Assembly: GCF_030369635.1 (NCBI RefSeq)
Contig: NZ_CP128474.1
Coordinates: forward strand, 496,001-560,000
DNA: 64,000 nucleotides
Source of the DNA: Microbacterium arborescens
GTDB lineage: Bacteria; Actinomycetota; Actinomycetes; Actinomycetales; Microbacteriaceae
Reading direction: 5' to 3'
Each line of letters opens with the position of its first letter. The stretch's first letter is position 1. The notes beneath the pieces are model-generated. The model did not search any database and was not told the origin of the DNA. It worked only from the letters and a program-made list of their open reading frames with translations. Position numbers and translations under genes: made by a program. Shown here piece by piece: positions 1 to 64,000 of this stretch.

Positions 1-1883
1 GACCAGGTGCCGGGGGAGAGTATGACGGGGGCGAGGGAGACGGCGGCAGGGCGAGCGCCGGGGAGAGCGCCGGGGAGAGCGGCGGGGGAGAGAGCAGCGG
101 GGGTGGCGGGGAGAGCGGCGGGGGTGGTCACCGTGAGCGTGCGGGGACGGGTGTCGAGGTTGGCCGCCAGCACCGTGACCTGACCGTGGCGCTCGGCGCC
201 GACGGCCCAGACGAGGCCGTCGGGACTCGAGCCCGACAGGAGCTCGCCGCCCGCGAGCGCGGTGAGGGCTGCGATCGCCTCGGCGACGGGCAGCGCCGTG
301 CCGTCCGCGGCGAGGATGCCGCGCGGACCCCACGACTCGAAGAACGTCAGGCTCGCGACGCCGCGCACCGCGAGGGCCGCGGCGCTCGCGATCGTCCAGG
401 CCGCGAGCTCGGGCGAGCGCTGCCGCGGGTCGTCCGCGTCGGTCAGGTGCGTGCCGTAGCCGGCCGACAGATCGGATGCCGCAGGGCGCGGTGGCGCCGT
501 CGTGGCGACGTCGTTGAAATGCGGGCGCAGCGAGACCGGCCCGACGTGCACCGGCACCCCGCCGCCGATCTCGACCGCCTGCGTCGCCACGAGTCGCTGC
601 ATCGCGAGCGACTCGACGAGCTGCTCGGTGTCGCGGCTGTGGAAGAGCGGGGTGACGCTGAACGTCAGCCCCGCGAGATGCCGCGGCAGGCGGTGGTGCT
701 CGCGGTTGAACTCGGTGAAGTGCGAGCGTGCGCCGCCGACGATGGGTACGGCCAGGCCCGACTGATCCAGCGCGCCTCGGAGCAGCGCGACCGTGGCCTC
801 GTCGGAGATGTGACGGGCCGGCCCGGAGGGCTGGAACGCCGCCACCCGGGCCACACGATGACGTGCGAGCGCGGTCACCGCGTCGGAGAGGGATGCGGCG
901 ATCGCGGCATCCGCATCATCCGAGACCCCCGCCTCGGCGGGCAGCACGAGGCGGACGTCGAGGGGCGGACCCTCGGATGCCGCGCGCTCGAGCGCCGCCG
1001 GCCATCCCGGCCACGCGAGGTCGAGCTCGACGAGGGTGCTCGCCGCATCGCCACGCCCGACGTGCGCAGGCGCGGGCGCGGGGCCCGGCGCGGTCGACGC
1101 GCTCAGCCCGATCTCAGGAAAGGCCCCGGCACGACGCAGCTCGATCAGCGCGTCCTCGGTCCCGTGGCCTCCGGCTGCGGCATCCGCCATCAACGCGGCA
1201 TCCGACGTCGCCACCACGGCAGTGTTCGCCATGAGGTCCGCGGTGACGGTGATCGCCTGCCGCACCCGCTCACCGGCCCCGACCTCGTACGGGAACGGCA
1301 GCGCGAGCGGCCGGCTGTAGACCTTGAACGAGGCATCGGTCCAGTTGCGCTGATCCTCCATCTCGAACACATCGCCGTCGAACGCCAGCCCGATCTCGAC
1401 GCCGTCGTCGCGCCACCGCAGTCCCGCGATGTCGAACACCGGCTGGTGGGGGCTGATGGCGACCGGCAGCGCCGTGTCCGACACCCGGCCCGTGCTGTGG
1501 GCCACCGACAGCCCGGCCCCGGCCGCGCCGGGCGGGATGAGGGCGACGAGGCCCGTGCGGTTCGTCTCGAGGGGCGACGCCGCCTCGAGGTCGCACAGCA
1601 CCCGCAGGCTCTCGCCGCGCACCTCGGCGCGCACCACACCGCTCAGCGGCATCCGCTCGTCGGCGGTGCGGACGTGCAGCATCAGGCTCGTCTCGGTGGC
1701 GGTGACACGGTCGACGACGAGGTCGGCCGTGTTCCAGTCGCGGTCGCGGACGACGGCCCGGATGCTGCGCAGCACGCGCCGTCCGCTTCGCCGGATGTCG
1801 GCGAGCTCATCGCCGCGCAACTCGAACTCCCACGCTCCGATCTGTCGTCGGTCCGCCTCGGCGCGCCCCCACATCGTCGGCAT
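1..1883 (-). CDS. apnL: D-apionate lactonase-like three-domain protein (3' end outside window)
   Basis: The reading frame opens with ATG at 1883, just past the TGA of the upstream SDR gene (1886-1888), and runs 627 codons without a stop to the window edge, so the C-terminus is missing. The N-terminus (RRSGRRVLRSIRAVVRDRDW) resembles the beta-rich N-terminal domain of D-apionate lactonases. A central barrel-like region and a C-terminal beta domain follow, matching the family's three-domain layout. The expected reaction is hydrolysis of D-apionolactone to D-apionate in the cytosol. It is the last gene seen in an operon whose other products match D-apionate catabolism, and that context supports the call. 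The visible C-terminal part carries a low-complexity Pro-Ala-Leu stretch (1-120). The assignment rests on remembered family resemblance plus context; another sugar lactonase or glycosidase-like enzyme is possible. Confidence 0.6.
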   Translation of the reverse strand, partial: MPTMWGRAEADRRQIGAWEFELRGDELADIRRSGRRVLRSIRAVVRDRDWNTADLVVDRVTATETSLMLHVRTADERMPLSGVVRAEVRGESLRVLCDLEAASPLETNRTGLVALIPPGAAGAGLSVAHSTGRVSDTALPVAISPHQPVFDIAGLRWRDDGVEIGLAFDGDVFEMEDQRNWTDASFKVYSRPLALPFPYEVGAGERVRQAITVTADLMANTAVVATSDAALMADAAAGGHGTEDALIELRRAGAFPEIGLSASTAPGPAPAPAHVGRGDAASTLVELDLAWPGWPAALERAASEGPPLDVRLVLPAEAGVSDDADAAIAASLSDAVTALARHRVARVAAFQPSGPARHISDEATVALLRGALDQSGLAVPIVGGARSHFTEFNREHHRLPRHLAGLTFSVTPLFHSRDTEQLVESLAMQRLVATQAVEIGGGVPVHVGPVSLRPHFNDVATTAPPRPAASDLSAGYGTHLTDADDPRQRSPELAAWTIASAAALAVRGVASLTFFESWGPRGILAADGTALPVAEAIAALTALAGGELLSGSSPDGLVWAVGAERHGQVTVLAANLDTRPRTLTVTTPAALPATPAALSPAALPGALPGARPAAVSLAPVILSPGTW

Positions 1884-1885
1884 CC

Positions 1886-2641
1886 TCAGAGGGTCGTCAT
1901 GCCGCCGTCGACCGAGAACGTCGCCCCCGTGGCGAACGAGCCCTCGTCGCTCGCGAGGTAGACCATGATGCCGGTGACGTCGGCGGGGGTGCCGGCGCGG
2001 CCGACCGGGATGCGCGAGACGATGGCCGCCCGCGACTCGGGGTCGTCGCTGATCGCCGACACCAGCGGCGTTTCGGTGTACGCCGGCTGCACGGTGTTCA
2101 CCCGGATGCCGCGGTCGGCATATGCCGCGGCGACCGTGCGACCGAGTCCGTGTACGCCGGCCTTCGACGCGCTGTAGGCGGTGAAGGCCCATCCCTCGCC
2201 GTTGACCGCGGTGGGGCTTCCGGTCAGGATGATCGACCCGCCGCCGCGCGACAGCAGCGCGCGGACGGCGTACTTCACCGTCAGGAACGTCCCGGTGAGG
2301 TTGATGTCGATCGTCCGCCGCCAGACGTCGAGATCGAGGTCGGCGGCGGGTGCGTCCTGCCCGAACAGCTGCACGCCCGCGTTCGCGACGACGACGTCGG
2401 GCGTCCAGCCGGCCGCCTCGAGCTCGGCGAACGCCGCCGCGACGGCGGCCTCGTCGCCGATGTCCATCGTGACCGCGCGTGCGAGCGGGCCCAGGGCCGA
2501 TGCGGCGTCGGCCACGGCCGGCCCGTTGCGATCGGCGAGCACGACGCGCGCGCCCTCGGCGACGAACCGCTCGGCGACGGCGTGTCCGATGCCCATCGCA
2601 GCGCCCGTCACGAGCGCCGTCTTGCCCTGCAGTCTCGTCAT
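1886..2641 (-). CDS. SDR-family NAD(P)-dependent dehydrogenase, candidate apiose/sugar 1-dehydrogenase
   Basis: This is a 251-residue classical short-chain dehydrogenase. It has the cofactor motif TGAAMGIG (12-19), NAG at 87-89, the catalytic triad Ser142, Tyr156 and Lys160 (YSASK), and a C-terminal SVDGG typical of the family. The ATG at 2641 lies 11 nt after the ApnO stop. The gene sits between the oxidoisomerase and the lactonase genes. A dehydrogenase that makes a sugar lactone is exactly the activity missing upstream of ApnL. I infer that it oxidises D-apiose, or another branched or ordinary aldose, to its 1,4-lactone. Known D-apiose dehydrogenases (ApsD) belong to the GFO/IDH/MocA family, so an SDR in this role would be a non-homologous replacement. 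The substrate cannot be read from sequence. Confidence 0.85.
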   Translation of the reverse strand: MTRLQGKTALVTGAAMGIGHAVAERFVAEGARVVLADRNGPAVADAASALGPLARAVTMDIGDEAAVAAAFAELEAAGWTPDVVVANAGVQLFGQDAPAADLDLDVWRRTIDINLTGTFLTVKYAVRALLSRGGGSIILTGSPTAVNGEGWAFTAYSASKAGVHGLGRTVAAAYADRGIRVNTVQPAYTETPLVSAISDDPESRAAIVSRIPVGRAGTPADVTGIMVYLASDEGSFATGATFSVDGGMTTL

Positions 2642-2652
2642 CGTCGTCGTCC

Positions 2653-3501
2653 TCAGCGCTCGATGTGGTCCAGGTGCAGCATCCGCGCGAGGTTCTTGTC
2701 GAGCTCGTCGTCGCGGAAGATCTTCTTCCAGTCGTCCTTGATGATGCTCTCGCGACCGTAGTCCATCGCGATCAGGCACGCATCGCTGAACGGGTTGTCG
2801 CCGCGCAGGCCGTTCGCGAGGGCGACCTGGGTGTGGCCGTACAGGATGCTGCGGGCGGCGGCCTCGGGCACGCCCATCGTGTGGATTGCCTCGTCGAGCG
2901 CCTCGTTCAGGAGCGAGCCGATCATGCAGGCGACGGTCTCGACGAGAGTGGGCTCGAGCTGAGCGAGCTGCTTGATCGTGACCCAGTGCACATCGATGAC
3001 GGGCGCGTAGATCGCGCGGACGGTCTCTTCGACGATGCGCTTCTTCTCGGGGTCGTCCGACTCGATGGCCGCAATCGCATCCTGCGGGGCGGCGATGCCG
3101 CCGAACGTGTCGGCCCATTCCTCCCTCGTCGTGCGTTCGAGGAACACCGACGGGTGGCACGGGTGCGCGACGGCCTGGATGATCTCGTCACGCGTGGTGA
3201 GCAGCCCCGCGTAGGCGGCGGCCGGGTCGAGGGTCAGCACGATGGCGCCGGCCTTCAGTTGCGGGACGAGATCGGCGGTCACCGGGCCGAGCGCCAGATC
3301 GGGCACGGCGAGCACGACGATGTCGGCGTCGGCGACCGCCGCGGCGGCATCCGTCAGCTCGCGCCCGGCGGCGATCGTGCGCTCGCGGCCGGCCGGCGAG
3401 TTCTCGACGTAGAAGACGGTGTGGTCGGTCTTCACGAGGTTGTTGGACACGCGCATGCCCATCTTCCCGCCTGCTCCGACGACGGCGATCGTGTGGCTCA
3501 T
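2653..3501 (-). CDS. apnO: D-apionate oxidoisomerase (6PGDH-like)
   Basis: A 282-residue protein with an N-terminal Rossmann motif GAGGKMG (9-15) and a C-terminal domain of the phosphogluconate dehydrogenase type. It closely resembles ApnO, which oxidises and rearranges D-apionate to 3-oxo-isoapionate with NAD+. The N-terminal domain has the usual beta-alpha-beta pattern (DADIVVLAVPD) and the segment AHPCHPSVF near residue 110. The C-terminal half is helical and unusually acidic at its end. Its ATG overlaps the stop of the decarboxylase gene by one base (TGATG), indicating translational coupling. A neighbouring OiaC-like decarboxylase, which would use its product, strengthens the call. A different 3-hydroxyacid dehydrogenase role is less likely. 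Confidence 0.8.
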   Translation of the reverse strand: MSHTIAVVGAGGKMGMRVSNNLVKTDHTVFYVENSPAGRERTIAAGRELTDAAAAVADADIVVLAVPDLALGPVTADLVPQLKAGAIVLTLDPAAAYAGLLTTRDEIIQAVAHPCHPSVFLERTTREEWADTFGGIAAPQDAIAAIESDDPEKKRIVEETVRAIYAPVIDVHWVTIKQLAQLEPTLVETVACMIGSLLNEALDEAIHTMGVPEAAARSILYGHTQVALANGLRGDNPFSDACLIAMDYGRESIIKDDWKKIFRDDELDKNLARMLHLDHIER

Positions 3502-4307
3502 CAGGTGCTCCTCAGGTATTCCAGGGTGGCGCGGGTCCATTCCCGCTCGGTTCGGACAGTGGTCTGGGCATCGCCCTGCCAGGGCAGCCAGTGCTCGACG
3601 ATCTCGTTGACCTTGGGCTCGTTGACCCCGCGATCGCGCGGCCGGACGGTCTCGAGCAGATGGGGGTAGTCGTGCAGCCCCTCGCCCATGCGGGTTCCGG
3701 TGAACGTGAAGCCCACCCATCCGGGCTGCCGGTCGAAGGCGAAGTCCTTCACGTGGATGTTCGTCACGTACGGCGCGGCGAGCTCGACGGTCTCGCGCGG
3801 CAGCTCCAGGCGCGCGACGACGTTGGCCGGGTCGAGGCACACGCCGAGGGCAGGGCTGTCGATGGCCGCGATCAGGCGCGTCAGATCGGCGGTCGACACC
3901 TGCTCGTAGGTCTCGAGCGCGAGTGCGACGCCCGCGGACTCGTAGGCGGGCAGGATGCCGCGCAGCCACATCTCGGCCTGCGCGAGCGTCGGGCGCGAAT
4001 CGGGAGCGTAGATCATGCTGCGCACGAGCCGCGCGTCGAAGACGGCCGCGAGCTCGAGGAATCGGGCCAGGTGCTCGGGCGCGACGCCCTTCGTGCCGAC
4101 CTCGATCGTCAGTCCGAGGTCGCGGGCCGCGGCGGCGGCGTCGCCCAGCTCGACGTCGTCCATGCGTTCGAGCGGGGCGTAGTCGCAGATCTGGAAGAGG
4201 TCGACGCCGAGCTCGCGCGTGCGCTCGAACGCGCCGACGAGCGAAAGCGGCTGGGGTGCACGGTCGGAGTGCTCCCACAGGAAGGCGTAGGTGCCGAGGC
4301 CGATCAC
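3501..4307 (-). CDS. oiaC: 3-oxo-isoapionate decarboxylase-like TIM-barrel protein
   Basis: A 268-residue member of the sugar phosphate isomerase/epimerase (AP-endonuclease 2-like) TIM-barrel superfamily. The GTG start at 4307 overlaps the stop of the LerI gene (GTGA), and there is no better start downstream. Metal-ligand-type acidic and His residues appear in the strands VALALETYEQ, LGVCLDPANV, TNIHVKDF and in GEGLHDYPHL. OiaC decarboxylates 3-oxo-isoapionate to L-erythrulose. The next three genes encode a kinase and two isomerases able to process L-erythrulose, which is the reason for choosing OiaC over a generic xylose-isomerase-like epimerase. Function is inferred from context and family; the reaction is not demonstrated here. 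Confidence 0.7.
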   Translation of the reverse strand: MIGLGTYAFLWEHSDRAPQPLSLVGAFERTRELGVDLFQICDYAPLERMDDVELGDAAAAARDLGLTIEVGTKGVAPEHLARFLELAAVFDARLVRSMIYAPDSRPTLAQAEMWLRGILPAYESAGVALALETYEQVSTADLTRLIAAIDSPALGVCLDPANVVARLELPRETVELAAPYVTNIHVKDFAFDRQPGWVGFTFTGTRMGEGLHDYPHLLETVRPRDRGVNEPKVNEIVEHWLPWQGDAQTTVRTEREWTRATLEYLRST

Positions 4308-5122
4308 GGGGTCGCTCCGTTCCGGGGGGTGCGCGAGGTCGCGAGGGCTGCAGCCTCGTCGATCACGCGGCAGAAGGCGGCCGCGTCGTGCGCGAAGCGC
4401 CCGAGGAAGAGTCCGTCGACCGCGCCCTCGAGTCGCGCGAGCAGACCGGGGCCGGCGGAGCCGCCGTAGATGACGCTCGATCCGGCACGCGCGGGATCGG
4501 CGTCGAGGGCTGCGCGCAGGGCGCGGCTCACGGCGACGATGTGCTCGGTCGGCGCGGGCTCGGGAGCCCCGATCGCCCAGACCGGCTCGTACGCCACGAC
4601 GACGCGGCCCGCGGGAGCGCCCGCGAGATCGGCGTGGAGCTGCGCGACGGTCGCGCGCGCCGCGGCGTCGGCATCCATCCGCTCCGACTCTCCGATGCAC
4701 AGCACCGGGGTGAGGGCGTGCCGCAGGGCCGCCGCGGCTTTGGCCGCCGTGATCTCGTCGGTCTCGCCGAAGAGGCGCCGGCGCTCGGCGTGGCCGACCT
4801 CGGCGAACGTCCCGCCCGACTCGGCGACCTCGGCCGCCGTGATCTCGCCCGTGAAGGCCCCCGGCTCATGAGCCGAGACGTCCTGGACGCCGACCTGGAT
4901 GCCGACGGGCGCGAGGAAGTCGCGGGCGTCGTCGAACTGCAGGTACGTGGGGATGACGAAGACGTCGACGACGCCGCTGCGGACGGCCTCGTGGGCGCCC
5001 ACCGCGGCGGCGACCTCGCCGAACCACACGCGCGCGGCGCGCCGGCCGAAGTACGCCTTGAGGCTCACCCCGACGGTCACGCGTGGCGTCGGCGTCTCGC
5101 CGGAAGCTGCGACGGGCGGCAT
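4304..5122 (-). CDS. lerI: L-erythrulose-1-phosphate isomerase (triose-phosphate isomerase homologue)
   Basis: A 272-residue TpiA homologue. The three catalytic positions of the TIM family are present: Lys22 (VSLKAYFG), His111 (EVGHAERR) and Glu179 (VAYEPVWAIG), plus a phosphate loop (IYGGSAGPG). The first strand differs from housekeeping TpiA (NWK replaced by SLK), as in the L-erythrulose-1-phosphate isomerases of erythritol pathways. The ATG at 5122 overlaps the stop of the RpiB gene by one base; an upstream in-frame ATG at 5209 lies inside that gene and is unlikely. Expected reaction: L-erythrulose 1-phosphate to D-erythrulose 4-phosphate. The neighbouring kinase and RpiB homologue complete the known LerK-LerI-DerI trio. 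Confidence 0.82.
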   Translation of the reverse strand: MPPVAASGETPTPRVTVGVSLKAYFGRRAARVWFGEVAAAVGAHEAVRSGVVDVFVIPTYLQFDDARDFLAPVGIQVGVQDVSAHEPGAFTGEITAAEVAESGGTFAEVGHAERRRLFGETDEITAAKAAAALRHALTPVLCIGESERMDADAAARATVAQLHADLAGAPAGRVVVAYEPVWAIGAPEPAPTEHIVAVSRALRAALDADPARAGSSVIYGGSAGPGLLARLEGAVDGLFLGRFAHDAAAFCRVIDEAAALATSRTPRNGATP

Positions 5123-5592
5123 CAGCAGGAGCCGGTGCTCTCGTACCGGTCGATGACGGCGACCTTCTCGGCCGAGGCGGAGGCGGTGTCGAAGCGATAG
5201 GTCAGCCACTCGCGGACGAGGCGGCGCGCGAGCTCGATGCCCACGACACGCTGTCCCATCGTCAGCACCTGCGCGTTGTTGGAGAGCACGCCGCGCTCGA
5301 CCGAGAACGAGTCGTGGGCCGTGACGGCGCGGATGCCGGCGACCTTGTTCGCCGCGATCGCGACGCCGAGGCCGGTGCCGCAGATCAGCAGGGCGCGGTC
5401 GGCCTCGCCGCGTGCGACCCGCTCGGCGGCCTCGATCGCGACGGTCGGGTAGGGGGTGTGCCCGTCGGCGCTCACACCGACGTCGACGACCGACGCGACG
5501 TCGTCGCTGGCCTCGAGGTCGCGTTTGAGCACCTCTTTGTAGTCGAAGCCGGCGTCGTCGCAGCCGATGACGATGCGGAGCGGTTCAGTCAT
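5122..5592 (-). CDS. derI: D-erythrulose-4-phosphate isomerase (RpiB/LacAB family)
   Basis: A 156-residue RpiB-family protein. The active-site Cys71 lies in the motif [13 protein letters not shown]. The N-terminal motif is GCDDAG rather than the GSDHAG of ribose-5-phosphate isomerase B, a change that fits the tetrulose-phosphate branch. A conserved Asn-Asn ([10 protein letters not shown]) follows. Expected reaction: D-erythrulose 4-phosphate to D-erythrose 4-phosphate, which enters the pentose phosphate and aromatic pathways. The gene overlaps the kinase gene by 4 nt and lerI by 1 nt, so it is the middle of a coupled cassette. Ribose-5-phosphate isomerase activity as a side role cannot be excluded. 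Confidence 0.82.
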
Positions 5593-7337
5593 GACGGGGT
5601 CCTCTCGTGGTGGGTGAGCACGTCGCCGATGGCGGTCGCGATGAGGGCGAGCGAGTGCGCGCCGGGGTCGGGGGTGCCGACGCTGTGCTGGCCGTGGGTG
5701 CGCGCCCGGCCCATGCGGGGCAGCAGCGCGGCGGTCGCGGCGGCGGACGAGGTGGCGACGGATGCCGCCGTGCGCCAGGCCTCGGCGAGGCTGGCCCCGG
5801 TGGCGACGCCGGCCGACAGCTCGGCGCTGAAGGGCACGAGGGCGTCGACCATCGTCTTGTCGCCGAGCTCGGCCTTGCCGTACGACATCACGCCGCGGGT
5901 GGCGGCGGCGACCCCGGCCGCGACTCCTGCGGCATCCGGTCGGCCCGCGTCGCCGAGCGCGCTCGCGACCGAGGTGAGGATGACGCCCCACAGCGCGCCG
6001 GAGGTGCCGCCGGCACGGTCGGACCAGGCGTCGGCGGCGCGGGCGAGCGTCGTCGCCGCTCCCGCGCCAGCGGCTCCGGCCTCGTGGGCGGCGGCGCGGG
6101 CGGCGTGCGAGCCGCGCTGCATCCCGATGCCGTGGTCGCCGTCGCCGGCGATCGCGTCCATGCGTCCCAGCTCATCGACGTGCGCGTCGACGGTGCGGGC
6201 GACCGCGTCGACGACCTCGACCACCACGCGGGCGACCGATCGCGAGTCGGTGTCACCGGGGACGATTGCGGTGGCCGCGTCGGCTGCGTCCGCGTCGGCC
6301 GTCGCGCCGGACTCGCCGGACCGGGCGGAGGCCTCGGGGGCGACGGCTCCGCGGCGGTAGGCGGGGGCGTCGACGGGGGTCTCCCACAGCTCGGCGAGCT
6401 CGTCGTCGAGCCAGAACAGCGTGAGCGAGGTACCGGCCATGTCGAAGCTCGTGCAGTACTCGCCCACGTGCGGGTCGATCACCTCGAGGCCGGCGTCGGC
6501 GAGCAGCTGGGCGATGCGCCGATAGACGACGAACATCTCCTCGTACTTGAGCGAACCGAGGCCGTTGAGGATGGGCACGACGCGTGCGTCTGCGCCGTCC
6601 GGCCGTTCGGCGAGCAGCGTCGTGACCAGCAGCTCGGCCAGCCCGTCGGCCGTCGGCACATCGCTCTCGTCGATGCCCGGCTCGCCGTGGATGCCGAGGC
6701 CGATCGCCATGCGACCATCCGGGACGCTGAACAACGGCGCGGGAGCACCCGGCAGCGTGCATCCCGAGAACGCGACGCCGAACGAACGGGTGCGGTCGTT
6801 GGCGAGACGCGCCACGCGCGCGACGCCCGCGAGGTCGTGCCCGGCGGATGCCGCACCCGCCGCGGAACGGAACACGGTGAGGTCGCCCGCGATCCCGCGT
6901 CGCCGGTGCTGCTCGTCGGCCGCCGCGCTGGCGATGTCGTCGGTGACGGCGACCGTCTCGCAGGCGATGCCCTCGCCGCGCAGGCGTTCCTGCGCGGCGT
7001 CGAAGTTGAGCACGTCGCCGGCGTAGTTGCCGTACGAGAAGAGGACCCCGCCGCCCGCGTGGGCCGCGCGAGCGACGGCGTGGATCTGCTGGGCCGACGG
7101 CGAGGCGAAGAGGTTGCCCATCGCGGCGCCGTCGGCCAGGCCCGCGCCCACGAGCCCGCCGAAGGCCGGGTAGTGCCCCGACCCGCCGCCGACGACGACG
7201 GCCACCCGGCCCTCGGGTGCCGGGGTGGCACGGACCACGCCGCCCGGGACGCGGCGGACGTAGCGCGCGTTGGCCGCGACGAAGCCCTCGATCATCTCGT
7301 CGGCGAAGTCGGCCGGTGCGTTCCACAGGCGGGTCAT
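5589..7337 (-). CDS. lerK: L-erythrulose 1-kinase (DhaK-DhaL fusion)
   Basis: A 582-residue single-chain, ATP-dependent dihydroxyacetone-kinase-type enzyme. The DhaK part (about 1-325) has the substrate-binding GGGSGHYP (50-57), a conserved Asp in [11 protein letters not shown], and His217 in LGIHGEPG, the residue that binds the keto-sugar covalently. An Ala/Asp-rich linker (about 335-365) leads to a DhaL ATP-binding part with the Mg-binding motif GDGDHG (398-403) and a GGTSGALWG loop. Expected reaction: phosphorylation of L-erythrulose at C1. A plain dihydroxyacetone kinase is the alternative, but the OiaC-, LerI- and DerI-like neighbours favour LerK. It overlaps the MFS gene upstream and derI downstream by 4 nt each. 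Confidence 0.82.
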
Positions 7338-8716
7338 CGTGCCGCGGGACCGTTCTGCGTCACGGCCGTCGTCTCACCTGTGTGCGGGACGGCGGCGGGC
7401 GCCATCCGGTTGCCGCGGGCGAGCAGCACCATCAGCACGGCGGACACGAGCATCACGACCCCGACGATGACCATCGGCATCTCGTACCCGCCGGTCCAGT
7501 CGCGGACGGCGCCGGTGATGTAGGGCGCGCTGAACCCGGCGAGGTTGCCGACGGTGTTGATCAGCGCGACGCCGGCGGCGGCCGCGGCTCCCGTGAGGAA
7601 ACGGGTGGGCAGGGTCCAGAAGTTCGGCAGAGCGGCGAAGATCGCGCACGCGGTGACCGTGATCACGGCGATCGTCGCGGCGGGCGACCCCGCGAAGAGC
7701 GCGAGCGGGATCGAGACGGCGCCGGCCACGGCGGGCACCGCGATGTGCCAGGTCTTCATGCCGCGGCGGTGGGCGTCGCGCGACCACAGCACCATGACGA
7801 TCGCGGCGGGCAGGTACGGGATCGCGGTGATCAGGCCCTTCTGGAAGACGTCGAAGGTCTGCCCCGTCTGCTCCTGGAAGCCCTCGATGATCGTGGGCAG
7901 GAAGAACGCGAGGGCGTAGAGGCCGTAGATGAAGCCGAAGTAGATGAACGACAGGGCCCACACTCGTCCGCTGCGGAACGCGAACCGCGCGGAGACGTGC
8001 TTCTCACGGGCTTCCGTGGCCGAACGCTCGGCGGCGAGAGCACCCGTGAGCCAGGTCTTCTCCTCGGCCGTGAGCCATGCGGCATCCGCGGGGGAGTCCT
8101 TGAGGTAGAACCAGGCGACGACACCGACGATGACGGCGGGGATCGCGACGCCGAGGAACATGAACCGCCAGCCCTCGAGCCCGAAGAAGACGCCGTGCTG
8201 CTGGATGAGGGCGCCGGCCAGTGGGGCGCCGATGACGGTGGTGAGGGGCTGGGCCAGGTAGAAGAGCATGAGGATGCGGCCGCGGTAGCGCGAGGGCACC
8301 CACAGGCTGAGGAACAGGATCGCTCCGGGGAAGAAGCCGGCCTCGGCCACGCCGAGCAGGAAGCGCAGGACGACGAGCTGCTCGAAGTTCTGCACCCACG
8401 TGAAGAGCACCGCGACGATGCCCCAGCTCACCATGATGCGCGCGAGCCACTTGCGGGCGCCGAACCGGTGCAGCGCGAGGTTGGAGGGCACCTCGAGCAG
8501 GATGTAGCCGATGAAGAAGACGCCCGACGCGAACCCGAACTGGGCGGCGCTCAGGGCGAGGTCGTCATTCATGCCGTTCGGTGCTGCGAAGCCGATCGCG
8601 GTGCGGTCGAGGTAGTTGATGAAGAACATCAACGCCACGAACGGCACGAGGCGGATAGCGACCTTGCGGATCGCGGAACGGGCTACGGGTGATTCCGTTT
8701 CGGAAGAGGTGTCCAC
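7334..8716 (-). CDS. MFS transporter, anion:cation symporter (ACS) type; likely apionate or sugar-acid importer
   Basis: A 460-residue major facilitator protein with about 12 hydrophobic segments. The signature MFFINYLDRTAIGFAAP in helix 1 and the loop RYRGRILMLFYLAQP after helix 4 are typical of the ACS branch, which carries sugar acids such as galactonate, tartrate and phthalate-like anions. The GTG start at 8716 is chosen because a GGGAAG ribosome site lies about 5 nt upstream. The gene is first in the operon and next to the divergent GntR gene. A sugar-acid importer fits an operon that begins at a lactone or aldonate; the exact substrate (apionate, apionolactone or apiose) is inference. 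Confidence 0.85.
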   Translation of the reverse strand: MDTSSETESPVARSAIRKVAIRLVPFVALMFFINYLDRTAIGFAAPNGMNDDLALSAAQFGFASGVFFIGYILLEVPSNLALHRFGARKWLARIMVSWGIVAVLFTWVQNFEQLVVLRFLLGVAEAGFFPGAILFLSLWVPSRYRGRILMLFYLAQPLTTVIGAPLAGALIQQHGVFFGLEGWRFMFLGVAIPAVIVGVVAWFYLKDSPADAAWLTAEEKTWLTGALAAERSATEAREKHVSARFAFRSGRVWALSFIYFGFIYGLYALAFFLPTIIEGFQEQTGQTFDVFQKGLITAIPYLPAAIVMVLWSRDAHRRGMKTWHIAVPAVAGAVSIPLALFAGSPAATIAVITVTACAIFAALPNFWTLPTRFLTGAAAAAGVALINTVGNLAGFSAPYITGAVRDWTGGYEMPMVIVGVVMLVSAVLMVLLARGNRMAPAAVPHTGETTAVTQNGPAAR

Positions 8717-8823
8717 GCTGACTTCCCATCGTCGGTTGCGCGACGAGTTGCCTCATCGCCCGGCTAGTTTGGCAAACCGGTTGACCAATTGCAACCTCGT
8801 TCCTGCCGGGTAGGTTTGTCGTC
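8717..8823. promoter_or_regulatory. Divergent control region of the apionate operon and its GntR gene
   Basis: 107 nt lie between the MFS gene (left) and the GntR gene (right). The region is AT-richer than its surroundings and carries one strong inverted repeat (8769-8788). A -10-like TAGGTT (8811-8816) with TTGCAA (8789-8794) 16 nt upstream faces right and ends 7 nt before the GntR ATG, so that mRNA is probably leaderless. A leftward promoter probably overlaps the inverted repeat, but no unambiguous -35/-10 pair was found for it. Confidence 0.65.
8769..8788. promoter_or_regulatory. Probable GntR/FadR-family operator (20-bp inverted repeat)
   Basis: The sequence is TTGGCAAACCGGTTGACCAA. Outer arms TTGG/CCAA and inner arms AACC/GGTT are perfectly symmetric, with only the two dinucleotides between them mismatched. 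The position between the divergent genes, and the TGG...CCA style of symmetry, fit binding by the FadR-type regulator encoded immediately to the right. Confidence 0.7.
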
Positions 8824-9540
8824 ATGCCCGCCTATCGCTCCGACGGATCGCCCGACCTCGCGGCATCCCTCGCAGCGCTCCCGGCGCGCACACCCGTCTC
8901 GGAGGTCGCGCGACGCCTGCTCGACCTGTTCACCTCGGGCGATGTCGCCCCGGGCACGCGGCTGCCGCCGGAGCGGCAGCTGGCCGCGACCCTCGAGGTC
9001 GGGCGGTCCGCCGTGCGCGAGGCGCTCGCCGCCCTCGAGATCCTCGGGATCGTCGACGTGCGCCCCGGCTCGGGAACGTACCTGCGCGGCGCGGCGAGCG
9101 AGCTGCTGCCGCAGACGCTGCGGTGGGGATTGCTCATCGGCGAGCGGAACACGCACGAGCTGATCGAGCTCCGGTCGGGACTGGAGATCTACGTCGCCCG
9201 TCTGGCGGCGGCCGCCGCCGGTTCTGGCGATCTCGAAGCGCACGTCGAACGGATGCGGTCGACGCTGGGCGACCTCGGCGCGTTCGCCCGTGCCGATCTG
9301 GCATTCCACCACGAGCTCGCACGCATCGCGGGCAACGCGATGCTCATCGATCTGCTGCACGTCGTCCGGTCACTGCTGCAGGTCTACGCCGACCGCGCGG
9401 TGCACGACGACGAGCAGGCCCGTCGTGCGCTCGCCGAGCACGAGGTGATCGCCCGTGCCGTGGCGGCGGGCGACGAGGACGCCGCCGCATCGGCGATGGC
9501 CGCGCATATGGCGACGGCCGCCCGCCGCATCGCCCCCTGA
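8824..9540 (+). CDS. FadR-type GntR transcriptional regulator
   Basis: A 238-residue regulator. An N-terminal winged helix (about 22-95) contains PGTRLPPERQLAATLEVGRSAVREALAALE, the GntR recognition region. A C-terminal helical FCD effector domain (about 100-238) has metal- or ligand-type residues in ADLAFHHELAR and the late LAEHEVIARA helix. Divergent to the apionate operon and next to a matching operator, it is most likely the repressor released by a pathway sugar acid. The start has no Shine-Dalgarno sequence but lies 7 nt after a -10-like hexamer. Confidence 0.88.
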   Translation: MPAYRSDGSPDLAASLAALPARTPVSEVARRLLDLFTSGDVAPGTRLPPERQLAATLEVGRSAVREALAALEILGIVDVRPGSGTYLRGAASELLPQTLRWGLLIGERNTHELIELRSGLEIYVARLAAAAAGSGDLEAHVERMRSTLGDLGAFARADLAFHHELARIAGNAMLIDLLHVVRSLLQVYADRAVHDDEQARRALAEHEVIARAVAAGDEDAAASAMAAHMATAARRIAP

Positions 9541-9549
9541 TCCCTGGCG

Positions 9550-9610
9550 CGCGAGGTCCCACTTCGGCCGGTTATCCGGACGCCATACCCGGCTGAACTG
9601 GGACCTCGCG
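9550..9610. terminator. Long imperfect hairpin between convergent genes
   Basis: A 12-bp perfect outer stem (CGCGAGGTCCCA, 9550-9561, with 9599-9610) is extended by about nine more pairs with one mismatch and one G-T pair (9563-9571 with 9589-9597), closing a loop of about 17 nt. It lies 10 nt after the GntR stop and 24 nt before the end of the oppositely transcribed glycosidase gene, so it probably ends transcription from both sides. There is no T tract. Confidence 0.7.
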
Positions 9611-9633
9611 GGTTGGCCCACGCGGGTCGCGGG

Positions 9634-11391
9634 TCAGTCGGCGACGCGGGTGAGGCGGATGCCCATGTAGGGCCGGCCGGGAAGCTCGACGCGCAGCTGG
9701 CCGCGATGCTCGCCGCGCACCGGCTCGACGGTCATGTTCCACGTGTCGATGACCTCGACCCGCCACGCGCCCTCGTCGAGGATGACGTTGCGGAACCGCG
9801 GGCGGTTGAAGCCGAAGTAGCCGATCTTCACGGCCCCGGCGACGCCGCCCCACGGAACGTCCCAGTCGCTCGGCAGGGGATCCCAGACGCCGGTCGGCGA
9901 CTCGGCCTGGAGTCGTTCGAGGAACGCGATCCGGTCGGGGGACGAGCCGTGCAGCTCACCGCCCTTGGACCACCAGAGGATCTCGTCGTCGCGGCCGTGC
10001 GCGGGCGGGTAGTAGGTCTCGCCGTGGCCGACGTAGCCGCCGCGCACCGCTCCCTCCCAGAAGCGCCGCGTCATCTCCTCGCCCGTGATGTTGCCCCAGC
10101 CCTGGTCGATGTCGCCCTCGTAGGCGCACTCGTCGATGACGACGGGCTTGCCCCACTGCTCGCGCCACTGGTCGGTGTTCTCGGCTGTGCGGTACACGTC
10201 GACGCGCTGGATGCTCACATGCGTGATCCAGGGCTTGTCGTAGTCGTAGACGGGACGGCAGTTGTGGATCGAGTTGAGGTGGCCGAATGCGTCCTCCTCG
10301 CCGACGACCGCGGCGAGCCGCTCCCAGTCGTCGAGGTCCTTCGACCACAGCAGGTCGTACTCGTTCGCCATCGACCACCACACGTTCGCGTAGCCCGACA
10401 GGCGCCGCACGACATAGCGCAGGTACCGCTCGTCGACGGCGGGTCCGAGGTCGGCGAAGCCCCATCGGTCGTAGGCGTGGAACAGGATGATGTCGGCCTC
10501 GATGCCGAGTTCGGCGAGCTGAGTGATCCGCTTCTCGAGGCGGCGGAAGTGCGCGGGGTCGAAACGCTCGAGATCGAACCCCTCGGCCAGGCTCCCCGCG
10601 AAGGGGAAATCCGCGGGCTCGTCGCTGTTGTACAGGTACGACTTCGGGAAGACGCACATGCGCAGCTTCGCGAACGACGTGGCGGCGAGCGTCGCGAGGG
10701 TCTGTTCCTGCAGGGCGTCGGGCTGGTGCGTCCAGGCGTACGCGGTCGTGCCGAGCGGACGGTGCCGGGTGCCGTCGGCGTGCCGGAAGTGGAAGCCGTC
10801 GACGCGCACCGGGCCGTGCGAGCCCGCGCGTGCCGCGACGACCTCGAGCCCGCCGGTGACGCCGTCGAGTGAACGTGCGGTCGAGCGGGTGCGGAAGCTC
10901 CAGGCTCCGTGCGTGTCGGCGAGGGCGCGGATGATGTAGACGCCGTCGCCGTCGTAGAAGCCGCCGACCCGCACCTCGGCACCGCCCCGCTCGAAGACCG
11001 CGTCGAGCTCGACGTCGACGAACGGATTGCCGTGGGCGGGTCCGGTGAGCCGGATCTCGATCGGATCCCACAGCGCCGCGCTCGCGGGCACCTCGACCGT
11101 CGCCGACCCCCGCGCGACCTCGGCGCCCTCGTATGACGGGTCGGGGTCGATCGCGGGCGCGTACGGCGGGCGGGCCGCCCCGGTCCCGACTTCGGCGAGG
11201 GCGGCGAAGAAGCGTTCGCGCTCGTCGAGGTTCTCGAGCGCCGGCACGATCGCGACGAGCTGGCCGAGACGTCCACCCCGGAACTGCGTCGCCATCGGCG
11301 AGGCCGCGACACCGGGCATGTACCGCTCGAGGATGGCGCGGGCGGCGGGGTCGTCGAGGGCTTCGCCGAAGGTCGTGGCGCGGTCGAACAT
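9634..11391 (-). CDS. DUF5060/DUF5605 glycoside hydrolase, apiosidase-like clan
   Basis: A 585-residue cytoplasmic glycosidase without a signal peptide. A helical N-terminal segment (about 1-75) precedes a beta-sandwich of DUF5060 type (about 90-175), a TIM barrel (about 200-480) and a C-terminal DUF5605-like beta domain. The likely acid/base is Glu344 (WWSMANEYD) and the likely nucleophile Glu421 (VVIDECAYEGD). The start at 11391 has a perfect AGGAGG site 5 nt upstream. It is the last gene of the rhamnogalacturonan operon. The barrel resembles the apiosidase-like fold (GH140 group), and the adjacent apionate operon makes a beta-apiosidase role attractive. That substrate is inference; another exo-glycosidase is possible. 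Confidence 0.78.
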   Translation of the reverse strand: MFDRATTFGEALDDPAARAILERYMPGVAASPMATQFRGGRLGQLVAIVPALENLDERERFFAALAEVGTGAARPPYAPAIDPDPSYEGAEVARGSATVEVPASAALWDPIEIRLTGPAHGNPFVDVELDAVFERGGAEVRVGGFYDGDGVYIIRALADTHGAWSFRTRSTARSLDGVTGGLEVVAARAGSHGPVRVDGFHFRHADGTRHRPLGTTAYAWTHQPDALQEQTLATLAATSFAKLRMCVFPKSYLYNSDEPADFPFAGSLAEGFDLERFDPAHFRRLEKRITQLAELGIEADIILFHAYDRWGFADLGPAVDERYLRYVVRRLSGYANVWWSMANEYDLLWSKDLDDWERLAAVVGEEDAFGHLNSIHNCRPVYDYDKPWITHVSIQRVDVYRTAENTDQWREQWGKPVVIDECAYEGDIDQGWGNITGEEMTRRFWEGAVRGGYVGHGETYYPPAHGRDDEILWWSKGGELHGSSPDRIAFLERLQAESPTGVWDPLPSDWDVPWGGVAGAVKIGYFGFNRPRFRNVILDEGAWRVEVIDTWNMTVEPVRGEHRGQLRVELPGRPYMGIRLTRVAD

Positions 11392-11447
11392 TCATGCCTC
11401 CTGGGCGGTGAGGGGTATGCGGTGAAGGGTGTGCGGTGACGGGCGGG
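11392..11447. repeat. Short imperfect tandem repeat in an operon gap
   Basis: The 56-nt gap between the rhamnosidase and DUF5605 genes contains about three copies of a 14-nt unit of the type GGTGAGGGGTATGC, starting near 11406. It lies immediately before the ribosome site of the DUF5605 gene. Significance is unknown. Confidence 0.5.
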
Positions 11448-14225
11448 TCAGGACGCGGTGGCGTCGCGGATCGCGGAGTCGACCGCCGTGAGGAGGTCGG
11501 GCGGGCTGAACATGAGCACCGAGCTCACCGTGCGGCCCGAACCCCAGCGGGTCTCGTCGCGCACGGCCGGCACCCGGTCGGGGGCGTGCTGGTCCAGCGC
11601 GCCGAGCAGAGCGTCGTACGCCCGTGGGTCGTCGATGACGTCGGCGAGCGAGGCGCTCAGCCCGTCGAGCGGGGGGAGCGCCGTCGGGCTCTCGGCTGCG
11701 AATCGCCACTCGTGTGTCCCCGATCCGACTTCGGCGCGCAGCCCCGGCAGGTCGACGTCGGCGCGGGTGCTCGGCGGCACGGTCGCGGTGACCACGATCT
11801 CTCCGCCCGCGCGGCGCCACGCCACGCTCGCCTCGCCGTACGGCGTGAGGTGTCGCGCCGCGGCGTGGTCGAGCGAACGCAGCGGGCGCGGCGCGATCCG
11901 CAGCCGCCGGTAACCGGGGGCCGCCGGGGCCAGGCCTGCGACGGTCCGGTGCAGCCAGTCGGCGACGGCGCCGAGCGCGTAGTGGTTGAACGAGGTCATC
12001 TCGCCCGGGTTGACACTGCCGTCGGGCAGCAGCGAGTCCCAGCGTTCCCAGACGGTCGTCGCGCCCTGCGTGACCGGGTACAGCCATGACGGGCACTGCG
12101 TCTGCGTCAGCAGGCGCTCGGCGGCATCCAACCGCCCACCCTCGGTGAGGGCGTCGGCGACCAGCGGTGTGCCCACGAATCCGGTGCCGATGCGGTAGCC
12201 GCCTTCGCGGACGAGGTCGGCCAGTCGGGTCGCAAGTGCCGCCCGCGCCTCATGGTCGACGACGAGGTCGAACTCGAGTGCGAGCGCGTATGCGGTCGGG
12301 GCGTCGCTGACCATCCGGCCGGCCGGGGTGACGTACTCCGCGACGAAGGCCGCGCGGCTGCGCTCCGCGAGCGCCCCGTAATGCGCGGCATCCGCGTCGA
12401 ACCCGAGCAGGCGGGCCGCGTCGGCGACCAGCCGCAGCGACCGGGCGAAGTAGGCGCTCGCGACGATGTCGGAGTCGACCTTCGCCTGGCCCGGCTTGTC
12501 GGGGGGAGCGGAAGGGTCGAGCCAGTCGCCCAGCTGCATGCGTCCGGCCCACAGCCCGCTCTCGCCCGCATCCGCTGCCACCGCGTCGACCCACGAGCGC
12601 ATGCTCGGGTACTGCGCGGCGACGACGTCGCGGTCGCCGAAGCGCTCGTGCATCACGGTGGGCACCACCGTCGCGGCATCCCCCCAGGCCGCCGGGCTCA
12701 CCCCGAACGCCCCGAAGGCCGTGAGAGCGGCGGGGACGACGACGGGGACCGAGCCGCCGCTGCGGCGCTGCTCGTGGGCGAGGTCGCGCAGCCACGACGT
12801 CAGGAATCCGGCGCAGTCGTAGAGGAAGGATGCCGTCGGCGCGAAGACCTGCAGATCGCCGGTCCAGCCCAGGCGCTCGTCGCGCTGCGGACAGTCGGTC
12901 GGTATCGAGAGGAAGTTGCCGCGCATCCCCCACACGACGTTCTCGTGCAGTCGGTCGATCAGCGGGTCCGACGAGGAGAACCACCCGGTGCGCGTCATGT
13001 CGGTGTGCAGGACGACGGCCTCGATGTCGGCCGGGTCGACGTCGGCGCCGGTGACCTCTGCGTAGCGGAATCCGTAGAAGGTGAAGCGCGACTCGAGCAC
13101 ATCGTCGTCGCCGGTGAGGTCGAACGTCGCGGTCGCGGCGGCGTTGCGCAGCGGCCGCAGGGCGAGCTCGCCGTGCTCGAGTACTTCGGCGTGGCGGACG
13201 ACGACGCGCTGCCCGGCCCGGCCGCGCACGCGCAGGCGGAGCCGGCCGACGAGATTCTGGCCGAAGTCGAGGATGCGGCCGCCCGAAGGTGCGGTGAGCA
13301 CCTCGGCCACCGGGAGCGTCTGGGTGCGGCGCACCGGCGGTGCGATGCGAGCCTCGGGCGTCGGGACGTTCTCGTAATCGGGGCGGGCCGCGGCGCCGAC
13401 CCTCGCCGGCGAGAACTCCGTCGCGGCGCGTGCGAGGTCCTGGTGCTCGCCGGCGTAGATGCCGGAGTCGACGACCGGGCCGTCGCCCGCCGCCTCCCAT
13501 CCTGCACCGGTCGCGGCGAGGGTCTCGCTCGTGCCGTCGTCGTAGGTCACCCGCAGCTGTGCGAGGAACGACGGCTGGTCGCCGTAGAGGCGGTCGGCGA
13601 ACGCGAAGAACCCGTACTTCTCGGTGTACCAGGCGCCCGCGAGCGTCGCGGAGAGCTCGTTGTCACCGTCGCGGATCAGGGCCGTGACATCGACGGTCTC
13701 GTGCACCAGGCGATCGCGGTAGGCGGTCCATCCCGGCGCGAGCACCTCGTCCGAGACGGCGCTGCCGTTGATCTCGGGCTCAGCCGATCCGAGCGCCGTC
13801 CAGAAGAGGATCGCGCGCGAGACCGGGCGGGCCGGCCGGAACCTCGTACGGACGACGGCGGGCTGCGCCGGGCGCTCCGGGTCGGCGAGCCCGATCGGCT
13901 CGGCGACCCATTCGTCGTCGCCGAGGAAGCCCGCGGTGACGACGAGGTCATCGCTCCAGGGCGTCGCCGTGCCCGACATGCCTTCGACCCGGATGCGCAC
14001 GCGTCGCGTCTCGCCCGGGGCGAGCGGGGTGAACGGCCACGGCACGAGCGCGCTCTCGTCGTACTCGAGGGCGACCGGGCCCGAGCCGTCGTCGATCTCG
14101 GCCCGGCGCTGCATCCAATCGGGCTCGTCCGTTCCGACCGTCCAGCTCAGTCGCGGGGTGGGCGTTGCGACGAACGCCGTGTCGTCGCGCAGTTCGGCGC
14201 GCAGCGTCGCGACGGCGGCGCTCAT
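11448..14225 (-). CDS. Alpha-L-rhamnosidase, GH78
   Basis: A 925-residue enzyme with the usual GH78 layout: an N-terminal fibronectin-like domain (about 1-105), a beta-sandwich carbohydrate-binding domain (about 130-300), a conserved concanavalin-like part, an (alpha/alpha)6 barrel (about 400-770) and a C-terminal beta domain. The catalytic signature PTDCPQRDERLGWTGD is intact. It should release terminal alpha-L-rhamnose inside the cell, since no signal peptide is present. The ATG at 14225 overlaps the stop of the serine hydrolase gene by 4 nt. It fits degradation of imported rhamnogalacturonan oligosaccharides; plant rhamnosides such as flavonoids are an alternative. Confidence 0.93.
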   Translation of the reverse strand: MSAAVATLRAELRDDTAFVATPTPRLSWTVGTDEPDWMQRRAEIDDGSGPVALEYDESALVPWPFTPLAPGETRRVRIRVEGMSGTATPWSDDLVVTAGFLGDDEWVAEPIGLADPERPAQPAVVRTRFRPARPVSRAILFWTALGSAEPEINGSAVSDEVLAPGWTAYRDRLVHETVDVTALIRDGDNELSATLAGAWYTEKYGFFAFADRLYGDQPSFLAQLRVTYDDGTSETLAATGAGWEAAGDGPVVDSGIYAGEHQDLARAATEFSPARVGAAARPDYENVPTPEARIAPPVRRTQTLPVAEVLTAPSGGRILDFGQNLVGRLRLRVRGRAGQRVVVRHAEVLEHGELALRPLRNAAATATFDLTGDDDVLESRFTFYGFRYAEVTGADVDPADIEAVVLHTDMTRTGWFSSSDPLIDRLHENVVWGMRGNFLSIPTDCPQRDERLGWTGDLQVFAPTASFLYDCAGFLTSWLRDLAHEQRRSGGSVPVVVPAALTAFGAFGVSPAAWGDAATVVPTVMHERFGDRDVVAAQYPSMRSWVDAVAADAGESGLWAGRMQLGDWLDPSAPPDKPGQAKVDSDIVASAYFARSLRLVADAARLLGFDADAAHYGALAERSRAAFVAEYVTPAGRMVSDAPTAYALALEFDLVVDHEARAALATRLADLVREGGYRIGTGFVGTPLVADALTEGGRLDAAERLLTQTQCPSWLYPVTQGATTVWERWDSLLPDGSVNPGEMTSFNHYALGAVADWLHRTVAGLAPAAPGYRRLRIAPRPLRSLDHAAARHLTPYGEASVAWRRAGGEIVVTATVPPSTRADVDLPGLRAEVGSGTHEWRFAAESPTALPPLDGLSASLADVIDDPRAYDALLGALDQHAPDRVPAVRDETRWGSGRTVSSVLMFSPPDLLTAVDSAIRDATAS

Positions 14226-15367
14226 GCGTCGCCCAGGATGCGGCCGAGCCGGGCCGCCAGAGCCACCGCACGCGGATCGGCGCCGCCCGGCCAGGGACCG
14301 CGGGCGATCGTCCAGGCGAAGGCGAGCCCGGTGTCGGGGTCGACGCAGGCGAGCGCGCCCGCGGCCCCGTCGTGCCCGAACGCGCGAGGACCGCCGAAGG
14401 CGAGCTGCTGCGACGGCTTCTGGAAGACGATGGCGTGTGCGCGGTCGTGCTGATGGAGCACTTCGTCGTAGCCGCGGATCTGCTGCTGCCCGATCGCGGC
14501 CACGGTCTCGGGGCCGAGCGCCGGCGCGGCGCCGTCGACCCCCGTGACCATGGCGGCGAACAGGCGGGCCAGACCGCGGGCCGAGCCGGTGCCGCTGCCG
14601 GCGGGATGCCCGTAGCGCCAGCTGCGCGGCGAGTTGGCGAGGTCGATGCCGCCCGCCGCGGGGGCGAACACCTTCGGGCCGAGCGTCGACGACGACCGCT
14701 CGGCGGTGTCGGACACCGGTCGGATCATCGGCAGCACGTCCACCCGGCGGTGCTCGAGCTCAGTGGGGAGCCCGAGGTGGAACTCGATCGCGTGCGGCGC
14801 CCGGATCTCGGTCTCGTAGAACTCGTGGAGAGTTCGGCCGGTCACGCGGTAGACCAGCTCGTCGCCGAGGCTGCCGATCGTGATCGCGTGGTACCCGAAT
14901 GCGCTGCCGGGGTGCCAGAACGGTGTCGATTCCGCCAGCCGCGCGGCGGCGGCGTGGTGGTCGAGCAGCTCGTCCCACGTGAGCGGATCGTCGGTCTGCG
15001 GGAGCCCGGCCTGATGCGACAGCAGCTGGCGGACGGTGACCGCCGCCTTGCCCTTCGCCGCGAACTCGGGCCAGTAGTGCGCGACGCGCTCGTCGAGGTC
15101 GATCTCGCCGCGTTCGACGAGCAGGCCGATCGAGAGCCCGATCGTGTTCTTGGTCACCGAGTACGGCACCATGACGGAGTCGCCGTCGAGGTGCGGGCCG
15201 CCCCAGGCGTCGAGCACCGTGCGGCCTCGGTGTATCGCCGCGACCTGGAACGACAGGTCGGGGTCCGCGGCGAGCAGCCCCTCGAGGTCGGTCACCACGT
15301 CGGTCAGGCGATCGTCGGCGTGCCCGCGGAGGCTGCCGGTCAGCTCGGTGATCGATTCGGTGGTCAT
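14222..15367 (-). CDS. Serine hydrolase, class C beta-lactamase / esterase EstB family
   Basis: A 381-residue member of the beta-lactamase/DD-peptidase fold. The SxxK nucleophile motif is S70-V-T-K73. A YHA segment (GYHAITIG) stands at the YxN position, and HDG in AFGHDGAAG at the K/HxG position. There is no signal peptide. The gene overlaps both the GH3 and GH78 genes by 4 nt, which ties it to oligosaccharide processing. An intracellular esterase that removes acetyl or other acyl groups from pectic oligosaccharides is the most sensible role. Antibiotic resistance is unlikely from context. Confidence 0.85.
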   Translation of the reverse strand: MTTESITELTGSLRGHADDRLTDVVTDLEGLLAADPDLSFQVAAIHRGRTVLDAWGGPHLDGDSVMVPYSVTKNTIGLSIGLLVERGEIDLDERVAHYWPEFAAKGKAAVTVRQLLSHQAGLPQTDDPLTWDELLDHHAAAARLAESTPFWHPGSAFGYHAITIGSLGDELVYRVTGRTLHEFYETEIRAPHAIEFHLGLPTELEHRRVDVLPMIRPVSDTAERSSSTLGPKVFAPAAGGIDLANSPRSWRYGHPAGSGTGSARGLARLFAAMVTGVDGAAPALGPETVAAIGQQQIRGYDEVLHQHDRAHAIVFQKPSQQLAFGGPRAFGHDGAAGALACVDPDTGLAFAWTIARGPWPGGADPRAVALAARLGRILGDA

Positions 15368-17775
15368 GCGGGAACCTCCCACTCGGCGGTGAGCGGGAGC
15401 TCGGCCACGGACGCTCCCGTGTGCAGGGTATAGGTGCCGGGCTCTACGACCCAGGCGCCCTCCCAGTACGCGAGGCGGCGCGGGTCGACCGCGATCTCGA
15501 CCGTCACGGTCTGGCCGGCCTCGGCACGCGCGACGGCGAAGCCGACCAGCCACCGCACCGGCCGGTCGACGGCGGAGCCCGCCCGCTCGGCGTAGACCTG
15601 CACGACGTGCTTGCCCGCGCGATCGCCGGTGTTGGTGAGGGTCACCGCGAGCGCGTCGCCGCGTCGCTCGGCGGCATCCCATCGCCAGGTCGTATAGCCG
15701 AGCCCGTGCCCGAACACGAAGGCGGGCTCGACGTCGTCGCGCAGCCAGGCCCGGTATCCGATGTGGATGCCCTCGTCGTACCGCAGCACGCCGTCGGTCG
15801 GCGTCACCTCGGCGACGGGGACGTCCGACAGGGCAGCGGGCCACGTCGTGGGGAGGCGCCCGCCGGGCTCGGCTGCGCCGGTGACGATGTCGGCGAGGGC
15901 GTGGCCGAACTCCTGGCCGCCGAAGTATCCCTGCAGCACGGCGGCGACCTCGCCGGCCCACGGCAGCACGACCGGCGACCCCGCGTTGACGATGACGATC
16001 GTCGGGGTGCCCGTCGCCGCGACCGCTCGCACGAGGTCGTCCTGGCGGCCGGGAAGGTCGAGGTCGACGCGGTCGTAGCCCTCGGACTCGACCTTGGAGT
16101 TCGTGCCGACGACGACGATCGCGACCTCGGCCGCGGCGGCGGCGTCGACCGCGCGGGCGATCAGCTCGTCGGGGTCTGTGCGCTCGGGGGCGACGCCGAC
16201 CGTGGCCGAGAAGGCGCCGGCGATCGCACCGTTGCCCGCCCGGGCGAACTCCACCCGGATGTCGACGGGGGTGCCCGCCGTCACCGTGACCGGCGCCGTG
16301 AGCGAGGGCGGGTTCAGGAACGCCGCGCCGAGGTCGGTACCGGTCAGCACGGGCGCGTCGTCGAGGCGCAGCTCGCCGTCGACGAAGAGACGGCCGGGGT
16401 TCGCCCCGGCGAAACCGAGCTCGATCTCGCCGGACTCGGCCGGGGTGAGGCGCGTCTCGTAGACGATCGTCGAGCTCTCGGCGATCGGGGCGCCGCCGCC
16501 GAACCACACGAGGGCGGTCGAGCGGCGGTCTTCGGCGAAGATCTCGGCGCCGGCGGCGTCGAGGAAGCTCACGCGCATGCCCGGCTCGCCCGTCACCGGG
16601 TTCGTCAGCTGCGACAGCGGCAGCTCGGCGACGCCCTCCTGCACGACGGCGCCGATCTCGAAGCGCACCTCGGCGCCCGGGAGTGTCTCGCGGAGCGCAT
16701 CGAGCGGCGAGCTGACGCGCTCGGGCACCACCGTCGCCGAGCCGCCGCCCTGCGTCCGCGCATCCCGGGCGTTCTGGCCGATGACGGCGACCCGACGGAG
16801 GACGTCCGCATCGAGCGGCAGCGTCCCGTCGTTGCGGAGCAGCACGGTCCCGGCGACGGCGGCCTCCCGTGCGAACGCGACGCCGTCGACGGCGGCCGTC
16901 TCGCGCGGGGCGCTGTCGCCCAGGGCGCCGACCCGCTCGGCGAGCAGCAGGATGCGCAGCACCTTGCGGTCGAGGTCGGCCTCGTCGACCCGCCCGTCGC
17001 GCACCGCGGCGACGAGGTCGGCGTACGCCGGCGCCGGGCCCGGCATCGCGAGGTCCTGCGCCGCGGGGACGGCACCGAGCGAGCGCACGGCGGTCCAGTC
17101 GCTGATGACGACGCCGTCGAAGCCCCACTCGGAGTTCAGCGGGTTCTCGAGCAGGTCGTTCTCGGTCATCGTGACGCCGTCGACGGAGTTGTAGGAGCTC
17201 ATGAGGGCCCAGGCGCCCGCATCCGCGACCGTGCGCTCGAAGGGGGCGAGGTAGAGCTCGCGCAGCGCGCGGGCATCGACCTGCACGTCGACGGTGAAGC
17301 GGTCGGTCTCGGAGTCGTTGGCGACGTAGTGCTTCGGCGTCGCGGCGACCCCGTTGTCCTGCAGGCCGCGCACGTACGCGGCACCGAGCTCGCCGGTGAG
17401 CTCGGGGTCCTCCGACAGGCACTCGAAGTGACGTCCGCCGAGCGGGGAGCGGTGCAGGTTGATGGTCGGGCCGAGCACGACGTCGACGTCCTTCCGGCGG
17501 GCCTCCGACGCCGAGGCCGCGCCGTAGCGGTAGGCGAGGTCGGCGTCCCACGATGCCGCGAGCGCGGAGCCGGAGGGCAGGTTCAGCGACGGGTCGCGCT
17601 CGTCCCAACGCGGGCCCCGCACACCCGCGGGTCCGTCCGAGAGGGTCATCGCCCGCAGCCCGATCCCGGGCAGCGGCACCGTCGTCCAGAAGTCGGCGCC
17701 CTGCACGAGGGCGGCCTTGTCCTCGAGGGTGAGGCGGTCGAGCAGGGGACGGAGGTGGTCGGTGGACGCGGTCAC
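15364..17775 (-). CDS. Beta-glucosidase-type exo-glycosidase, GH3
   Basis: An 803-residue GH3 enzyme. The N-terminal barrel carries the KHY motif (148-150) and the nucleophile Asp226 in GVVISDWTAV. The (alpha/beta)6 sandwich follows and is interrupted by a PA14-like insertion (about 365-500; SFLDAAGAEIFAED to VEFARAG). A fibronectin-type-III-like domain ends the protein. The PA14 insertion is typical of plant-oligosaccharide-active bacterial GH3 beta-glucosidases. No signal peptide, so it acts on imported sugars. It is the first enzyme gene after the ABC transporter genes, from which it is separated by a 72-nt gap with a hairpin. Whether it prefers glucosides, xylosides or galactosides cannot be read. 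Confidence 0.92.
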   Translation of the reverse strand: MTASTDHLRPLLDRLTLEDKAALVQGADFWTTVPLPGIGLRAMTLSDGPAGVRGPRWDERDPSLNLPSGSALAASWDADLAYRYGAASASEARRKDVDVVLGPTINLHRSPLGGRHFECLSEDPELTGELGAAYVRGLQDNGVAATPKHYVANDSETDRFTVDVQVDARALRELYLAPFERTVADAGAWALMSSYNSVDGVTMTENDLLENPLNSEWGFDGVVISDWTAVRSLGAVPAAQDLAMPGPAPAYADLVAAVRDGRVDEADLDRKVLRILLLAERVGALGDSAPRETAAVDGVAFAREAAVAGTVLLRNDGTLPLDADVLRRVAVIGQNARDARTQGGGSATVVPERVSSPLDALRETLPGAEVRFEIGAVVQEGVAELPLSQLTNPVTGEPGMRVSFLDAAGAEIFAEDRRSTALVWFGGGAPIAESSTIVYETRLTPAESGEIELGFAGANPGRLFVDGELRLDDAPVLTGTDLGAAFLNPPSLTAPVTVTAGTPVDIRVEFARAGNGAIAGAFSATVGVAPERTDPDELIARAVDAAAAAEVAIVVVGTNSKVESEGYDRVDLDLPGRQDDLVRAVAATGTPTIVIVNAGSPVVLPWAGEVAAVLQGYFGGQEFGHALADIVTGAAEPGGRLPTTWPAALSDVPVAEVTPTDGVLRYDEGIHIGYRAWLRDDVEPAFVFGHGLGYTTWRWDAAERRGDALAVTLTNTGDRAGKHVVQVYAERAGSAVDRPVRWLVGFAVARAEAGQTVTVEIAVDPRRLAYWEGAWVVEPGTYTLHTGASVAELPLTAEWEVPA

Positions 17776-17809
17776 GGGGACTCCAAGCGAGAGGGGGGTG
17801 GTGGGAGGG

Positions 17810-17845
17810 GGATGCCGGGGCGCCGGAACGGGAGCCCCGGCATCC
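17810..17845 (-). terminator. Internal hairpin between transporter and glycosidase genes
   Basis: A perfect 12-bp stem (GGATGCCGGGGC, 17810-17821, with 17834-17845) closes a 12-nt loop two nucleotides after the end of the DppF-like gene. It probably stops part of the transcripts from the transporter genes, or protects their 3' ends, before GH3. Confidence 0.7.
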
Positions 17846-17847
17846 GT

Positions 17848-18696
17848 TCAGGCTGCGCCGCGCGCGGCCTCCGACGCGAGGAACGTGCGTCGGGCGGCGC
17901 GACGCTCCTCCTGCCGATCGGGGTCGGGAACGGGTGCGGCCATGAACAGGCGCTGCGTGTACGGGTGCTCCGGCCGCGCGGTGACCTGGTCGGCGTCGCC
18001 CGATTCGACGATCTCGCCGCGGTACATCACCGCGACGCGGTGGCTCACGTGTCGGACGACCGCGAGGTCGTGCGTCACGAAGAGGTAGGCCACCCCGGTG
18101 CGCTCCTGGATCTCGATGAAGAGGTCGAGAACGCGGGCCTGCGTCGACAGGTCGAGCGCCGAGACCGGCTCGTCGCAGACGATCAGGCGGGGGCGCAGTG
18201 CGAGCGCACGGGCGATCGCGACGCGCTGACGCTGACCGCCCGAGAACTCCCGCGGCAGGCGGCTGCGCGCATCACCGGGGAGGCCCACCTGGTCGAGCAG
18301 CTCGCGGACCCGGTCGCGGGCCTCGCGCGTGCCGACGCCGGCGGCCGTGAGCGGCTCGGTGAGGATCTGCTCGATCGTCATCGAGGGGTTCAGTGACGAG
18401 TACGGGTCTTGGAAGACCACCTGGATGTCGGCGCTGAGGGGGCGCCGCTCACGCCGGGAGAGGTGCGAGATGTCGCGTCCGTCGAAGACGATCGAGCCTT
18501 CGGTGACGGGGGCGAGCCCCAGCGCGGCGCGACCGAGGGTGGTCTTTCCCGAACCCGACTCGCCCACGAGCCCGACGGTCTCGCCCGGGAGGATGTCGAG
18601 CGAGACCCCCTTGAGGGCGCGGAACGGTTCGGCTCGGAACCCCTTGCCGGGGTACTCGACGACGAGGTCGGAGACCTCGAGCAGCGGAGCGGTCAT
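17848..18696 (-). CDS. Oligopeptide/oligosaccharide ABC transporter ATPase (DppF/OppF type)
   Basis: A 282-residue ATP-binding protein. It has Walker A GESGSGKTT (about 44-52), the Q-loop VVFQDPYSSLNP, signature FSGGQRQRVAIARAL, Walker B LIVCDEP, and the C-terminal extension HPYTQRLFMAAPVPDP diagnostic of the Opp/Dpp branch. It pairs with the ATPase half of the preceding fusion protein to drive import. Its ATG overlaps the fusion gene stop by 4 nt. In this operon the cargo is more likely plant oligosaccharides than peptides, by context. Confidence 0.92.
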   Translation of the reverse strand: MTAPLLEVSDLVVEYPGKGFRAEPFRALKGVSLDILPGETVGLVGESGSGKTTLGRAALGLAPVTEGSIVFDGRDISHLSRRERRPLSADIQVVFQDPYSSLNPSMTIEQILTEPLTAAGVGTREARDRVRELLDQVGLPGDARSRLPREFSGGQRQRVAIARALALRPRLIVCDEPVSALDLSTQARVLDLFIEIQERTGVAYLFVTHDLAVVRHVSHRVAVMYRGEIVESGDADQVTARPEHPYTQRLFMAAPVPDPDRQEERRAARRTFLASEAARGAA

Positions 18697-20558
18697 GCGC
18701 TCGCTCCCTTCGTGACCAGCGCCGGGCGGGCGGGACCCTCGTCGAGGATCGCGTCGAGCAGCGCTCGGGTGTACGGATGACGTGCGTCGCGGAAGATCGA
18801 GCGCACCGGGCCCTGCTCGACGAAGCGCCCGTTCTGCATGACCGTGACGCGGTCGCACAGATCGGCGACGACGCCGAAGTTGTGCGTGACGAGCAGCATC
18901 GCCATGTGACGCTCCGCCTGCAGGTCGCGGAGCAGATCGAGCACCTCGGCCTGCACCGTGACGTCGAGAGCGGTCGTCGGCTCGTCGGCGATGATCAGAT
19001 CGGGATCGGTCGAGACCGCCCCGGCGATCAGCACGCGCTGCGCCATTCCGCCCGACACCTCGAAGGGGTAGGCGTCGAACGTGCGCTTGGGCTGGGGGAT
19101 GCCGACGCGGGCGAGCAGGTCGAGCGAGCGCTCGGTCGCATCCTTCTTCGACAGGCCGAGCGTCGCGCGCAGGGGCTCGACGAGCTGGCTGCCGATCGTG
19201 AAGGCGGGGTCGAGGTTGCTCATCGGCTCCTGCGGGATGTAGCCGATGCGCTTGCCGCGCACCCCCGCGTAGACCCGGTCGGAGGCATCGGCGAGCTCGA
19301 TGCCCTCGTAGCGGATCGACCCGTCGGTCACCCGGCCGCCGCGGGGGAGGAGACCCAGCACGCCGAAGGCGGTCTGCGTCTTGCCCGAGCCCGACTCGCC
19401 GATGAGCCCGTGCACCTCGCCCTTGCGGATGTCGAGCGAGACGCCGTGCACCACCTCGATGTGCGAGCCGTCGGGCTGGTCGTAGCCGACATGCAGGTCG
19501 CGGATCTCGAGCACGCGCTCGGTCGCCTTGCTGCGCGCGTCCTCCGGGTGGACGATGACGCCGGTGCCCTCGACGACCGGCAGCTCGTCGAGGTCTTCGA
19601 TGGGCTCGCCGCCTCCGGTCGACACCGAGGTGGTGACGGCTGCGACCGAGCCGGTCGCGGTGGTGACAGCACGACGACGCTTGCGGCGGACGGTGACGGT
19701 GCGCTCGAGCTCGTCGCGCATGACGTTGGCGAGCAGGGTCAGCGCGATGCACGTCAGGGCGATCGCGAGCGAGGGCCAGATCATCAGGACGGGCGTCTTG
19801 TAGATGTTCTTGAAGCCGTCGGTCAGCATCGACCCCCACGTCGGCACGTTGACGTCGCCGAGACCGAGGAACTCCAGGCCCGACTGGATCGCCAGGGCGA
19901 TGCCCGAGATGATCGCGCCCTGGATGATGATGGGCGCCCGGACGACCGCGAGGACGTGGCGGCCGATGATGCGGCCGTCCCCGAGACCAGAGACGCGGGC
20001 GGCGTCGACGTACAGCTCGCCGCGTACCGCCGTGACCGCCGCGTAGACGAGCCGGAAGAACGCGGGGGCGAGCAGGATGCCGAAGATCAGCATCGAGATC
20101 CACACCGACGGGCCGAGCACGGCGCGCGCCGCGAGCAGGACGACGATGCCGGGCAGCGCCATGTTCAGCTCCGTCACCCAGGTGGCGACGGTGTTGAACC
20201 AGCCTTGGTAGTAACCGGCGATGAGGCCGCTGACGACGCCCAGCACGACGGCCACGACGACCGCGATGAGGGCGGCGGCGACGCTCGTCTGCGTCGCGGC
20301 GAGCAGTCGCGACAGCACGTCACGGCCACTGCCGTCGGTGCCGAGCAGGTGTGCGGCGCCGGGCGGGGCCAGGATGCTGCGGATGTCGGCGAAATTGGGG
20401 TCCTGCGGTGCGATCGCGGGGCCGATGATCGCGATGACGCCGACCAGCAGCAGGAACAGCGCCGAGACGACCCCGAGAGGCTTCTTCAACAGGCGGCGGA
20501 ACAGATTCACCCGCACGGGGGCGATCGGGACGGCGGGAGGGACGTCGACGGCGGTCAT
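18693..20558 (-). CDS. ABC transporter permease-ATPase fusion (DppC-DppD)
   Basis: A 621-residue fusion. Residues 1-290 are a DppC-like permease with about six membrane segments and the EAA loop GELYVDAARVSGLGD. A polar linker (about 290-345) joins it to a DppD-like ATPase with Walker A GESGSGKT (387-394), signature VSGGMAQR (501-508), Walker B LIIADE (521-526) and the Opp/Dpp C-terminal HPYTRALLDAI. Such fusions occur in actinobacterial Opp/Dpp systems. It overlaps both neighbouring genes by 4 nt. Together with DppB, DppF and the binding protein it forms a complete importer. Confidence 0.92.
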   Translation of the reverse strand: MTAVDVPPAVPIAPVRVNLFRRLLKKPLGVVSALFLLLVGVIAIIGPAIAPQDPNFADIRSILAPPGAAHLLGTDGSGRDVLSRLLAATQTSVAAALIAVVVAVVLGVVSGLIAGYYQGWFNTVATWVTELNMALPGIVVLLAARAVLGPSVWISMLIFGILLAPAFFRLVYAAVTAVRGELYVDAARVSGLGDGRIIGRHVLAVVRAPIIIQGAIISGIALAIQSGLEFLGLGDVNVPTWGSMLTDGFKNIYKTPVLMIWPSLAIALTCIALTLLANVMRDELERTVTVRRKRRRAVTTATGSVAAVTTSVSTGGGEPIEDLDELPVVEGTGVIVHPEDARSKATERVLEIRDLHVGYDQPDGSHIEVVHGVSLDIRKGEVHGLIGESGSGKTQTAFGVLGLLPRGGRVTDGSIRYEGIELADASDRVYAGVRGKRIGYIPQEPMSNLDPAFTIGSQLVEPLRATLGLSKKDATERSLDLLARVGIPQPKRTFDAYPFEVSGGMAQRVLIAGAVSTDPDLIIADEPTTALDVTVQAEVLDLLRDLQAERHMAMLLVTHNFGVVADLCDRVTVMQNGRFVEQGPVRSIFRDARHPYTRALLDAILDEGPARPALVTKGASA

Positions 20559-21496
20559 GACAGTCTCACCTTCGGGTTCAGAGCGGCCTGGGCGAGGTCG
20601 ATCAGGAGGTTCACGATGACGACGATGATCGCGAAGGCGATCACGAGGCCCATGACGACGGGGACGTCGCCGAGGGTGGTGGAGCGGACGCTCAGCTGCC
20701 CCATGCCGGGGATGGCGAAGATCTGCTCGACCACGACCGCGCCGCCGAGGAGGCCCACGAACTGCACGGCCAGGACGGCGAGCGCGGGTCCGCCGGCGTT
20801 GCGGAGGACGTGCTTGTAGATGACCGAGCGCATGCCGAGGCCGCGCGAGCGGAGCGTGCGGACGTAGTCGCGCGACATGGCGTCGATGACCGAGCCGCGC
20901 ACCTGGGCGGCGACCGTCGCGATCGCGCCCAACGAGAGGGCGACCACGGGCAGGGTCACCGAGGCGAGCCAGCCGGTCGGCGACGTCGTGATGGGCACGT
21001 AGCCGGTCGCCTTGAACCACCCGAGGTTGATCGCGAAGACGAGCACGAGCAGCAGGGCGATGAGGAAGCCCGGCACGGCGAAGCCGACGAGCGAGAGCAA
21101 CTGCACGGCCCCGTCGACGATGCCGCCGCGACGCGCGGCGAGGACGCCCAGGACGACGGCGAGGATGGCGGAGACGATGGTCGCGCCCAGGACGAGCGAC
21201 AGCGTGACCGCGAGGCGTCCGCTGACGCTCACGGAAACCAGCTCGCCCGTGAACCAGCTGCGGCCGAGGTTGCCCGAGAGAGCGGAGACGACCCAGTCGC
21301 CGTACTGGACGAGGAGGGGGCGGTTCAGACCGAGTTCCTCGGTCTTCTTCGCGACGGTCTCGGCGGTCGCGTTCTCACCGAGGATGCGGCGGGCGATGTC
21401 GCCGCCGCCGGCGTAGAGGAGGACGAACGCGAGGAACGAGATCACCGCGATCAGCACGACGCCCGAGATCAGGCGGCGCAGGATGAATGTGAGCAT
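20555..21496 (-). CDS. ABC transporter permease (DppB/OppB type)
   Basis: A 313-residue integral membrane protein with about six hydrophobic segments, the N-terminal TM typical of DppB (FILRRLISGVVLIAVISFLAFVLL), and the EAA motif DYVRTLRSRGLGMRSVIYKHVLRNA. The start ATG at 21496 follows a strong hairpin and has no overlap with the binding-protein gene, while the stop overlaps the DppC-DppD gene by 4 nt. It forms the translocation pore with the permease half of the fusion. Confidence 0.93.
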   Translation of the reverse strand: MLTFILRRLISGVVLIAVISFLAFVLLYAGGGDIARRILGENATAETVAKKTEELGLNRPLLVQYGDWVVSALSGNLGRSWFTGELVSVSVSGRLAVTLSLVLGATIVSAILAVVLGVLAARRGGIVDGAVQLLSLVGFAVPGFLIALLLVLVFAINLGWFKATGYVPITTSPTGWLASVTLPVVALSLGAIATVAAQVRGSVIDAMSRDYVRTLRSRGLGMRSVIYKHVLRNAGGPALAVLAVQFVGLLGGAVVVEQIFAIPGMGQLSVRSTTLGDVPVVMGLVIAFAIIVVIVNLLIDLAQAALNPKVRLS

Positions 21497-21517
21497 GATG
21501 CCTTCCCGAAGGTGGAG

Positions 21518-21556
21518 CCCTCGGACCGGGCGGAGACGACCCGCCCGGTCCGAGGG
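21518..21556 (-). terminator. Strong hairpin between binding-protein gene and permease genes
   Basis: A perfect 16-bp stem (21518-21533 with 21541-21556, beginning CCCTCGGACCGG) closes a 7-nt loop. It starts 8 nt after the binding-protein stop. It probably terminates most transcripts or stabilises their 3' ends, so the binding protein is made in excess over the membrane parts. Confidence 0.8.
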
Positions 21557-21563
21557 GGTGCGG

Positions 21564-23093
21564 TCAGTTCTTCGGCGAGAAGTCGAAGATCGACGGGTAG
21601 GCGTTGGTGGGCCAGAACTCGAGGTTCGTGTTCGCGTCGGTGGCGAACGTGCCCTGCACCCGGAAGAACGGCGCGAACCACGCCTGGTCGACCAGGTACT
21701 TGTTGAGGTCCTTGAGGGCCTGGTCCGACTCCTCGGGCGTTCCGAACTGCACGGTCTGGATGTAGCCGTCGACCGTCGGGTCCTGGTACGTGAAGGGGTT
21801 GAATGTCGCGTCGGGGCCGACCATGAAGTTGATCAGCTGCCAGTCGGGGTTCTGCTCGAGGGCCATCCAGGTGGCGGGGTACTTCGGCGCCAGCATGTCG
21901 GTGATGAAGTTGCCGGTGCCCGGGTCGGTGTAGTTCACCGTGATCCCGATGTCGGACAGCTGCTGGGCGACGAGGTCGAAGGTGGTCTGGAAGGCCGGGG
22001 TCGACATCATGTTGAGCGTGAAGCCGTCGGGGTAGCCCGCCTCGGCGAGGAGGTCCTTGGCGGCATCAGGGTCGTACGGGTACGTGGTGTCGAGAGCGGC
22101 GTCGTACGCGACGGAGGTCTCGGGGAACACCTGCTCGGTGACGGTGCCGTAGCCGCTCTGCAGCGACGCCAGCAGCGCCTCGCGATCGAAGGCCATGTTG
22201 ATCGCCTGGCGCACCTTCACGTCGGCCAGCTCCGGGGCCATCGTGCCGGCACGGTCGAGCAGCAGCAGGCCCTGGAAGTCGAGTTCGTTCGACTCGATCG
22301 TCCAGCCGGCGCCCTCCACCTCGGAGATCGTGTTGTTGTCGGCGATCTTCGCGCCGTTCGCCTCGCCCGCGCGCACGGCGTTGACGGTGGCGGTGACGTC
22401 TTCGAGGACGTTGATCGTGAGGTTGTCGTACTTGACCGCGTCGGCGTTCCAGTAGTCGGGGTTGGCGGTGTAGTTGTACGTGGTGCCGGTGACCGACGAG
22501 GCGGTGTCGAGGATGTACGCGCCCGAGCCGATCGGGTCGGTCGCCGAGTCGGGGTCGTCGAAGGTCGACGGCGCCTGGATCAGGCCCGGGGCGATCGAGA
22601 GGAGGTTGATCAGCGACGGGTCGGGTGCCTCCTGCGTGATCGTGACCGTGGTCGCGTCGACGGCGGCGAACTCCTTGCCGGCGAGGGTGGCGGCCTGCGG
22701 GGCGGTGCCGTCGCGGAAGTGCTCGAGGCTCGAGACCACGGCCGCGGCGTCGAGGTCGGTGCCGTCGGTGAACTTCACGCCTTCGCGGAGCATCAGGGTC
22801 AGCACCGTGTTGTCGTCGTTGTACGACCATTCGGTGGCGAGCCAGGGCTGGGTCTCACCGGAGGAGTCCTTCGACAGGAGCGTGTCGAAGACGGCCTGGA
22901 AGAACGGGCTGCGGTTGCCCCATTCCGCGCCCTGGCCGATGTCGTAGCTGGTGGGAGCGGCGATCGCCGTGAGGGTGAGTCGATCGGCGCGACCGCTGTC
23001 ACCGCCGCCGGATCCTTCGTCCGTCCCCGCGCACCCCGCCAGAGCGAGTGCGGCGACGACCGTGAGGGCTGCTGTGGCCTTCCATCGGAACAT
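21564..23093 (-). CDS. ABC transporter substrate-binding lipoprotein, SBP family 5
   Basis: A 509-residue lipoprotein precursor. A signal peptide ends in the lipobox LALAGC (Cys21), followed by a Gly/Ser-rich spacer. The mature part is a family-5 (Opp/Dpp-like) binding protein, with WSYNDDNTVLTLMLREGVKFTDGTDLDA and DVKVRQAINMAFDREALL as characteristic segments. It is first in the transporter-glycosidase operon, with AAAGGA as ribosome site. Family-5 proteins bind peptides, nickel, opines and also plant oligosaccharides; the downstream rhamnosidase and glycosidases argue for a pectic oligosaccharide here. Confidence 0.92.
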   Translation of the reverse strand: MFRWKATAALTVVAALALAGCAGTDEGSGGGDSGRADRLTLTAIAAPTSYDIGQGAEWGNRSPFFQAVFDTLLSKDSSGETQPWLATEWSYNDDNTVLTLMLREGVKFTDGTDLDAAAVVSSLEHFRDGTAPQAATLAGKEFAAVDATTVTITQEAPDPSLINLLSIAPGLIQAPSTFDDPDSATDPIGSGAYILDTASSVTGTTYNYTANPDYWNADAVKYDNLTINVLEDVTATVNAVRAGEANGAKIADNNTISEVEGAGWTIESNELDFQGLLLLDRAGTMAPELADVKVRQAINMAFDREALLASLQSGYGTVTEQVFPETSVAYDAALDTTYPYDPDAAKDLLAEAGYPDGFTLNMMSTPAFQTTFDLVAQQLSDIGITVNYTDPGTGNFITDMLAPKYPATWMALEQNPDWQLINFMVGPDATFNPFTYQDPTVDGYIQTVQFGTPEESDQALKDLNKYLVDQAWFAPFFRVQGTFATDANTNLEFWPTNAYPSIFDFSPKN

Positions 23094-23147
23094 CTTTGGT
23101 CCTTTTCTCGGGAGAGGCGATACCCCGGTGGATCGCCCTGGCCGTGG

Positions 23148-23176
23148 ACGCTAGCACCAAATCCGAGCGGTGACTA
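23148..23176 (-). promoter_or_regulatory. Promoter of the rhamnogalacturonan transporter operon
   Basis: Read on the minus strand, TAGTCA (23171-23176) is followed after 17 nt by TAGCGT (23148-23153). This gives a leader of roughly 48 nt before the binding-protein ATG at 23093. The -10 hexamer TAGCGT recurs in the galT promoter of this window. Confidence 0.55.
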
Positions 23177-23208
23177 GATTTTTGAAACGAATTTCTACCG
23201 ATCGCTAG
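23174..23208. promoter_or_regulatory. AT-rich operator-like region between binding protein and TetR genes
   Basis: Two CTAG words (23174-23177 and 23205-23208) flank an inverted repeat GAAACGAATTTC (23184-23195). The two CTAG words also begin similar tracts (CTAGATTTTTG and CTAGGTTTTCG). The block overlaps the -35 of the leftward promoter and is the best candidate binding site for the TetR regulator encoded on the right. Confidence 0.45.
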
Positions 23209-23276
23209 GTTTTCGTTATTCGAGCGGGCAGACTGGCGTCCGTTCGCCGACGAGGGCGACCACGGACAGATGGACG

Positions 23277-23936
23277 ATGATGACGACGACCGACACGACG
23301 ACGCCTGAGCGCCGTCGACGGCGCGGCTCGTACGCGAAGACCGAAGCCACCCGCCAGGCGATCCTGGATGCCGCTCTCGAGGTGTTCTCGCAATCGGGGT
23401 ACCGGGCCGGATCGCTCCGCGACATCGCGACGCGCGTCGGCATGAGCGAGGCCGGGCTGCTGCACCATTTCCGCAACAAGAGCGCGCTGCTGGAAGCGGT
23501 GCTCGAAGAGCGCGACGCCCGCGCGCGGGCGCTGGTGCCGATCGAGTCGGAGGATGGGGCCGAGGTGCTGCGCGGACTGGTCTTCCTTGCGGCTCACAAT
23601 GCCTCGACGCCCGGCGTCGTGGAGCTCTACACGACCCTGTCGGCCGAGGCGACGGCATCCGACCATCCCGCCCATGCCTACTTCGTCCGGCGCTACGAGT
23701 ACACCCGCGGCAACATCGAGCGGTCGTTCCGGAGCCTGCGCGACCAAGGGCGCCTGCGGCACGGAATGACCCCTCGCCGGGCGGCGATCACGGTCGTCGC
23801 CCTCATGGACGGGCTGCAGGTGCAATGGCTGCTCGACCGCGACGCGTTGGACATGGCGGGCGAGCTGCGCGCCTTGTTCGCGAGTTTCGTCGACATCGAC
23901 TGGTCGGTCGAACGCGACGAGGAGCCGCCCGCATGA
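23277..23936 (+). CDS. TetR-family transcriptional regulator
   Basis: A 219-residue regulator. The N-terminal DNA-binding domain (about 20-66) contains TRQAILDAALEVFSQSGYRAGSLRDIATRVGMSEAGLLHHFRNKSA in segments typical of TetR. The C-terminal part is helical, of the broad TetR_C_6-like type (VELYTTLSAEA, HAYFVRRYEYTR). It is divergent from the transporter operon and overlaps the GH2 gene by 4 nt (ATGA), so it likely regulates both. The ligand is presumably an oligosaccharide or sugar; this is inference. ATG codons at 23277 and 23280 are both possible starts. Confidence 0.9.
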   Translation: MMTTTDTTTPERRRRRGSYAKTEATRQAILDAALEVFSQSGYRAGSLRDIATRVGMSEAGLLHHFRNKSALLEAVLEERDARARALVPIESEDGAEVLRGLVFLAAHNASTPGVVELYTTLSAEATASDHPAHAYFVRRYEYTRGNIERSFRSLRDQGRLRHGMTPRRAAITVVALMDGLQVQWLLDRDALDMAGELRALFASFVDIDWSVERDEEPPA

Positions 23937-26356
23937 TCCGGATGCCGCTGCACGACGGGTGGACCGTCGGCCCCAAGCTCGGCCCGTTCGAGTCGGCCGC
24001 GGAGGGCCGCGCTCCCGTCGCGGTGACCCTGCCGCACGATGCGCTGCGCGATCTGCTGCGCTCACCCGACGAACCGCAGGGGGTGCACACCGGATACACC
24101 CCGGGCGGCGTGTTCGAGTACGCACGCTCGCTCGACGTGCCCGACGACTGGCGCTCGCGCACGGTCATGCTCGAGTTCGAGGGCGTCTATCGCGATGCGG
24201 TGGTCTTCGTCGACGGCGCCTTCGTCGCCCACGAGGCAGGCGGCTACGCCGGCTTCTCGGTCGTGCTCGATCCCTTCCTCCGCTTCGGCGCCGTCAACCG
24301 CATCAGCGTCGAGGCGCGCGCGCATCGCGATTCGCGGTGGTACTCGGGCGCCGGGATCTACCGTCCGGTCCATCTCGTCGTGGCCGACCCCGTCCACATC
24401 CCGCTCGACGGGGTGCGCGTGGAGACCCCCGATATCGACGACGAGCGCGCGGTCGTCGCCGTCGCGACGGAGGTCGCGAACACGACCCGGCACACTGCGC
24501 TCACGCGCGTGAGCTGGCACATCACCGCACCCGACGGAGCGGTCGTCGCGCGCGGGGAGTCGCCCGTCACGGTGCTGCCGGGCGAGCGCGCGGTGGCGCG
24601 GGCGCGACTGGTGGTCGACGCGCCCCGGCGCTGGGACATCGAGACCCCCGAGCTCTACCGCCTCCACAGCACGCTGACCTCCGCAGACGGTGCGCACCTC
24701 GACGACGACGTCGCCGACTTCGGCATCCGCTCGTTGCAGCTCGACCCGCGGCACGGGCTGCGCCTGAACGGCCGCTCGATCGACCTGCGCGGGGCGTGCG
24801 TGCACCACGACAACGGGATGCTCGGGGCGGCGACCGAGCCCGCGGCCGAGGACCGGCGCGTCCGCCTGCTCAAGCAAGCGGGATTCACCGCCCTGCGCAG
24901 CGCCCACAACCCGATGAGCCGCGCAATGCTCGCGGCGTGCGACCGGCACGGCATGCTCGTCATGGACGAGCTCACCGACGCCTGGACCCGATCGAAAGCC
25001 CCCTTCGACGCGACGATCACGTTCGCCGAGCGCTGGCACGACGACATCGCCGCACTCGTCGCGAAGGATCGCAACCACCCGAGCGTCGTCATGTACTCGA
25101 TCGGCAACGAGATCCTCGAGCTCGCCACGCCGCTCGGCGCGACCTGGAGCCGGCGGCTCGCCGAGCGGGTGCGCGAGCTCGACCCGAGTCGTTTCGTCAC
25201 GAACGGGATCAACGGCATCATCGCGAACCTCGACCGCATGGCCGAGGCGCGTGACCAGGTCCCCGACGCGAACACGATGATGGCCGACATGGGCGAGCAG
25301 ATGGGGCTCATGAACGCCTCGCCGCTCGTGAGCGCGTCGATCGAGGAGTCTGCGGCGGTGCTCGACGTGGTCGGGTTCAACTACGCCGACTCGCGCTACC
25401 GGCAGGACGCCCGCGACCATCCGAATCGCGTCATCGTCGGGTCGGAGACGTTCCCCGAGCGGATCGATGTGATGTGGGGCCTCGTCCGCGAGCTGCCGCA
25501 CGTCATCGGCGACTTCACGTGGACCGGATGGGACTACCTCGGCGAAGCCGGTATCGGACGCGTCGACTACACCGACGAGCCCGGCTACGCGCCCACGGGC
25601 ACGGCCGGCCCCTACCCCTACCGGCTCGCCGGGTGCGGCGACATCGACATCACCGGCTTCCGCCGACCGATCTCGTACTACCGCGAGATCGTCTACGGGC
25701 TGCGCCGCGACCCGTACATCGCCGTGCACCGTCCGCAGCACCACGGCCGCCCGACCGCGACGACGCCGTGGTCGTGGACCGACACGGTGGCGTCGTGGTC
25801 GTGGGATGCCGCCTCCGGCGCACCCGTCACCGTCGATGTGTACGCCGATGCCGACGAGGTCGAGCTGCTCCTCGACGACGAGAGCGTCGGCGTCGAGCCG
25901 GTGGGCCGCGAGAAGGCGTTCCTCGCGCGATTCGAGACCCGCTATCGACCGGGGCGCCTCGTCGCCGTCGCGCGCCGCGGAGGTGCGGAGGTCGGGCGAC
26001 ACACGCTGCGCACCGCGGGGCCGGTCTCGCTGGTCGCGCGCGCGGAGGACGAGGTCGTGGGCCGTGACGGGCTCGCGTTCGTCGCGCTGACGCTCGAGGA
26101 CGACGCGGGCACCGTGGTGTGCGACCGCGATGTCCCGGTGACGGTCGAGGTGACCGGAGCCGGGGTGCTGGCGGGCATCGGCTCCGGGCGGACCGACAGC
26201 GAGGAGTCGTACGCGGGTCCGGTCTTCACGACCTTCGACGGTCGCCTGCTCGCGGTCGTCAAGCCCACCGGAACCGGGACGGTCGCCGTCACGGCATCCG
26301 CCCCCGGCCATGTCCCCGCGACCCTCGAGTTCGAGGTGGCCCCCTCCCCGTTATGA
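23933..26356 (+). CDS. GH2 beta-galactosidase/beta-glucuronidase-type enzyme with DUF4982-like domain
   Basis: An 807-residue GH2 enzyme without a signal peptide. It has an N-terminal sugar-binding jelly roll (about 55-155; SRWYSGAGIYRPV), an immunoglobulin-like domain (about 160-265), a TIM barrel with acid/base Glu393 (YSIGNEI) and nucleophile Glu505 (IVGSETFPER), then DUF4982-like and further beta domains. ATG at 23933 overlaps the TetR stop. Next to a rhamnogalacturonan lyase, an exo-beta-galactosidase or glucuronidase acting on rhamnogalacturonan side chains is likely. The exact sugar cannot be decided by eye. Confidence 0.88.
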   Translation: MIRMPLHDGWTVGPKLGPFESAAEGRAPVAVTLPHDALRDLLRSPDEPQGVHTGYTPGGVFEYARSLDVPDDWRSRTVMLEFEGVYRDAVVFVDGAFVAHEAGGYAGFSVVLDPFLRFGAVNRISVEARAHRDSRWYSGAGIYRPVHLVVADPVHIPLDGVRVETPDIDDERAVVAVATEVANTTRHTALTRVSWHITAPDGAVVARGESPVTVLPGERAVARARLVVDAPRRWDIETPELYRLHSTLTSADGAHLDDDVADFGIRSLQLDPRHGLRLNGRSIDLRGACVHHDNGMLGAATEPAAEDRRVRLLKQAGFTALRSAHNPMSRAMLAACDRHGMLVMDELTDAWTRSKAPFDATITFAERWHDDIAALVAKDRNHPSVVMYSIGNEILELATPLGATWSRRLAERVRELDPSRFVTNGINGIIANLDRMAEARDQVPDANTMMADMGEQMGLMNASPLVSASIEESAAVLDVVGFNYADSRYRQDARDHPNRVIVGSETFPERIDVMWGLVRELPHVIGDFTWTGWDYLGEAGIGRVDYTDEPGYAPTGTAGPYPYRLAGCGDIDITGFRRPISYYREIVYGLRRDPYIAVHRPQHHGRPTATTPWSWTDTVASWSWDAASGAPVTVDVYADADEVELLLDDESVGVEPVGREKAFLARFETRYRPGRLVAVARRGGAEVGRHTLRTAGPVSLVARAEDEVVGRDGLAFVALTLEDDAGTVVCDRDVPVTVEVTGAGVLAGIGSGRTDSEESYAGPVFTTFDGRLLAVVKPTGTGTVAVTASAPGHVPATLEFEVAPSPL

Positions 26357-26361
26357 GCCGC

Positions 26362-26417
26362 GAGGGCGCGCGAATGCACGGTGCCGGCGGGTCCAGACCG
26401 TGCGGATGCGCACCCTC
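26362..26417 (+). terminator. Imperfect hairpin after the GH2 gene
   Basis: An outer stem (26362-26372 with 26407-26417, one mismatch plus a G-T closing pair) and an inner 7-bp stem GCACGGT/ACCGTGC (26376-26382 with 26397-26403) make a long interrupted hairpin with a 14-nt loop, starting 5 nt after the GH2 stop. Confidence 0.6.
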
Positions 26418-26480
26418 GGGCGCGGAGAGCCGGGATGCGGGGGATGAGAGAGAACTCATCGGCGAGAGGGGAGCGGGCGC

Positions 26481-26515
26481 TTAGGCTCGTCGGAACGCAG
26501 GAAAGCGCATTCCGA
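26481..26515 (+). promoter_or_regulatory. Possible promoter/operator of the rhamnogalacturonan lyase gene
   Basis: A TTAGGCT block (26481-26487), identical to the -10 region proposed for the GH30 gene, is followed by an inverted repeat TCGGAA/TTCCGA (26490-26495 and 26510-26515). A convincing -35 was not found. Placement downstream of the -10 suggests a repressor site. Confidence 0.4.
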
Positions 26516-26528
26516 TGGGATCGATTCA

Positions 26529-29405
26529 ATGAAGAACAGACTCCGCTCCACGCTGCTCGCGGGCCTCGCCGCGGGGACGCTCGCCACGGCGACCCTCACC
26601 GTCGGGGGCGTCGCGACGCTGCCCGCCGCGGGAGCAGAGGCGTCGCCGTCCGCACCCGTGCCCCGACTCGAGGCCCTCGACCGCGGCCTCGTCGCCGTGG
26701 CGACAGACGACGGCGTCTTCCTCAGCTGGCGCCTCCTCGCGGGCGAGGCCAGCGGTGCAGGCGAGACCGGCCTCACCGGCACCGACTTCGTCGTCTACCG
26801 TGACGACGAGCCGATCGCCACCGTCACCGACAGCACGAACTACCGCGACGAGGCCGGTACGGCGACATCCGTCTACCGTGTGGCGCCGGTGGCGGCGGGC
26901 GTCGAGGCGGCCGCGAGCGATGCCGCGATCGCGATGGACGGGGGCTTCCTCGACGTCGCGCTGCAGCCGCCCGCGGGCGGCGTGACGCCGGCCGGCGAGG
27001 AGTACACCTACTCGGCGAACGACGTCTCGGTCGGCGATGTCGATGGCGACGGGCGCTACGAGTTCATCGTGAAGTGGGATCCCTCGAACTCCAAGGACGT
27101 CTCGCAGGTCGGGTACACCGGCGGGGTCTACATCGACACCTACAGCCTGGAGGGGCGCCTGCTGAATCGGCTCGACCTCGGTCCGAACATCCGCGCCGGC
27201 GCGCACTACACGCAGTTCCTCGTGTACGACTTCGACGGCGACGGTCGCTCGGAGACGATGCTCAAGACCGCGCCCGGGACGAAATCGATCACTTACGCCG
27301 ACGACGGCTCGATCGCCTCGGAGCAGTACGTCACGCTGCCGCGCGAAGACATCGCGGCCGGGTACGCGCACACCGACGACTACCGGATGAGCGCGGCCGA
27401 CTACGCCGACCACCTCGCGGAGATGTTCCGCGGGTGGTCGACGCGCGACGAGGTCGTCTCGGGACAGTGGCCCGCCACGCTCGAAGAGGCCTTCGGCATC
27501 GAGCCGCGCTACGACTACCCGCTGTCGGATGCCGACGCCCGTGCTCTCGTGGACCACTTCATCGACGTGTACGCCCCGAGCCGCAGCGCCCGCAACGCCC
27601 TGCGGGACTTCGAGGGGTTCATCCTCGACGGGCCCGAGTACCTCACCGTGTTCGACGGCGAGAGCGGAGCCGAGCTGCAGACCGTCCGGTACGAGCCGGA
27701 TCGCGGCGACGACGGCCTGCTCTGGGGTGACTATGCGATGGCGCGCATCGAGCCCGGCAACCGGGTCGACCGGTTCCTCGCCGGCGTCGCCTACCTCGAC
27801 GGCGAGCGTCCGTCGGCGGTGTTCGCCCGCGGCTACTACACGCGCACGACGATCGCGACCTACGACTGGGACGGCGAGAATCTCGTCAAGCGCTGGTTCG
27901 TCGACAGCGGCCACGCGCCGATGAGCAACCCGTTCAACGACGGCCCGCACGGAGTCGACGGCGCCGATCCCGTATACGGCTCGATCACGACCCAGGGCTT
28001 CCACAGCCTCTCGGCGGCGGATGTCGACGGCGACGGCCGCCACGAGATCGTCTATGGCTCGGCGACCCTCGACGACGACGGGAGCCTGCTCTACAGCTCC
28101 TTCGCCGAGATGCCCGAGGGCTCGGCGACGCCGGGCGAGGTCGCGCGACTCGGTCACGGTGACGCGATGCACGTCGCCGACATCGACCCCACCCGGCCGG
28201 GCCTCGAGATCTTCACCGTTCACGAGGGCGGGGCGTATGCGCCGTACGGAACGGCGATGCGGGATGCCGCCACCGGCGAGGTCATCTTCGGCGCCTACTC
28301 GGGTCGCGACACCGGGCGCGGCATGATCGGCGACGTCCGCCCCGACGTCCCCGGCATGGAGGTCTGGTCGAGCATGCCCGGCGGAACGGATGCCTCGGGC
28401 CTGCTGACGGCGCAGGGCGAGGTGCTCTCGGCGGCGACGCCCGGCACCAACGCCTCGATCCGGTGGGCCGGTGATCTCACGACGCAGATCGTGAACGGGA
28501 GCGGCGACGCGACCCCGACGATCGATGACTGGACCCGGGGCACGGTGCTGACGGCATCCGGAACCCTCGCCAACAACGGCACGAAGGGCAACCCCGGGCT
28601 CGTGGCCGACGTGTTGGGCGACTGGCGCGAGGAGCTCGTCGTGCGCACGGCCGACTCGTCGGCGCTGCGGGTGTACGTCTCGACCGAGGTCACCCAGCAC
28701 AAGCTGTACACGCTGATGCACGATCCGCAGTATCGCGCCGAGGTCGCGCGGCAGCAGACGACATACAACCAGCCGAGCTACACCGGTTTCCACCTGGCTT
28801 CGGGCATGGACTTCGGCGGCGTGCCGCTGCGGCCGGCTCCTGCGCCGGTCGCGGCGCCGGGCATCGGTGTCGACTCGGCCCGGGTGAACGTCACCTGGAA
28901 GACGACGGATGCCGGGGACCCGGCCACCGGCTTCAGCGTCATCCTCCGCTCGGCGGCGGGTGAGGTGATCGAGCAGCAGGTCGGTGCCGATGCCCGCGTG
29001 GCGCGCTTCGCGCAGGTGCCGGCGGGGGAGTGGTCGGCGACGGTCACCCCCGCGGGGCGCTACGGCTCGGCGGTGGCGTCGCAGCCGTCGGCGGCCGCGG
29101 TCGTGCGCGAGGGGCAGCCCGTGCCTCTCCGCGTCAGTGCCCGGTCGCAGTGCGTGAACGGCGCGGTGCATGTTGCGGTGCACGCGGCCAACCAGGCGGG
29201 GTCGCCGATCGACGTGCGGCTCGCGGCGGTCGGCAGCGACCACGCGCAGCAGAAGGTCCCCGCCGACGGTGCCGCCTACCGCCTGTTCGACTCGGGCCGC
29301 GACTCGCTCGTGCCGGGGTCGGCGACCGTGACGGCGTACCAGTGGCTCGACGGGGTCGGCTACCACGCCACCTACACGGTGCCGTACCTCGCCCGGATGT
29401 GCTGA
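26529..29405 (+). CDS. Secreted rhamnogalacturonan lyase, PL11 (YesW/YesX type)
   Basis: A 958-residue secreted protein. The signal peptide is roughly 1-37 (MKNRLRSTLLAGLAAGTLA start, AGAEA cleavage area). An N-terminal fibronectin-like part is followed by the PL11 beta-propeller with repeated calcium-binding-like acid motifs (VGDVDGDGRYEFIVKWDPSNSKD, YDFDGDGRSETMLK, AADVDGDGRHEIVYG). A C-terminal fibronectin/carbohydrate-binding region ends with YLARMC. PL11 enzymes cleave the rhamnogalacturonan I backbone between rhamnose and galacturonic acid by beta-elimination. There is no sortase tail, so it is probably released. Its oligosaccharide products suit the importer and rhamnosidase operon to the left. 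No clear ribosome site precedes the ATG. Confidence 0.93.
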   Translation: MKNRLRSTLLAGLAAGTLATATLTVGGVATLPAAGAEASPSAPVPRLEALDRGLVAVATDDGVFLSWRLLAGEASGAGETGLTGTDFVVYRDDEPIATVTDSTNYRDEAGTATSVYRVAPVAAGVEAAASDAAIAMDGGFLDVALQPPAGGVTPAGEEYTYSANDVSVGDVDGDGRYEFIVKWDPSNSKDVSQVGYTGGVYIDTYSLEGRLLNRLDLGPNIRAGAHYTQFLVYDFDGDGRSETMLKTAPGTKSITYADDGSIASEQYVTLPREDIAAGYAHTDDYRMSAADYADHLAEMFRGWSTRDEVVSGQWPATLEEAFGIEPRYDYPLSDADARALVDHFIDVYAPSRSARNALRDFEGFILDGPEYLTVFDGESGAELQTVRYEPDRGDDGLLWGDYAMARIEPGNRVDRFLAGVAYLDGERPSAVFARGYYTRTTIATYDWDGENLVKRWFVDSGHAPMSNPFNDGPHGVDGADPVYGSITTQGFHSLSAADVDGDGRHEIVYGSATLDDDGSLLYSSFAEMPEGSATPGEVARLGHGDAMHVADIDPTRPGLEIFTVHEGGAYAPYGTAMRDAATGEVIFGAYSGRDTGRGMIGDVRPDVPGMEVWSSMPGGTDASGLLTAQGEVLSAATPGTNASIRWAGDLTTQIVNGSGDATPTIDDWTRGTVLTASGTLANNGTKGNPGLVADVLGDWREELVVRTADSSALRVYVSTEVTQHKLYTLMHDPQYRAEVARQQTTYNQPSYTGFHLASGMDFGGVPLRPAPAPVAAPGIGVDSARVNVTWKTTDAGDPATGFSVILRSAAGEVIEQQVGADARVARFAQVPAGEWSATVTPAGRYGSAVASQPSAAAVVREGQPVPLRVSARSQCVNGAVHVAVHAANQAGSPIDVRLAAVGSDHAQQKVPADGAAYRLFDSGRDSLVPGSATVTAYQWLDGVGYHATYTVPYLARMC

Positions 29406-29445
29406 AACGGCCCGCTCGGACGCGATGCTCCGCTACATCTGCAGG

Positions 29446-30792
29446 TCAGCGGCGGGGCCGGTCGGCGGCCGGGTCGGGCAGGGCGATCGGCGTGGTGCCG
29501 GCGACCTCGTCGCTGAACTCCTCGGGTGCCACGACCGAGATCGGTCGCGTCTCATCGAGTGAGAGCGCGAATCGGCGCGAGCTCGAGCGGTGCACGCGTC
29601 CGGAGACGAGCATCCACGTCGCGCCGACGCCGAAGGCGACGAGAGCGGCGACGGCGCCGAGGCCGATGGCCGCTCTCGGCCCGAACTGATCGGCCACCCA
29701 CCCGACGATGGGCGCACCGATGGGCGTGCCGCCCATGAGGATCGCCATGTACAGTGCGAGCACGCGGCCGCGCAGGGCGGGGTCGGTCGTGGTCTGCACG
29801 TACCCGTTCGCCGTCGTCAGGGTGGTCACGACCGCGAAGCCGGTGAACATCAGGGTCACCGCGTACAGCCAGTAGTTCGGCATGAAGGCCGACACCGCCG
29901 CGGCGACCGCGAAGAGGCCGGCGCCGAAGATCACGACGCGGATGCGTGCCCGCTCGCGTCGCGCCGCCATCAGTGCCCCCGCGAGCGACCCGATCGCGAG
30001 GATCGAGCTGAGGAGCCCGTAGCCGTCGGCGTCGCGCCCGAACTCGATCGCCATCGTCGAGGCGAAGATCGGGAAGTTCATGCCGAACGCGCCGAGAAGG
30101 AACACCATCGCGAAGGTGACGATGAGGTCGGGGCGGCCCTTGACGTAGCGGAAGCCGTCGGCGAGGCGCGCCGCGCCCGCGGCGGTCGCACGTGGGATGA
30201 GCTCGCCGGGGCGGATGAGGAACAGGGCGACGATCATCGCGAGGAAGGTCGCCGCGTTGATGAAGAAGACCCAGCCGGTTCCGACGGCGACGATCACGAT
30301 GCCCGCCGCGGCGGGACCGATCATGCGGGCGCCGTTGAAGGATGCCGCGTTGAGCGCCACCGCGTTGGCCGCGATCTCGCGGGCGACGATGTCGGACACG
30401 AAGGCCTGGCGCGCCGGGTTGTCGAAAGCCGAGATCATCCCGAGCGTGAACGCGAAGACGTACATGAGCGGGAGGGTCATGACGCCCGTGAGCAGCAGTG
30501 TGCCGATGACGAGCCCGACGAGCATGAGCGAGCTCTGAGTGACCACGAGCAGGCGGCGCCTGTCGAAGCGGTCGGCGACCCATCCCGTGACGCCGACGAG
30601 CAGCAGCGGTGGGGCGAACTGCAGCGCCATCGTGACGCCCATCGCGCCGGCGTCGTTATCGGTCAGCCCGGTGAGCACGACCCAGCTGAGTGCAGTCGCC
30701 TGCATCCAGGCGCCGACGTTGGACACGAGCGCGCCGAAGAACCAGACCCGGTAGTTGAACACCGAGAACGAGCGGAACATCGCGGAGCTCAT
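29446..30792 (-). CDS. MFS transporter (EntS/MFS_3-like exporter)
   Basis: A 448-residue major facilitator with about 12 hydrophobic segments. The start FRSFSVFNYRVWFFGALVSNVGAWMQ and the motif VADRFDRRRLLV are typical of the EntS-like MFS_3 family, usually drug or siderophore exporters. It overlaps the upstream MarR gene by 4 nt, and this pairing is common for efflux pumps induced by their substrate. The 3' end is convergent with the PL11 gene, 40 nt away. The substrate is unknown. Confidence 0.88.
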   Translation of the reverse strand: MSSAMFRSFSVFNYRVWFFGALVSNVGAWMQATALSWVVLTGLTDNDAGAMGVTMALQFAPPLLLVGVTGWVADRFDRRRLLVVTQSSLMLVGLVIGTLLLTGVMTLPLMYVFAFTLGMISAFDNPARQAFVSDIVAREIAANAVALNAASFNGARMIGPAAAGIVIVAVGTGWVFFINAATFLAMIVALFLIRPGELIPRATAAGAARLADGFRYVKGRPDLIVTFAMVFLLGAFGMNFPIFASTMAIEFGRDADGYGLLSSILAIGSLAGALMAARRERARIRVVIFGAGLFAVAAAVSAFMPNYWLYAVTLMFTGFAVVTTLTTANGYVQTTTDPALRGRVLALYMAILMGGTPIGAPIVGWVADQFGPRAAIGLGAVAALVAFGVGATWMLVSGRVHRSSSRRFALSLDETRPISVVAPEEFSDEVAGTTPIALPDPAADRPRR

Positions 30793-31247
30793 CGGTCGGC
30801 CACCGCCCGCATGATGACGGCCGCGGCGGCGAGGGTCTCGCGGTCGGCCGGCTCGAGCTCCTCCAGTGCGTGCTCGAGCCAGGAGTCGCGGCGGCGGGTC
30901 GTCTCGATGACCACGGTGCGGCCCTCGTCGGTGAGGGCGATGTTGACCTTGCGGCGGTCGCCGTCGTCGGGTGTCCGGGTCAGGTACCCGAGTTCTTCGA
31001 GGTGGTTGACGGTGCGGTTCATCGACGGTGCCGACACGCGCTCGCGGTCGGCGAGCTCGCCGAGCGTGTGCGGTCCGTGCACGTGGAGGTTCGCGAGCAC
31101 GGCGAACTGCCCGTCGCTCATCGAGTCCACGGCGCGCTGGGCGCGGAGCCGGCGCGCGAGGCGGAACGTCGCCATGCGGAGGTCGGTCGCGTCGTGCGCG
31201 AGATCGATGGCGGGCGGCGGGGCGGAGGCGGGGGAAGAGGTGCTCAT
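30789..31247 (-). CDS. MarR-family transcriptional regulator
   Basis: A 152-residue winged-helix regulator. It has the MarR core QFAVLANLHVHGPHTLGELADRERVSAPSMNRTVNHLEELGYLTRTPDDGDRR in parts, including the DxRxxxxxLT wing (DGDRRKVNIALTDEG). The start ATG (31247) has no Shine-Dalgarno site but lies 6 nt after a -10 hexamer, so the message is probably leaderless. It likely represses itself and the coupled MFS exporter through the inverted repeat at 31257-31282. Confidence 0.92.
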   Translation of the reverse strand: MSTSSPASAPPPAIDLAHDATDLRMATFRLARRLRAQRAVDSMSDGQFAVLANLHVHGPHTLGELADRERVSAPSMNRTVNHLEELGYLTRTPDDGDRRKVNIALTDEGRTVVIETTRRRDSWLEHALEELEPADRETLAAAAVIMRAVADR

Positions 31248-31253
31248 CTGTGA

Positions 31254-31282
31254 TGTTTAGCTTAGCTCATTAGTTTTGCTAA
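31254..31282 (-). promoter_or_regulatory. marR promoter with overlapping operator
   Basis: On the minus strand TTAGCA (31277-31282) is followed after exactly 17 nt by TAAACA (31254-31259), and 6 nt later by the ATG. The inverted repeat TTAGC/GCTAA (31257-31261 and 31278-31282, with further partial symmetry between) spans the interval between the two hexamers. This is the usual arrangement for MarR autorepression. Confidence 0.65.
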
Positions 31283-31318
31283 CGGTCAGGGGTGTCCGGA
31301 AGGCGATGACCGAAAACG

Positions 31319-31324
31319 TAGACT
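31319..31324 (+). promoter_or_regulatory. -10 element of a probable leaderless alpha/beta hydrolase gene
   Basis: TAGACT lies 6 nt before the ATG at 31331, and no Shine-Dalgarno sequence precedes it. No convincing -35 element was found. Confidence 0.45.
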
Positions 31325-31330
31325 CGCCGC

Positions 31331-32176
31331 ATGCCCGAGTTCACCGACGCGCACGGGGTCGCGATCGTCTACGACATCCATCCCGCGCAGGGCGAGCAGC
31401 GGGCGGTCGTGCAGCTGCTGCACGGCGTCGGCGAGCACGCGGGCCGGTATGCCGAGCTCGCGGGGGTGCTCGCGGCCGCCGGCTTCACCGTCTACGCCGA
31501 CGACCACCGCGGGCACGGACGCACCGGCATCCGCCAGCACGGCGACCCGCGCAAGCTGGGCCGCCTGGGTCGCGGTGGGCTGCACGCCGCGCGCGATGCG
31601 TGCGCCGAGCTGACCCGCATCATCGAGCGCGACCATCCCGGGGCGCCCATCGTGCTCCTCGGCCACTCGTGGGGATCGTTCCTCGCCCAGATGCTGTTCG
31701 ACGATCGCCCCGACGCCTACGCGGGACTCGTCCTGTCGGGGTCGGCGCTGCGGTGGCCGGGTTCGTTGAACTCAGGCGACCTCAACGCGCCGTGGAAGGC
31801 TCCGGGTGCGACCGGCGTGGAGTGGCTGAGCACGGATGCCGCGGTCCAGCGGGACTTCCTCGACGATCCGCTCACCACGACGACGCCGTTGCCGCGCCTG
31901 TTCGGGCCGCTCGAGACGCTCAAGCTCATCGGCCGCCCCCGCCGCGACCTCGGGGTCGACGTCCCGGTGCTGCTGATGGTCGGCCGCGACGACACGGTGG
32001 GCGGCCCGCGAAGCGTGCACCGTCTCGCCGACGCTTATCGCACCCGCTCGGGGCTGACGGACGTGACGACGCTGGTGTACCCGGGAGCTCGTCACGAGAT
32101 CTTCAACGAGGCGGTGCGGGCCGACGTGCAGGCGGATCTGCTCGCCTGGCTCGACGCCCGCTTCCCGCGGCACTGA
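31331..32176 (+). CDS. Alpha/beta hydrolase, monoacylglycerol-lipase-like
   Basis: A 281-residue serine hydrolase of the Hydrolase_4 (monoglyceride lipase) type. The nucleophile is Ser113 in GHSWGS, the acid is in MVGRDDTVGG and the base in PGARHEIFNE. The segments LLHGVGEHAGRYAELAGVL and ADDHRGHGRT are characteristic. No signal peptide. It stands alone, divergent from the MarR gene, and ends in a strong hairpin. Role: probably lipid or ester turnover; the natural substrate is unknown. Confidence 0.9.
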   Translation: MPEFTDAHGVAIVYDIHPAQGEQRAVVQLLHGVGEHAGRYAELAGVLAAAGFTVYADDHRGHGRTGIRQHGDPRKLGRLGRGGLHAARDACAELTRIIERDHPGAPIVLLGHSWGSFLAQMLFDDRPDAYAGLVLSGSALRWPGSLNSGDLNAPWKAPGATGVEWLSTDAAVQRDFLDDPLTTTTPLPRLFGPLETLKLIGRPRRDLGVDVPVLLMVGRDDTVGGPRSVHRLADAYRTRSGLTDVTTLVYPGARHEIFNEAVRADVQADLLAWLDARFPRH

Positions 32177-32187
32177 GCCGCGGGAAG
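32161..32187 (+). terminator. Hairpin overlapping the alpha/beta hydrolase stop codon
   Basis: A perfect 11-bp stem CTTCCCGCGGC/GCCGCGGGAAG (32161-32171 with 32177-32187) closes a 5-nt loop that contains the TGA stop (32174-32176). The next gene is convergent (ends at 32211), so it may serve as a shared terminator. Confidence 0.7.
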
Positions 32188-32210
32188 CAGGTTGACGACG
32201 GGCCCGACGG

Positions 32211-33629
32211 TCACCCGGCGGACCCGCGCAGGATCGCCGTGACGAGCGGACGAGAGGCGACGAGCGCGAGTGCGACCGCGCCGAACCCCGCCGCGAACGT
32301 CGCGGCGATGACGGCCATGGTCAAGGGCGCGACGATGAGGCTGATTCCCACGATCGGCAGGGCCAGCGCCGCGCCGACGACCGCGCCGCCCGCGGCGGCC
32401 CACCGCAGGGGCAGCATGACCGTGATGCGGCGTGCCCGGGCGAGCTCCGTGGGTTCCATGCCGAGGCGGTCGAGGCCCACGATCAGCTCGCGGTCGTCGA
32501 GCACCGACGCCGCCTGACTGACGCCGACCGAGGCGGCCAGCAGGATGAAGCCCGCGCCCAGAGTGACGAGGACCCCCGTGCGGATGTCGGCGAACAGCGT
32601 CGTGCCGGTCTCGTCGCCGGCGAGCTCGGTGATCGCGATGCCGCTGCCGCCGACGACGGCGATGAACGAGATCATCGCGATGCTCGAGACCCGGCGCCAC
32701 GCGGTGGGGGCGTGGGCGGCGAGTTCTCGTCCGGCGATGAGCTGTGCTGCCGTCCGCGCTCGGCGCGCCATCGATCGGCCGCGGGCCGCGACGATCGGTG
32801 TTCCGATGAGGTTGACCAGAGCGAGGGCACCGGCGAAGAGCGCCAGCAGGAGCGCGATCGACGCGGCGGGCGCCAGGAGCGAGGCCACGCTGCCGAACTG
32901 GGCGACGACCAGGCCCACGACGACGATCGCGATCGCGGAGAGCACGAGCGTGCGGGTACGTCGCGGCGGAGCATCCGTGCGGCGGCGCACACCGAGAGGC
33001 GTCAGCCGCACGCGGCGCAGGCTCGCCGCCGCGCTCGCGGTAGCGATGAGCGCGACCCCGACGATGACGGCCAGGACGATCGGCCAGCCCGCCCACACGG
33101 CGGCGGCGCCCACGGGGCCGCCGAAGAAGGGGAGCAGCCCGACCAGCGGCAGTGCGGCGCCGTAGGCGGCGGCACCGACCACGGCTCCCGCGAGAGCGAC
33201 GACGGATGCCTCCCCGACGGCCATCGCGCCGACCTCGGTGTTGGTGGCGCCGAGGAGGCGCAGCGTCGAGAGCCGGTCGTTGCGGCGACGGCTCGACAGG
33301 CGCGCGGCCGCGGCTCCGAGAGTGGCGGTCGGCACGGCGAGGAGGATGAGCGCGAGCACGCTCAGCACACCGTAGAGGAAGGCCGTCTCGCCCGCGCGCG
33401 GGTCGGTGAGGAACATCCGCGTGCCCCCGGCGACGATGAGCATGAGCAGCGTCGTCACGGCGAAGGCCGTCAGCGGCAGGACGATCGCCGCCGACCCCTG
33501 ACGGGCCGGACGGGAGAGCAGGACGGTCAGGACGGCGACGCGGCGCACGCCGCCCGGCGCCGCGGAGGCTGGGGACAGGGGAGCCGGCGGCCGCGGCACC
33601 GACGCCGTCGCGAGGCCCGCCGCGCTCAT
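32211..33629 (-). CDS. FtsX-like ABC transporter permease
   Basis: A 472-residue membrane protein with about eight hydrophobic segments and an FtsX-domain repeat (LRLLGATNTEVGAMAVGEASVVALAGAVVG; LDRLGMEPTELARARRITVMLP). ATG at 33629 overlaps the ATPase stop by 4 nt. With that ATPase it forms a MacB/LolCDE-like system. Such pairs in actinobacteria usually export antimicrobial peptides or lipids, or sense them. No two-component system lies beside it here. Confidence 0.87.
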   Translation of the reverse strand: MSAAGLATASVPRPPAPLSPASAAPGGVRRVAVLTVLLSRPARQGSAAIVLPLTAFAVTTLLMLIVAGGTRMFLTDPRAGETAFLYGVLSVLALILLAVPTATLGAAAARLSSRRRNDRLSTLRLLGATNTEVGAMAVGEASVVALAGAVVGAAAYGAALPLVGLLPFFGGPVGAAAVWAGWPIVLAVIVGVALIATASAAASLRRVRLTPLGVRRRTDAPPRRTRTLVLSAIAIVVVGLVVAQFGSVASLLAPAASIALLLALFAGALALVNLIGTPIVAARGRSMARRARTAAQLIAGRELAAHAPTAWRRVSSIAMISFIAVVGGSGIAITELAGDETGTTLFADIRTGVLVTLGAGFILLAASVGVSQAASVLDDRELIVGLDRLGMEPTELARARRITVMLPLRWAAAGGAVVGAALALPIVGISLIVAPLTMAVIAATFAAGFGAVALALVASRPLVTAILRGSAG

Positions 33630-34393
33630 CGGGTCACCTCGGCGGTACCGGCCGAACGTGCCGCCGCGACGGACTGCTCGGCGACGGACGAGTCGACGAT
33701 GCGGCCGTCCCGCATCCGGAGGACACGGTCGCAGCGGCGCGCGACCTCGGCGTCGTGGGTGACCACGACGAGGCTGCGTCCCTGACCCGTCGTTGCGTGC
33801 AGCAGTGCGTCGAGAACCTCCGACGAGGTGGTGGAGTCGAGGGCGCCGGTCGGCTCGTCCGCGAACACCACGGGGGCCCCGGTCACCTGCGCGCGGGCGA
33901 TGGCGACGCGCTGCGCCTGCCCGCCTGACAGCTCGCCGATGCGGCGGTTCTCCATGCCCGCGAGGCCGAGCGCGCCGAGCCATGCGGCGGCGTGGGCCTC
34001 GGCGGCCGCACGAGCGGTGCCCACCAGGAGCAGGGGCAGCGCGGCGTTCTCGACGGCGGTGAGCTCGGGCAGCAGCAGGTGGTCCTGGAAGACGAACCCG
34101 AGGCTGCTGCGGCGCACGGCCGAGCGGTCGGCGTCGGGCATCCCGACGAGCTCACGCGCCGCGGTGCCGGGAGCGGTGAGTCGCACCGAGCCGGAGTCGG
34201 GCGCGATGATGGCGGCGAGGCAGTGCAGGAGGGTCGTCTTGCCCGACCCCGATGCGCCCATGATCGCGACGGCTTCGCCCGCGCGCACGGTGAGGTCGAC
34301 GCGGTCGAGCGCGGTGAGCGCCCCGTAGCGCTTCACGAGCCCCCTGGCTTCGAGGACGGGGGCGGATTCGATGGTGGGGTTCATGTCATCCAC
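33626..34393 (-). CDS. ABC transporter ATPase (LolD/MacB type)
   Basis: A 255-residue ATPase. Walker A is GASGSGKTTLLHCLA (about 50-57), the Q-loop is FVFQDHLLLPELTAVEN, the signature LSGGQAQRVAIARAQ, and Walker B VVFADEPTGALDS, the last being typical of the LolD/FtsE branch. It partners the FtsX-like permease. ATG codons at 34393 and 34384 are both possible; the second has GAGTGG about 6 nt upstream. Confidence 0.92.
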   Translation of the reverse strand: MDDMNPTIESAPVLEARGLVKRYGALTALDRVDLTVRAGEAVAIMGASGSGKTTLLHCLAAIIAPDSGSVRLTAPGTAARELVGMPDADRSAVRRSSLGFVFQDHLLLPELTAVENAALPLLLVGTARAAAEAHAAAWLGALGLAGMENRRIGELSGGQAQRVAIARAQVTGAPVVFADEPTGALDSTTSSEVLDALLHATTGQGRSLVVVTHDAEVARRCDRVLRMRDGRIVDSSVAEQSVAAARSAGTAEVTR

Positions 34394-34473
34394 TCTCGCG
34401 ATCGCGGGCCTCGTCGTCGTCCGTCGCGAGGTGTAACGGCATCCGTCGCGCGACCGATCCTCCGCCCCGGTCC

Positions 34474-34479
34474 TAGGCT
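34474..34479 (+). promoter_or_regulatory. -10 element of a probable leaderless lipoate-ligase-like gene
   Basis: TAGGCT lies 6 nt upstream of the ATG at 34486, with no Shine-Dalgarno site between. The spacing equals that seen for marR and galT in this window. Confidence 0.5.
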
Positions 34480-34485
34480 GGACGC

Positions 34486-35535
34486 ATGCACGGCGAATAC
34501 AAGGTCCCCGGGGGAAAGCTGGTCGTCGTCGACCTCGAGGTGCGCGAGGGGCGCATCGCCGACTTCCACCTGGCCGGCGACTTCTTCCTCGAGCCCGACG
34601 ACGCGCTCGCCGACATCGACGCGGCGGTGACGGGGCTTCCCGAGGAATCGGATGTCGCCACGATCGCGGCCGCCGTCCGCTCGGCGCTGCCCGACGGCGC
34701 CCAGCTTCTCGGCTTCACCCCGGAGTCGGTCGGCACGGCCGTGCGTCGCGCGATGATCACAGCTCCGGGTTGGCGCGAGTTCGACTGGGAGGTCGTCCAC
34801 AACCGAGCGGTCTCGCCCAGCATGAACCTCGCGCTCGACGAGGTGCTCACCACCCGTGTCGGCGACGGCCGACGCAACCCCACGCTGCGCATCTGGGAGT
34901 GGAACGAGTCGGCCGTCGTGATCGGGTCGTTCCAGTCGTATCGCAACGAGGTCGACCCCGAGGGCGCTGCGAAGCACGGCTTCGACGTCGTGCGCCGCAT
35001 CTCGGGCGGTGGCGCGATGATGATGGCGGCCAACTCGATCGTGACGTACTCGCTGTACGTGCCGGCATCCCTCGTGGCGGGGCTGACCTTCGCCGACTCG
35101 TACGCGTTCCTCGACGACTGGGTGCTCGAGGCGCTCCGCTCGCTCGGCATCGAGGCGACCTATCAGCCGCTCAACGACATCGCCTCGCCGTCGGGCAAGA
35201 TCGGCGGCGCCGCGCAGAAGCGTCTGGCCAACGGCGGGGTGCTCCACCACGCCACGCTGTCGTACGACATGGACGGTCAGGTGCTCACCGAGGTGCTGCG
35301 CATCGGCCGCGAGAAGCTCAGCGACAAGGGCACCGTCTCGGCCGCCAAGCGTGTCGACCCGCTGCGCAGCCAGACGGGCCTGCCGCGCGACGCGATCATC
35401 GAGCGGTTCATCGAGGTGTTCTCGAAGCGCTACGGGGCCGTGCCGGGCACGATCTCCGATGAGGAGTACGCCGAGGCCGAAGCCCTCGTCGAGTCGAAGT
35501 TCGCGACCGACGCCTGGCTCAAGCGCGTCCCCTGA
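34486..35535 (+). CDS. Lipoate-protein ligase A family protein with permuted domain order
   Basis: A 349-residue protein. Residues 1 to about 90 resemble the small accessory domain that normally sits at the C-terminus of bacterial LplA (HGEYKVPGGKLVVVDLEV...IADFHLAGDFFLEPDDAL). The catalytic lipoate/biotin-ligase domain (about 98-349) follows, with RRISGGGAMM (170-179) and the catalytic Lys238 in SPSGKIGG. So the accessory domain precedes the catalytic one, unlike E. coli LplA. The usual HD after the SGGG motif is replaced by MMMAAN. It probably transfers lipoate or octanoate to E2/GcvH proteins; the precise donor is uncertain. Confidence 0.85.
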   Translation: MHGEYKVPGGKLVVVDLEVREGRIADFHLAGDFFLEPDDALADIDAAVTGLPEESDVATIAAAVRSALPDGAQLLGFTPESVGTAVRRAMITAPGWREFDWEVVHNRAVSPSMNLALDEVLTTRVGDGRRNPTLRIWEWNESAVVIGSFQSYRNEVDPEGAAKHGFDVVRRISGGGAMMMAANSIVTYSLYVPASLVAGLTFADSYAFLDDWVLEALRSLGIEATYQPLNDIASPSGKIGGAAQKRLANGGVLHHATLSYDMDGQVLTEVLRIGREKLSDKGTVSAAKRVDPLRSQTGLPRDAIIERFIEVFSKRYGAVPGTISDEEYAEAEALVESKFATDAWLKRVP

Positions 35536-35559
35536 GTCGCCGGAGCGACCCCGCACGCG

Positions 35560-37062
35560 TCAGCCGACGAGGGCCCGCACCGAGGCGTAGCCGTCGGCCA
35601 CGACCGTCGGCACCGACGGCGGGGCACCGAACATGCGGGTCGCCCGCTCGTCCGGCATCCATCGCGGCCATCCCGGGTCTCCGGTGCGCACGAACGACAC
35701 GGCGGCGCCGTGCATCGCGTCGGCCAGCTCCTGCGGCGGATGCTCGCCCGCGAGCTTCGCGACACCGTCGGCGCCGAGGGCGTCCCACCAGAACGGGACA
35801 TCGAGGCAGTGCAGCGCCCACCGCTTGGTCGGCGAGGGCCAGCTGAAACGGTAGGCCCAGGTCGACGCGGCGCCTCGTGCCCGGGCGACGAGGGGCACGG
35901 TGTCGCGGAACACGCGGTCGGTGGCGTAGCGGCCGAGGAATGCCGCGGTGCCGAGTCGTCGCTGCGCCCGGTTGTCCCGGATGTAGCGCCAGCGCATCGC
36001 GTGGCCGACCCCGAGCGCGCCCAGCGCCAGCGCGGGCGGGACGAGCCGTAGCGGGCTCGTGGCGAGCCCATCGGTGACCATCGTGAACTCGTCGTCGGTC
36101 GTGCCGAGCACGAGCGGCTTGTCGGCGCCGACTCCGGCGGCGAGGGCGTCGAGGGTCGGGCGGGGCACGAGGTCTCCGTCGACGACCGGACCCCAGGTGA
36201 GCCCGTCGGCGAGGCGCGAGCGCACCGAGGCCACGATGCTGCCCTGCCGCTCCGACTCGAGCTCCTGTTGGCGTCGGAGCACGACCAGCTCGTCGACGCC
36301 GGCGAACGCCTCGCGTGTCGGCGCGATGCCGAGGTGCGCGGCGAGCCGGCCGGTGGCGGTCGCGGCCCGGGCGGGTGGCACATTCGTCAGGGCCGCCGAG
36401 ATGGCCAGCACGCGATGGAACAGGTGCTGGGCAGCCGGCATCCCGAGCAGGGTGAGCACTGCTCCGCCGCCGGCCGACTGCCCGGCGATCGTCACGTCAC
36501 CCGGGTCCCCGCCGAAAGCGGACACGTTCGCCTGCACCCACTCCAGGGCGGCGATCCAGTCGCGCACGGCGCGGTTGGTCGGGGCTCCGGGGAGCAGTCC
36601 GAATCCGTCGAAACCCAGTCGGTACGAGACCGTGACCACGACGATTCCCGCCCGCGCGAACGATCCGCCGTCGTACCACGGGCTCGCCGGCGACCCCTGG
36701 ACGAAACCGCCGCCGTGGATGTAGACGAGCACCGGGCGGGGGTCGGCCCCCTCCCCGGAGGATTCCGGTGCGAAGACGTTGACCGACAGGGTGTCGTCGC
36801 CCGGGATCGACGGCTCGGGAATGAGGGTGTCGCCGTAGTCGCCGCGCTGCGGGGTCGGCCCGTACGCGGTCGCGTCGCGGACGCCGTCCCAGGGGTCGAG
36901 CGTGACGGGGGCGCCGAACCGGCGTGCGCCGGTCGGCGGCTGCGCGTAAGGGATGCCGAGGAAGGCGAGGGTTCCGTCCGGCCGGCGGACGCCGCGCACG
37001 CGGCCCGCGGCGGTGTCTCGCACGAGCGGTTCGCCGTTCGCGACGTCGGCAGCGACGCTCAT
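35560..37062 (-). CDS. Type-B carboxylesterase/lipase
   Basis: A 500-residue carboxylesterase-family enzyme. It has the oxyanion motif YIHGGGFVQGS (114-124), nucleophile Ser196 in IAGQSAGGG, a glutamate in TTDDEF and the C-terminal part CLDVPFWWDAL near the expected catalytic His (ALHCLDVPF). No signal peptide. The ATG at 37062 overlaps the stop of the GNAT-membrane gene by 4 nt, so the two are cotranscribed. It may hydrolyse plant or xenobiotic esters; the substrate is unknown. Confidence 0.9.
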   Translation of the reverse strand: MSVAADVANGEPLVRDTAAGRVRGVRRPDGTLAFLGIPYAQPPTGARRFGAPVTLDPWDGVRDATAYGPTPQRGDYGDTLIPEPSIPGDDTLSVNVFAPESSGEGADPRPVLVYIHGGGFVQGSPASPWYDGGSFARAGIVVVTVSYRLGFDGFGLLPGAPTNRAVRDWIAALEWVQANVSAFGGDPGDVTIAGQSAGGGAVLTLLGMPAAQHLFHRVLAISAALTNVPPARAATATGRLAAHLGIAPTREAFAGVDELVVLRRQQELESERQGSIVASVRSRLADGLTWGPVVDGDLVPRPTLDALAAGVGADKPLVLGTTDDEFTMVTDGLATSPLRLVPPALALGALGVGHAMRWRYIRDNRAQRRLGTAAFLGRYATDRVFRDTVPLVARARGAASTWAYRFSWPSPTKRWALHCLDVPFWWDALGADGVAKLAGEHPPQELADAMHGAAVSFVRTGDPGWPRWMPDERATRMFGAPPSVPTVVADGYASVRALVG

Positions 37063-38306
37063 CGCGACACCCGCGTCCGGCGCATCAGCCGGGGTCGGGT
37101 TCGGGCGCCGAGCTCCTGGCGTCCGGCGGGGATCAAGTAGGCGAGGCGCACGATGAGGATCGCGGCCGTCAGGACGACCCATGTCGTGTCGCGCCCGGTG
37201 AGAGCCTGCAGCGGGGCTGCGGCGATCGGAGCAGCCGCCGTGATCACCGCGAGCGCATAGAACACGAGGTTGCGTCGGTACCGGCCGCTGATCGAGAACG
37301 GCGACACCTCGTACGCGAGGACGAGGACCGCGACGACGATCGCGGTCGCGAGCGAGAGCGCGACGTTATCGGACGCATCGGCGAACACTGCCGGGAGCAC
37401 GAGGACGAGGGGATAGACCCCGCCGAACTCGAGCAGCAGGTTGCCCCACTTCATGTGGAGCCCGAACTGATCGTCCTGAAGACGTGACAGCGAGCCCGAC
37501 GCGTTCGCGTAGATCTGTGTCGCTCCGAGGGTCAGGATCGTGGCGACCAGCAGGAAGATCCGCAGTGCCTCGGAGAAGTCGGGGATCGTCAGAGAGAAGC
37601 CGAGCAGGAAGGTGAGCGCCGCCAGGACTGCCCCCGCCTCGCCGGTGCTGACGGACGTCTCGTCGGCCCGCAGGCCGGGACGGTCCTCGACCTCGAAGGT
37701 CGAGACCTCGAAGAACGTCCCCTGCACGCTCTTGATCACGCTGGTGACGGCGTTGGCGTCGGCGCTCAGCAGGTCGAACAGATGCTCGGTCGCGGCGACG
37801 GGGACGAGCACCCGGTCGTCGGGATCGGCGACCAGCTGCCGGCTCTTCAGCTGGAAGTACAGGCGGTCCTTGCGGGGGCCGAAGTAGGCGTGGATGCCGC
37901 GCGACCCGACGAAGCCGCTGCGGGTGAGCAAGTCGATCATCGCGACGTTCATGGGGCTGGTCACCGTCGTGGCCGAGGGGCGCGGCGACATCCCCTTCAC
38001 GGTGTCGGAGAAGTGTCGGACGAGGCGGGCGCCGATGCCCGCGCGCTGCCGGTCGGGGTGCACCGCCAGCGCGGCGAGGTAGACGTGCTCGGGGCCGAGT
38101 CGTTCGGTCTGCAGCATCCCCACCACCGACTCCCCGATGACGGCGAGCGTGATCTGGCCACCCGCCAGCGCGTTCTCGAGCTCGTCGGGGTGAGCCGGTT
38201 CGACATCGTCGCGGCCGGGCGGGAAGCACAGCCTGTCGAGCTCCCGGACGGCGGGGAGATCTTCGGGATCCGCGGGGCGGAGAGAGACGGAGACGGTCGC
38301 AGACAC
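37059..38306 (-). CDS. GNAT acetyltransferase domain fused to a multi-pass membrane domain
   Basis: A 415-residue protein. Residues about 1-150 form a GNAT acetyltransferase with the acetyl-CoA motif YLAALAVHPDRQRAGIGARLVRHF. Residues about 150-220 are a soluble linker. Residues about 220-400 contain roughly six hydrophobic helices (for example AVLAALTFLLGFSL, LRIFLLVATILTLGA, TAIVVAVLVLAYEV, LVFYALAVITAAAPIAAAP, VVLTAAILIVRLAYL) and a basic tail. I do not recognise the membrane part. It may anchor the transferase or transport its substrate. The 4-nt overlap with the carboxylesterase gene suggests linked functions. Confidence 0.8.
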   Translation of the reverse strand: MSATVSVSLRPADPEDLPAVRELDRLCFPPGRDDVEPAHPDELENALAGGQITLAVIGESVVGMLQTERLGPEHVYLAALAVHPDRQRAGIGARLVRHFSDTVKGMSPRPSATTVTSPMNVAMIDLLTRSGFVGSRGIHAYFGPRKDRLYFQLKSRQLVADPDDRVLVPVAATEHLFDLLSADANAVTSVIKSVQGTFFEVSTFEVEDRPGLRADETSVSTGEAGAVLAALTFLLGFSLTIPDFSEALRIFLLVATILTLGATQIYANASGSLSRLQDDQFGLHMKWGNLLLEFGGVYPLVLVLPAVFADASDNVALSLATAIVVAVLVLAYEVSPFSISGRYRRNLVFYALAVITAAAPIAAAPLQALTGRDTTWVVLTAAILIVRLAYLIPAGRQELGARTRPRLMRRTRVSR

Positions 38307-38353
38307 AGTCCGAAGCTAGCGGAGTCCGAGGTGCCCGGTGAGGCGGATGCCGG

Positions 38354-38674
38354 TCAGGCGATGCGGCGGACCTGCACCGTGACGCGGTCGACCGTCGGAT
38401 GCTGCGCGCACAGCTCGTCCGCGATAGCGCGCGCGACCTCGGGGGTGCGCGCGGCGATGGCGACGGTGACGGCGGCCGCGGCGGTCGTGCCCTCGGCTCC
38501 GGTCGAGACGATGACGCCGTCGGTCGGTGCCGCCGCGTCCAGACGCAGCGCCGACGCGGCTGCCCCGAGGGCGCGGGTCAGCGGCGGGCGCGGGTCGTGC
38601 ACGGCGCTGACCCCGGGGATCTCGGCGATGGGGCGCGGCGCCGACGGGTCGACGAGGGAGGCGGGCTCGATCAT
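38354..38674 (-). CDS. Small Asp23-locus protein of unknown function
   Basis: A 106-residue protein with an alternating alpha/beta pattern ending TVDRVTVQVRRIA. The end pattern resembles the edge strands of Asp23/Gls24-type proteins. The ATG at 38674 overlaps the stop of the Asp23 zinc-finger gene by 4 nt. It probably works with that protein in the cell-envelope stress system. No catalytic motif is seen. Confidence 0.75.
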   Translation of the reverse strand: MIEPASLVDPSAPRPIAEIPGVSAVHDPRPPLTRALGAAASALRLDAAAPTDGVIVSTGAEGTTAAAAVTVAIAARTPEVARAIADELCAQHPTVDRVTVQVRRIA

Positions 38675-39258
38675 GCGGTGTCCTTGGACGGGAAGGGACG
38701 GTGGAGATCTTCGACGGTCACGTCGACGGCGGTGATGTTCAGCTCGGTGTGCTGCGCCAGCGCCTCCGACACCGCCTGGCGAACGGCTCCCGCCGCGGCG
38801 GGCAGCGACTCGCCCCACGCCACCGAGGCGGTGATGTCGACGGCGATGGGGGCTTCGGGGACCTCGACGTCGCCGACGATTCTCGAGTGGCCGATGAAAA
38901 CGCCGTCGATGGCGTCGCCGCTGGCTCGGATGAGCGCCTGAACCGCGCCTTCGGTCACGCTCATCGAGACGCGAGGATCGGGGTGCGACAGCGGGATGGA
39001 GCGCCCGGCCCGCAGCTCGGCACGCACCGCCGTCATCACCCCGTCGAACCAGCTCTCGGACGGTTCGGGCAGTTGAGCCGCATCCGCGGCGATGAGGTCG
39101 CGTGACAACCGCCCCGCGCGCTCGAGCGCGTCGAGGGCGTTCAGACAGTCGGGACAGGTCTCGATCTCGGGGTCGTACGGCGATCGACCGCTGTCGAGAT
39201 ACTCGCTGATCTCGTCGATCGTCTTGCCGCAGTCCAGAGCCATGCCGTCGGCATCCAT
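38671..39258 (-). CDS. Asp23/Gls24-like protein with N-terminal anti-sigma-type zinc-finger motif
   Basis: A 195-residue protein. The N-terminus (CGKTIDEISEYLDSG...ETCPDCLNAL; Cys10, Cys35, Cys38) resembles the zinc-binding part of anti-sigma factors, although the usual His four residues before the CxxC is replaced by Glu. Residues about 70-195 resemble Asp23/Gls24 (VSMSVTEGAVQALIRAS, IAVDITASVAWGESLPA, ITAVDVTVEDL). The start at 39258 (TGATG overlap with the sigma factor stop) indicates coupling; ATG 39267 is also possible. The likely role is anti-sigma factor or sensor for the ECF factor encoded just upstream. Confidence 0.75.
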   Translation of the reverse strand: MDADGMALDCGKTIDEISEYLDSGRSPYDPEIETCPDCLNALDALERAGRLSRDLIAADAAQLPEPSESWFDGVMTAVRAELRAGRSIPLSHPDPRVSMSVTEGAVQALIRASGDAIDGVFIGHSRIVGDVEVPEAPIAVDITASVAWGESLPAAAGAVRQAVSEALAQHTELNITAVDVTVEDLHRPFPSKDTA

Positions 39259-39830
39259 CAGCGCCACCCCGCCATCTGGATGGTGATGCTGGCGCGAGCG
39301 CGTGACAGGTTTCCTCGAACGGTGCTGAGAGGGAGGTTCATCTCTTCTGCGATCTCGGTATAGCTGAGCGATCCGACTTCTCGGAGCAACCAGCAGCGGC
39401 GTTGGGCTTCCGGCAGCGCATCGAGTGCAAGGGAGAGCGCTTGCAACTGTGCGTTGCGGATGGCAGCGGCCTCGGGGAGGAGACCCGCCTCCGCGGCTCT
39501 GTCGAATCCGTCCAGTGTGTCATGGGCGGGGCGTCTTCTGAGATGCGCGTACGCCTCACGGCTCGCGATCTTCATGAGCCACGCCTTCACAGCGCCCGGG
39601 TCGCGCAGCGTCGACAGCTGACGCCACGCCGTGAGGAATGCGTCCTGGACGACGTCGTCGGTCTCGGAGAGCGTGCCGACGATCCGGTAGACGTAGGCGC
39701 GAACGATCCGAGTGTGTCGACGGAGGAGCGCGTCGAAGGCCTCGGCGTCTCCCGAGGCCGCCCGGGCTGCCAGGATGCCGTCGGGCGCGGCTTGAAGATC
39801 GGTCACCGGCCCGCTCTCATCGGCTCGCAT
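39258..39830 (-). CDS. ECF-type RNA polymerase sigma factor
   Basis: A 190-residue sigma-70 family protein with region 2 (about 25-95; AFDALLRRHTRIVRAYVYRIVGTLSETDDVVQDAFLTAW) and region 4 (about 125-185; ALDALPEAQRRCWLLREVGSLSYTEIAEEMNLPLSTVRGNLSRAR). Lack of regions 1 and 3 makes it an ECF factor. ATG at 39830 has GGGGGA as ribosome site. It is translationally coupled to a zinc-finger Asp23 protein and divergent from an Asp23 operon, which is its probable target. Confidence 0.92.
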   Translation of the reverse strand: MRADESGPVTDLQAAPDGILAARAASGDAEAFDALLRRHTRIVRAYVYRIVGTLSETDDVVQDAFLTAWRQLSTLRDPGAVKAWLMKIASREAYAHLRRRPAHDTLDGFDRAAEAGLLPEAAAIRNAQLQALSLALDALPEAQRRCWLLREVGSLSYTEIAEEMNLPLSTVRGNLSRARASITIQMAGWR

Positions 39831-39969
39831 CGTTCCCCCAGAAAACTTCTCGAACTTTTTTGTGACGAATCCGGATGAGCCGCCCTCTTATCTGTAGAGC
39901 GAACGTAACGCTCACCGAATGACGAGCCGAGAGCTTGCGTCGGACAACCCAGACAGATAAGGAAACGCC
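39831..39969. promoter_or_regulatory. Divergent control region of sigma factor and Asp23 operon
   Basis: 139 nt lie between the two start codons, noticeably AT-richer than coding DNA (for example the T tract at 39856-39861). A small inverted repeat GAGCG/CGCTC (39897-39901 with 39909-39913) lies near the middle, and AAGGAA (about 39959-39964) is the ribosome site of the Asp23 gene. A definite ECF-type -35/-10 pair could not be assigned. Confidence 0.5.
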
Positions 39970-40473
39970 ATGGCTGAGGACCAGAAGAACACCGCCCCCG
40001 CTGTCGAGACCCCGAAGTCGCCGGCAGCCGTGCCCCAGGGGTCGCGTGTCGACCGCACGTTCTCGTCGTCGCGTGTCCCCGCAGAGACCGAGGCGGCAGG
40101 CAAGACGACGATCTCGGACGGCGTGGTGGCCAAGGTCGCCGGCATCGCCGCTCGCGAGGTCGCCGGCGTCTACGCCCTGGGTGGCGGCGGAGCCCGCGCG
40201 TTCGGCGCGATCCGTGACGCGATGAACGCCACCGACCTCTCGCAGGGAGTCAAGGTCGAGGTCGGCGAGACGCAGGCCGCCGCCGACCTCACGATCGTCG
40301 TCGAGTATCCGGCGCCGATCCAGGAGGTTGCAGACAACGTCCGTGCTGCCGTCGCCGGCGCCATCAGCCGACTCGTGGGCCTCGAGGTCGTCGAGGTCAA
40401 CGTCGAGGTCAACGACGTCCACATCGCGGGCGCTGACGACGACGACAACGAGTCCGAGTCGCGCGTCGCATGA
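39970..40473 (+). CDS. Asp23/Gls24 family envelope stress protein
   Basis: A 167-residue protein. A disordered N-terminus (1 to about 45, Ala/Pro/Ser-rich) precedes the Asp23 core (about 45-155): TTISDGVVAKVAGIAAREVAGVYALGGG, GVKVEVGETQAAADLTIVVEYPAPIQEVADNVRAAV and VEVNVEVNDVHI are hallmark segments. The C-terminus is very acidic. Asp23 proteins bind membrane-anchored AmaP partners under the cytoplasmic membrane. It is first in a five-gene plus-strand operon with 4-nt overlaps. Confidence 0.92.
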   Translation: MAEDQKNTAPAVETPKSPAAVPQGSRVDRTFSSSRVPAETEAAGKTTISDGVVAKVAGIAAREVAGVYALGGGGARAFGAIRDAMNATDLSQGVKVEVGETQAAADLTIVVEYPAPIQEVADNVRAAVAGAISRLVGLEVVEVNVEVNDVHIAGADDDDNESESRVA

Positions 40474-40661
40474 GCGCCACCGTCTCGGGTGCGCTGATCG
40501 GCGCCATCCTCGCCGCCGCCGCCCTGTTGTTCGGCTTCTGGGGGTTCCTCCTCGTCGCCCTCTTCATGGCGATCGGCGCGGCAGTGGGCCGCATCGCGTC
40601 CGGCAAGCTCGACGTCCGCGGGCTGGCCGACGTACTGACAGGTCGGCGCACCTCGTCATGA
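40470..40661 (+). CDS. Small membrane protein of the Asp23 operon (DUF2273-like)
   Basis: A 63-residue protein with one long or two closely packed hydrophobic helices (about 5-40, GALIGAILAAAALLFGFWGFLLVALFM in part) and a short basic tail. DUF2273-type small membrane proteins accompany asp23 and amaP genes. It overlaps its neighbours by 4 nt on both sides. It probably helps anchor Asp23 at the membrane. Confidence 0.82.
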   Translation: MSATVSGALIGAILAAAALLFGFWGFLLVALFMAIGAAVGRIASGKLDVRGLADVLTGRRTSS

Positions 40662-41053
40662 CCGTCGCAGAGGCCATCCGTCCCGGTGGCGGCGTCACTG
40701 CCGCCACCGGCGGGACGTCCGGTGTCGCCGGACGGGTCGATGTGCGCGAGCGCGTGGTGCGGAAGGTCTCGGAACAGATCGCATCCCAGGTCATCGGAGT
40801 CGACGTCGACCGCGTGTCGGTCGCGGCATCCGATCACCGGGGTGGGGTGGCCGTCCGCATCACCGCGCCGTTGCCCGTCCCGTCACTCGACGACACCGAA
40901 GCGGTGCGAGCCGCCGGCGCTGTCGTGGACGCCGCCCGTGAGATGCAGCAGCGGATGCAGCAGGAGCTCAGCCGCGTGCTGGGCAAGCCCGTCACCCGCG
41001 TCGACATCACCGTGAACGGCGCCGCCACCCCGATCAAGAGGAGAGTCCGATGA
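40658..41053 (+). CDS. Second Asp23/Gls24-like protein
   Basis: A 131-residue protein. The core VRERVVRKVSEQIASQVIGVDVDRVSVAASDHRGGVAVRITAPLPVPSL, seen in parts, has the Asp23 fold pattern, and it ends with a strand RVDITVNGAATPIKRRVR. It lacks the acidic tail of the first Asp23 protein. The start at 40658 overlaps the previous stop by 4 nt and the end overlaps the DUF6286-like gene by 4 nt. Confidence 0.8.
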   Translation: MTVAEAIRPGGGVTAATGGTSGVAGRVDVRERVVRKVSEQIASQVIGVDVDRVSVAASDHRGGVAVRITAPLPVPSLDDTEAVRAAGAVVDAAREMQQRMQQELSRVLGKPVTRVDITVNGAATPIKRRVR

Positions 41054-41634
41054 GCAGTCCCGTGCTGCGCCGCGTCGTGCGGCGCGAGACGCACTCGCCG
41101 CGCACCGTCGCGATGATCGTCGCCGTCGTCCTCGTCATCCTCGCGCTGGTGTATGTCGGCACGGAGATCGTGCTGAACCTCGCCGGTCAGCCGGCTCTGC
41201 TGCTGGGCCCCGCCGCCGCCTTCGGGTGGGTCGTCGGTCTGCCGACGGAGGTTCCCGTCGGCGTCAGCATCGCCATCGGCGCCGTCATCGCGGTGCTCGG
41301 GGTGATCCTCGTGGTGCTCGCGATCGCGCCGGGCCGGCTGTCGAAGCATCAGCTCGTCGTCGGCGAAAGTGCCGTCGTCGCCGACAACGGGGTGATCGCC
41401 TCGGCGATCGCGCAGCGTGTCAGCGCCGAGAGCGGACTGCCCCGCGATCAGGTGCGGGTCGGTGTCGGACATCGCTCGGCCGACGTCACCCTCACCCCCG
41501 CCGTGGGAGTGCCCGTCGATGAGGCTCAGATCCGCAGCACCGTCGACGCCGAGCTCGACTCGTATCGGCTCGCGTCGAAGCTGCGCACTTCGGTCCGGGT
41601 CGAGCGGCCCCGTGAACAGGAGGAGAACGCATGA
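41050..41634 (+). CDS. DUF6286-like membrane protein of the Asp23 operon
   Basis: A 194-residue protein with two N-terminal membrane helices (about 20-42 and 70-95) and a cytoplasmic C-terminal alpha/beta domain containing GRLSKHQLVVGESAVVADNGVIASAIAQRVSAESGLP and DVTLTPAVGVPVD in parts. The layout resembles AmaP-type membrane partners with an Asp23-like soluble end. No enzyme motif is visible. Confidence 0.82.
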   Translation: MSSPVLRRVVRRETHSPRTVAMIVAVVLVILALVYVGTEIVLNLAGQPALLLGPAAAFGWVVGLPTEVPVGVSIAIGAVIAVLGVILVVLAIAPGRLSKHQLVVGESAVVADNGVIASAIAQRVSAESGLPRDQVRVGVGHRSADVTLTPAVGVPVDEAQIRSTVDAELDSYRLASKLRTSVRVERPREQEENA

Positions 41635-42245
41635 ACAACACCAATCGAGCGGTCAACCGCACGATCCTCCTGATCCTGGGACTGGTGCTCGTCGTCGTCG
41701 GCGGCGGAATCATCGCCGGAGCAGTGTGGCCGGCAGCCGCAGACACCTGGACCTCGGTCGGATCCGGTGCCCAGGACTGGGCGAAGCAGGCCTGGGATGC
41801 GACCGTCATCGCGGGGACGAGCCTCACCTGGCTCGCCCTCGGTGCGCTCGCGGCCCTCGCGCTGCTGGTCGTGCTGCTGATCGTCCTGATCGTGCGCAGC
41901 ATCCACGGCCGCCGTCGTACCTCTCTTCGGGCGACCGGGGCGGAGAGCGATCTCGGCCGCATCACCGTCACCGAGGGGTTCGCATCCGACGCGCTGAAGA
42001 ACGCTCTCGCCGAGCACGACGAGATCCTCAGCGCCCGGGTCACCGCCAACGACATCAAGCATCAGCCGGTGCTGCACGTCAGCGTGACGCCGCGGCAGAA
42101 CACCTCGCCGCTGCACGTGGCCGAGACCGTCGAACGTCTCATCGGCAACCTCGGCACCCTGACGGGGCAGCAGCTCACGGCCTACATCTCCATCCACACG
42201 GGGCTGCGCGCGAGGCTGGCTCACGACCAGCGCCGCCTGTCCTGA
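41631..42245 (+). CDS. AmaP-like membrane protein
   Basis: A 204-residue protein with two membrane helices (about 10-32 and 62-90) flanking an external loop with several Trp residues, then a cytoplasmic domain (about 105-200). The organisation matches alkaline-shock membrane anchor proteins (AmaP), which recruit Asp23 to the membrane. It overlaps the preceding gene by 4 nt and ends the tightly coupled part of the operon. Confidence 0.82.
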   Translation: MNNTNRAVNRTILLILGLVLVVVGGGIIAGAVWPAAADTWTSVGSGAQDWAKQAWDATVIAGTSLTWLALGALAALALLVVLLIVLIVRSIHGRRRTSLRATGAESDLGRITVTEGFASDALKNALAEHDEILSARVTANDIKHQPVLHVSVTPRQNTSPLHVAETVERLIGNLGTLTGQQLTAYISIHTGLRARLAHDQRRLS

Positions 42246-42304
42246 CCGCACACGTCCACAGCCCCGCCCGCGGGGCGCCATCACCGAGAGAAAGGAGTCC
42301 CATC

Positions 42305-42475
42305 ATGGGTCTCGACGACAAGATCAAGAACGCCGCCCAGGACATCGCCGGCAAGGCGAAGGAAGCCATCGGCAAGGCGACCGACAACGACAAGCTCGAA
42401 GCCGAGGGCAAGGCCGACCAGGTCAAGGCCGAGGCGAAGAAGACGGGCGAAGACGTCAAGGACGCCTTCAAGTAA
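42305..42475 (+). CDS. CsbD-family stress protein
   Basis: A 56-residue, highly charged, Lys/Ala/Asp/Glu-rich protein of the CsbD type (MGLDDKIKNAAQDIAGKAKE start, ending GEDVKDAFK). CsbD proteins are small general-stress proteins of unknown mechanism. AGAAAGGAG (42289-42297) is its ribosome site. A 59-nt gap with a short GC hairpin separates it from the AmaP-like gene, so it belongs to the stress operon but may be made at a different level. Confidence 0.9.
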   Translation: MGLDDKIKNAAQDIAGKAKEAIGKATDNDKLEAEGKADQVKAEAKKTGEDVKDAFK

Positions 42476-42487
42476 GCCCCGCGACTG

Positions 42488-42522
42488 CGAGAGGGGGATG
42501 CCGTGTCGGCATCCCCCTCTCG
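42488..42522. terminator. Strong bidirectional hairpin between csbD and galK
   Basis: A perfect 15-bp stem (CGAGAGGGGGATGCC, 42488-42502, with 42508-42522) closes a 5-nt loop. It lies 12 nt after the csbD stop and 16 nt before the galK end, so it should terminate both convergent transcripts. Confidence 0.85.
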
Positions 42523-42538
42523 TGATGTCGTGGCGACG

Positions 42539-43725
<1,187 letters not shown>

Positions 43726-43729
<4 letters not shown>

Positions 43730-44892
43730 AGGGTCACTCCTTCTACGGCCTCGCGGATGCGCGCGGCCGCCGTCTCGGGCGGGATGTCACCGATCCAGGC
43801 GCCCATGGCCGCCTCGGAACCGGCGAGGAACTTCAGCTTGTCGGCCGCGCGGCGCGGGCTGGTCAGCTGCAGGTGCAGGCGCGCGGTGTCGCGCGCGTGG
43901 CGGACCGGCGCCTGGTGCCACGCGGCGATGTACGGCGTCGGGGTGTCGTAGAGCGCGTCGATGCCGCGCAGCAGGCGCAGGTAGAGCGGGGCGAGCTCGT
44001 CGCGCTCGGCGTCGTTCGTCTCGGCGAAGTCGGCGACGTGGCGGTGGGGCATCAGGTGCACTTCGATCGGCCAGCGCGCGGCGAACGGGACGAACGCCGT
44101 CCAGTGCTCGCCGCGGAGCACCACCCGCGGGCCGGCCTGCTCGAACTCGAGGATGCGCTGGAACAGATCGGGTGCCGTGCGGTCGATCGAGTCGAGCAGG
44201 CGCGTCGTGCGCGGCGTGATGTACGGGTACGCGTAGATCTGCCCGTGGGGGTGCGGCAGCGTCACGCCGATCGCCTCGCCGCGGTTCTCGAACGGGAACA
44301 CCTGCTCGATGCCGGGGAGCGCGGACAGCGCGGCCGTGCGATCGGCCCACGCTTCGATGACGGTACGGGCGCGGGTGGCCGTCTGGGTGCCGAACGATCC
44401 GGCGTGCGCGGGCGAGAAGCACACGACCTCGGTGCGTCCGACGCTCGTGCGCGTGCGGCCGAGCCCCAGGTGCGCGAGGTCATCGATGCCGCGGGGCGGG
44501 TCGGATGCCGCGGGTGCGCCGCCGAACGCCTCGGCGAGGCCGGGACCGAACGACGGCGACTTGTTCTCGAAGACGGCGACGTCGTAGCGCGACGGGATCT
44601 CGGAGGGGTTGGTCGGCGTCTGCGGGGCGAGCGGGTCGAGCTCGGCCGGAGGGAGGAAGGCGCGGTTCTGGCGCGATGCGGCGATCGAGATCCAGTCGCC
44701 CGTCAGGACGTCTTGCCGCATCGTCGCGGTCGCGGGACGCGGGTCGAGGGTGCGGGCATCGACCGCGCGCTCGGGGCCGAGCGTCGTGTCGGGGTCGTCG
44801 TAGTAGATGAGCTCGCGGCCGTCATCGAGTCGCGTGGAGCGTTTGACGACGCCCGCGCCGAGCGGTACGGCGGGAGGAGCACTGATGTTCAC
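43726..44892 (-). CDS. galT: Galactose-1-phosphate uridylyltransferase
   Basis: A 388-residue GalT. The catalytic HPH motif is H214-P-H216 in TLPHPHGQIYAYPY, and the N-terminal RYDVAVFENKSPSF and the late ELAPLYLRLLRGIDALY segments match the family. It exchanges UMP between UDP-glucose and galactose 1-phosphate. The GTG start at 44892 has no Shine-Dalgarno sequence but lies 6 nt after a good -10 hexamer, so the mRNA is probably leaderless, and a LacI-type operator overlaps the start codon. Confidence 0.95.
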
Positions 44893-44929
44893 GATAACAC
44901 GCTACATTCCGGGCGTGATATCGTCAACA
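44886..44929. promoter_or_regulatory. galTK promoter with two LacI-type operators
   Basis: Minus-strand promoter: -35 TTGACG (44922-44927), a 17-nt spacer, and -10 TAGCGT (44899-44904), which puts transcription start at about the GTG start codon. Two related 14-nt sites lie in opposite orientation: TGTTCACGATAACA (44886-44899) covers the start codon and touches the -10, and the reverse complement of TGTTGACGATATCA (44916-44929) covers the -35. The divergent LacI regulator is the obvious ligand. Confidence 0.75.
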
Positions 44930-44950
44930 CACTCCGACGAGAGGACCGGT

Positions 44951-45934
44951 ATGCGGGTGTCGATGGCCCAGGTGGCGGCTCACGCGGGCGTCTCGGCGCA
45001 GACCGTCTCGCGTGTGGCCAATGGCAGCCCGCGCGTCGATCCCGCGACGCGGGCCCGGGTCGAGGCATCCATGGCGACGCTCGGCTACCGCATGCATCGT
45101 GCCGCCCGGGCGCTGCGCACCGGCCAGACCCGCACGATCGGCCTGGTGGTCTCGACCCTCGCCTCGGTCGGCAACTCCCGCATGCTGCAGGCGATCGCCG
45201 ATGCGGCGGGTGAGCGCGACTACGCTCTGGCCGTGGTGACGGTCGCCGGTGCGCGCGACATCGCGGAGGCGTTCGCCCAGTTGCGCGACCAGGGCGTCGA
45301 CGGAGCGATCGTGCTCAACGAGGCGACGCGGCTCGCTCGCGACACCGCCCCGCCCGCCGACCTCCGCCTCGTCGTGGTCGACTCACCCCCCGACGACCGC
45401 TTCGCCATCGTGCAGACCGACCACGCGGGAGGTGCCCGGCAGGCGACGCAGCACCTGCTCGAGCTGGGGCACACGACGGTGCACCACCTCGCGGGGCCCG
45501 CGGCCTCGTTCGCGGCTCGAGAACGCGAGCGCGGCTGGCGCGAAGCGCTGCTCGACGCGGATGCCGCGGTACCCGAGGTCGTCCGCGGCGACTGGACCTC
45601 ACGCGGCGGTCACGCGGCCGGATCGGCGCTCGCCGATGCCACCGCGGTGTTCGCCGCGAACGACCAGATGGCGCTCGGTCTGCTCCGTGCCTTCAGCGAC
45701 GCCGGCCGCGCGGTGCCGGACGACGTCGCGGTCGTCGGATTCGACGACGTCGTGGATGCCGCGGAGTACCGCCCGCCGCTGACGACCGTCCGCCAGGACT
45801 TCGACGCCCTCGGCGCGTATGCCGTCGCGGCGCTCGTGAAGGTCATCGAGACGGGTGCCGCGGCGCCGTCGCAGACGGTGCCCACCGAGCTGGTAGTCCG
45901 GGCGAGCTCAGCGCGCGGGGCTGCGCGCAGGTAA
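44951..45934 (+). CDS. LacI-family regulator of the gal genes
   Basis: A 327-residue LacI/GalR-type regulator with an N-terminal helix-turn-helix (MAQVAAHAGVSAQTVSRVANGSPRVDPATRARV in parts) and a periplasmic-binding-like sensor domain. ATG at 44951 is preceded by GAGAGGACCGGT, a good ribosome site; an upstream in-frame start would lie within the galT operator region and is rejected. Divergent to galT, it probably represses galTK until galactose or a derivative binds. Confidence 0.92.
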   Translation: MRVSMAQVAAHAGVSAQTVSRVANGSPRVDPATRARVEASMATLGYRMHRAARALRTGQTRTIGLVVSTLASVGNSRMLQAIADAAGERDYALAVVTVAGARDIAEAFAQLRDQGVDGAIVLNEATRLARDTAPPADLRLVVVDSPPDDRFAIVQTDHAGGARQATQHLLELGHTTVHHLAGPAASFAARERERGWREALLDADAAVPEVVRGDWTSRGGHAAGSALADATAVFAANDQMALGLLRAFSDAGRAVPDDVAVVGFDDVVDAAEYRPPLTTVRQDFDALGAYAVAALVKVIETGAAAPSQTVPTELVVRASSARGAARR

Positions 45935-45944
45935 GGTGCGCAGG

Positions 45945-46008
45945 TAAGGCGCAGTTCGGGGCGTCGGGCGCGGTTCGACCCGCGCTCCATCCCCGCAACT
46001 GCGCCTTA
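45945..46008. terminator. Long hairpin between convergent lacI and galE genes
   Basis: A 12-bp perfect stem (TAAGGCGCAGTT, 45945-45956, with 45997-46008) continues after a one-base bulge with five more pairs (CGGGG/CCCCG), enclosing a loop of about 29 nt. The outer TAA/TTA gives a few U residues on each side. It lies between the ends of two convergent genes. Confidence 0.75.
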
Positions 46009-46043
46009 TTCGCGCGCGGCGCGCGGGGCGGCGGGCGAGGCGG

Positions 46044-47024
46044 TCAGGCGGATGCCGCGCGGCGGGCTTCCCAGCCGGTGCGAACCATCTCGTCGACCGA
46101 GTAGCGGTTGGCCCATTCCAGATCGCGGGCGGCGAGCTCGCCGGTGGCGACGATGCGGTCGGGGTCGCCGGGGCGGCGGGGGCCGATTCTCGGGGTGAAG
46201 TCGATGCCGGTCACGCGAGCCATCGCATCCATGATCTCGCGCACCGACAGGCCGTTCTGCGAGCCGAGGTTGTAGGCCGGCTCGACGCTCTCGCCCGCCG
46301 CGAGGCGCTGGGCGGCGACGACGTGGGCCGCGGCGATGTCGGCGACGTGCACGTAGTCGCGCACGTTCGTGCCGTCTTCGGTGTCGTAGTCGTCGCCGTT
46401 GATCTGCGGGGTCTCGCCCGCGATCAGCTTCTCGAAGACGATGGGGAAGAGGTTGTGCGGGCTCGTGTCGTAGACGGACGGGTCGCCCGACCCCACGACG
46501 TTGAAGTAGCGCAGCGACGTGTGGCGAAGCGGCGCGGCGGAGCCCGCCGTCGCGACCGCCTGGTCGCGCAGGAGCCATTCGCCGATGAGCTTCGACTCGC
46601 CGTAGGGCGAGGCGGGGCGCTTCGGCAGGTCCTCGGTGACGAGCGGCACGTCCGGGGTGCCGTAGACGGCGGCGCTGGAGGAGAAGACGATCTTGTCGAC
46701 GCCCGCGGTCTCCATCGCCTCGAGGACGATTCGCGTGCCCTCGACGTTCTGCGCGTAGGTGTGCAGCGGACGGGTCACCGAGACGCCGGCGTATTTGTAG
46801 CCGGCGACGTGGATGACGCCCTCGACGCCGTGCTCGCGCAGGGCGCCCTCGACGAGCGGACGGTCGAGGATCGAGCCGCGGACGAACGGAACACCCTCGG
46901 GGACGAACCCGGCGTGCCCGCTCGACAGGTCGTCGAGGACGACGGGGTCGAGACCCGCCGCGGCGAGGGCGCGCACGACATGCGCGCCGATGTATCCAGC
47001 ACCACCGGTGACCATCCAGCTCAT
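46044..47024 (-). CDS. galE: UDP-glucose 4-epimerase
   Basis: A 326-residue extended SDR. It has GGAGYIGAH near the N-terminus, the catalytic Ser in FSSSAAVYG, YxxxK as YGESK, and the GalE segments LRYFNVVGS, NVRDYVHVADIAAAH and RRPGDPDRIVA. It interconverts UDP-galactose and UDP-glucose. ATG 47024 is favoured because GGCAGGA lies 8 nt upstream; ATG 47033 abuts that site. It follows GH35 by 40 nt and is thus the last gene of the arabinogalactan operon. Confidence 0.95.
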   Translation of the reverse strand: MSWMVTGGAGYIGAHVVRALAAAGLDPVVLDDLSSGHAGFVPEGVPFVRGSILDRPLVEGALREHGVEGVIHVAGYKYAGVSVTRPLHTYAQNVEGTRIVLEAMETAGVDKIVFSSSAAVYGTPDVPLVTEDLPKRPASPYGESKLIGEWLLRDQAVATAGSAAPLRHTSLRYFNVVGSGDPSVYDTSPHNLFPIVFEKLIAGETPQINGDDYDTEDGTNVRDYVHVADIAAAHVVAAQRLAAGESVEPAYNLGSQNGLSVREIMDAMARVTGIDFTPRIGPRRPGDPDRIVATGELAARDLEWANRYSVDEMVRTGWEARRAASA

Positions 47025-47064
47025 GACATCCATCCTGCCCGATCGCGGCGGGGCTCCTTCACGC

Positions 47065-48816
47065 TCACTCCTCGCGGTGGCCGAGATCAGGCGCGGCGAT
47101 GAACGCGGCGACGGGCTCGATGACGTGCTCGAGCTCGACGACGACGATCTCGTTCGCGCCGGCGCGGGTCGCGGGCGCGGGAACGTACAGCGTGCGCTGC
47201 GGTCCGTTGCGCCAGTACCGGCCCAGGAAGAAGCCGTTCACGAACGCGAACCCCTTGCTCCAGGCATCCGTGTCGAGGAAGAGGTCGGCGGGCTCGTCGA
47301 GGTCGAACGTGCCCGCGAGACCGGCGCGGCCCGCCGTCGTCTGCTCAGAAGCAGCGGGGATGCCGGCGGCGACGGCCGCGAGGTCGACGGGCTGCGCCGA
47401 CCAGCCGGTCAACTCGTGGCCGCCGAGGGTCACAGGGCCGACGAGGCCCTTGTTCTCGCCCAGACGCGCGTCGTAGTTCACGCGCCCCTGGTCCTCGACG
47501 AGCACCGTGAGCTGCGACCCGCGGGGGATCGGCAGCGAGCGCTCGTGCAACGCACGCTGCAGGCGGCCGACGGGTGCCCCGTCGACCGCGACCCAGGCGA
47601 GGTCGCGGACCTCAGCGAAGGCGAGCACGGCGCTGTCGGTATCTCCGAACGCCTCGTCGGGCAGCGTGACGTCGTAGCGGACGAGGGGCCCGAGCTGTCC
47701 GAGCTCCTCGAACGTCGGGGGAGCGACCGCCGCGCCCGCGCCGGCACTCGCCGCGGGCAGCCAGTCGCCCGTCGCCCGCAGCGCGACGGAGCGCACCGGT
47801 GCCGCCGGCCGAGCGGGGGGAACCTCGTCGGGGACGGGAGCGTATCGCGCGATGACCTCGCGGAACGCGTGGTACTTCTCGGTCGGGTGGCCCGATTCGT
47901 CGAGGGGCGCGTCATAGTCGTACGAGGTGACGATGGGGGCGTAGCGGCCCTTGTCATTGGCGCCGTTCGTGGTGCCGAAGTTGGTGCCGCCGTGGAGCAT
48001 GTAGATGTTCACCGAGGCGCCGGCCGCGAGCAGCGCGTCGAGCTCGGATGCCGAGGCTGCGGCATCCGTGGTGTGGTGCACGCCGCCCCACCAGTCGAAC
48101 CAGCCGTCCCAGAACTCCGAGCACATGAGGGGCCCGGTCGGCTGGTGCTCGCGCAGGGTCGCGAGCCGCTCGGTCGCGCGCGATCCGAACGACCCGGTCG
48201 TGTGCAGGTCGGGGAGGGTGCCCGCCGCGAGCATGTGGGGCTCGGGCTGGTCGACGGTGGTCAGGGGCACCGTGATGTCGCAGGCGCGGGTCAGCTCGGT
48301 GAGCGTCCGGAGGTAGTCGTGGTCCGAGCCGTAGGCGCCGTACTCGTTCTCGATCTGAACCAGCACGACGTTGCCGCCCCGGTCGATCTGACGTGGTGCC
48401 ACGATCTCGTAGACGCGTCGCAGATACGCGCTGACCGCTTCGACGTACTGCGGCTCGGACCGGCGCAGCCCGATACCGGGGGTGCTGGTGAGCCACACCG
48501 GCAGGCCGCCGTTGTGCCACTCGGCGCAGATGTACGGGCCGGGGCGGACGATCGCGTGCATGCCCTCGGCCGCGATGAGGTCGAGGAAGCGCCCGAGGTC
48601 GTTCCAGCCCGTGGCATCCCATTCGCCGCGCACCGGTTCGTGGGCGTTCCAGGCGACGTAGGTCTCGATCGTGTTGAGCCCCATGAGTCGCGCCTTGCGG
48701 ATGCGGTCGGCCCACTGGTCCGGGTGGATGCGGAAGTAGTGCAGCGCTCCGGCGATGACCCGGTGGGGGCGCCCGTCAAGGAGGAAGTCGGTCTCGCCGA
48801 TGCTGAAGGTCGTCAC
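47065..48816 (-). CDS. Beta-galactosidase, GH35
   Basis: A 583-residue GH35 enzyme. The N-terminal barrel has RPGPYICAEWHNGGLPVWL, acid/base Glu158 (QIENEYG) and nucleophile Glu234 (MCSEFWDGWF). Two beta-sandwich domains follow, the last with SKGFAFVNGFFLGRYW. There is no signal peptide. The GTG start at 48816 overlaps the GH51 stop (GTGA). It should remove terminal beta-galactose from imported arabinogalactan oligosaccharides, feeding galK and galT. Confidence 0.94.
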   Translation of the reverse strand: MTTFSIGETDFLLDGRPHRVIAGALHYFRIHPDQWADRIRKARLMGLNTIETYVAWNAHEPVRGEWDATGWNDLGRFLDLIAAEGMHAIVRPGPYICAEWHNGGLPVWLTSTPGIGLRRSEPQYVEAVSAYLRRVYEIVAPRQIDRGGNVVLVQIENEYGAYGSDHDYLRTLTELTRACDITVPLTTVDQPEPHMLAAGTLPDLHTTGSFGSRATERLATLREHQPTGPLMCSEFWDGWFDWWGGVHHTTDAAASASELDALLAAGASVNIYMLHGGTNFGTTNGANDKGRYAPIVTSYDYDAPLDESGHPTEKYHAFREVIARYAPVPDEVPPARPAAPVRSVALRATGDWLPAASAGAGAAVAPPTFEELGQLGPLVRYDVTLPDEAFGDTDSAVLAFAEVRDLAWVAVDGAPVGRLQRALHERSLPIPRGSQLTVLVEDQGRVNYDARLGENKGLVGPVTLGGHELTGWSAQPVDLAAVAAGIPAASEQTTAGRAGLAGTFDLDEPADLFLDTDAWSKGFAFVNGFFLGRYWRNGPQRTLYVPAPATRAGANEIVVVELEHVIEPVAAFIAAPDLGHREE

Positions 48817-50351
48817 GGGGTCACTCGATTCGTTCCGGGGTTCAGGCGCACGCTCACGCGCGCCCAGGAGAGCGGGGGAAGGGTCAGGGTCACGGCGCCG
48901 TCGCGGATGTCGACGGCGAGGGAGGCCGGTGCGACCGGCTGCGACGATGCGCTGTTGACGGTGTGCCGGTCGCCGCCCGCGGGGACGGTCAGCACGAGTG
49001 CCTCGGCGCTCGCGGCTGGTCGGTCGAGGTCGATCGTGACTGGCGTCTCGGCCTCGAGCCCGCGGTGAACGACGAAGACCGTCAGCTCGTCGCCCTCGAG
49101 AGTCGCGACGGCGTCGACGGCGCCCACGTCGCCGTAGCGCGCGGTCGCGATGACGCCGGTCTCGATGCTCGGGACGACGACGTTCCCGGATGCCGCGGCC
49201 GCGGTGAGCTGGAACGGGAAGAAGGTGGTCTGCCGCCAGGCCACGCCACCCGGTTCGGTGCGGATCGGCGCGATGACGTTGACGAGCTGGGCGAGGTTCG
49301 CCATCGACACGCGGTCGGCGCGCCGGAGCATCGTGATGAGCAGGGACCCGACGACGACGGCATCCGTGACGGTGTAGTCGTCCTCGATGAGGCGCGGGGC
49401 GACCGGCCAGTCGCCGGTGAACACGGCGGGCTTGTCGACCTCGTTCCAGCGGGTCTGGTTCCACACGTTCCACTCGTCGACGCTGATGCCGATGGGGGTC
49501 GTGATGCCGCGCTCGGCGCGCACCTCGTCGATGATGTCGGCGACCTCGCCGATGTAGGCGTCGAGGGCGGCGCCGGAGGCGAGGAAGCTCGCGGGGTCGC
49601 CCGGCGTCTCCTCGTAGTAGGCGTGCACGGAGATGTGATCGACGAGTCCCGCGGTGTGGCGGAGCACGGTGCGCTCCCACTCGCCGAACGTGGGCATCTC
49701 GTGGTTGGAGCTGCCGGCGGCGACGAGCTCGATGTCGGGGTCGATGAACCGCATGAGGCGGGCGCTCTCGGCGGCGAGGCGGCCGTACTCGTCGGCGGTC
49801 TTGTGGCCGATCTGCCAGGGGCCGTCCATCTCGTTGCCCAGGCACCAGAGGCGGATGCCGAAGGGCTCGGCGCGCCCGTTCTCGCGGCGGCGCTCCGACA
49901 GTGCGGTGCCGCCGGGGTGGTTGGCGTACTCGAGCAGGTCGGCCGCCTCGGCGACGCCCCGCGTGCCGAGGTTCACGGCCTCCATGAGCTCGAGTCCGGC
50001 CTGCTCGGCCCACGCGGCGAACTCGTGCAGACCGACCTGATTGGTCTCGGTGCTGTGCCATGCGGCATCCAGGCGCACAGGGCGCTGGTCGCGCGGCCCG
50101 ACGCCGTCCTCCCACCGGTAGCCCGAGACGAAGTTGCCCCCGGGGTAGCGCACGACCGTCGCGCCCAGCTCGCGCACGAGCTCGAGCACGTCGGCGCGGA
50201 AACCGGCGTCGTCGGCGGTGGCGTGACCCGGCTCGAAGATGCCGTCGTACACGCAGCGGCCCATGTGCTCGACGAAGGTGCCGAACAGGCGTCGGGGCAC
50301 GACGGGGCCGGGGGTCGCCGTGTCGAGCGAGATGCGGGTGGGGGAGGTCAT
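48813..50351 (-). CDS. Alpha-L-arabinofuranosidase, GH51
   Basis: A 512-residue GH51 enzyme with N-terminal RLFGTFVEHMGRCVYDGIFEPGH, RYPGGNFVSGY, acid/base Glu174 (CLGNEMDGPWQ) and nucleophile Glu293 (ISVDEWNVW). A C-terminal beta domain ends in PPLSWARVSVRL. No signal peptide, so it acts on imported oligosaccharides, removing arabinofuranose side groups. ATG 50351 is chosen because AGGAG lies 7 nt upstream; an in-frame ATG at 50372 lacks a comparable site. Confidence 0.95.
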   Translation of the reverse strand: MTSPTRISLDTATPGPVVPRRLFGTFVEHMGRCVYDGIFEPGHATADDAGFRADVLELVRELGATVVRYPGGNFVSGYRWEDGVGPRDQRPVRLDAAWHSTETNQVGLHEFAAWAEQAGLELMEAVNLGTRGVAEAADLLEYANHPGGTALSERRRENGRAEPFGIRLWCLGNEMDGPWQIGHKTADEYGRLAAESARLMRFIDPDIELVAAGSSNHEMPTFGEWERTVLRHTAGLVDHISVHAYYEETPGDPASFLASGAALDAYIGEVADIIDEVRAERGITTPIGISVDEWNVWNQTRWNEVDKPAVFTGDWPVAPRLIEDDYTVTDAVVVGSLLITMLRRADRVSMANLAQLVNVIAPIRTEPGGVAWRQTTFFPFQLTAAAASGNVVVPSIETGVIATARYGDVGAVDAVATLEGDELTVFVVHRGLEAETPVTIDLDRPAASAEALVLTVPAGGDRHTVNSASSQPVAPASLAVDIRDGAVTLTLPPLSWARVSVRLNPGTNRVTP

Positions 50352-50374
50352 TGCTCTTCTCCTGGGGGACATGG

Positions 50375-50417
50375 CGAGGGGCGGGCCGGACCGAAGCTCG
50401 ATGCGACCCGCCCCTCG
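50375..50417 (-). terminator. Hairpin between binding-protein and GH51 genes
   Basis: An 11-bp perfect stem (CGAGGGGCGGG, 50375-50385, with 50407-50417) with a 21-nt loop stands 8 nt after the binding-protein stop. As in the family-5 operon, it probably raises binding-protein expression over the downstream genes. Confidence 0.6.
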
Positions 50418-50424
50418 TCGGGCG

Positions 50425-51771
50425 TCACTTGTTGACGGTGAAGCCCTGGTCGTTGCCGTACTGCACGAGCTGGTCCTGCCAGGTGGCCAGACCCTCGTTC
50501 AGGTCGGACTTGGAGGCGTAGGACTGTCCGACGGTGTCGCTGAAGATGCTGTTGGCGTACACCTGGAAGGGCAGGTACTGCCATCCCGGACGCACGTCCT
50601 TGGCCGCCTGCACGAGCACCTCGTTGATCTTCTGGCCACCGAAGTAGTCGGGCGCCTTGTTCAAGAACTCGTCCGACTCGAGCTGTGCGTTCGTCGAGGG
50701 GAAGCCGCCGCTCTCGGCGAAGATCGTCAGGCTCTCCTCGTCGTTGTTCAGCCACTTCAGGAACGCGGCCGCGAGGGCCGGGTTCTCGCTCTGCTTGGTG
50801 ACCGCCTGGCCGCCGCCGCCGTTCTCCGCCGACACCGGGGTGCCGTCGTAGGTCGGCATGGGCGCGACGCGCCAGTCGCCCGCAGCGTCGGCCACCGACG
50901 ACTCGAGGTTGCCGGGCATCCAGGCGCCGATGACGAGGGTCGCGATCGAGCCGTCGCCGAGGCCCTTGAACCACTCGTCGCTCCAGCTCGGGGTGCTGGC
51001 GATCAGGTCGTCCTCCACGAGCGTGTTCCAGGTGTCGGCCCACTTCTTCGAGCCCTCGTCGGCGACGTTGATCGTCACGTCGGTGCCGTCTGCGGAGAAG
51101 GGCTGGCCGCCCGCCTGCCAGATCATGCTCGTGGCGAAGCCGGCGTCGCCGGTGTCGTTCGTGATCTTCTTCGTCGGGTCGGCGGCGGTGAGCTGACGTG
51201 CGGTGGCGATGTACTCGTCCCACGTCGTCGGCACCGTCAGACCGTACTGGTCGAAGACCGTCTTGTTGTAGAACAGCGCCATGGGGCCCGAGTCCTGCGG
51301 CAGGCCGTAGATCTTGCCGTCGAAGTCGACGGAGTTCCACGTCGAGGCGGTGTAGTCGCTCTCGAGATCGCCGAAGCCATAGGGCGCGAGGTCGAGCAGG
51401 CCCTCGGTGAGCGCGAACTGCGGGAAGGCGTAGTACTCGATCTGCACGACGTCGGGAGCGCCCGAGCCCGCCTTGATGGCGTTCTGGAGCTTGGTGTACT
51501 CCTCGGTGTTGGTGCCCGCGTTGACGACGTTGACCTTGACCTCGGGGTACTTCTTCATGAACGCCTCGGCCTGCGCCTCGGCGGACGGGGTCCACGACCA
51601 GTACGTGATCTCGCCACCGGCCTTCAGCGCGGCGTCGAGGTCGTCGGGGTTGCCGCTGCCTGCGGCCGGGCCGGAGGACGAGCAGGCGGCCAGCACGAGG
51701 CCGGCGGCTGCGGTCAGGGCCACGACGGATGCGGCGCGACGCAGCGCCGATCCCTTGCGCATGGGTGTCAT
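50425..51771 (-). CDS. ABC transporter sugar-binding lipoprotein, SBP family 1
   Basis: A 448-residue lipoprotein precursor with a signal peptide ending in the lipobox LVLAAC (Cys30). The mature protein is a family-1 sugar-binding protein (ITYWSWTPSAEAQAEAFMKKYPEVKVNVVNAG; YGLPQDSGPMALFYNK). GAAGGAAC is the ribosome site. It is encoded after the two permeases and before GH51. No ATPase gene is present in the operon, so a shared MsiK-type ATPase elsewhere probably energises the importer, as in many actinobacteria. Confidence 0.93.
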   Translation of the reverse strand: MTPMRKGSALRRAASVVALTAAAGLVLAACSSSGPAAGSGNPDDLDAALKAGGEITYWSWTPSAEAQAEAFMKKYPEVKVNVVNAGTNTEEYTKLQNAIKAGSGAPDVVQIEYYAFPQFALTEGLLDLAPYGFGDLESDYTASTWNSVDFDGKIYGLPQDSGPMALFYNKTVFDQYGLTVPTTWDEYIATARQLTAADPTKKITNDTGDAGFATSMIWQAGGQPFSADGTDVTINVADEGSKKWADTWNTLVEDDLIASTPSWSDEWFKGLGDGSIATLVIGAWMPGNLESSVADAAGDWRVAPMPTYDGTPVSAENGGGGQAVTKQSENPALAAAFLKWLNNDEESLTIFAESGGFPSTNAQLESDEFLNKAPDYFGGQKINEVLVQAAKDVRPGWQYLPFQVYANSIFSDTVGQSYASKSDLNEGLATWQDQLVQYGNDQGFTVNK

Positions 51772-51850
51772 GGGAGTTCCTTCACTTCGTTGTTGTGGAT
51801 TCGGGTCGTTGTGGATGGGGGTGGTGCGGGATACAGGGTCTCGGTTGTGC

Positions 51851-52729
51851 TCACTGCTTGACGCTGCCGGCGCTGAGGCCGGACTGCCAGAAGCGCTGCA
51901 GCATGAGGAAGGCGACGACGATGGGGATGATCGACAGCAGCGATCCGGTGATCACGAGGTTGTAGATCGGCTGCGCCGCGGCTCCCGTGGCCTGCGCGTT
52001 CCACTGGTTGAGGCCGACCGTGAGCGGGTACCAGGCGGGATCGCTCAGCATGATGAGCGGGAGGAAGTAGTTGTTCCACGTCGCCACGACGGCGAACAGC
52101 AGCACCGTGACGATGCCGGGCATGAGGAGCTTCGTCGAGATGGTGAAGAAGGTCCGCATCTCGCTCGCTCCGTCCATGCGAGCGGCCTCGAGCAGCTCGG
52201 TGGGCACCGCGTCGCTCGCGAACACCCACATCAGGTACAGGCCGAACGGGCTGATGAGCGAGGGGATGATGATCGCCCACGGGGTGTTCGTCAGGCCCAG
52301 CTGGCTGAACATGAGGAACGTGGGGACCGCGAGGGCGGTGCCGGGAACGGCGACGGCGCCGATGACGACGGCGAAGACCGCCTTGCGACCGCGGAAGTTG
52401 TACTTCGCCAGCCCGTAGCCCGCCATCGTCGCGAGGACCGTGGCCCCGCCCGCGCCGACGACGACATAGAGCAGCGTGTTGCCCAGCCACCGCAGGAAGA
52501 TGCCGTCGCGGTAGGTGAACGTCTCGACGATGTTGTTCCACAGGTTGAAGCTGTCGCCGAACCACAGCCCGAAGGTCGTGAAGAGATCGCCCTGGGTCTT
52601 GGTGGCGTTGATGACCAGCCAGAACAGCGGCAGGAGCGTGTAGAGGATGAACAGGCTCATCACGATGGTGAGCACGACCGACTTCCGCCGGGCGAACGGC
52701 GTGCTGCGGGCGAGGGCGGGGGCGGTCAT
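51851..52729 (-). CDS. Sugar ABC transporter permease (MalG/AraQ type)
   Basis: A 292-residue membrane protein with six hydrophobic segments. The EAA loop is ELLEAARMDGASEMRTFFTISTKLLMPGI. The N-terminus (LTIVMSLFILYTLLPLFWLVINATKTQGDLF) is typical of carbohydrate uptake permeases of the CUT1 class. ATG at 52729 overlaps the other permease gene by 4 nt. It is the second subunit of the channel. Confidence 0.94.
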   Translation of the reverse strand: MTAPALARSTPFARRKSVVLTIVMSLFILYTLLPLFWLVINATKTQGDLFTTFGLWFGDSFNLWNNIVETFTYRDGIFLRWLGNTLLYVVVGAGGATVLATMAGYGLAKYNFRGRKAVFAVVIGAVAVPGTALAVPTFLMFSQLGLTNTPWAIIIPSLISPFGLYLMWVFASDAVPTELLEAARMDGASEMRTFFTISTKLLMPGIVTVLLFAVVATWNNYFLPLIMLSDPAWYPLTVGLNQWNAQATGAAAQPIYNLVITGSLLSIIPIVVAFLMLQRFWQSGLSAGSVKQ

Positions 52730-53649
52730 CGCATCTCCTGACGGGATCCGCGCAACTGGACGACGTAGGCGATGACCGCCGTGATGACGCCCATGATGAT
52801 CGCGACGGTTGCGGCGTAGTTGTACTGCTGGCCGGCGAACGAGAGGTTGTACGCGTACATGTTCGGCGTGAAGAACGTCGTGATGGTGTTCGGGGCCAGG
52901 GGCTTGAGGATGTTCGGCTCGTTGAAGAGCTGGAAGCTGCCGATGATCGAGAAGATCGTGGCGATGACGATCGAGCCGCGCAGGGCCGGGATCTTGATCG
53001 AGAGGATCGTGCGCCACGCGCCGGCGCCGTCGAGGGATGCCGCCTCGTACAGCTCGCCGGGGATCGTCTTGAGCGACGAGTAGAAGATCAGCATGTTGTA
53101 GCCGACGAACTGCCACGTCACGATGTTGCCGATCGAGACCATCATCCATTCGGGCAGGAAGGGCCGCAGGACCTGGGCGCCGAGGAGGTCGTTGATGTTC
53201 CCGGCCAGACCGAACTGGTCGCCGTAGATGTAGCCCCACATGAGCACGGCGACGACGGCCGGCACGGCGTAGGGCAGGAAGATGATGATGCGGTAGAAGC
53301 CCGAGGCGTGCAGGCGCGCGCTGTCGATCGCGAGGGCCGCGCCGAGGGCGAGCACGAGCATGATCGGCACCTGGATGAGCAGGAACAGCAGCACGCGGAG
53401 GAAGCCGTCCCACAGCTTCGGGTCGGCGAACGCCGTCAGGTAGTTCTCGAAGCCGACGAAGGCATTGCCGCCCACGATCTGCTCGCGGAAGAAGCTGAGG
53501 TAGAGCGCGTATGCGAGGGGAGCCAGGAAGACGAGGGCGAAGACGACGGCGAACGGGCCGACGAAGAGCCATCCGCGTTGTTCGACGCTGATCCGCCGCC
53601 GCTTCCGCGCGGTGCGCACGGCCGGAGGGGGTGCCGTAGTGGTCGTCAT
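52726..53649 (-). CDS. Sugar ABC transporter permease (MalF/LacF type)
   Basis: A 307-residue membrane protein with six hydrophobic segments, the LacF-like start QRGWLFVGPFAVVFALVFLAPLAYALYLSFF and the EAA loop LYEAASLDGAGAWRTILSIKIPALRG. The first gene of the arabinogalactan operon, it starts about 50 nt downstream of a well-formed promoter with two operators. GAAGAGG is the ribosome site. Confidence 0.94.
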   Translation of the reverse strand: MTTTTAPPPAVRTARKRRRISVEQRGWLFVGPFAVVFALVFLAPLAYALYLSFFREQIVGGNAFVGFENYLTAFADPKLWDGFLRVLLFLLIQVPIMLVLALGAALAIDSARLHASGFYRIIIFLPYAVPAVVAVLMWGYIYGDQFGLAGNINDLLGAQVLRPFLPEWMMVSIGNIVTWQFVGYNMLIFYSSLKTIPGELYEAASLDGAGAWRTILSIKIPALRGSIVIATIFSIIGSFQLFNEPNILKPLAPNTITTFFTPNMYAYNLSFAGQQYNYAATVAIIMGVITAVIAYVVQLRGSRQEMR

Positions 53650-53696
53650 CGTCCGTGCCTCTTCTGTGATGCAGGCGCTCGCCGATTGAGCGCGGA

Positions 53697-53743
53697 TGTT
53701 GACGTAAACATAACTCGGGCACGCTAGCATGTCAACGTCAACA
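53697..53743. promoter_or_regulatory. Arabinogalactan operon promoter with two LacI-type operators
   Basis: Minus strand: -35 TTGACA (53730-53735), a 17-nt spacer, and -10 TATGTT (53707-53712), close to the sigma-70 consensus. Operator 1 is TGTTGACGTAAACA (53697-53710), covering the -10. Operator 2 is TGTCAACGTCAACA (53730-53743), covering the -35. The same 14-nt word recurs in front of the GH30 gene. Confidence 0.8.
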
Positions 53744-53760
53744 TCGAGGAGGATCCGGGC

Positions 53761-54804
53761 ATGGGTGAAGCACGACCAGCCGCAGGCCCGGACACACGGC
53801 CGCGGCGTCGCGAGGTGTCGATGGCAGACGTGGCCGCGATGGCCGGGGTGTCGGGCCAGACGGTGTCGCGCGTCGCGAACGGCCGCGAGAATGTCGACCC
53901 CGAGACCCGCGCCCGCGTCCAGGATGCGATGGCGAAGCTGGGATACCGGCCCAACAGTGCGGCCCGCGCGCTGCGCTCGGGGCGCTTCCGCAGCATCGGC
54001 GTGATCATGTTCTCGCTGGCGAGCTACGGCAACACGCGCACGCTCGACGCCGTGGCATCCGTCGCCGCCGAGGCGGGGTACTCGCTCACCGTCATCACCG
54101 TGCAGTCGGCGACGCAGTCCGACGTCTCGGGAGCCTTCGTGCGCCTGGCCGAGCATGCGGTCGACGGCGTCATCATCCTGATCGAGACCCATCGGCTCGG
54201 CGAGCGCGAGCTCGCGCTGCCGACGGGTCTGCCCGTCGTCGTGGTCGACTCGAGCGCCGACTACCCCTATCCCGTCGTCGACAACGATCAGGCTCTGGGG
54301 GCGCGCCTCGCGACGGAGCACCTGCTCGACCTCGGCCACGACACCGTGAACCACATCTCGGGGCCGCGCGAGTCGTTCGCCGCAGAGCGCCGGCGCGCCG
54401 CCTGGCATGACACGCTCGTCGCGCGCGGAGCGCGGGTGCCCGAGGTGCACGTCGGGGACTGGACGGCGGAGTCGGGCTACGAGATCGGCCGCGCCCTCGC
54501 GGCGGACGATGCGGTCACGGCGGTCTTCGCCGCCAACGACCGCATGGCGCTCGGGCTGCTCCGGGCGATGCACGAGGCCGACCGCCCGGTTCCGGCGAGC
54601 ATCAGCGTGGTCGGATACGACGACGCTCCCGAGTCGGCGAACTTCTGGCCGCCGCTGACGACCGTGCGTCAGCACTTCGATCGCATCGGTGCGGCGGCCG
54701 TGCGCTCGCTGCTCACCGAGATCGACGGGGGAGAGGTGCCGGCCGAGCGCACGCTCGTCCCGACCGAGCTCGTCGTGCGCGCGAGCTCCGGCACCCGCGC
54801 TTAG
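53761..54804 (+). CDS. LacI-family regulator of arabinogalactan genes
   Basis: A 347-residue LacI-type regulator. After a basic 20-residue N-terminal extension, the helix-turn-helix is MADVAAMAGVSGQTVSRVANGRENVDPETRARV in parts, and the sensor domain follows. AGGAGG stands 10 nt before ATG 53761. It lies between the transporter operon and the GH30 gene, and both have TGTTGACGT(A/C)AACA-type operators, so it is likely the repressor of both. It resembles the gal LacI protein in layout, and the two may be paralogues. Confidence 0.93.
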   Translation: MGEARPAAGPDTRPRRREVSMADVAAMAGVSGQTVSRVANGRENVDPETRARVQDAMAKLGYRPNSAARALRSGRFRSIGVIMFSLASYGNTRTLDAVASVAAEAGYSLTVITVQSATQSDVSGAFVRLAEHAVDGVIILIETHRLGERELALPTGLPVVVVDSSADYPYPVVDNDQALGARLATEHLLDLGHDTVNHISGPRESFAAERRRAAWHDTLVARGARVPEVHVGDWTAESGYEIGRALAADDAVTAVFAANDRMALGLLRAMHEADRPVPASISVVGYDDAPESANFWPPLTTVRQHFDRIGAAAVRSLLTEIDGGEVPAERTLVPTELVVRASSGTRA

Positions 54805-54806
54805 CC

Positions 54807-54827
54807 CGGGCCGGACTGCCCGGCCCG
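54807..54827 (+). terminator. GC hairpin after lacI
   Basis: An 8-bp stem CGGGCCGG/CCGGCCCG (54807-54814 with 54820-54827) with a 5-nt loop begins 3 nt after the lacI stop. Confidence 0.6.
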
Positions 54828-54832
54828 CCAAG

Positions 54833-54899
54833 CTCGGAGAATCGCGCGTTCCTCGGGCCGTTCGCGACATTCGCTCCGACTTTTGCGTGATCGTCCGAG
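54833..54899. repeat. Intergenic palindromic repeat, copy A
   Basis: A 67-nt element beginning CTCGGAGAATCGCGCG and ending TGATCGTCCGAG. Terminal arms CTCGGA/TCCGAG pair perfectly, and partial pairing continues inward. A related 68-nt copy lies at 59000-59067, on the other side of the GH30 gene. The ends and the TTTT-GCG core are the best conserved parts. It could be a REP-like element or a terminator family. Confidence 0.6.
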
Positions 54900-54921
54900 T
54901 TTCGTCGTGAGGAACGCACCA

Positions 54922-54951
54922 TTGCACCCGCGCACAGGAGTCGCTTAGGCT
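54922..54951 (+). promoter_or_regulatory. Promoter of the GH30 gene
   Basis: TTGCAC (54922-54927), an 18-nt spacer, and TAGGCT (54946-54951). The predicted transcription start falls at the beginning of the tandem operators at 54955-54982. Confidence 0.5.
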
Positions 54952-54954
54952 CGC

Positions 54955-54982
54955 TGTTGACGTCAACATGTTTACGTCAACA
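54955..54982. promoter_or_regulatory. Tandem LacI-type operators before the GH30 gene
   Basis: TGTTGACGTCAACA (54955-54968) is a perfect 14-nt palindrome. It abuts TGTTTACGTCAACA (54969-54982), which differs from it at one position. They match the two sites in the arabinogalactan operon promoter, and lie just downstream of the proposed -10. Confidence 0.85.
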
Positions 54983-55025
54983 TCACCCCCTGAGGTCGCA
55001 TCGGAGCGACCGGATAGGAATGACG

Positions 55026-58000
55026 ATGAAGTCAGCTCGACTGTTGTCGATGACCTGTGCCGCTGCGCTCGCGGCCGGCGGACTCACCGCCGCGGCGGCT
55101 GCCACGCCCCCGCCGGCGCAGGCAGCGGGTCCCGCCGCCGTGCGCATCACCCCGAATCCCGCCACCGCCTCCGAGAAGCCCTTCGAGGGGTGGGGGACGA
55201 GCCTCGTCTGGTTCGCCAACGCGACCGGCGACTATCCCGAGGACGTCCGGCAGGACCTCTTCGACGCCGTGTTCGGCGACGACGGGCTGAATCTGAACAT
55301 CGCGCGGTACAACATCGGCGGCGGCAACGCCTCCGACGTCCCGCCCTACCTGCGACCGGGCGGTGCCGTGCCCGGGTTCTGGAACCCCGACCTGCAGGCG
55401 ACCGACGACGAAGGTGCGATCACGTCGACCTTCGCGGACCGTGACCGCTACCGGGATGCCTGGGATCCCGACGACCCGGACGCCTACGACTTCTCGCAGG
55501 ACGCGGCGCAGCGCTGGTGGCTCGAAGCCCTCAAGGACAAGGTCACGCACTGGGAGGCGTTCAGCAACTCTCCGCCGTACTTCCTCACGCAGAGCGGCTA
55601 CGTCTCGGGCGGCATCAACGACGCGACGAGCGAGCAGCTCGCCCCTGCCGACATGGACAAGTTCGCCGGCTACCTGGTGAACGTCGTCGATGAGCTCGAG
55701 CGTGCCCACGGCATTTCGTTCGACACGATCGACCCGTTCAACGAGCCCAACACCAACTACTGGTCCACCCAGATCCCCGACGGCGCGACCTGGCCCACCG
55801 GCGGACGTCAGGAGGGTGCGCACATCGGTCCGCAGGCGCAGGACGCGATGATCACGGCCCTCGCCGAGCGCCTCGCGCAGCCGGGGACGAACACGGATGC
55901 CGTGATCTCCGCGATGGACGAGACCAACCCCGGCATCTTCGCGACCAACTGGAACACGTGGTCGGCGCAGGCGAAGGACCTCGTCGACCAGTTGAACGTG
56001 CACACCTACGGCACCGGTGGGCGCCAGGTCGTCCGCGACATCGCGAAGGCCGCCGACAAGCCGCTGTGGATGAGCGAGGTCGAGGGCAACTGGACCGATC
56101 GCAGCAAGGGCTTCGTCACCGACGACATCGAGAACGGCCTCGGCATGGCTCAGCACATCGTCGGCGACCTGCGCGAGCTCGAGCCGGATGCCTGGGTGTT
56201 CTGGCAGCCGGTGGAGGACCTCTACAACATGGAGAAGGTCGAGAAGCTCAACTGGGGCAGCGTCTTCATCGACTTCGACTGCAACGCCGACGGGCAGTCC
56301 GAGCGTCGGCTCCGCGACGGTGACGCCGACCCCTCCTGCAAGGTGCTGACGAACGAGAAGTTCAACACCGTCCGCAACTTCACCCACTACATCACCCCCG
56401 GCGACCGGCTGATCGCCACCGACGACGCGCAGTCGACCGCGGCGATCGACGCGGACGGCGAGGGCGCCACGATCGTGCACGTCAACGCCGAGGCCGCCGA
56501 CCGCACCGTCGAGATCGACCTGAGCGACTTCGGCACGGTGGCCCCCGGGGCGACGGTGACCCCGATCGTCACGACGCAGTCGACGGCGGCGGAGCCCTCG
56601 GTCAACGCACTCCAGCAGGGGCAGCCGGTCGCCGTGGATGCGGCATCCCGCACCGCCACCCTCACGGTTCCCGCCAAGTCGGTCGTGACCTTCGTGATCG
56701 ACGGCGTCTCGGGCGTCTCATCGGATGCCGCCGCCTTCCGCGACGGCGAGACGGTGCAGCTCACGGGCCTGCAGAGCGGGCTCGCCCTCGACGGCAGCTC
56801 GACTCTCGCGGTCCGTTCGCTCGCCACCACGGCCGAGGCCGCCCGCGGACAGGCCTGGACCGTCCGCACGATCGAGGGCGCGGGCACCAACCGCCACCGC
56901 TTCACGTTGCAGAACGGTTCGGGGCAGTTCCTCGCTTCGCGCGGCACGGCCACGGCGCTCGTGGATGCCGACCCGGCGGCAGCCGCGGCCGATCCCGCAC
57001 TGCAATGGATGGCCTCGACGACGGACGGTACGTACTACTCGGTGCTGAACGTCGCCGCGGAGCGCGTCCTCGACGTGAACGGCGGCAGCACGACGTCGGG
57101 CGCCGCAGTGGGCCTGTGGACCTCGAACGGCGGCGGGAACCAGCAGTGGCGCATCGCGAGCACGAGCGTGGTGGGCACCGAGCCCGTCACGGTCGCCACC
57201 GCGGTCGGCGTCGCCCCGACTCTGCCCGCGACCGTCGATGTGCGCTACACGGGAGGGATCGTTCGCACGGCGCCGGTGACCTGGCAGCTCGATGGGGTCG
57301 ACTTCTCGCGCGCCGGTTCGGTGGAGGTTCGCGGCACGGGAACCGAGCTGTTCGGCGGCTCGTTCGACGCCACCGCGACGGTCGAGATCGGCGCATACAC
57401 CGCGACGCGGCCGGCATCCATCACGGTGCCCGCGGGGAGTGCCCTCGACACCGTCAGGAGCATGGCCGACACCACGGTGCAGGCTGAGCTGCGCCCCTCG
57501 GGAGCTGGCTTCTCGGTCCCGGTCGAGTGGACGTGGGACGGCATCGCCGACGACGCGTTCGCGGGGCCCGGAACGGTGTCGGTTCCCGGCGTCGCGACCG
57601 GCCCGAGCGGTGAGAAGCTGGATGCTCGCCTGACGGTGATCGTCACGGTGGCGTCCGAGCGGAACGTCGCCCCGGAGAGCACCCCGAGCGCGACGTTCAC
57701 CGAGAGCGCGCAGTACGACGTGCGCAACACGATCAACGGCAGCTCGGCCGACAAGGGCTGGTCGAACTGGCGGTCTGGCACGAAGAACCCGCAGGACGCA
57801 CTGAGCTACGTCCTCGCGCAGCGCGAGACCCTCACGCGTGTCGCCGTGCAGTTCTACCGTGACGGCAGCTCCCTGAGCTGGCCCGCGACCATCCGGGTCG
57901 ACCACCGTGTGAGCGGCGGCGACTGGATCGGGGGTGATCTCGTCACGGTGCCCGAGCTCGCGACGGGTGCGCCTCGCGTCGAGGTCCCGGTCGCGGGCGC

Positions 58001-58916
58001 CGCAGACGAGGTCCGCGTCGTGATGAACGCTCGCCCCGACACGCACATGATCGTGTCGGAGGTCGAGATCTTCGCCGCAGCGCCCGCGCCGGCCGGAGTC
58101 GCGGATCTGGCACGCCTCACGGTCGGTGACGAGCCCGTCGACGGCTTCTCGCCCGACACGCTCGAGTACGCCGTCACCTCGACGGGGTCGGCGTGGCCTG
58201 TGCTCCATGCGGTCGCGGTCGACGAGGACGCCACGATCGTCGTGACCCAGCCCGGCGAGGAGGGGGCCGGCGACGCGCAGCTGATGGCGGCGGATGCCGC
58301 GGCAGCGGCCGATGACGTGGTCAGCAGTGCCGGGACGGTGACCGTGACGGCTCCCGACGGTGCCTCGCGCACGTACTCGGTGACGGTGAGTCGCGCGGTC
58401 GGCGTCGAGACGCCGGTGGTGTCGGGAGAGCCCCGCGTGGGTTCGACCGTGCGTGCCGTGGCCGCCACCGATCCGGCGGACGCGGCATCCGGGTACGTCT
58501 GGATGCGGGACGGAGTCGCGATCGACGGCGCCGTCGGCGACAGCTACGCGCTGGCCACCGCCGACGAGGGGCGCGAGATCTCCGTCGAGGTGATCGCCGA
58601 GGCGCCCGGCTTCATCGACGGCAGCGCTCGCTCGGCGGCGATCGTTCCGACCGCCCCCGTCGTCGATCCCGGAACGGGCGGCGGCACGGACGGCGGCACC
58701 GACGGCGGTGCGGGAACGCCGGGCTCGAGCTCAGGCTCGGGTGGTGTGTCGGCGGGCGCGAACGGCTCCGCTGCCTCGAGGGACGCCCGCGACCTCGCGC
58801 GCACGGGAGGCGATGCCGACATCGCCGCGACGGTGTTCGGCGCGCTCGCGCTGCTTATGCTCGGCGCCGGAGCGCTCGTGCTCCGTCGCCGTCGCGTCGG
58901 AGCCCGAGACGCCTGA
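55026..58916 (+). CDS. Secreted, sortase-anchored GH30 endo-beta-1,6-galactanase-like multidomain protein
   Basis: A 1296-residue surface protein. The signal peptide ends near AQA (about residue 33). The GH30 catalytic region (about 40-470) carries FEGWGTSLVWFANATGDYP, acid/base Glu240 (IDPFNEPNTNYW) and nucleophile Glu351 (PLWMSEVEGNW), closest to subfamily GH30_5, whose members cleave beta-1,6-galactan. A ricin-type lectin-like domain (about 575-720), Ig-like repeats, a discoidin-like domain (about 880-1020), a cadherin-like segment, a Gly/Ser linker and the sortase tail LARTG (from about 1257) with a membrane helix and RRRR follow. AGGAA lies 6 nt before ATG 55026; ATG 55020 is also possible. 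It should trim arabinogalactan side chains at the cell surface. Confidence 0.9.
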   Translation: MKSARLLSMTCAAALAAGGLTAAAAATPPPAQAAGPAAVRITPNPATASEKPFEGWGTSLVWFANATGDYPEDVRQDLFDAVFGDDGLNLNIARYNIGGGNASDVPPYLRPGGAVPGFWNPDLQATDDEGAITSTFADRDRYRDAWDPDDPDAYDFSQDAAQRWWLEALKDKVTHWEAFSNSPPYFLTQSGYVSGGINDATSEQLAPADMDKFAGYLVNVVDELERAHGISFDTIDPFNEPNTNYWSTQIPDGATWPTGGRQEGAHIGPQAQDAMITALAERLAQPGTNTDAVISAMDETNPGIFATNWNTWSAQAKDLVDQLNVHTYGTGGRQVVRDIAKAADKPLWMSEVEGNWTDRSKGFVTDDIENGLGMAQHIVGDLRELEPDAWVFWQPVEDLYNMEKVEKLNWGSVFIDFDCNADGQSERRLRDGDADPSCKVLTNEKFNTVRNFTHYITPGDRLIATDDAQSTAAIDADGEGATIVHVNAEAADRTVEIDLSDFGTVAPGATVTPIVTTQSTAAEPSVNALQQGQPVAVDAASRTATLTVPAKSVVTFVIDGVSGVSSDAAAFRDGETVQLTGLQSGLALDGSSTLAVRSLATTAEAARGQAWTVRTIEGAGTNRHRFTLQNGSGQFLASRGTATALVDADPAAAAADPALQWMASTTDGTYYSVLNVAAERVLDVNGGSTTSGAAVGLWTSNGGGNQQWRIASTSVVGTEPVTVATAVGVAPTLPATVDVRYTGGIVRTAPVTWQLDGVDFSRAGSVEVRGTGTELFGGSFDATATVEIGAYTATRPASITVPAGSALDTVRSMADTTVQAELRPSGAGFSVPVEWTWDGIADDAFAGPGTVSVPGVATGPSGEKLDARLTVIVTVASERNVAPESTPSATFTESAQYDVRNTINGSSADKGWSNWRSGTKNPQDALSYVLAQRETLTRVAVQFYRDGSSLSWPATIRVDHRVSGGDWIGGDLVTVPELATGAPRVEVPVAGAADEVRVVMNARPDTHMIVSEVEIFAAAPAPAGVADLARLTVGDEPVDGFSPDTLEYAVTSTGSAWPVLHAVAVDEDATIVVTQPGEEGAGDAQLMAADAAAAADDVVSSAGTVTVTAPDGASRTYSVTVSRAVGVETPVVSGEPRVGSTVRAVAATDPADAASGYVWMRDGVAIDGAVGDSYALATADEGREISVEVIAEAPGFIDGSARSAAIVPTAPVVDPGTGGGTDGGTDGGAGTPGSSSGSGGVSAGANGSAASRDARDLARTGGDADIAATVFGALALLMLGAGALVLRRRRVGARDA

Positions 58917-58999
58917 GCGCCTGAGGGCCTGACGGCGGAGGTCGTGCCGATCGGCACGGCCTCCGCTTCGTCGCGACGCAGCCCCCCGGTGTCGCCGTC

Positions 59000-59067
59000 T
59001 TCGGAGAATCGCACGCTTCTTGGAGCCTCAGCCCGCGCAGCATCCGGTTTTCGCGTCATTCTCCGAG
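59000..59067. repeat. Intergenic palindromic repeat, copy B
   Basis: A 68-nt relative of the element at 54833-54899. Nine-bp arms TCGGAGAAT/ATTCTCCGA (59001-59009 with 59058-59066) pair perfectly. The first 24 nt match copy A at 19 positions, and the right end shares TTTT, GCGT and TCCGAG. It lies between the convergent GH30 and GH35 genes, so a terminator role is possible. Confidence 0.6.
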
Positions 59068-59109
59068 CTCGCGTACCTCGCCTACCTCGCCGGGCGCTGC
59101 CGGACCGCC

Positions 59110-61380
59110 TCAGGCGAGCCGTTGCCAGGGGCGCAGTCGCACCGTGGCTCGGAGGGATGTCGCCGCAGCGTCGGCTCGCCGTGACACCGCACCGGCGGCG
59201 AGGGCGATCGTCGAGGCGGGAGACAACGCCAGCACATCGACCATGATCTCGCTGGTCGCGGTCGCTCCGGCATCCCGCAGCGACAGCGACCAGCGCGTGC
59301 CGTCCCAGAAACGATCGTCGACCACGCGGCCGTCGACCACGACCCGTCCGATGTCGCCCGCCCAGTCGAGGTCGAGCGCGGCATCGGCTTCGGGATCGAG
59401 CGACGCCGCGGGGAGGTGCACCCGGTAGCGGGCCGCCCGCTCGCGGAACGCCTCGGCCGACGGGGCGCGGTGGCGCGGTCCGCCGAAGCCGTAGTCCGCG
59501 GGTGGCGCGTGCGGCTCGCGCAGCAGCTCGACCGACGCGCGCTCGCTCCCCGCCGCGGGCGGGGCCGATGCGTCGGCCGCGACCGTGGCGGTCGACCACT
59601 CCCGGGCGTGCGGGTCGTACCGCTGGGCCTCGACGGTGCCGCGCCCGAGGGTGCCGTCGGCATCCCAGGCGAGCTCACCGTCGGTCAGCCACAGCTCGGG
59701 GTGTGCGCCCGGTCGCACCCAGAGGCGGTCGGCATCGGACGCGGGCAGCACCACGACGTCGACGTCATCGAAGCGGATCGGGCGGTGCCCGGGCGTGACA
59801 TCACGCGGCGCATCCCCGCCGACCGCGATCTCGACGGGGATGCCGTGGTCTTCGATGAGCACCAGCGTGGGGCGTGGCGCTCCGGTGAGGACCGTGACGA
59901 GGGACGCCGTCGCCCAGGCGATGCGCGCCCGCCCGACCGCGAGCCCGACGGGCCATCGCGCGAGAGTTCCGGCAGGCACCGTGACCGGCCGGGACGGGAA
60001 GACCGTCTCGGTGTCGCCGCGGACCACGCGCAGCTGCACGTCGGTCGCGTCCGTGACCTGGTCGAACGGCTGGTGGTGCGAGATCACGACGATGCCCTCG
60101 TCGGCCGCAGAACGGAGCGCCCACCGCAAGGTCGTCCCGTCGTCGAGCGACGCGGGGCGGACGTCGGGAAGCGACGACGACATGCCGGACAGGCGGTCGC
60201 CGAACGCCGAGAGGAAGGCGTGCTGAGCGCGCAGCAGCGGAGCCGATTCGGCGAGGTCGCCCGACTGCCCGATGGGCGCGTGGAAGTCGTACCCGAACTC
60301 CGGCATGTCGTTGGGATATCCGGTGTCGATCGTCTCCTGCAGGCCGGGACCCGGGTTCCGGCCGCCGACGAACATGTAGTACCCCTGCCATGCGGAGCCG
60401 TTGCCGATCTTCACGTGCGCGAGGGCGGCCACGTCGCGCCCGGCCAGGACCGGACGCCGGTGATACGCCGTGGCCATGCCTCCGCCCAGCTCGCACGTGG
60501 CCGGTGGGAAGCCGTGCAGATCGGCCGTGGCGCTCGCCGCGGCGAAGCCCTGGCTGGCCCGGACGTCCGCGCCCACGCCCGGGTCGTCCCAGTCGTGCGA
60601 GGGGAAGTAGTGCGCCCGGAACGTCGGGTCCCACGGTGCGCCGGGATCGACCCAGAAGCCGTCGGCGTAACCGCCGAAGACGGGCAGCACGTCGCCGTCG
60701 GGGAGCATCGCCCCGCCCCAGGCCGTCGCCGTCCACAGGGGTGCCGACATGCCCGCCTCGCGGGCGAGGCGCTGAAGGGTCACGAGGTGCTCGGGTCGGT
60801 CGTAGAGCTCGTTCTCGAGCTGGATGCCGATGACCGGGCCACCCGGCTGAGCGCGGCCGTCGAGGGCCGTGGCGAGCTGACCGAACCACTCGCGGACGAG
60901 CTCGAGGTACGCGGGGTCGTCGCTGCGGTGGGCGACCGGCATCTCCTGCACCCAGTCGGGGAAGCCGCCGTGGCGTGCCTCGCCGTGCGCCCATGGCCCG
61001 ATCCGCAGCATGACGTCGAGTCCGGCCGCGGCCGCGTCGTCGATGAACGCGCCGATGTCGAGGTGGCCGTCGAAGCGGGGCCGTCCGCGCTCGGCGACGT
61101 GGTGGTTCCAGAAGGCGTAGGTCGAGGCGACCGAGACGCCGGCGGCGCGCAGCTGCCGCATCCGTTCGGGCCAGCGACGTCTCGGCAGCCTGCTGTAGTG
61201 CACCTCACCCGACACCGGCACCCATCCCTCGCCGTGGCGGTACAGGGCGCGATCGGTGACGGAGATGCCGCGGGCGCGCTCGCGGGGAGCGGGCAGCGGC
61301 GCGGGCCGCTCGGGGTGGGGCCAGGCGACGTGGCGGACGGTCAGCGGCGCGGTCACGGGCGCGGTCACGGGCTCGATCAC
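59110..61380 (-). CDS. GH35-family beta-galactosidase-like enzyme
   Basis: A 756-residue enzyme without a signal peptide. The barrel starts with SGEVHYSRLPRRRWPERMRQLRAAGV and contains the acid/base Glu191 (QLENELYD) and a candidate nucleophile Glu297 (ATCELGGGM). C-terminal beta domains follow. It is a distant GH35 relative compared with the protein at 47065-48816: the NE motif reads LENELYD rather than IENEYG. The GTG start at 61380 overlaps the serine hydrolase stop (GTGA). It probably releases galactose or a modified galactose from arabinogalactan oligosaccharides. The nucleophile assignment is tentative. Confidence 0.85.
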   Translation of the reverse strand: MIEPVTAPVTAPLTVRHVAWPHPERPAPLPAPRERARGISVTDRALYRHGEGWVPVSGEVHYSRLPRRRWPERMRQLRAAGVSVASTYAFWNHHVAERGRPRFDGHLDIGAFIDDAAAAGLDVMLRIGPWAHGEARHGGFPDWVQEMPVAHRSDDPAYLELVREWFGQLATALDGRAQPGGPVIGIQLENELYDRPEHLVTLQRLAREAGMSAPLWTATAWGGAMLPDGDVLPVFGGYADGFWVDPGAPWDPTFRAHYFPSHDWDDPGVGADVRASQGFAAASATADLHGFPPATCELGGGMATAYHRRPVLAGRDVAALAHVKIGNGSAWQGYYMFVGGRNPGPGLQETIDTGYPNDMPEFGYDFHAPIGQSGDLAESAPLLRAQHAFLSAFGDRLSGMSSSLPDVRPASLDDGTTLRWALRSAADEGIVVISHHQPFDQVTDATDVQLRVVRGDTETVFPSRPVTVPAGTLARWPVGLAVGRARIAWATASLVTVLTGAPRPTLVLIEDHGIPVEIAVGGDAPRDVTPGHRPIRFDDVDVVVLPASDADRLWVRPGAHPELWLTDGELAWDADGTLGRGTVEAQRYDPHAREWSTATVAADASAPPAAGSERASVELLREPHAPPADYGFGGPRHRAPSAEAFRERAARYRVHLPAASLDPEADAALDLDWAGDIGRVVVDGRVVDDRFWDGTRWSLSLRDAGATATSEIMVDVLALSPASTIALAAGAVSRRADAAATSLRATVRLRPWQRLA

Positions 61381-62348
61381 CGTGCTCCGATGATCGCGTT
61401 GTCGAGTTCGTCGATGTCGACGCCCGGGCGCATCGCGCGGTTGGTCAGCAGCACCCACGCGATGCCCGCGCCCGGGTGGACCCAGAACTCCGTTCCCGCC
61501 CAGCCGCCGTGGCCGTAGGCGTCGCGATCGATCAGCCCGGGAGCCCGGGTGCGGAGGTTCCAGGCGAGCCCCCAGTCCTGGCCGCGCTCGGCCGGGTAGG
61601 GCTCCAAGCGCGGGATGTCGCCGGTGAGGGGTCGCAGCATCATCGCGAGGGTCGCGGGTGAGAGGATGCCGTCGCGGGCGCCGGCGTGGATCCGCAGCAG
61701 TTCGGTTCCGAGGGCGAGCAGGTCGTGCGCCCGTCCGGCGAGGCCGGCTCCGGGGTTGCGCTGCGCGGCGAAGGCCGCCATGTCGGCGCCCGCTCGGGCG
61801 GCATCCGCGATCGGTGCCGTGCCGTCGAGGTCGACGGACAGGCCGTCGGCGCCGATGCCCGACGCCCAATCGGCGATGTCATCGTGCCACGTGTGGCCGT
61901 TCACGCTCTCGACGAGCGCCGCGACACCCTCGAACGCGAGTGTGGAGTACCGCGAGGCCGTGCCCGCGGAGAAGTCGCGGCCGCGGGTCAGGAGCTCGGT
62001 GCGCAGCGGCACGCGGGTGTCGAGCGGCGGTTCGCTGATGCCGCTCGTGTGGCTCACCAGGTGCGAGAGGCGAACGGTGTCGTCCCGATCCTGGCCGAAG
62101 TCGGGCAGGGCGCGGGTCAGCGGCGTCTGCAGGGTGAGCCGGCCGCGCTCGATGGCGCGCGCGGCGGAGATGCCGAGCAGCGGCTTCGTGATCGAGAAGA
62201 GCGCGTACCGGTCGTCGACGTCGGCGGCGACGGCGTCGAGGGCGAGGATGCCGCGCGCGTCCGCGATGCCGACGACCGCGGACGGCAGCCGGCCGTCTCC
62301 CACATGTCGACGGGCCCAATCGAACGCAGCGGTGAAGCTCGAGGTCAT
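61377..62348 (-). CDS. Serine hydrolase, beta-lactamase family
   Basis: A 323-residue beta-lactamase-fold protein. S52-I-T-K55 is the SxxK motif, YST stands at the YxN position (SRYSTLAFEG), and GHGGWAG is the HxG motif. No signal peptide. The stop overlaps the GTG of the GH35 gene. It parallels the serine hydrolase beside GH78 (14222-15367), so an intracellular esterase acting on acylated oligosaccharides is likely. A LacI-like inverted repeat lies 13 nt upstream of its start. Confidence 0.85.
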   Translation of the reverse strand: MTSSFTAAFDWARRHVGDGRLPSAVVGIADARGILALDAVAADVDDRYALFSITKPLLGISAARAIERGRLTLQTPLTRALPDFGQDRDDTVRLSHLVSHTSGISEPPLDTRVPLRTELLTRGRDFSAGTASRYSTLAFEGVAALVESVNGHTWHDDIADWASGIGADGLSVDLDGTAPIADAARAGADMAAFAAQRNPGAGLAGRAHDLLALGTELLRIHAGARDGILSPATLAMMLRPLTGDIPRLEPYPAERGQDWGLAWNLRTRAPGLIDRDAYGHGGWAGTEFWVHPGAGIAWVLLTNRAMRPGVDIDELDNAIIGAR

Positions 62349-62360
62349 CGCGCCAGCCTA

Positions 62361-62374
62361 CGGGAAGCGTTTTC
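62361..62374. promoter_or_regulatory. LacI-type operator-like inverted repeat
   Basis: GGGAAGCGTTTTCC has the symmetric pattern GG-AA-CG-TT-CC around a central CG, as in many LacI-family sites. It lies in the 48-nt gap between the aldehyde dehydrogenase gene and the serine hydrolase gene, immediately upstream of the latter's ATG. It differs from the TGTTGACGTNAACA sites, so a different regulator would be involved. Confidence 0.45.
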
Positions 62375-62396
62375 CGTCCGCGAGGAGCCCGACCGG

Positions 62397-63836
62397 CTAC
62401 GGGAGCGCGAGCACGCCGTTGCGACGGTGCGGGATGCCGGGCAGTGCGTCGTCGCGCAGCTCGCGCGGCAGCAGGGCGGAGGGCGCGTCCTGGAAGACGA
62501 GCGGGCGCAGGAAGCGACGGATGGCGGTGGCTCCGACCGACGTGTGCAGGGAGGTGGTCGCGGGCCACGGCCCGCCGTGGTGCTGCGACCAGGTCACCGC
62601 GACACCGGTCGGCCACCCGGCGAACAGCACACGGCCGGCACGCTCCTGCAGCAGAGCGAGGGTCGCGGCGACATCGTCGGCCGGCTCGGAGTGCAGGGTG
62701 GCTGTGAGGCTTCCGGGCACGGCGGCGAGGGCTGCGCGGAGGTCGTCCTCTCCGGTGTACTCGACGAGGAGGGTGACGGGGCCGAAGCACTCCTCGAGGA
62801 GGACCTCCGGGCGGGCTGCGACGGCCGACACGTCCGACACGAGCACGACGGGGCGTGCCCCTTCGCCCGCGACGCCCTCCGCCGCCACGCGCACCGACGC
62901 GTCGGCCTCGAGCGCTGAGATCCCGGACGGGAAGGCCTCGGTGATGCGGTCGGTCAGCAGCGGGCCGCCGGTCGCGCCGGCGGCTGCGCCGGCGACGGCC
63001 TCGACGAATCCACTGCCGCGGGGCACGAACACGACGCCCGGCTTGGTGCAGAACTGGCCCGCGCCGAGCGTGAACGAGGACACGAGTCCGCGGGCGAGCT
63101 CGTCGCCGCGGACCACGACGGCCGCGGGCGTGACGACCACGGGGTTCACGCTGCCGAGCTCGCCGTAGAACGGGATCGGATCGGGGCGCCCCGACGCGAG
63201 GTCGAACAGGGCGCGTCCGCCCGATACCGAGCCGGTGAAACCCGCTGCTCGGACGAGAGGATGCTGCACGAGCGCGTTGCCGGCCTCGCGGCCCTCGACG
63301 AGCGCGAACGAGCCCTCCGGGGCGCCCGCACCGCGGAGCGCTTCGGCGGCGATCTCGGCCGTGCGGCGCGAGAGCTCGGGGTGCCCGGAGTGCGCCTTGA
63401 CGATCACGGGGTTGCCGGCGGCGAGGGCCGAAGCCGTGTCGCCGCCGCACACCGAGAAGGCGAAGGGGAAGTTCGACGCCGAGAACACCGCGACGGGTCC
63501 GACCCCCACGAGCATGCGGCGCAGCTCGGGGCGGGGCGGCGTCGCGGCGGGGTCGGCGTCGTCGATCGTGATCTCGCGGAAAGACCCCTCTGTCACGACA
63601 GCGGCGAACAGCCGAAGCTGTCCCGACGTACGGCCGACCTCGCCCCGCAGGCGCGTCTCGCCGAGGCGGGTCTCGCGATCGGCGATCGCGACGAGCTCGT
63701 CGGCGGCCCCGTCGAGGGCGTCGGCCAGGGCGCGCAGCCAGGCGGCGCGGGTCGCGGCATCCGAATCGCGCCAGATCGGGGCTGCCGCTGCCGCGGCGGC
63801 GGTCAGTTCGTCGATGCGATCGGGGGTCGTGGTCAT
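62397..63836 (-). CDS. Aldehyde dehydrogenase, alpha-ketoglutaric semialdehyde (2,5-dioxovalerate) type
   Basis: A 479-residue NAD(P)-dependent aldehyde dehydrogenase. Catalytic Cys263 lies in LGAGQFCTKPG and general base Glu226 in PFYGELGSVNP; FSASNFPFAFSVCGGDTASALAAGNPV, read in parts, is typical of the ketoglutarate-semialdehyde branch. Such enzymes make 2-oxoglutarate at the end of non-phosphorylating L-arabinose, galacturonate, glucarate or hydroxyproline pathways. Given the GH51 and pectin genes, an arabinose or uronate route is plausible; hydroxyproline from arabinogalactan proteins is another attractive source. The specific pathway is not visible in this window. Confidence 0.88.
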   Translation of the reverse strand: MTTTPDRIDELTAAAAAAAPIWRDSDAATRAAWLRALADALDGAADELVAIADRETRLGETRLRGEVGRTSGQLRLFAAVVTEGSFREITIDDADPAATPPRPELRRMLVGVGPVAVFSASNFPFAFSVCGGDTASALAAGNPVIVKAHSGHPELSRRTAEIAAEALRGAGAPEGSFALVEGREAGNALVQHPLVRAAGFTGSVSGGRALFDLASGRPDPIPFYGELGSVNPVVVTPAAVVVRGDELARGLVSSFTLGAGQFCTKPGVVFVPRGSGFVEAVAGAAAGATGGPLLTDRITEAFPSGISALEADASVRVAAEGVAGEGARPVVLVSDVSAVAARPEVLLEECFGPVTLLVEYTGEDDLRAALAAVPGSLTATLHSEPADDVAATLALLQERAGRVLFAGWPTGVAVTWSQHHGGPWPATTSLHTSVGATAIRRFLRPLVFQDAPSALLPRELRDDALPGIPHRRNGVLALP

Positions 63837-63861
63837 CGCTGTTCCTCGTCGTGTTCGGTGG

Positions 63862-64000
63862 TCAGGCGTCGGTGATCGACGGATCGGTGATCGACGGATC
63901 GGTGAAGCGCAGGCCCAGGCCGAGATGGTCGGCTTCGCGCAGTCGGCCGCCGACGATCACGACAGGACAGGGGTCGCGCAGGGCGCCGAGTTCGGCGAAA
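63862..64000 (-). CDS. C-terminal part of an unidentified protein (start outside window)
   Basis: Forty-five sense codons before a TGA at 63862-63864 encode a C-terminus including VVIVGGRLREADHLGLGLRF. The end contains an exact doubled DPSIT unit, from a 15-nt tandem duplication (about 63874-63903). It precedes the aldehyde dehydrogenase by 25 nt on the same strand, so it is probably its operon partner. I do not recognise the family from this fragment. Confidence 0.6.
   Translation of the reverse strand, partial: FAELGALRDPCPVVIVGGRLREADHLGLGLRFTDPSITDPSITDA

Follow-up and report, generated by a model that had tools for sequence, protein, structure and literature searches.

The OiaC branch of the oxidative D-apiose pathway has reportedly been published, by Carter and colleagues in Nat Chem Biol in 2018, a paper cited in PMC6302742, and it shares the ApnL, ApnO and OiaC steps to L-erythrulose with the locus described here. 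The two differ in the first oxidation, which is assigned there to ApsD, a dehydrogenase of the Gfo/Idh/MocA family, whereas in the Microbacterium arborescens operon it would fall to a classical SDR. A second pathway, with OiaK and the RuBisCO-like OiaX, has ApnL and ApnO in common with the operon, however the operon has neither OiaK nor a RuBisCO-like gene. Four loci of the same family with OiaK and OiaX types carry a similar SDR (60%–66%), and their ApnO is 44%–45% identical to that of the operon. The tetritol route LerK-LerI-DerI of Mycobacterium smegmatis shares the enzymes that lead from L-erythrulose to D-erythrose 4-phosphate, and this downstream half of the route is already known. PMC10733421 describes LerK, LerI and DerI as enzymes of tetritol breakdown; in the operon's route L-erythrulose would instead come from an apionate derivative that is decarboxylated, and not from tetritol oxidation. 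Growth of strain LCG007 on D-apiose is reported in PMC11747546, and its apiose cluster shares an apionolactonase, an apiose dehydrogenase and an apionate oxidoisomerase.

The window (the whole stretch of M. arborescens DNA that was analysed, 64,000 nt) displays a compact operon of eight co-directional genes on the minus strand with a divergent GntR/FCD gene on the plus strand, as the first-pass annotation had described, and the gene content and order are established. Five of the seven adjacent junctions overlap by 1 or 4 nt; in order from MFS to ApnL there are overlaps of 4, 4, 1, 4 and 1 nt, followed by gaps of 11 and 2 nt. Pfam and NCBIfam domain searches agree with the family signatures read earlier for the operon proteins (for the lactonase by NCBIfam only). 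The lactonase gene had been thought to end inside the window, which is incorrect, as its final 16 bp including the stop codon fall to the left of base 1. The features are as follows.

1..1883, minus strand: D-apionolactonase (ApnL), predicted from NF049900 and a conserved block; continues left of the window.
1886..2641, minus strand: classical SDR (PF13561), proposed D-apiose 1-dehydrogenase replacing ApsD, from ApnL co-occurrence, slot, exclusion and the operator in relatives.
2653..3501, minus strand: predicted D-apionate oxidoisomerase (ApnO); PF16896, 5t57.
3501..4307, minus strand: xylose-isomerase-like barrel (PF01261), proposed 3-oxo-isoapionate decarboxylase (OiaC), from invariant residues and ApnO proximity.
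4304..5122, minus strand: TIM type (PF00121), proposed LerI, from a match to PDB 11ef and a tree.
5122..5592, minus strand: RpiB type (PF02502; NF051858), proposed DerI.
5589..7337, minus strand: DhaK-DhaL fusion (PF02733, PF02734; NF011049), proposed L-erythrulose 1-kinase (LerK).
7334..8716, minus strand: MFS transporter of the D-galactonate/HpaX kind (PF07690; TIGR00893), proposed D-apionate importer.
8769..8788, between GntR and MFS: operator-like palindrome TTGGCAAACCGGTTGACCAA.
8824..9540, plus strand: GntR/FCD regulator (PF00392, PF07729), proposed local regulator of the operon; the divergent partner is present in relatives.
9634..11391, minus strand: DUF5060/apiosidase-like/DUF5605 glycosidase (PF13204, PF18310, PF16586), a neighbour outside the operon.

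The operon very probably encodes D-apiose/D-apionate catabolism, from the SDR through DerI, under the local GntR regulator. The SDR would oxidize D-apiose with NAD+ to D-apionolactone, the newly proposed step, and ApnL would open the lactone to D-apionate. ApnO would then oxidize and rearrange D-apionate to 3-oxo-isoapionate, and OiaC would decarboxylate this to L-erythrulose. Phosphorylation by LerK would give L-erythrulose 1-phosphate, which LerI would convert to D-erythrulose 4-phosphate and DerI in turn to D-erythrose 4-phosphate, which enters the pentose phosphate pathway. D-apionate import probably falls to the MFS protein, and GntR is the probable binder of the palindrome at 8769–8788. 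All of these activities, and the ligand of the regulator, are predictions from sequence. A pathway from apionolactone to erythrose 4-phosphate had been proposed in the first-pass annotation and gains support, each named step having a family match and a conserved context; the family searches suggested for ApnL, ApnO, OiaC, LerK, LerI and DerI gave a family match for each. All steps needed to use a rare branched sugar of plants appear to be gathered in one operon, as a route that can be tested, beside rhamnogalacturonan lyase, rhamnosidase and rhamnose-type genes.

Conservation of the gene set is established from 170 fetched loci, of which 131 have an ApnO of at least 50% identity and 27 a more distant ApnO, with some genomes in both samples. 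OiaC is found near ApnO in 130 of the 131 loci, and 101 of the 131 hold OiaC, LerK, DerI and LerI together; the other 30 miss at least one of these genes nearby, some owing to contig ends. Among same-family loci with ApnO at this identity, 56/73 also hold OiaC, LerK, DerI and LerI, and the grouping is therefore far beyond chance. The four-gene set is found in none of the 27 distant-ApnO loci, and a RuBisCO-like protein together with OiaK is found in 15 of these versus 1 of the 131. The earlier view that two modules are joined into one pathway is upheld, however not as a feature of this window: the joined set recurs in Actinomycetota and Gammaproteobacteria and is therefore not special to it, and the idea of a joined operon confined to the window was rejected on these locus counts. 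Fifteen same-family loci have neighbourhoods that lack lerK; six of the seven such genomes examined encode a DhaKL (53% identity or higher) at another locus, compared with 5 of 30 ApnO-less genomes. One genome (G030) has ApnO, OiaC, SDR and ApnL with no intact close LerK.

The operator core GGTCAACCGGTT is found at a single place in the genome of 3.37 Mb, in the interval that separates GntR from the operon. The regulon motif is established: of 95 GntR intergenic regions, 91 contain the 7-mer GGTTGAC in one orientation or the other. Of the 20 SDR units fetched for the operator test, 15 have an operator-like site upstream of the SDR and five showed none. The operator offers a handle for finding the regulon in other genomes. 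A sigma-70 scan of positions 8600–9700 gave no promoter-like site and is uninformative at this GC.

The dehydrogenase of the operon, to which the first-pass annotation had assigned no role, is an SDR (PF13561) and falls outside the Gfo/Idh/MocA family to which ApsD belongs. Among 398 same-family genomes, all 60 with the SDR also have ApnL (Fisher 7.6e-66, the genomes not being independent), and five of the 65 with ApnL are without the SDR. The SDR is also absent from all 22 named distant-ApnO loci. With thresholds of at least 60% identity for the SDR and at least 35% for an ApsD-like Gfo/Idh/MocA dehydrogenase, the 170 loci show the SDR in 59, the ApsD-like gene in eight and both in none. The ApsD-like gene adjoins ApnL in five of the eight (Paracoccus, Pelagimonas, Hephaestia, Aureimonas and Kushneria, with a Pfam domain scan of Paracoccus only). 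In Pseudomonas viridiflava (L171) the order is mfs-lerK-derI-lerI-oiaC-apnO-apsD, with the ApsD-like gene in the slot that the SDR has in the operon. Because of the ApnL co-occurrence, the exclusion of ApsD-like genes, the P. viridiflava slot and the upstream operator, the probable function of the SDR is that of a D-apiose 1-dehydrogenase with no kinship to ApsD. It is likely, at somewhat lower confidence than the assignment of the operon as a whole, that the SDR represents an unrecognised family of D-apiose 1-dehydrogenases that replaced ApsD in Actinomycetota and belongs to the GntR regulon marked by GGTCAACCGGTTGACC even if it lies apart from the core operon. An ApsD elsewhere in the genome was rejected as unlikely, the 13 Gfo/Idh/MocA matches all being at or below 32% identity. 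An SDR apiose dehydrogenase is absent from the titles and abstracts listed in the literature searches. The SDR is a candidate first-step enzyme for bacteria in which no ApsD-like gene is seen beside ApnL. Next to ApnL, a Udh-like gene in Humibacter and an SMP-30 protein in three loci were considered as alternative front ends.

The core operon might serve mainly external D-apionate, with the SDR and ApnL forming an auxiliary entry branch, perhaps for a different branched aldose. ApnL was not seen in 16 of 79 ApnO genomes, only 12 of the 78 same-family loci have the SDR less than about 300 bp after apnO, and the MFS protein belongs to a sugar-acid transporter family. This reading is compatible with the main explanation for the acid half; as a whole it is rather unlikely, since the SDR and ApnL are inside the operon here and SDR units elsewhere bear the same kind of operator.

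It is less probable still that the SDR is a tetritol (erythritol/threitol) dehydrogenase producing L-erythrulose, so that the operon would handle both tetritols and apionate. Some tetritol dehydrogenases are SDRs, and the tetritol role described for LerK, LerI and DerI agrees with such a function, however the SDR tracks ApnL, and in P. viridiflava an ApsD-like gene occupies the position of the SDR. In addition, the SDR occurs in the five same-family distant-ApnO loci, four of which carry OiaK and a RuBisCO-like protein, and none has ler genes within the stretch fetched.

ApnL matches NF049900 at E 9.3e-60, but its 202.8 bits fall below the equivalog cut-off of 750; the Paracoccus ApnL beside the ApsD-like gene is also below it (607.5 bits). 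The Pfam search gave no match for the lactonase. Homology to eight ApnL-type proteins extends along the protein (27%–52% identity), and an EDQR-W-DASFK-Y block is invariant in 9/9 aligned sequences. ApnO belongs to PF16896 (E 1.2e-56; PGDH_C domain, 6PGDH-like fold) and matches 5t57 (E 2.5e-60), which was entered under the name semialdehyde dehydrogenase and is presumably itself an ApnO. Residues E132, D159, H185 and E238 of the proposed OiaC barrel are invariant in 18/18 sequences; no curated NCBIfam model matched and there is no close solved relative. That the barrel is an epimerase or isomerase, with a route past ApnO other than that of OiaC, is very improbable: PF01261 contains many such enzymes and the best solved relatives are distant, however the grouping of ApnO and OiaC with the L-erythrulose phosphate enzymes persists across two phyla, and 3 of 120 homologues among the matches listed are named 3-oxoisoapionate decarboxylase by JGI.

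The DhaK-DhaL fusion is confirmed by NF011049 (731 bits, cut-off 492). For LerI, PDB 11ef, named L-erythrulose-1-phosphate isomerase, is eighth among the matches listed (E 4e-30), below chains named triosephosphate isomerase. A tree places the operon TIM apart from the housekeeping TIM (branch 100/99, with a long-branch warning), and in three ApnO loci the TIM falls on its housekeeping side. DerI scores 148.8 bits with NF051858, a model for Rhizobiales according to its name, under the cut-off of 240; the second copy in the genome scores 139.8, the Pectobacterium operon copy 176.2 and the housekeeping RpiB 68.1. DerI and the housekeeping RpiB alike exceed the cut-off of TIGR02133 (ribose-5-phosphate isomerase). 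The operon TIM and RpiB were rejected as sole copies, as the genome has three TIM, three RpiB and two DhaK genes. The MFS protein scores 271 bits with TIGR00893, under its cut-off of 395.

To the left of the operon are rhamnose-type genes, as judged by eye, and to the right GH78, GH3 and PL11 genes. The glycosidase at 9634..11391 displays PF13204 at 43.6 bits (cut-off 26.5), and its sole solved match is 4n0r, a putative glycoside hydrolase. This enzyme may possibly supply apiose for the operon.

The source genome is a single contig of 3.37 Mb, with the window at positions 496,001–560,000. The first-pass annotation described a compact co-directional operon, which holds: of its seven junctions, five are overlaps of 1 or 4 nt, and spacers of 11 and 2 nt make up the other two. 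Beginning with the MFS gene (8716), the operon reads leftward to ApnL, the final 16 bp of which lie left of the window. The left flank holds a LacI gene and rhamnose-type genes (named by eye; the isomerase has only a sub-threshold Pfam match). Two features are as follows (window positions).

1886–2641, minus strand: SDR, the proposed D-apiose 1-dehydrogenase

9634–29405, adjoining the operon on the right: pectin-type degradation locus with an apiosidase-like glycosidase gene, GH78 and GH3 genes, an ABC importer whose solute-binding protein is of family 5, a gene called GH2-like by eye, and one for a PL11 rhamnogalacturonan lyase

The sole solved match of the apiosidase-like glycosidase is named putative glycoside hydrolase, and an apiosidase-like domain is not proof of apiosidase activity.

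The route from apionolactone to L-erythrulose is known, and the OiaC branch has already been described together with the L-erythrulose enzymes; we therefore do not claim that joining the two modules is new. The route from L-erythrulose to erythrose 4-phosphate is also known (PMC10733421). The new points, which we infer, are the operator and the assignment of the first step to an SDR.

SDR orthologues (E 1e-78 or better) are found in 60 of 398 Microbacteriaceae genomes and ApnL is present in all 60, while ApnL itself occurs in 65 of the 398. The SDR gene lies within 500 bp of ApnL at 50 of 62 SDR places. A class sample of 394 genomes has five with the SDR, three of them already seen; of the remaining two, G769 belongs to the same genus and G599 to another family, and both have ApnL. 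A Gfo/Idh/MocA-like gene is directly upstream of ApnL in Paracoccus (Pfam scan), Pelagimonas, Hephaestia and Aureimonas. Among 170 loci, 59 hold the SDR (identity of at least 60%) and 8 the Gfo/Idh/MocA-like gene (at least 35%), and no locus has both. The order in P. viridiflava is mfs, lerK, derI, lerI, oiaC, apnO and then the Gfo/Idh/MocA-like gene, i.e. in the slot of the window's SDR, with ApnL-type matches about 6 kb beyond. S142, Y156, K160 and, after the second strand, D37 of the SDR are invariant in 16 of 16 aligned sequences; the Asp would suit NAD+. The simplest reading of these sequence comparisons is that the SDR would be a D-apiose 1-dehydrogenase.

The SDR is also present in the five same-family loci with distant ApnO (below 50% identity; L105–L109), but in none of the 22 named distant-ApnO loci. 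Four of the five (L105–L108), with an SDR of 60–66% identity, carry OiaK together with the RuBisCO-like protein, and three of these four also have an OiaC-like barrel.

Other genes adjoin ApnL elsewhere. An epimerase-family (Udh-like) gene does so at L037:12375-13301, in a genome lacking the SDR (G057), and two Microbacterium loci have copies of 81–83% identity close to GH78 genes. An SMP-30/gluconolactonase-type gene adjoins ApnL in loci L087, L114 and L115, the domain being confirmed for L087 only. At G364:C1:1288712-1297347, ApnO and ApnL are each matched in two pieces, as if frameshifted.

ApnO is found at E 1e-30 or better in 79 of the 398 genomes, which include the source genome. Its surroundings were fetched from the 78 others and from 80 named loci (among the matches listed); the two samples share some genomes and some contigs are short. 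Close ApnO (50% identity or more) accounts for 131 loci, 73 same-family and 58 named. OiaC is near it in 130 (72 + 58), and OiaC, LerK, DerI and LerI are all near it in 101 (56 + 45). The full set is found in none of the 27 distant-ApnO loci (5 same-family, 22 named); OiaK with the RuBisCO-like protein is present in 15 of these 27 versus 1 of the 131. The named best matches to the window's ApnO, among those listed, are Microbacterium. The same core occurs in Serratia, Pectobacterium, Pantoea, Rouxiella, Mixta and P. viridiflava, and on two Erwiniaceae plasmids where RpiB is divergent. Given these counts and this distribution, the joining of the two modules is a regular trait of the clade to which this ApnO belongs.

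LerK is absent near ApnO in 15 of the 73 same-family close-ApnO loci, in several because the contig ends. On the proposed pathway, ler genes that are absent next to ApnO should be found at another place in the genome. Seven of these genomes were checked: six encode a DhaKL of 53% identity or more at another site, and the seventh (G030) has only a 43% match with an internal stop; in the control, 5 of 30 ApnO-less genomes have a DhaKL of 50% or more (Fisher 0.0012).

ApnO displays a PGDH_C domain and its closest solved structure is 5t57. The proposed ApnL does match profile NF049900 (E 9e-60), but its score is far below the model cut-off; the block EDQR-W-DASFK-Y is invariant in an alignment with eight further ApnL-type proteins. 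The OiaC barrel belongs to PF01261; its residues E132, D159, H185 and E238, a set that would suit a metal site, are the same in all 18 of the 18 sequences compared, and 3 among the 120 OiaC homologues listed carry the JGI name "3-oxoisoapionate decarboxylase". On the DerI model (cut-off 240) the operon RpiB reaches 149 bits and the genome's housekeeping RpiB 68; both exceed the TIGR02133 (ribose-5-phosphate isomerase) cut-off. Among solved matches to LerI, the named counterpart 11ef ranks eighth, behind chains named triosephosphate isomerase.

The palindrome TTGGCAAACCGGTTGACCAA lies between the GntR gene and the operon. Of 95 such GntR intergenic regions, 91 contain the 7-mer GGTTGAC and 91 the 7-mer AACCGGT, counting either strand. 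GGTCAACCGGTT occurs once in the entire genome, between GntR and the operon, and its reversed control pattern has zero occurrences genome-wide. For 22 of 60 SDR hits, a search with an 18-base consensus, allowing up to four mismatches, places an operator-like site no more than 260 bp upstream; some of the other hits are operon-internal. A further test took 20 of the 62 SDR places, all with upstream sequence outside the fetched loci; three more such places, in G052, G040 and G087, were left out. A site is present in 15 of these 20 units (up to 400 bp away, or as far as the sequence reached) versus 0.04 expected from base shuffles. In 15 of the 20, ApnO is over 150 kb from the SDR, lies on a different contig or is lacking from the genome, and 10 of these 15 have the site. 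One of these, in genome G072, has the SDR, ApnL and the site with no ApnO at the threshold used.

The source genome has a second DhaKL-RpiB-TIM cluster (L210:4138-12185, C1 at about 187–195 kb), whose genes are 62, 76 and 46% identical to their operon counterparts. Its neighbours are a TIM-barrel-like protein, a 3-hydroxyacyl-dehydrogenase-like protein, an SDR, an MFS and a GntR-like gene (by eye), and it is probably another route via erythrulose phosphate.
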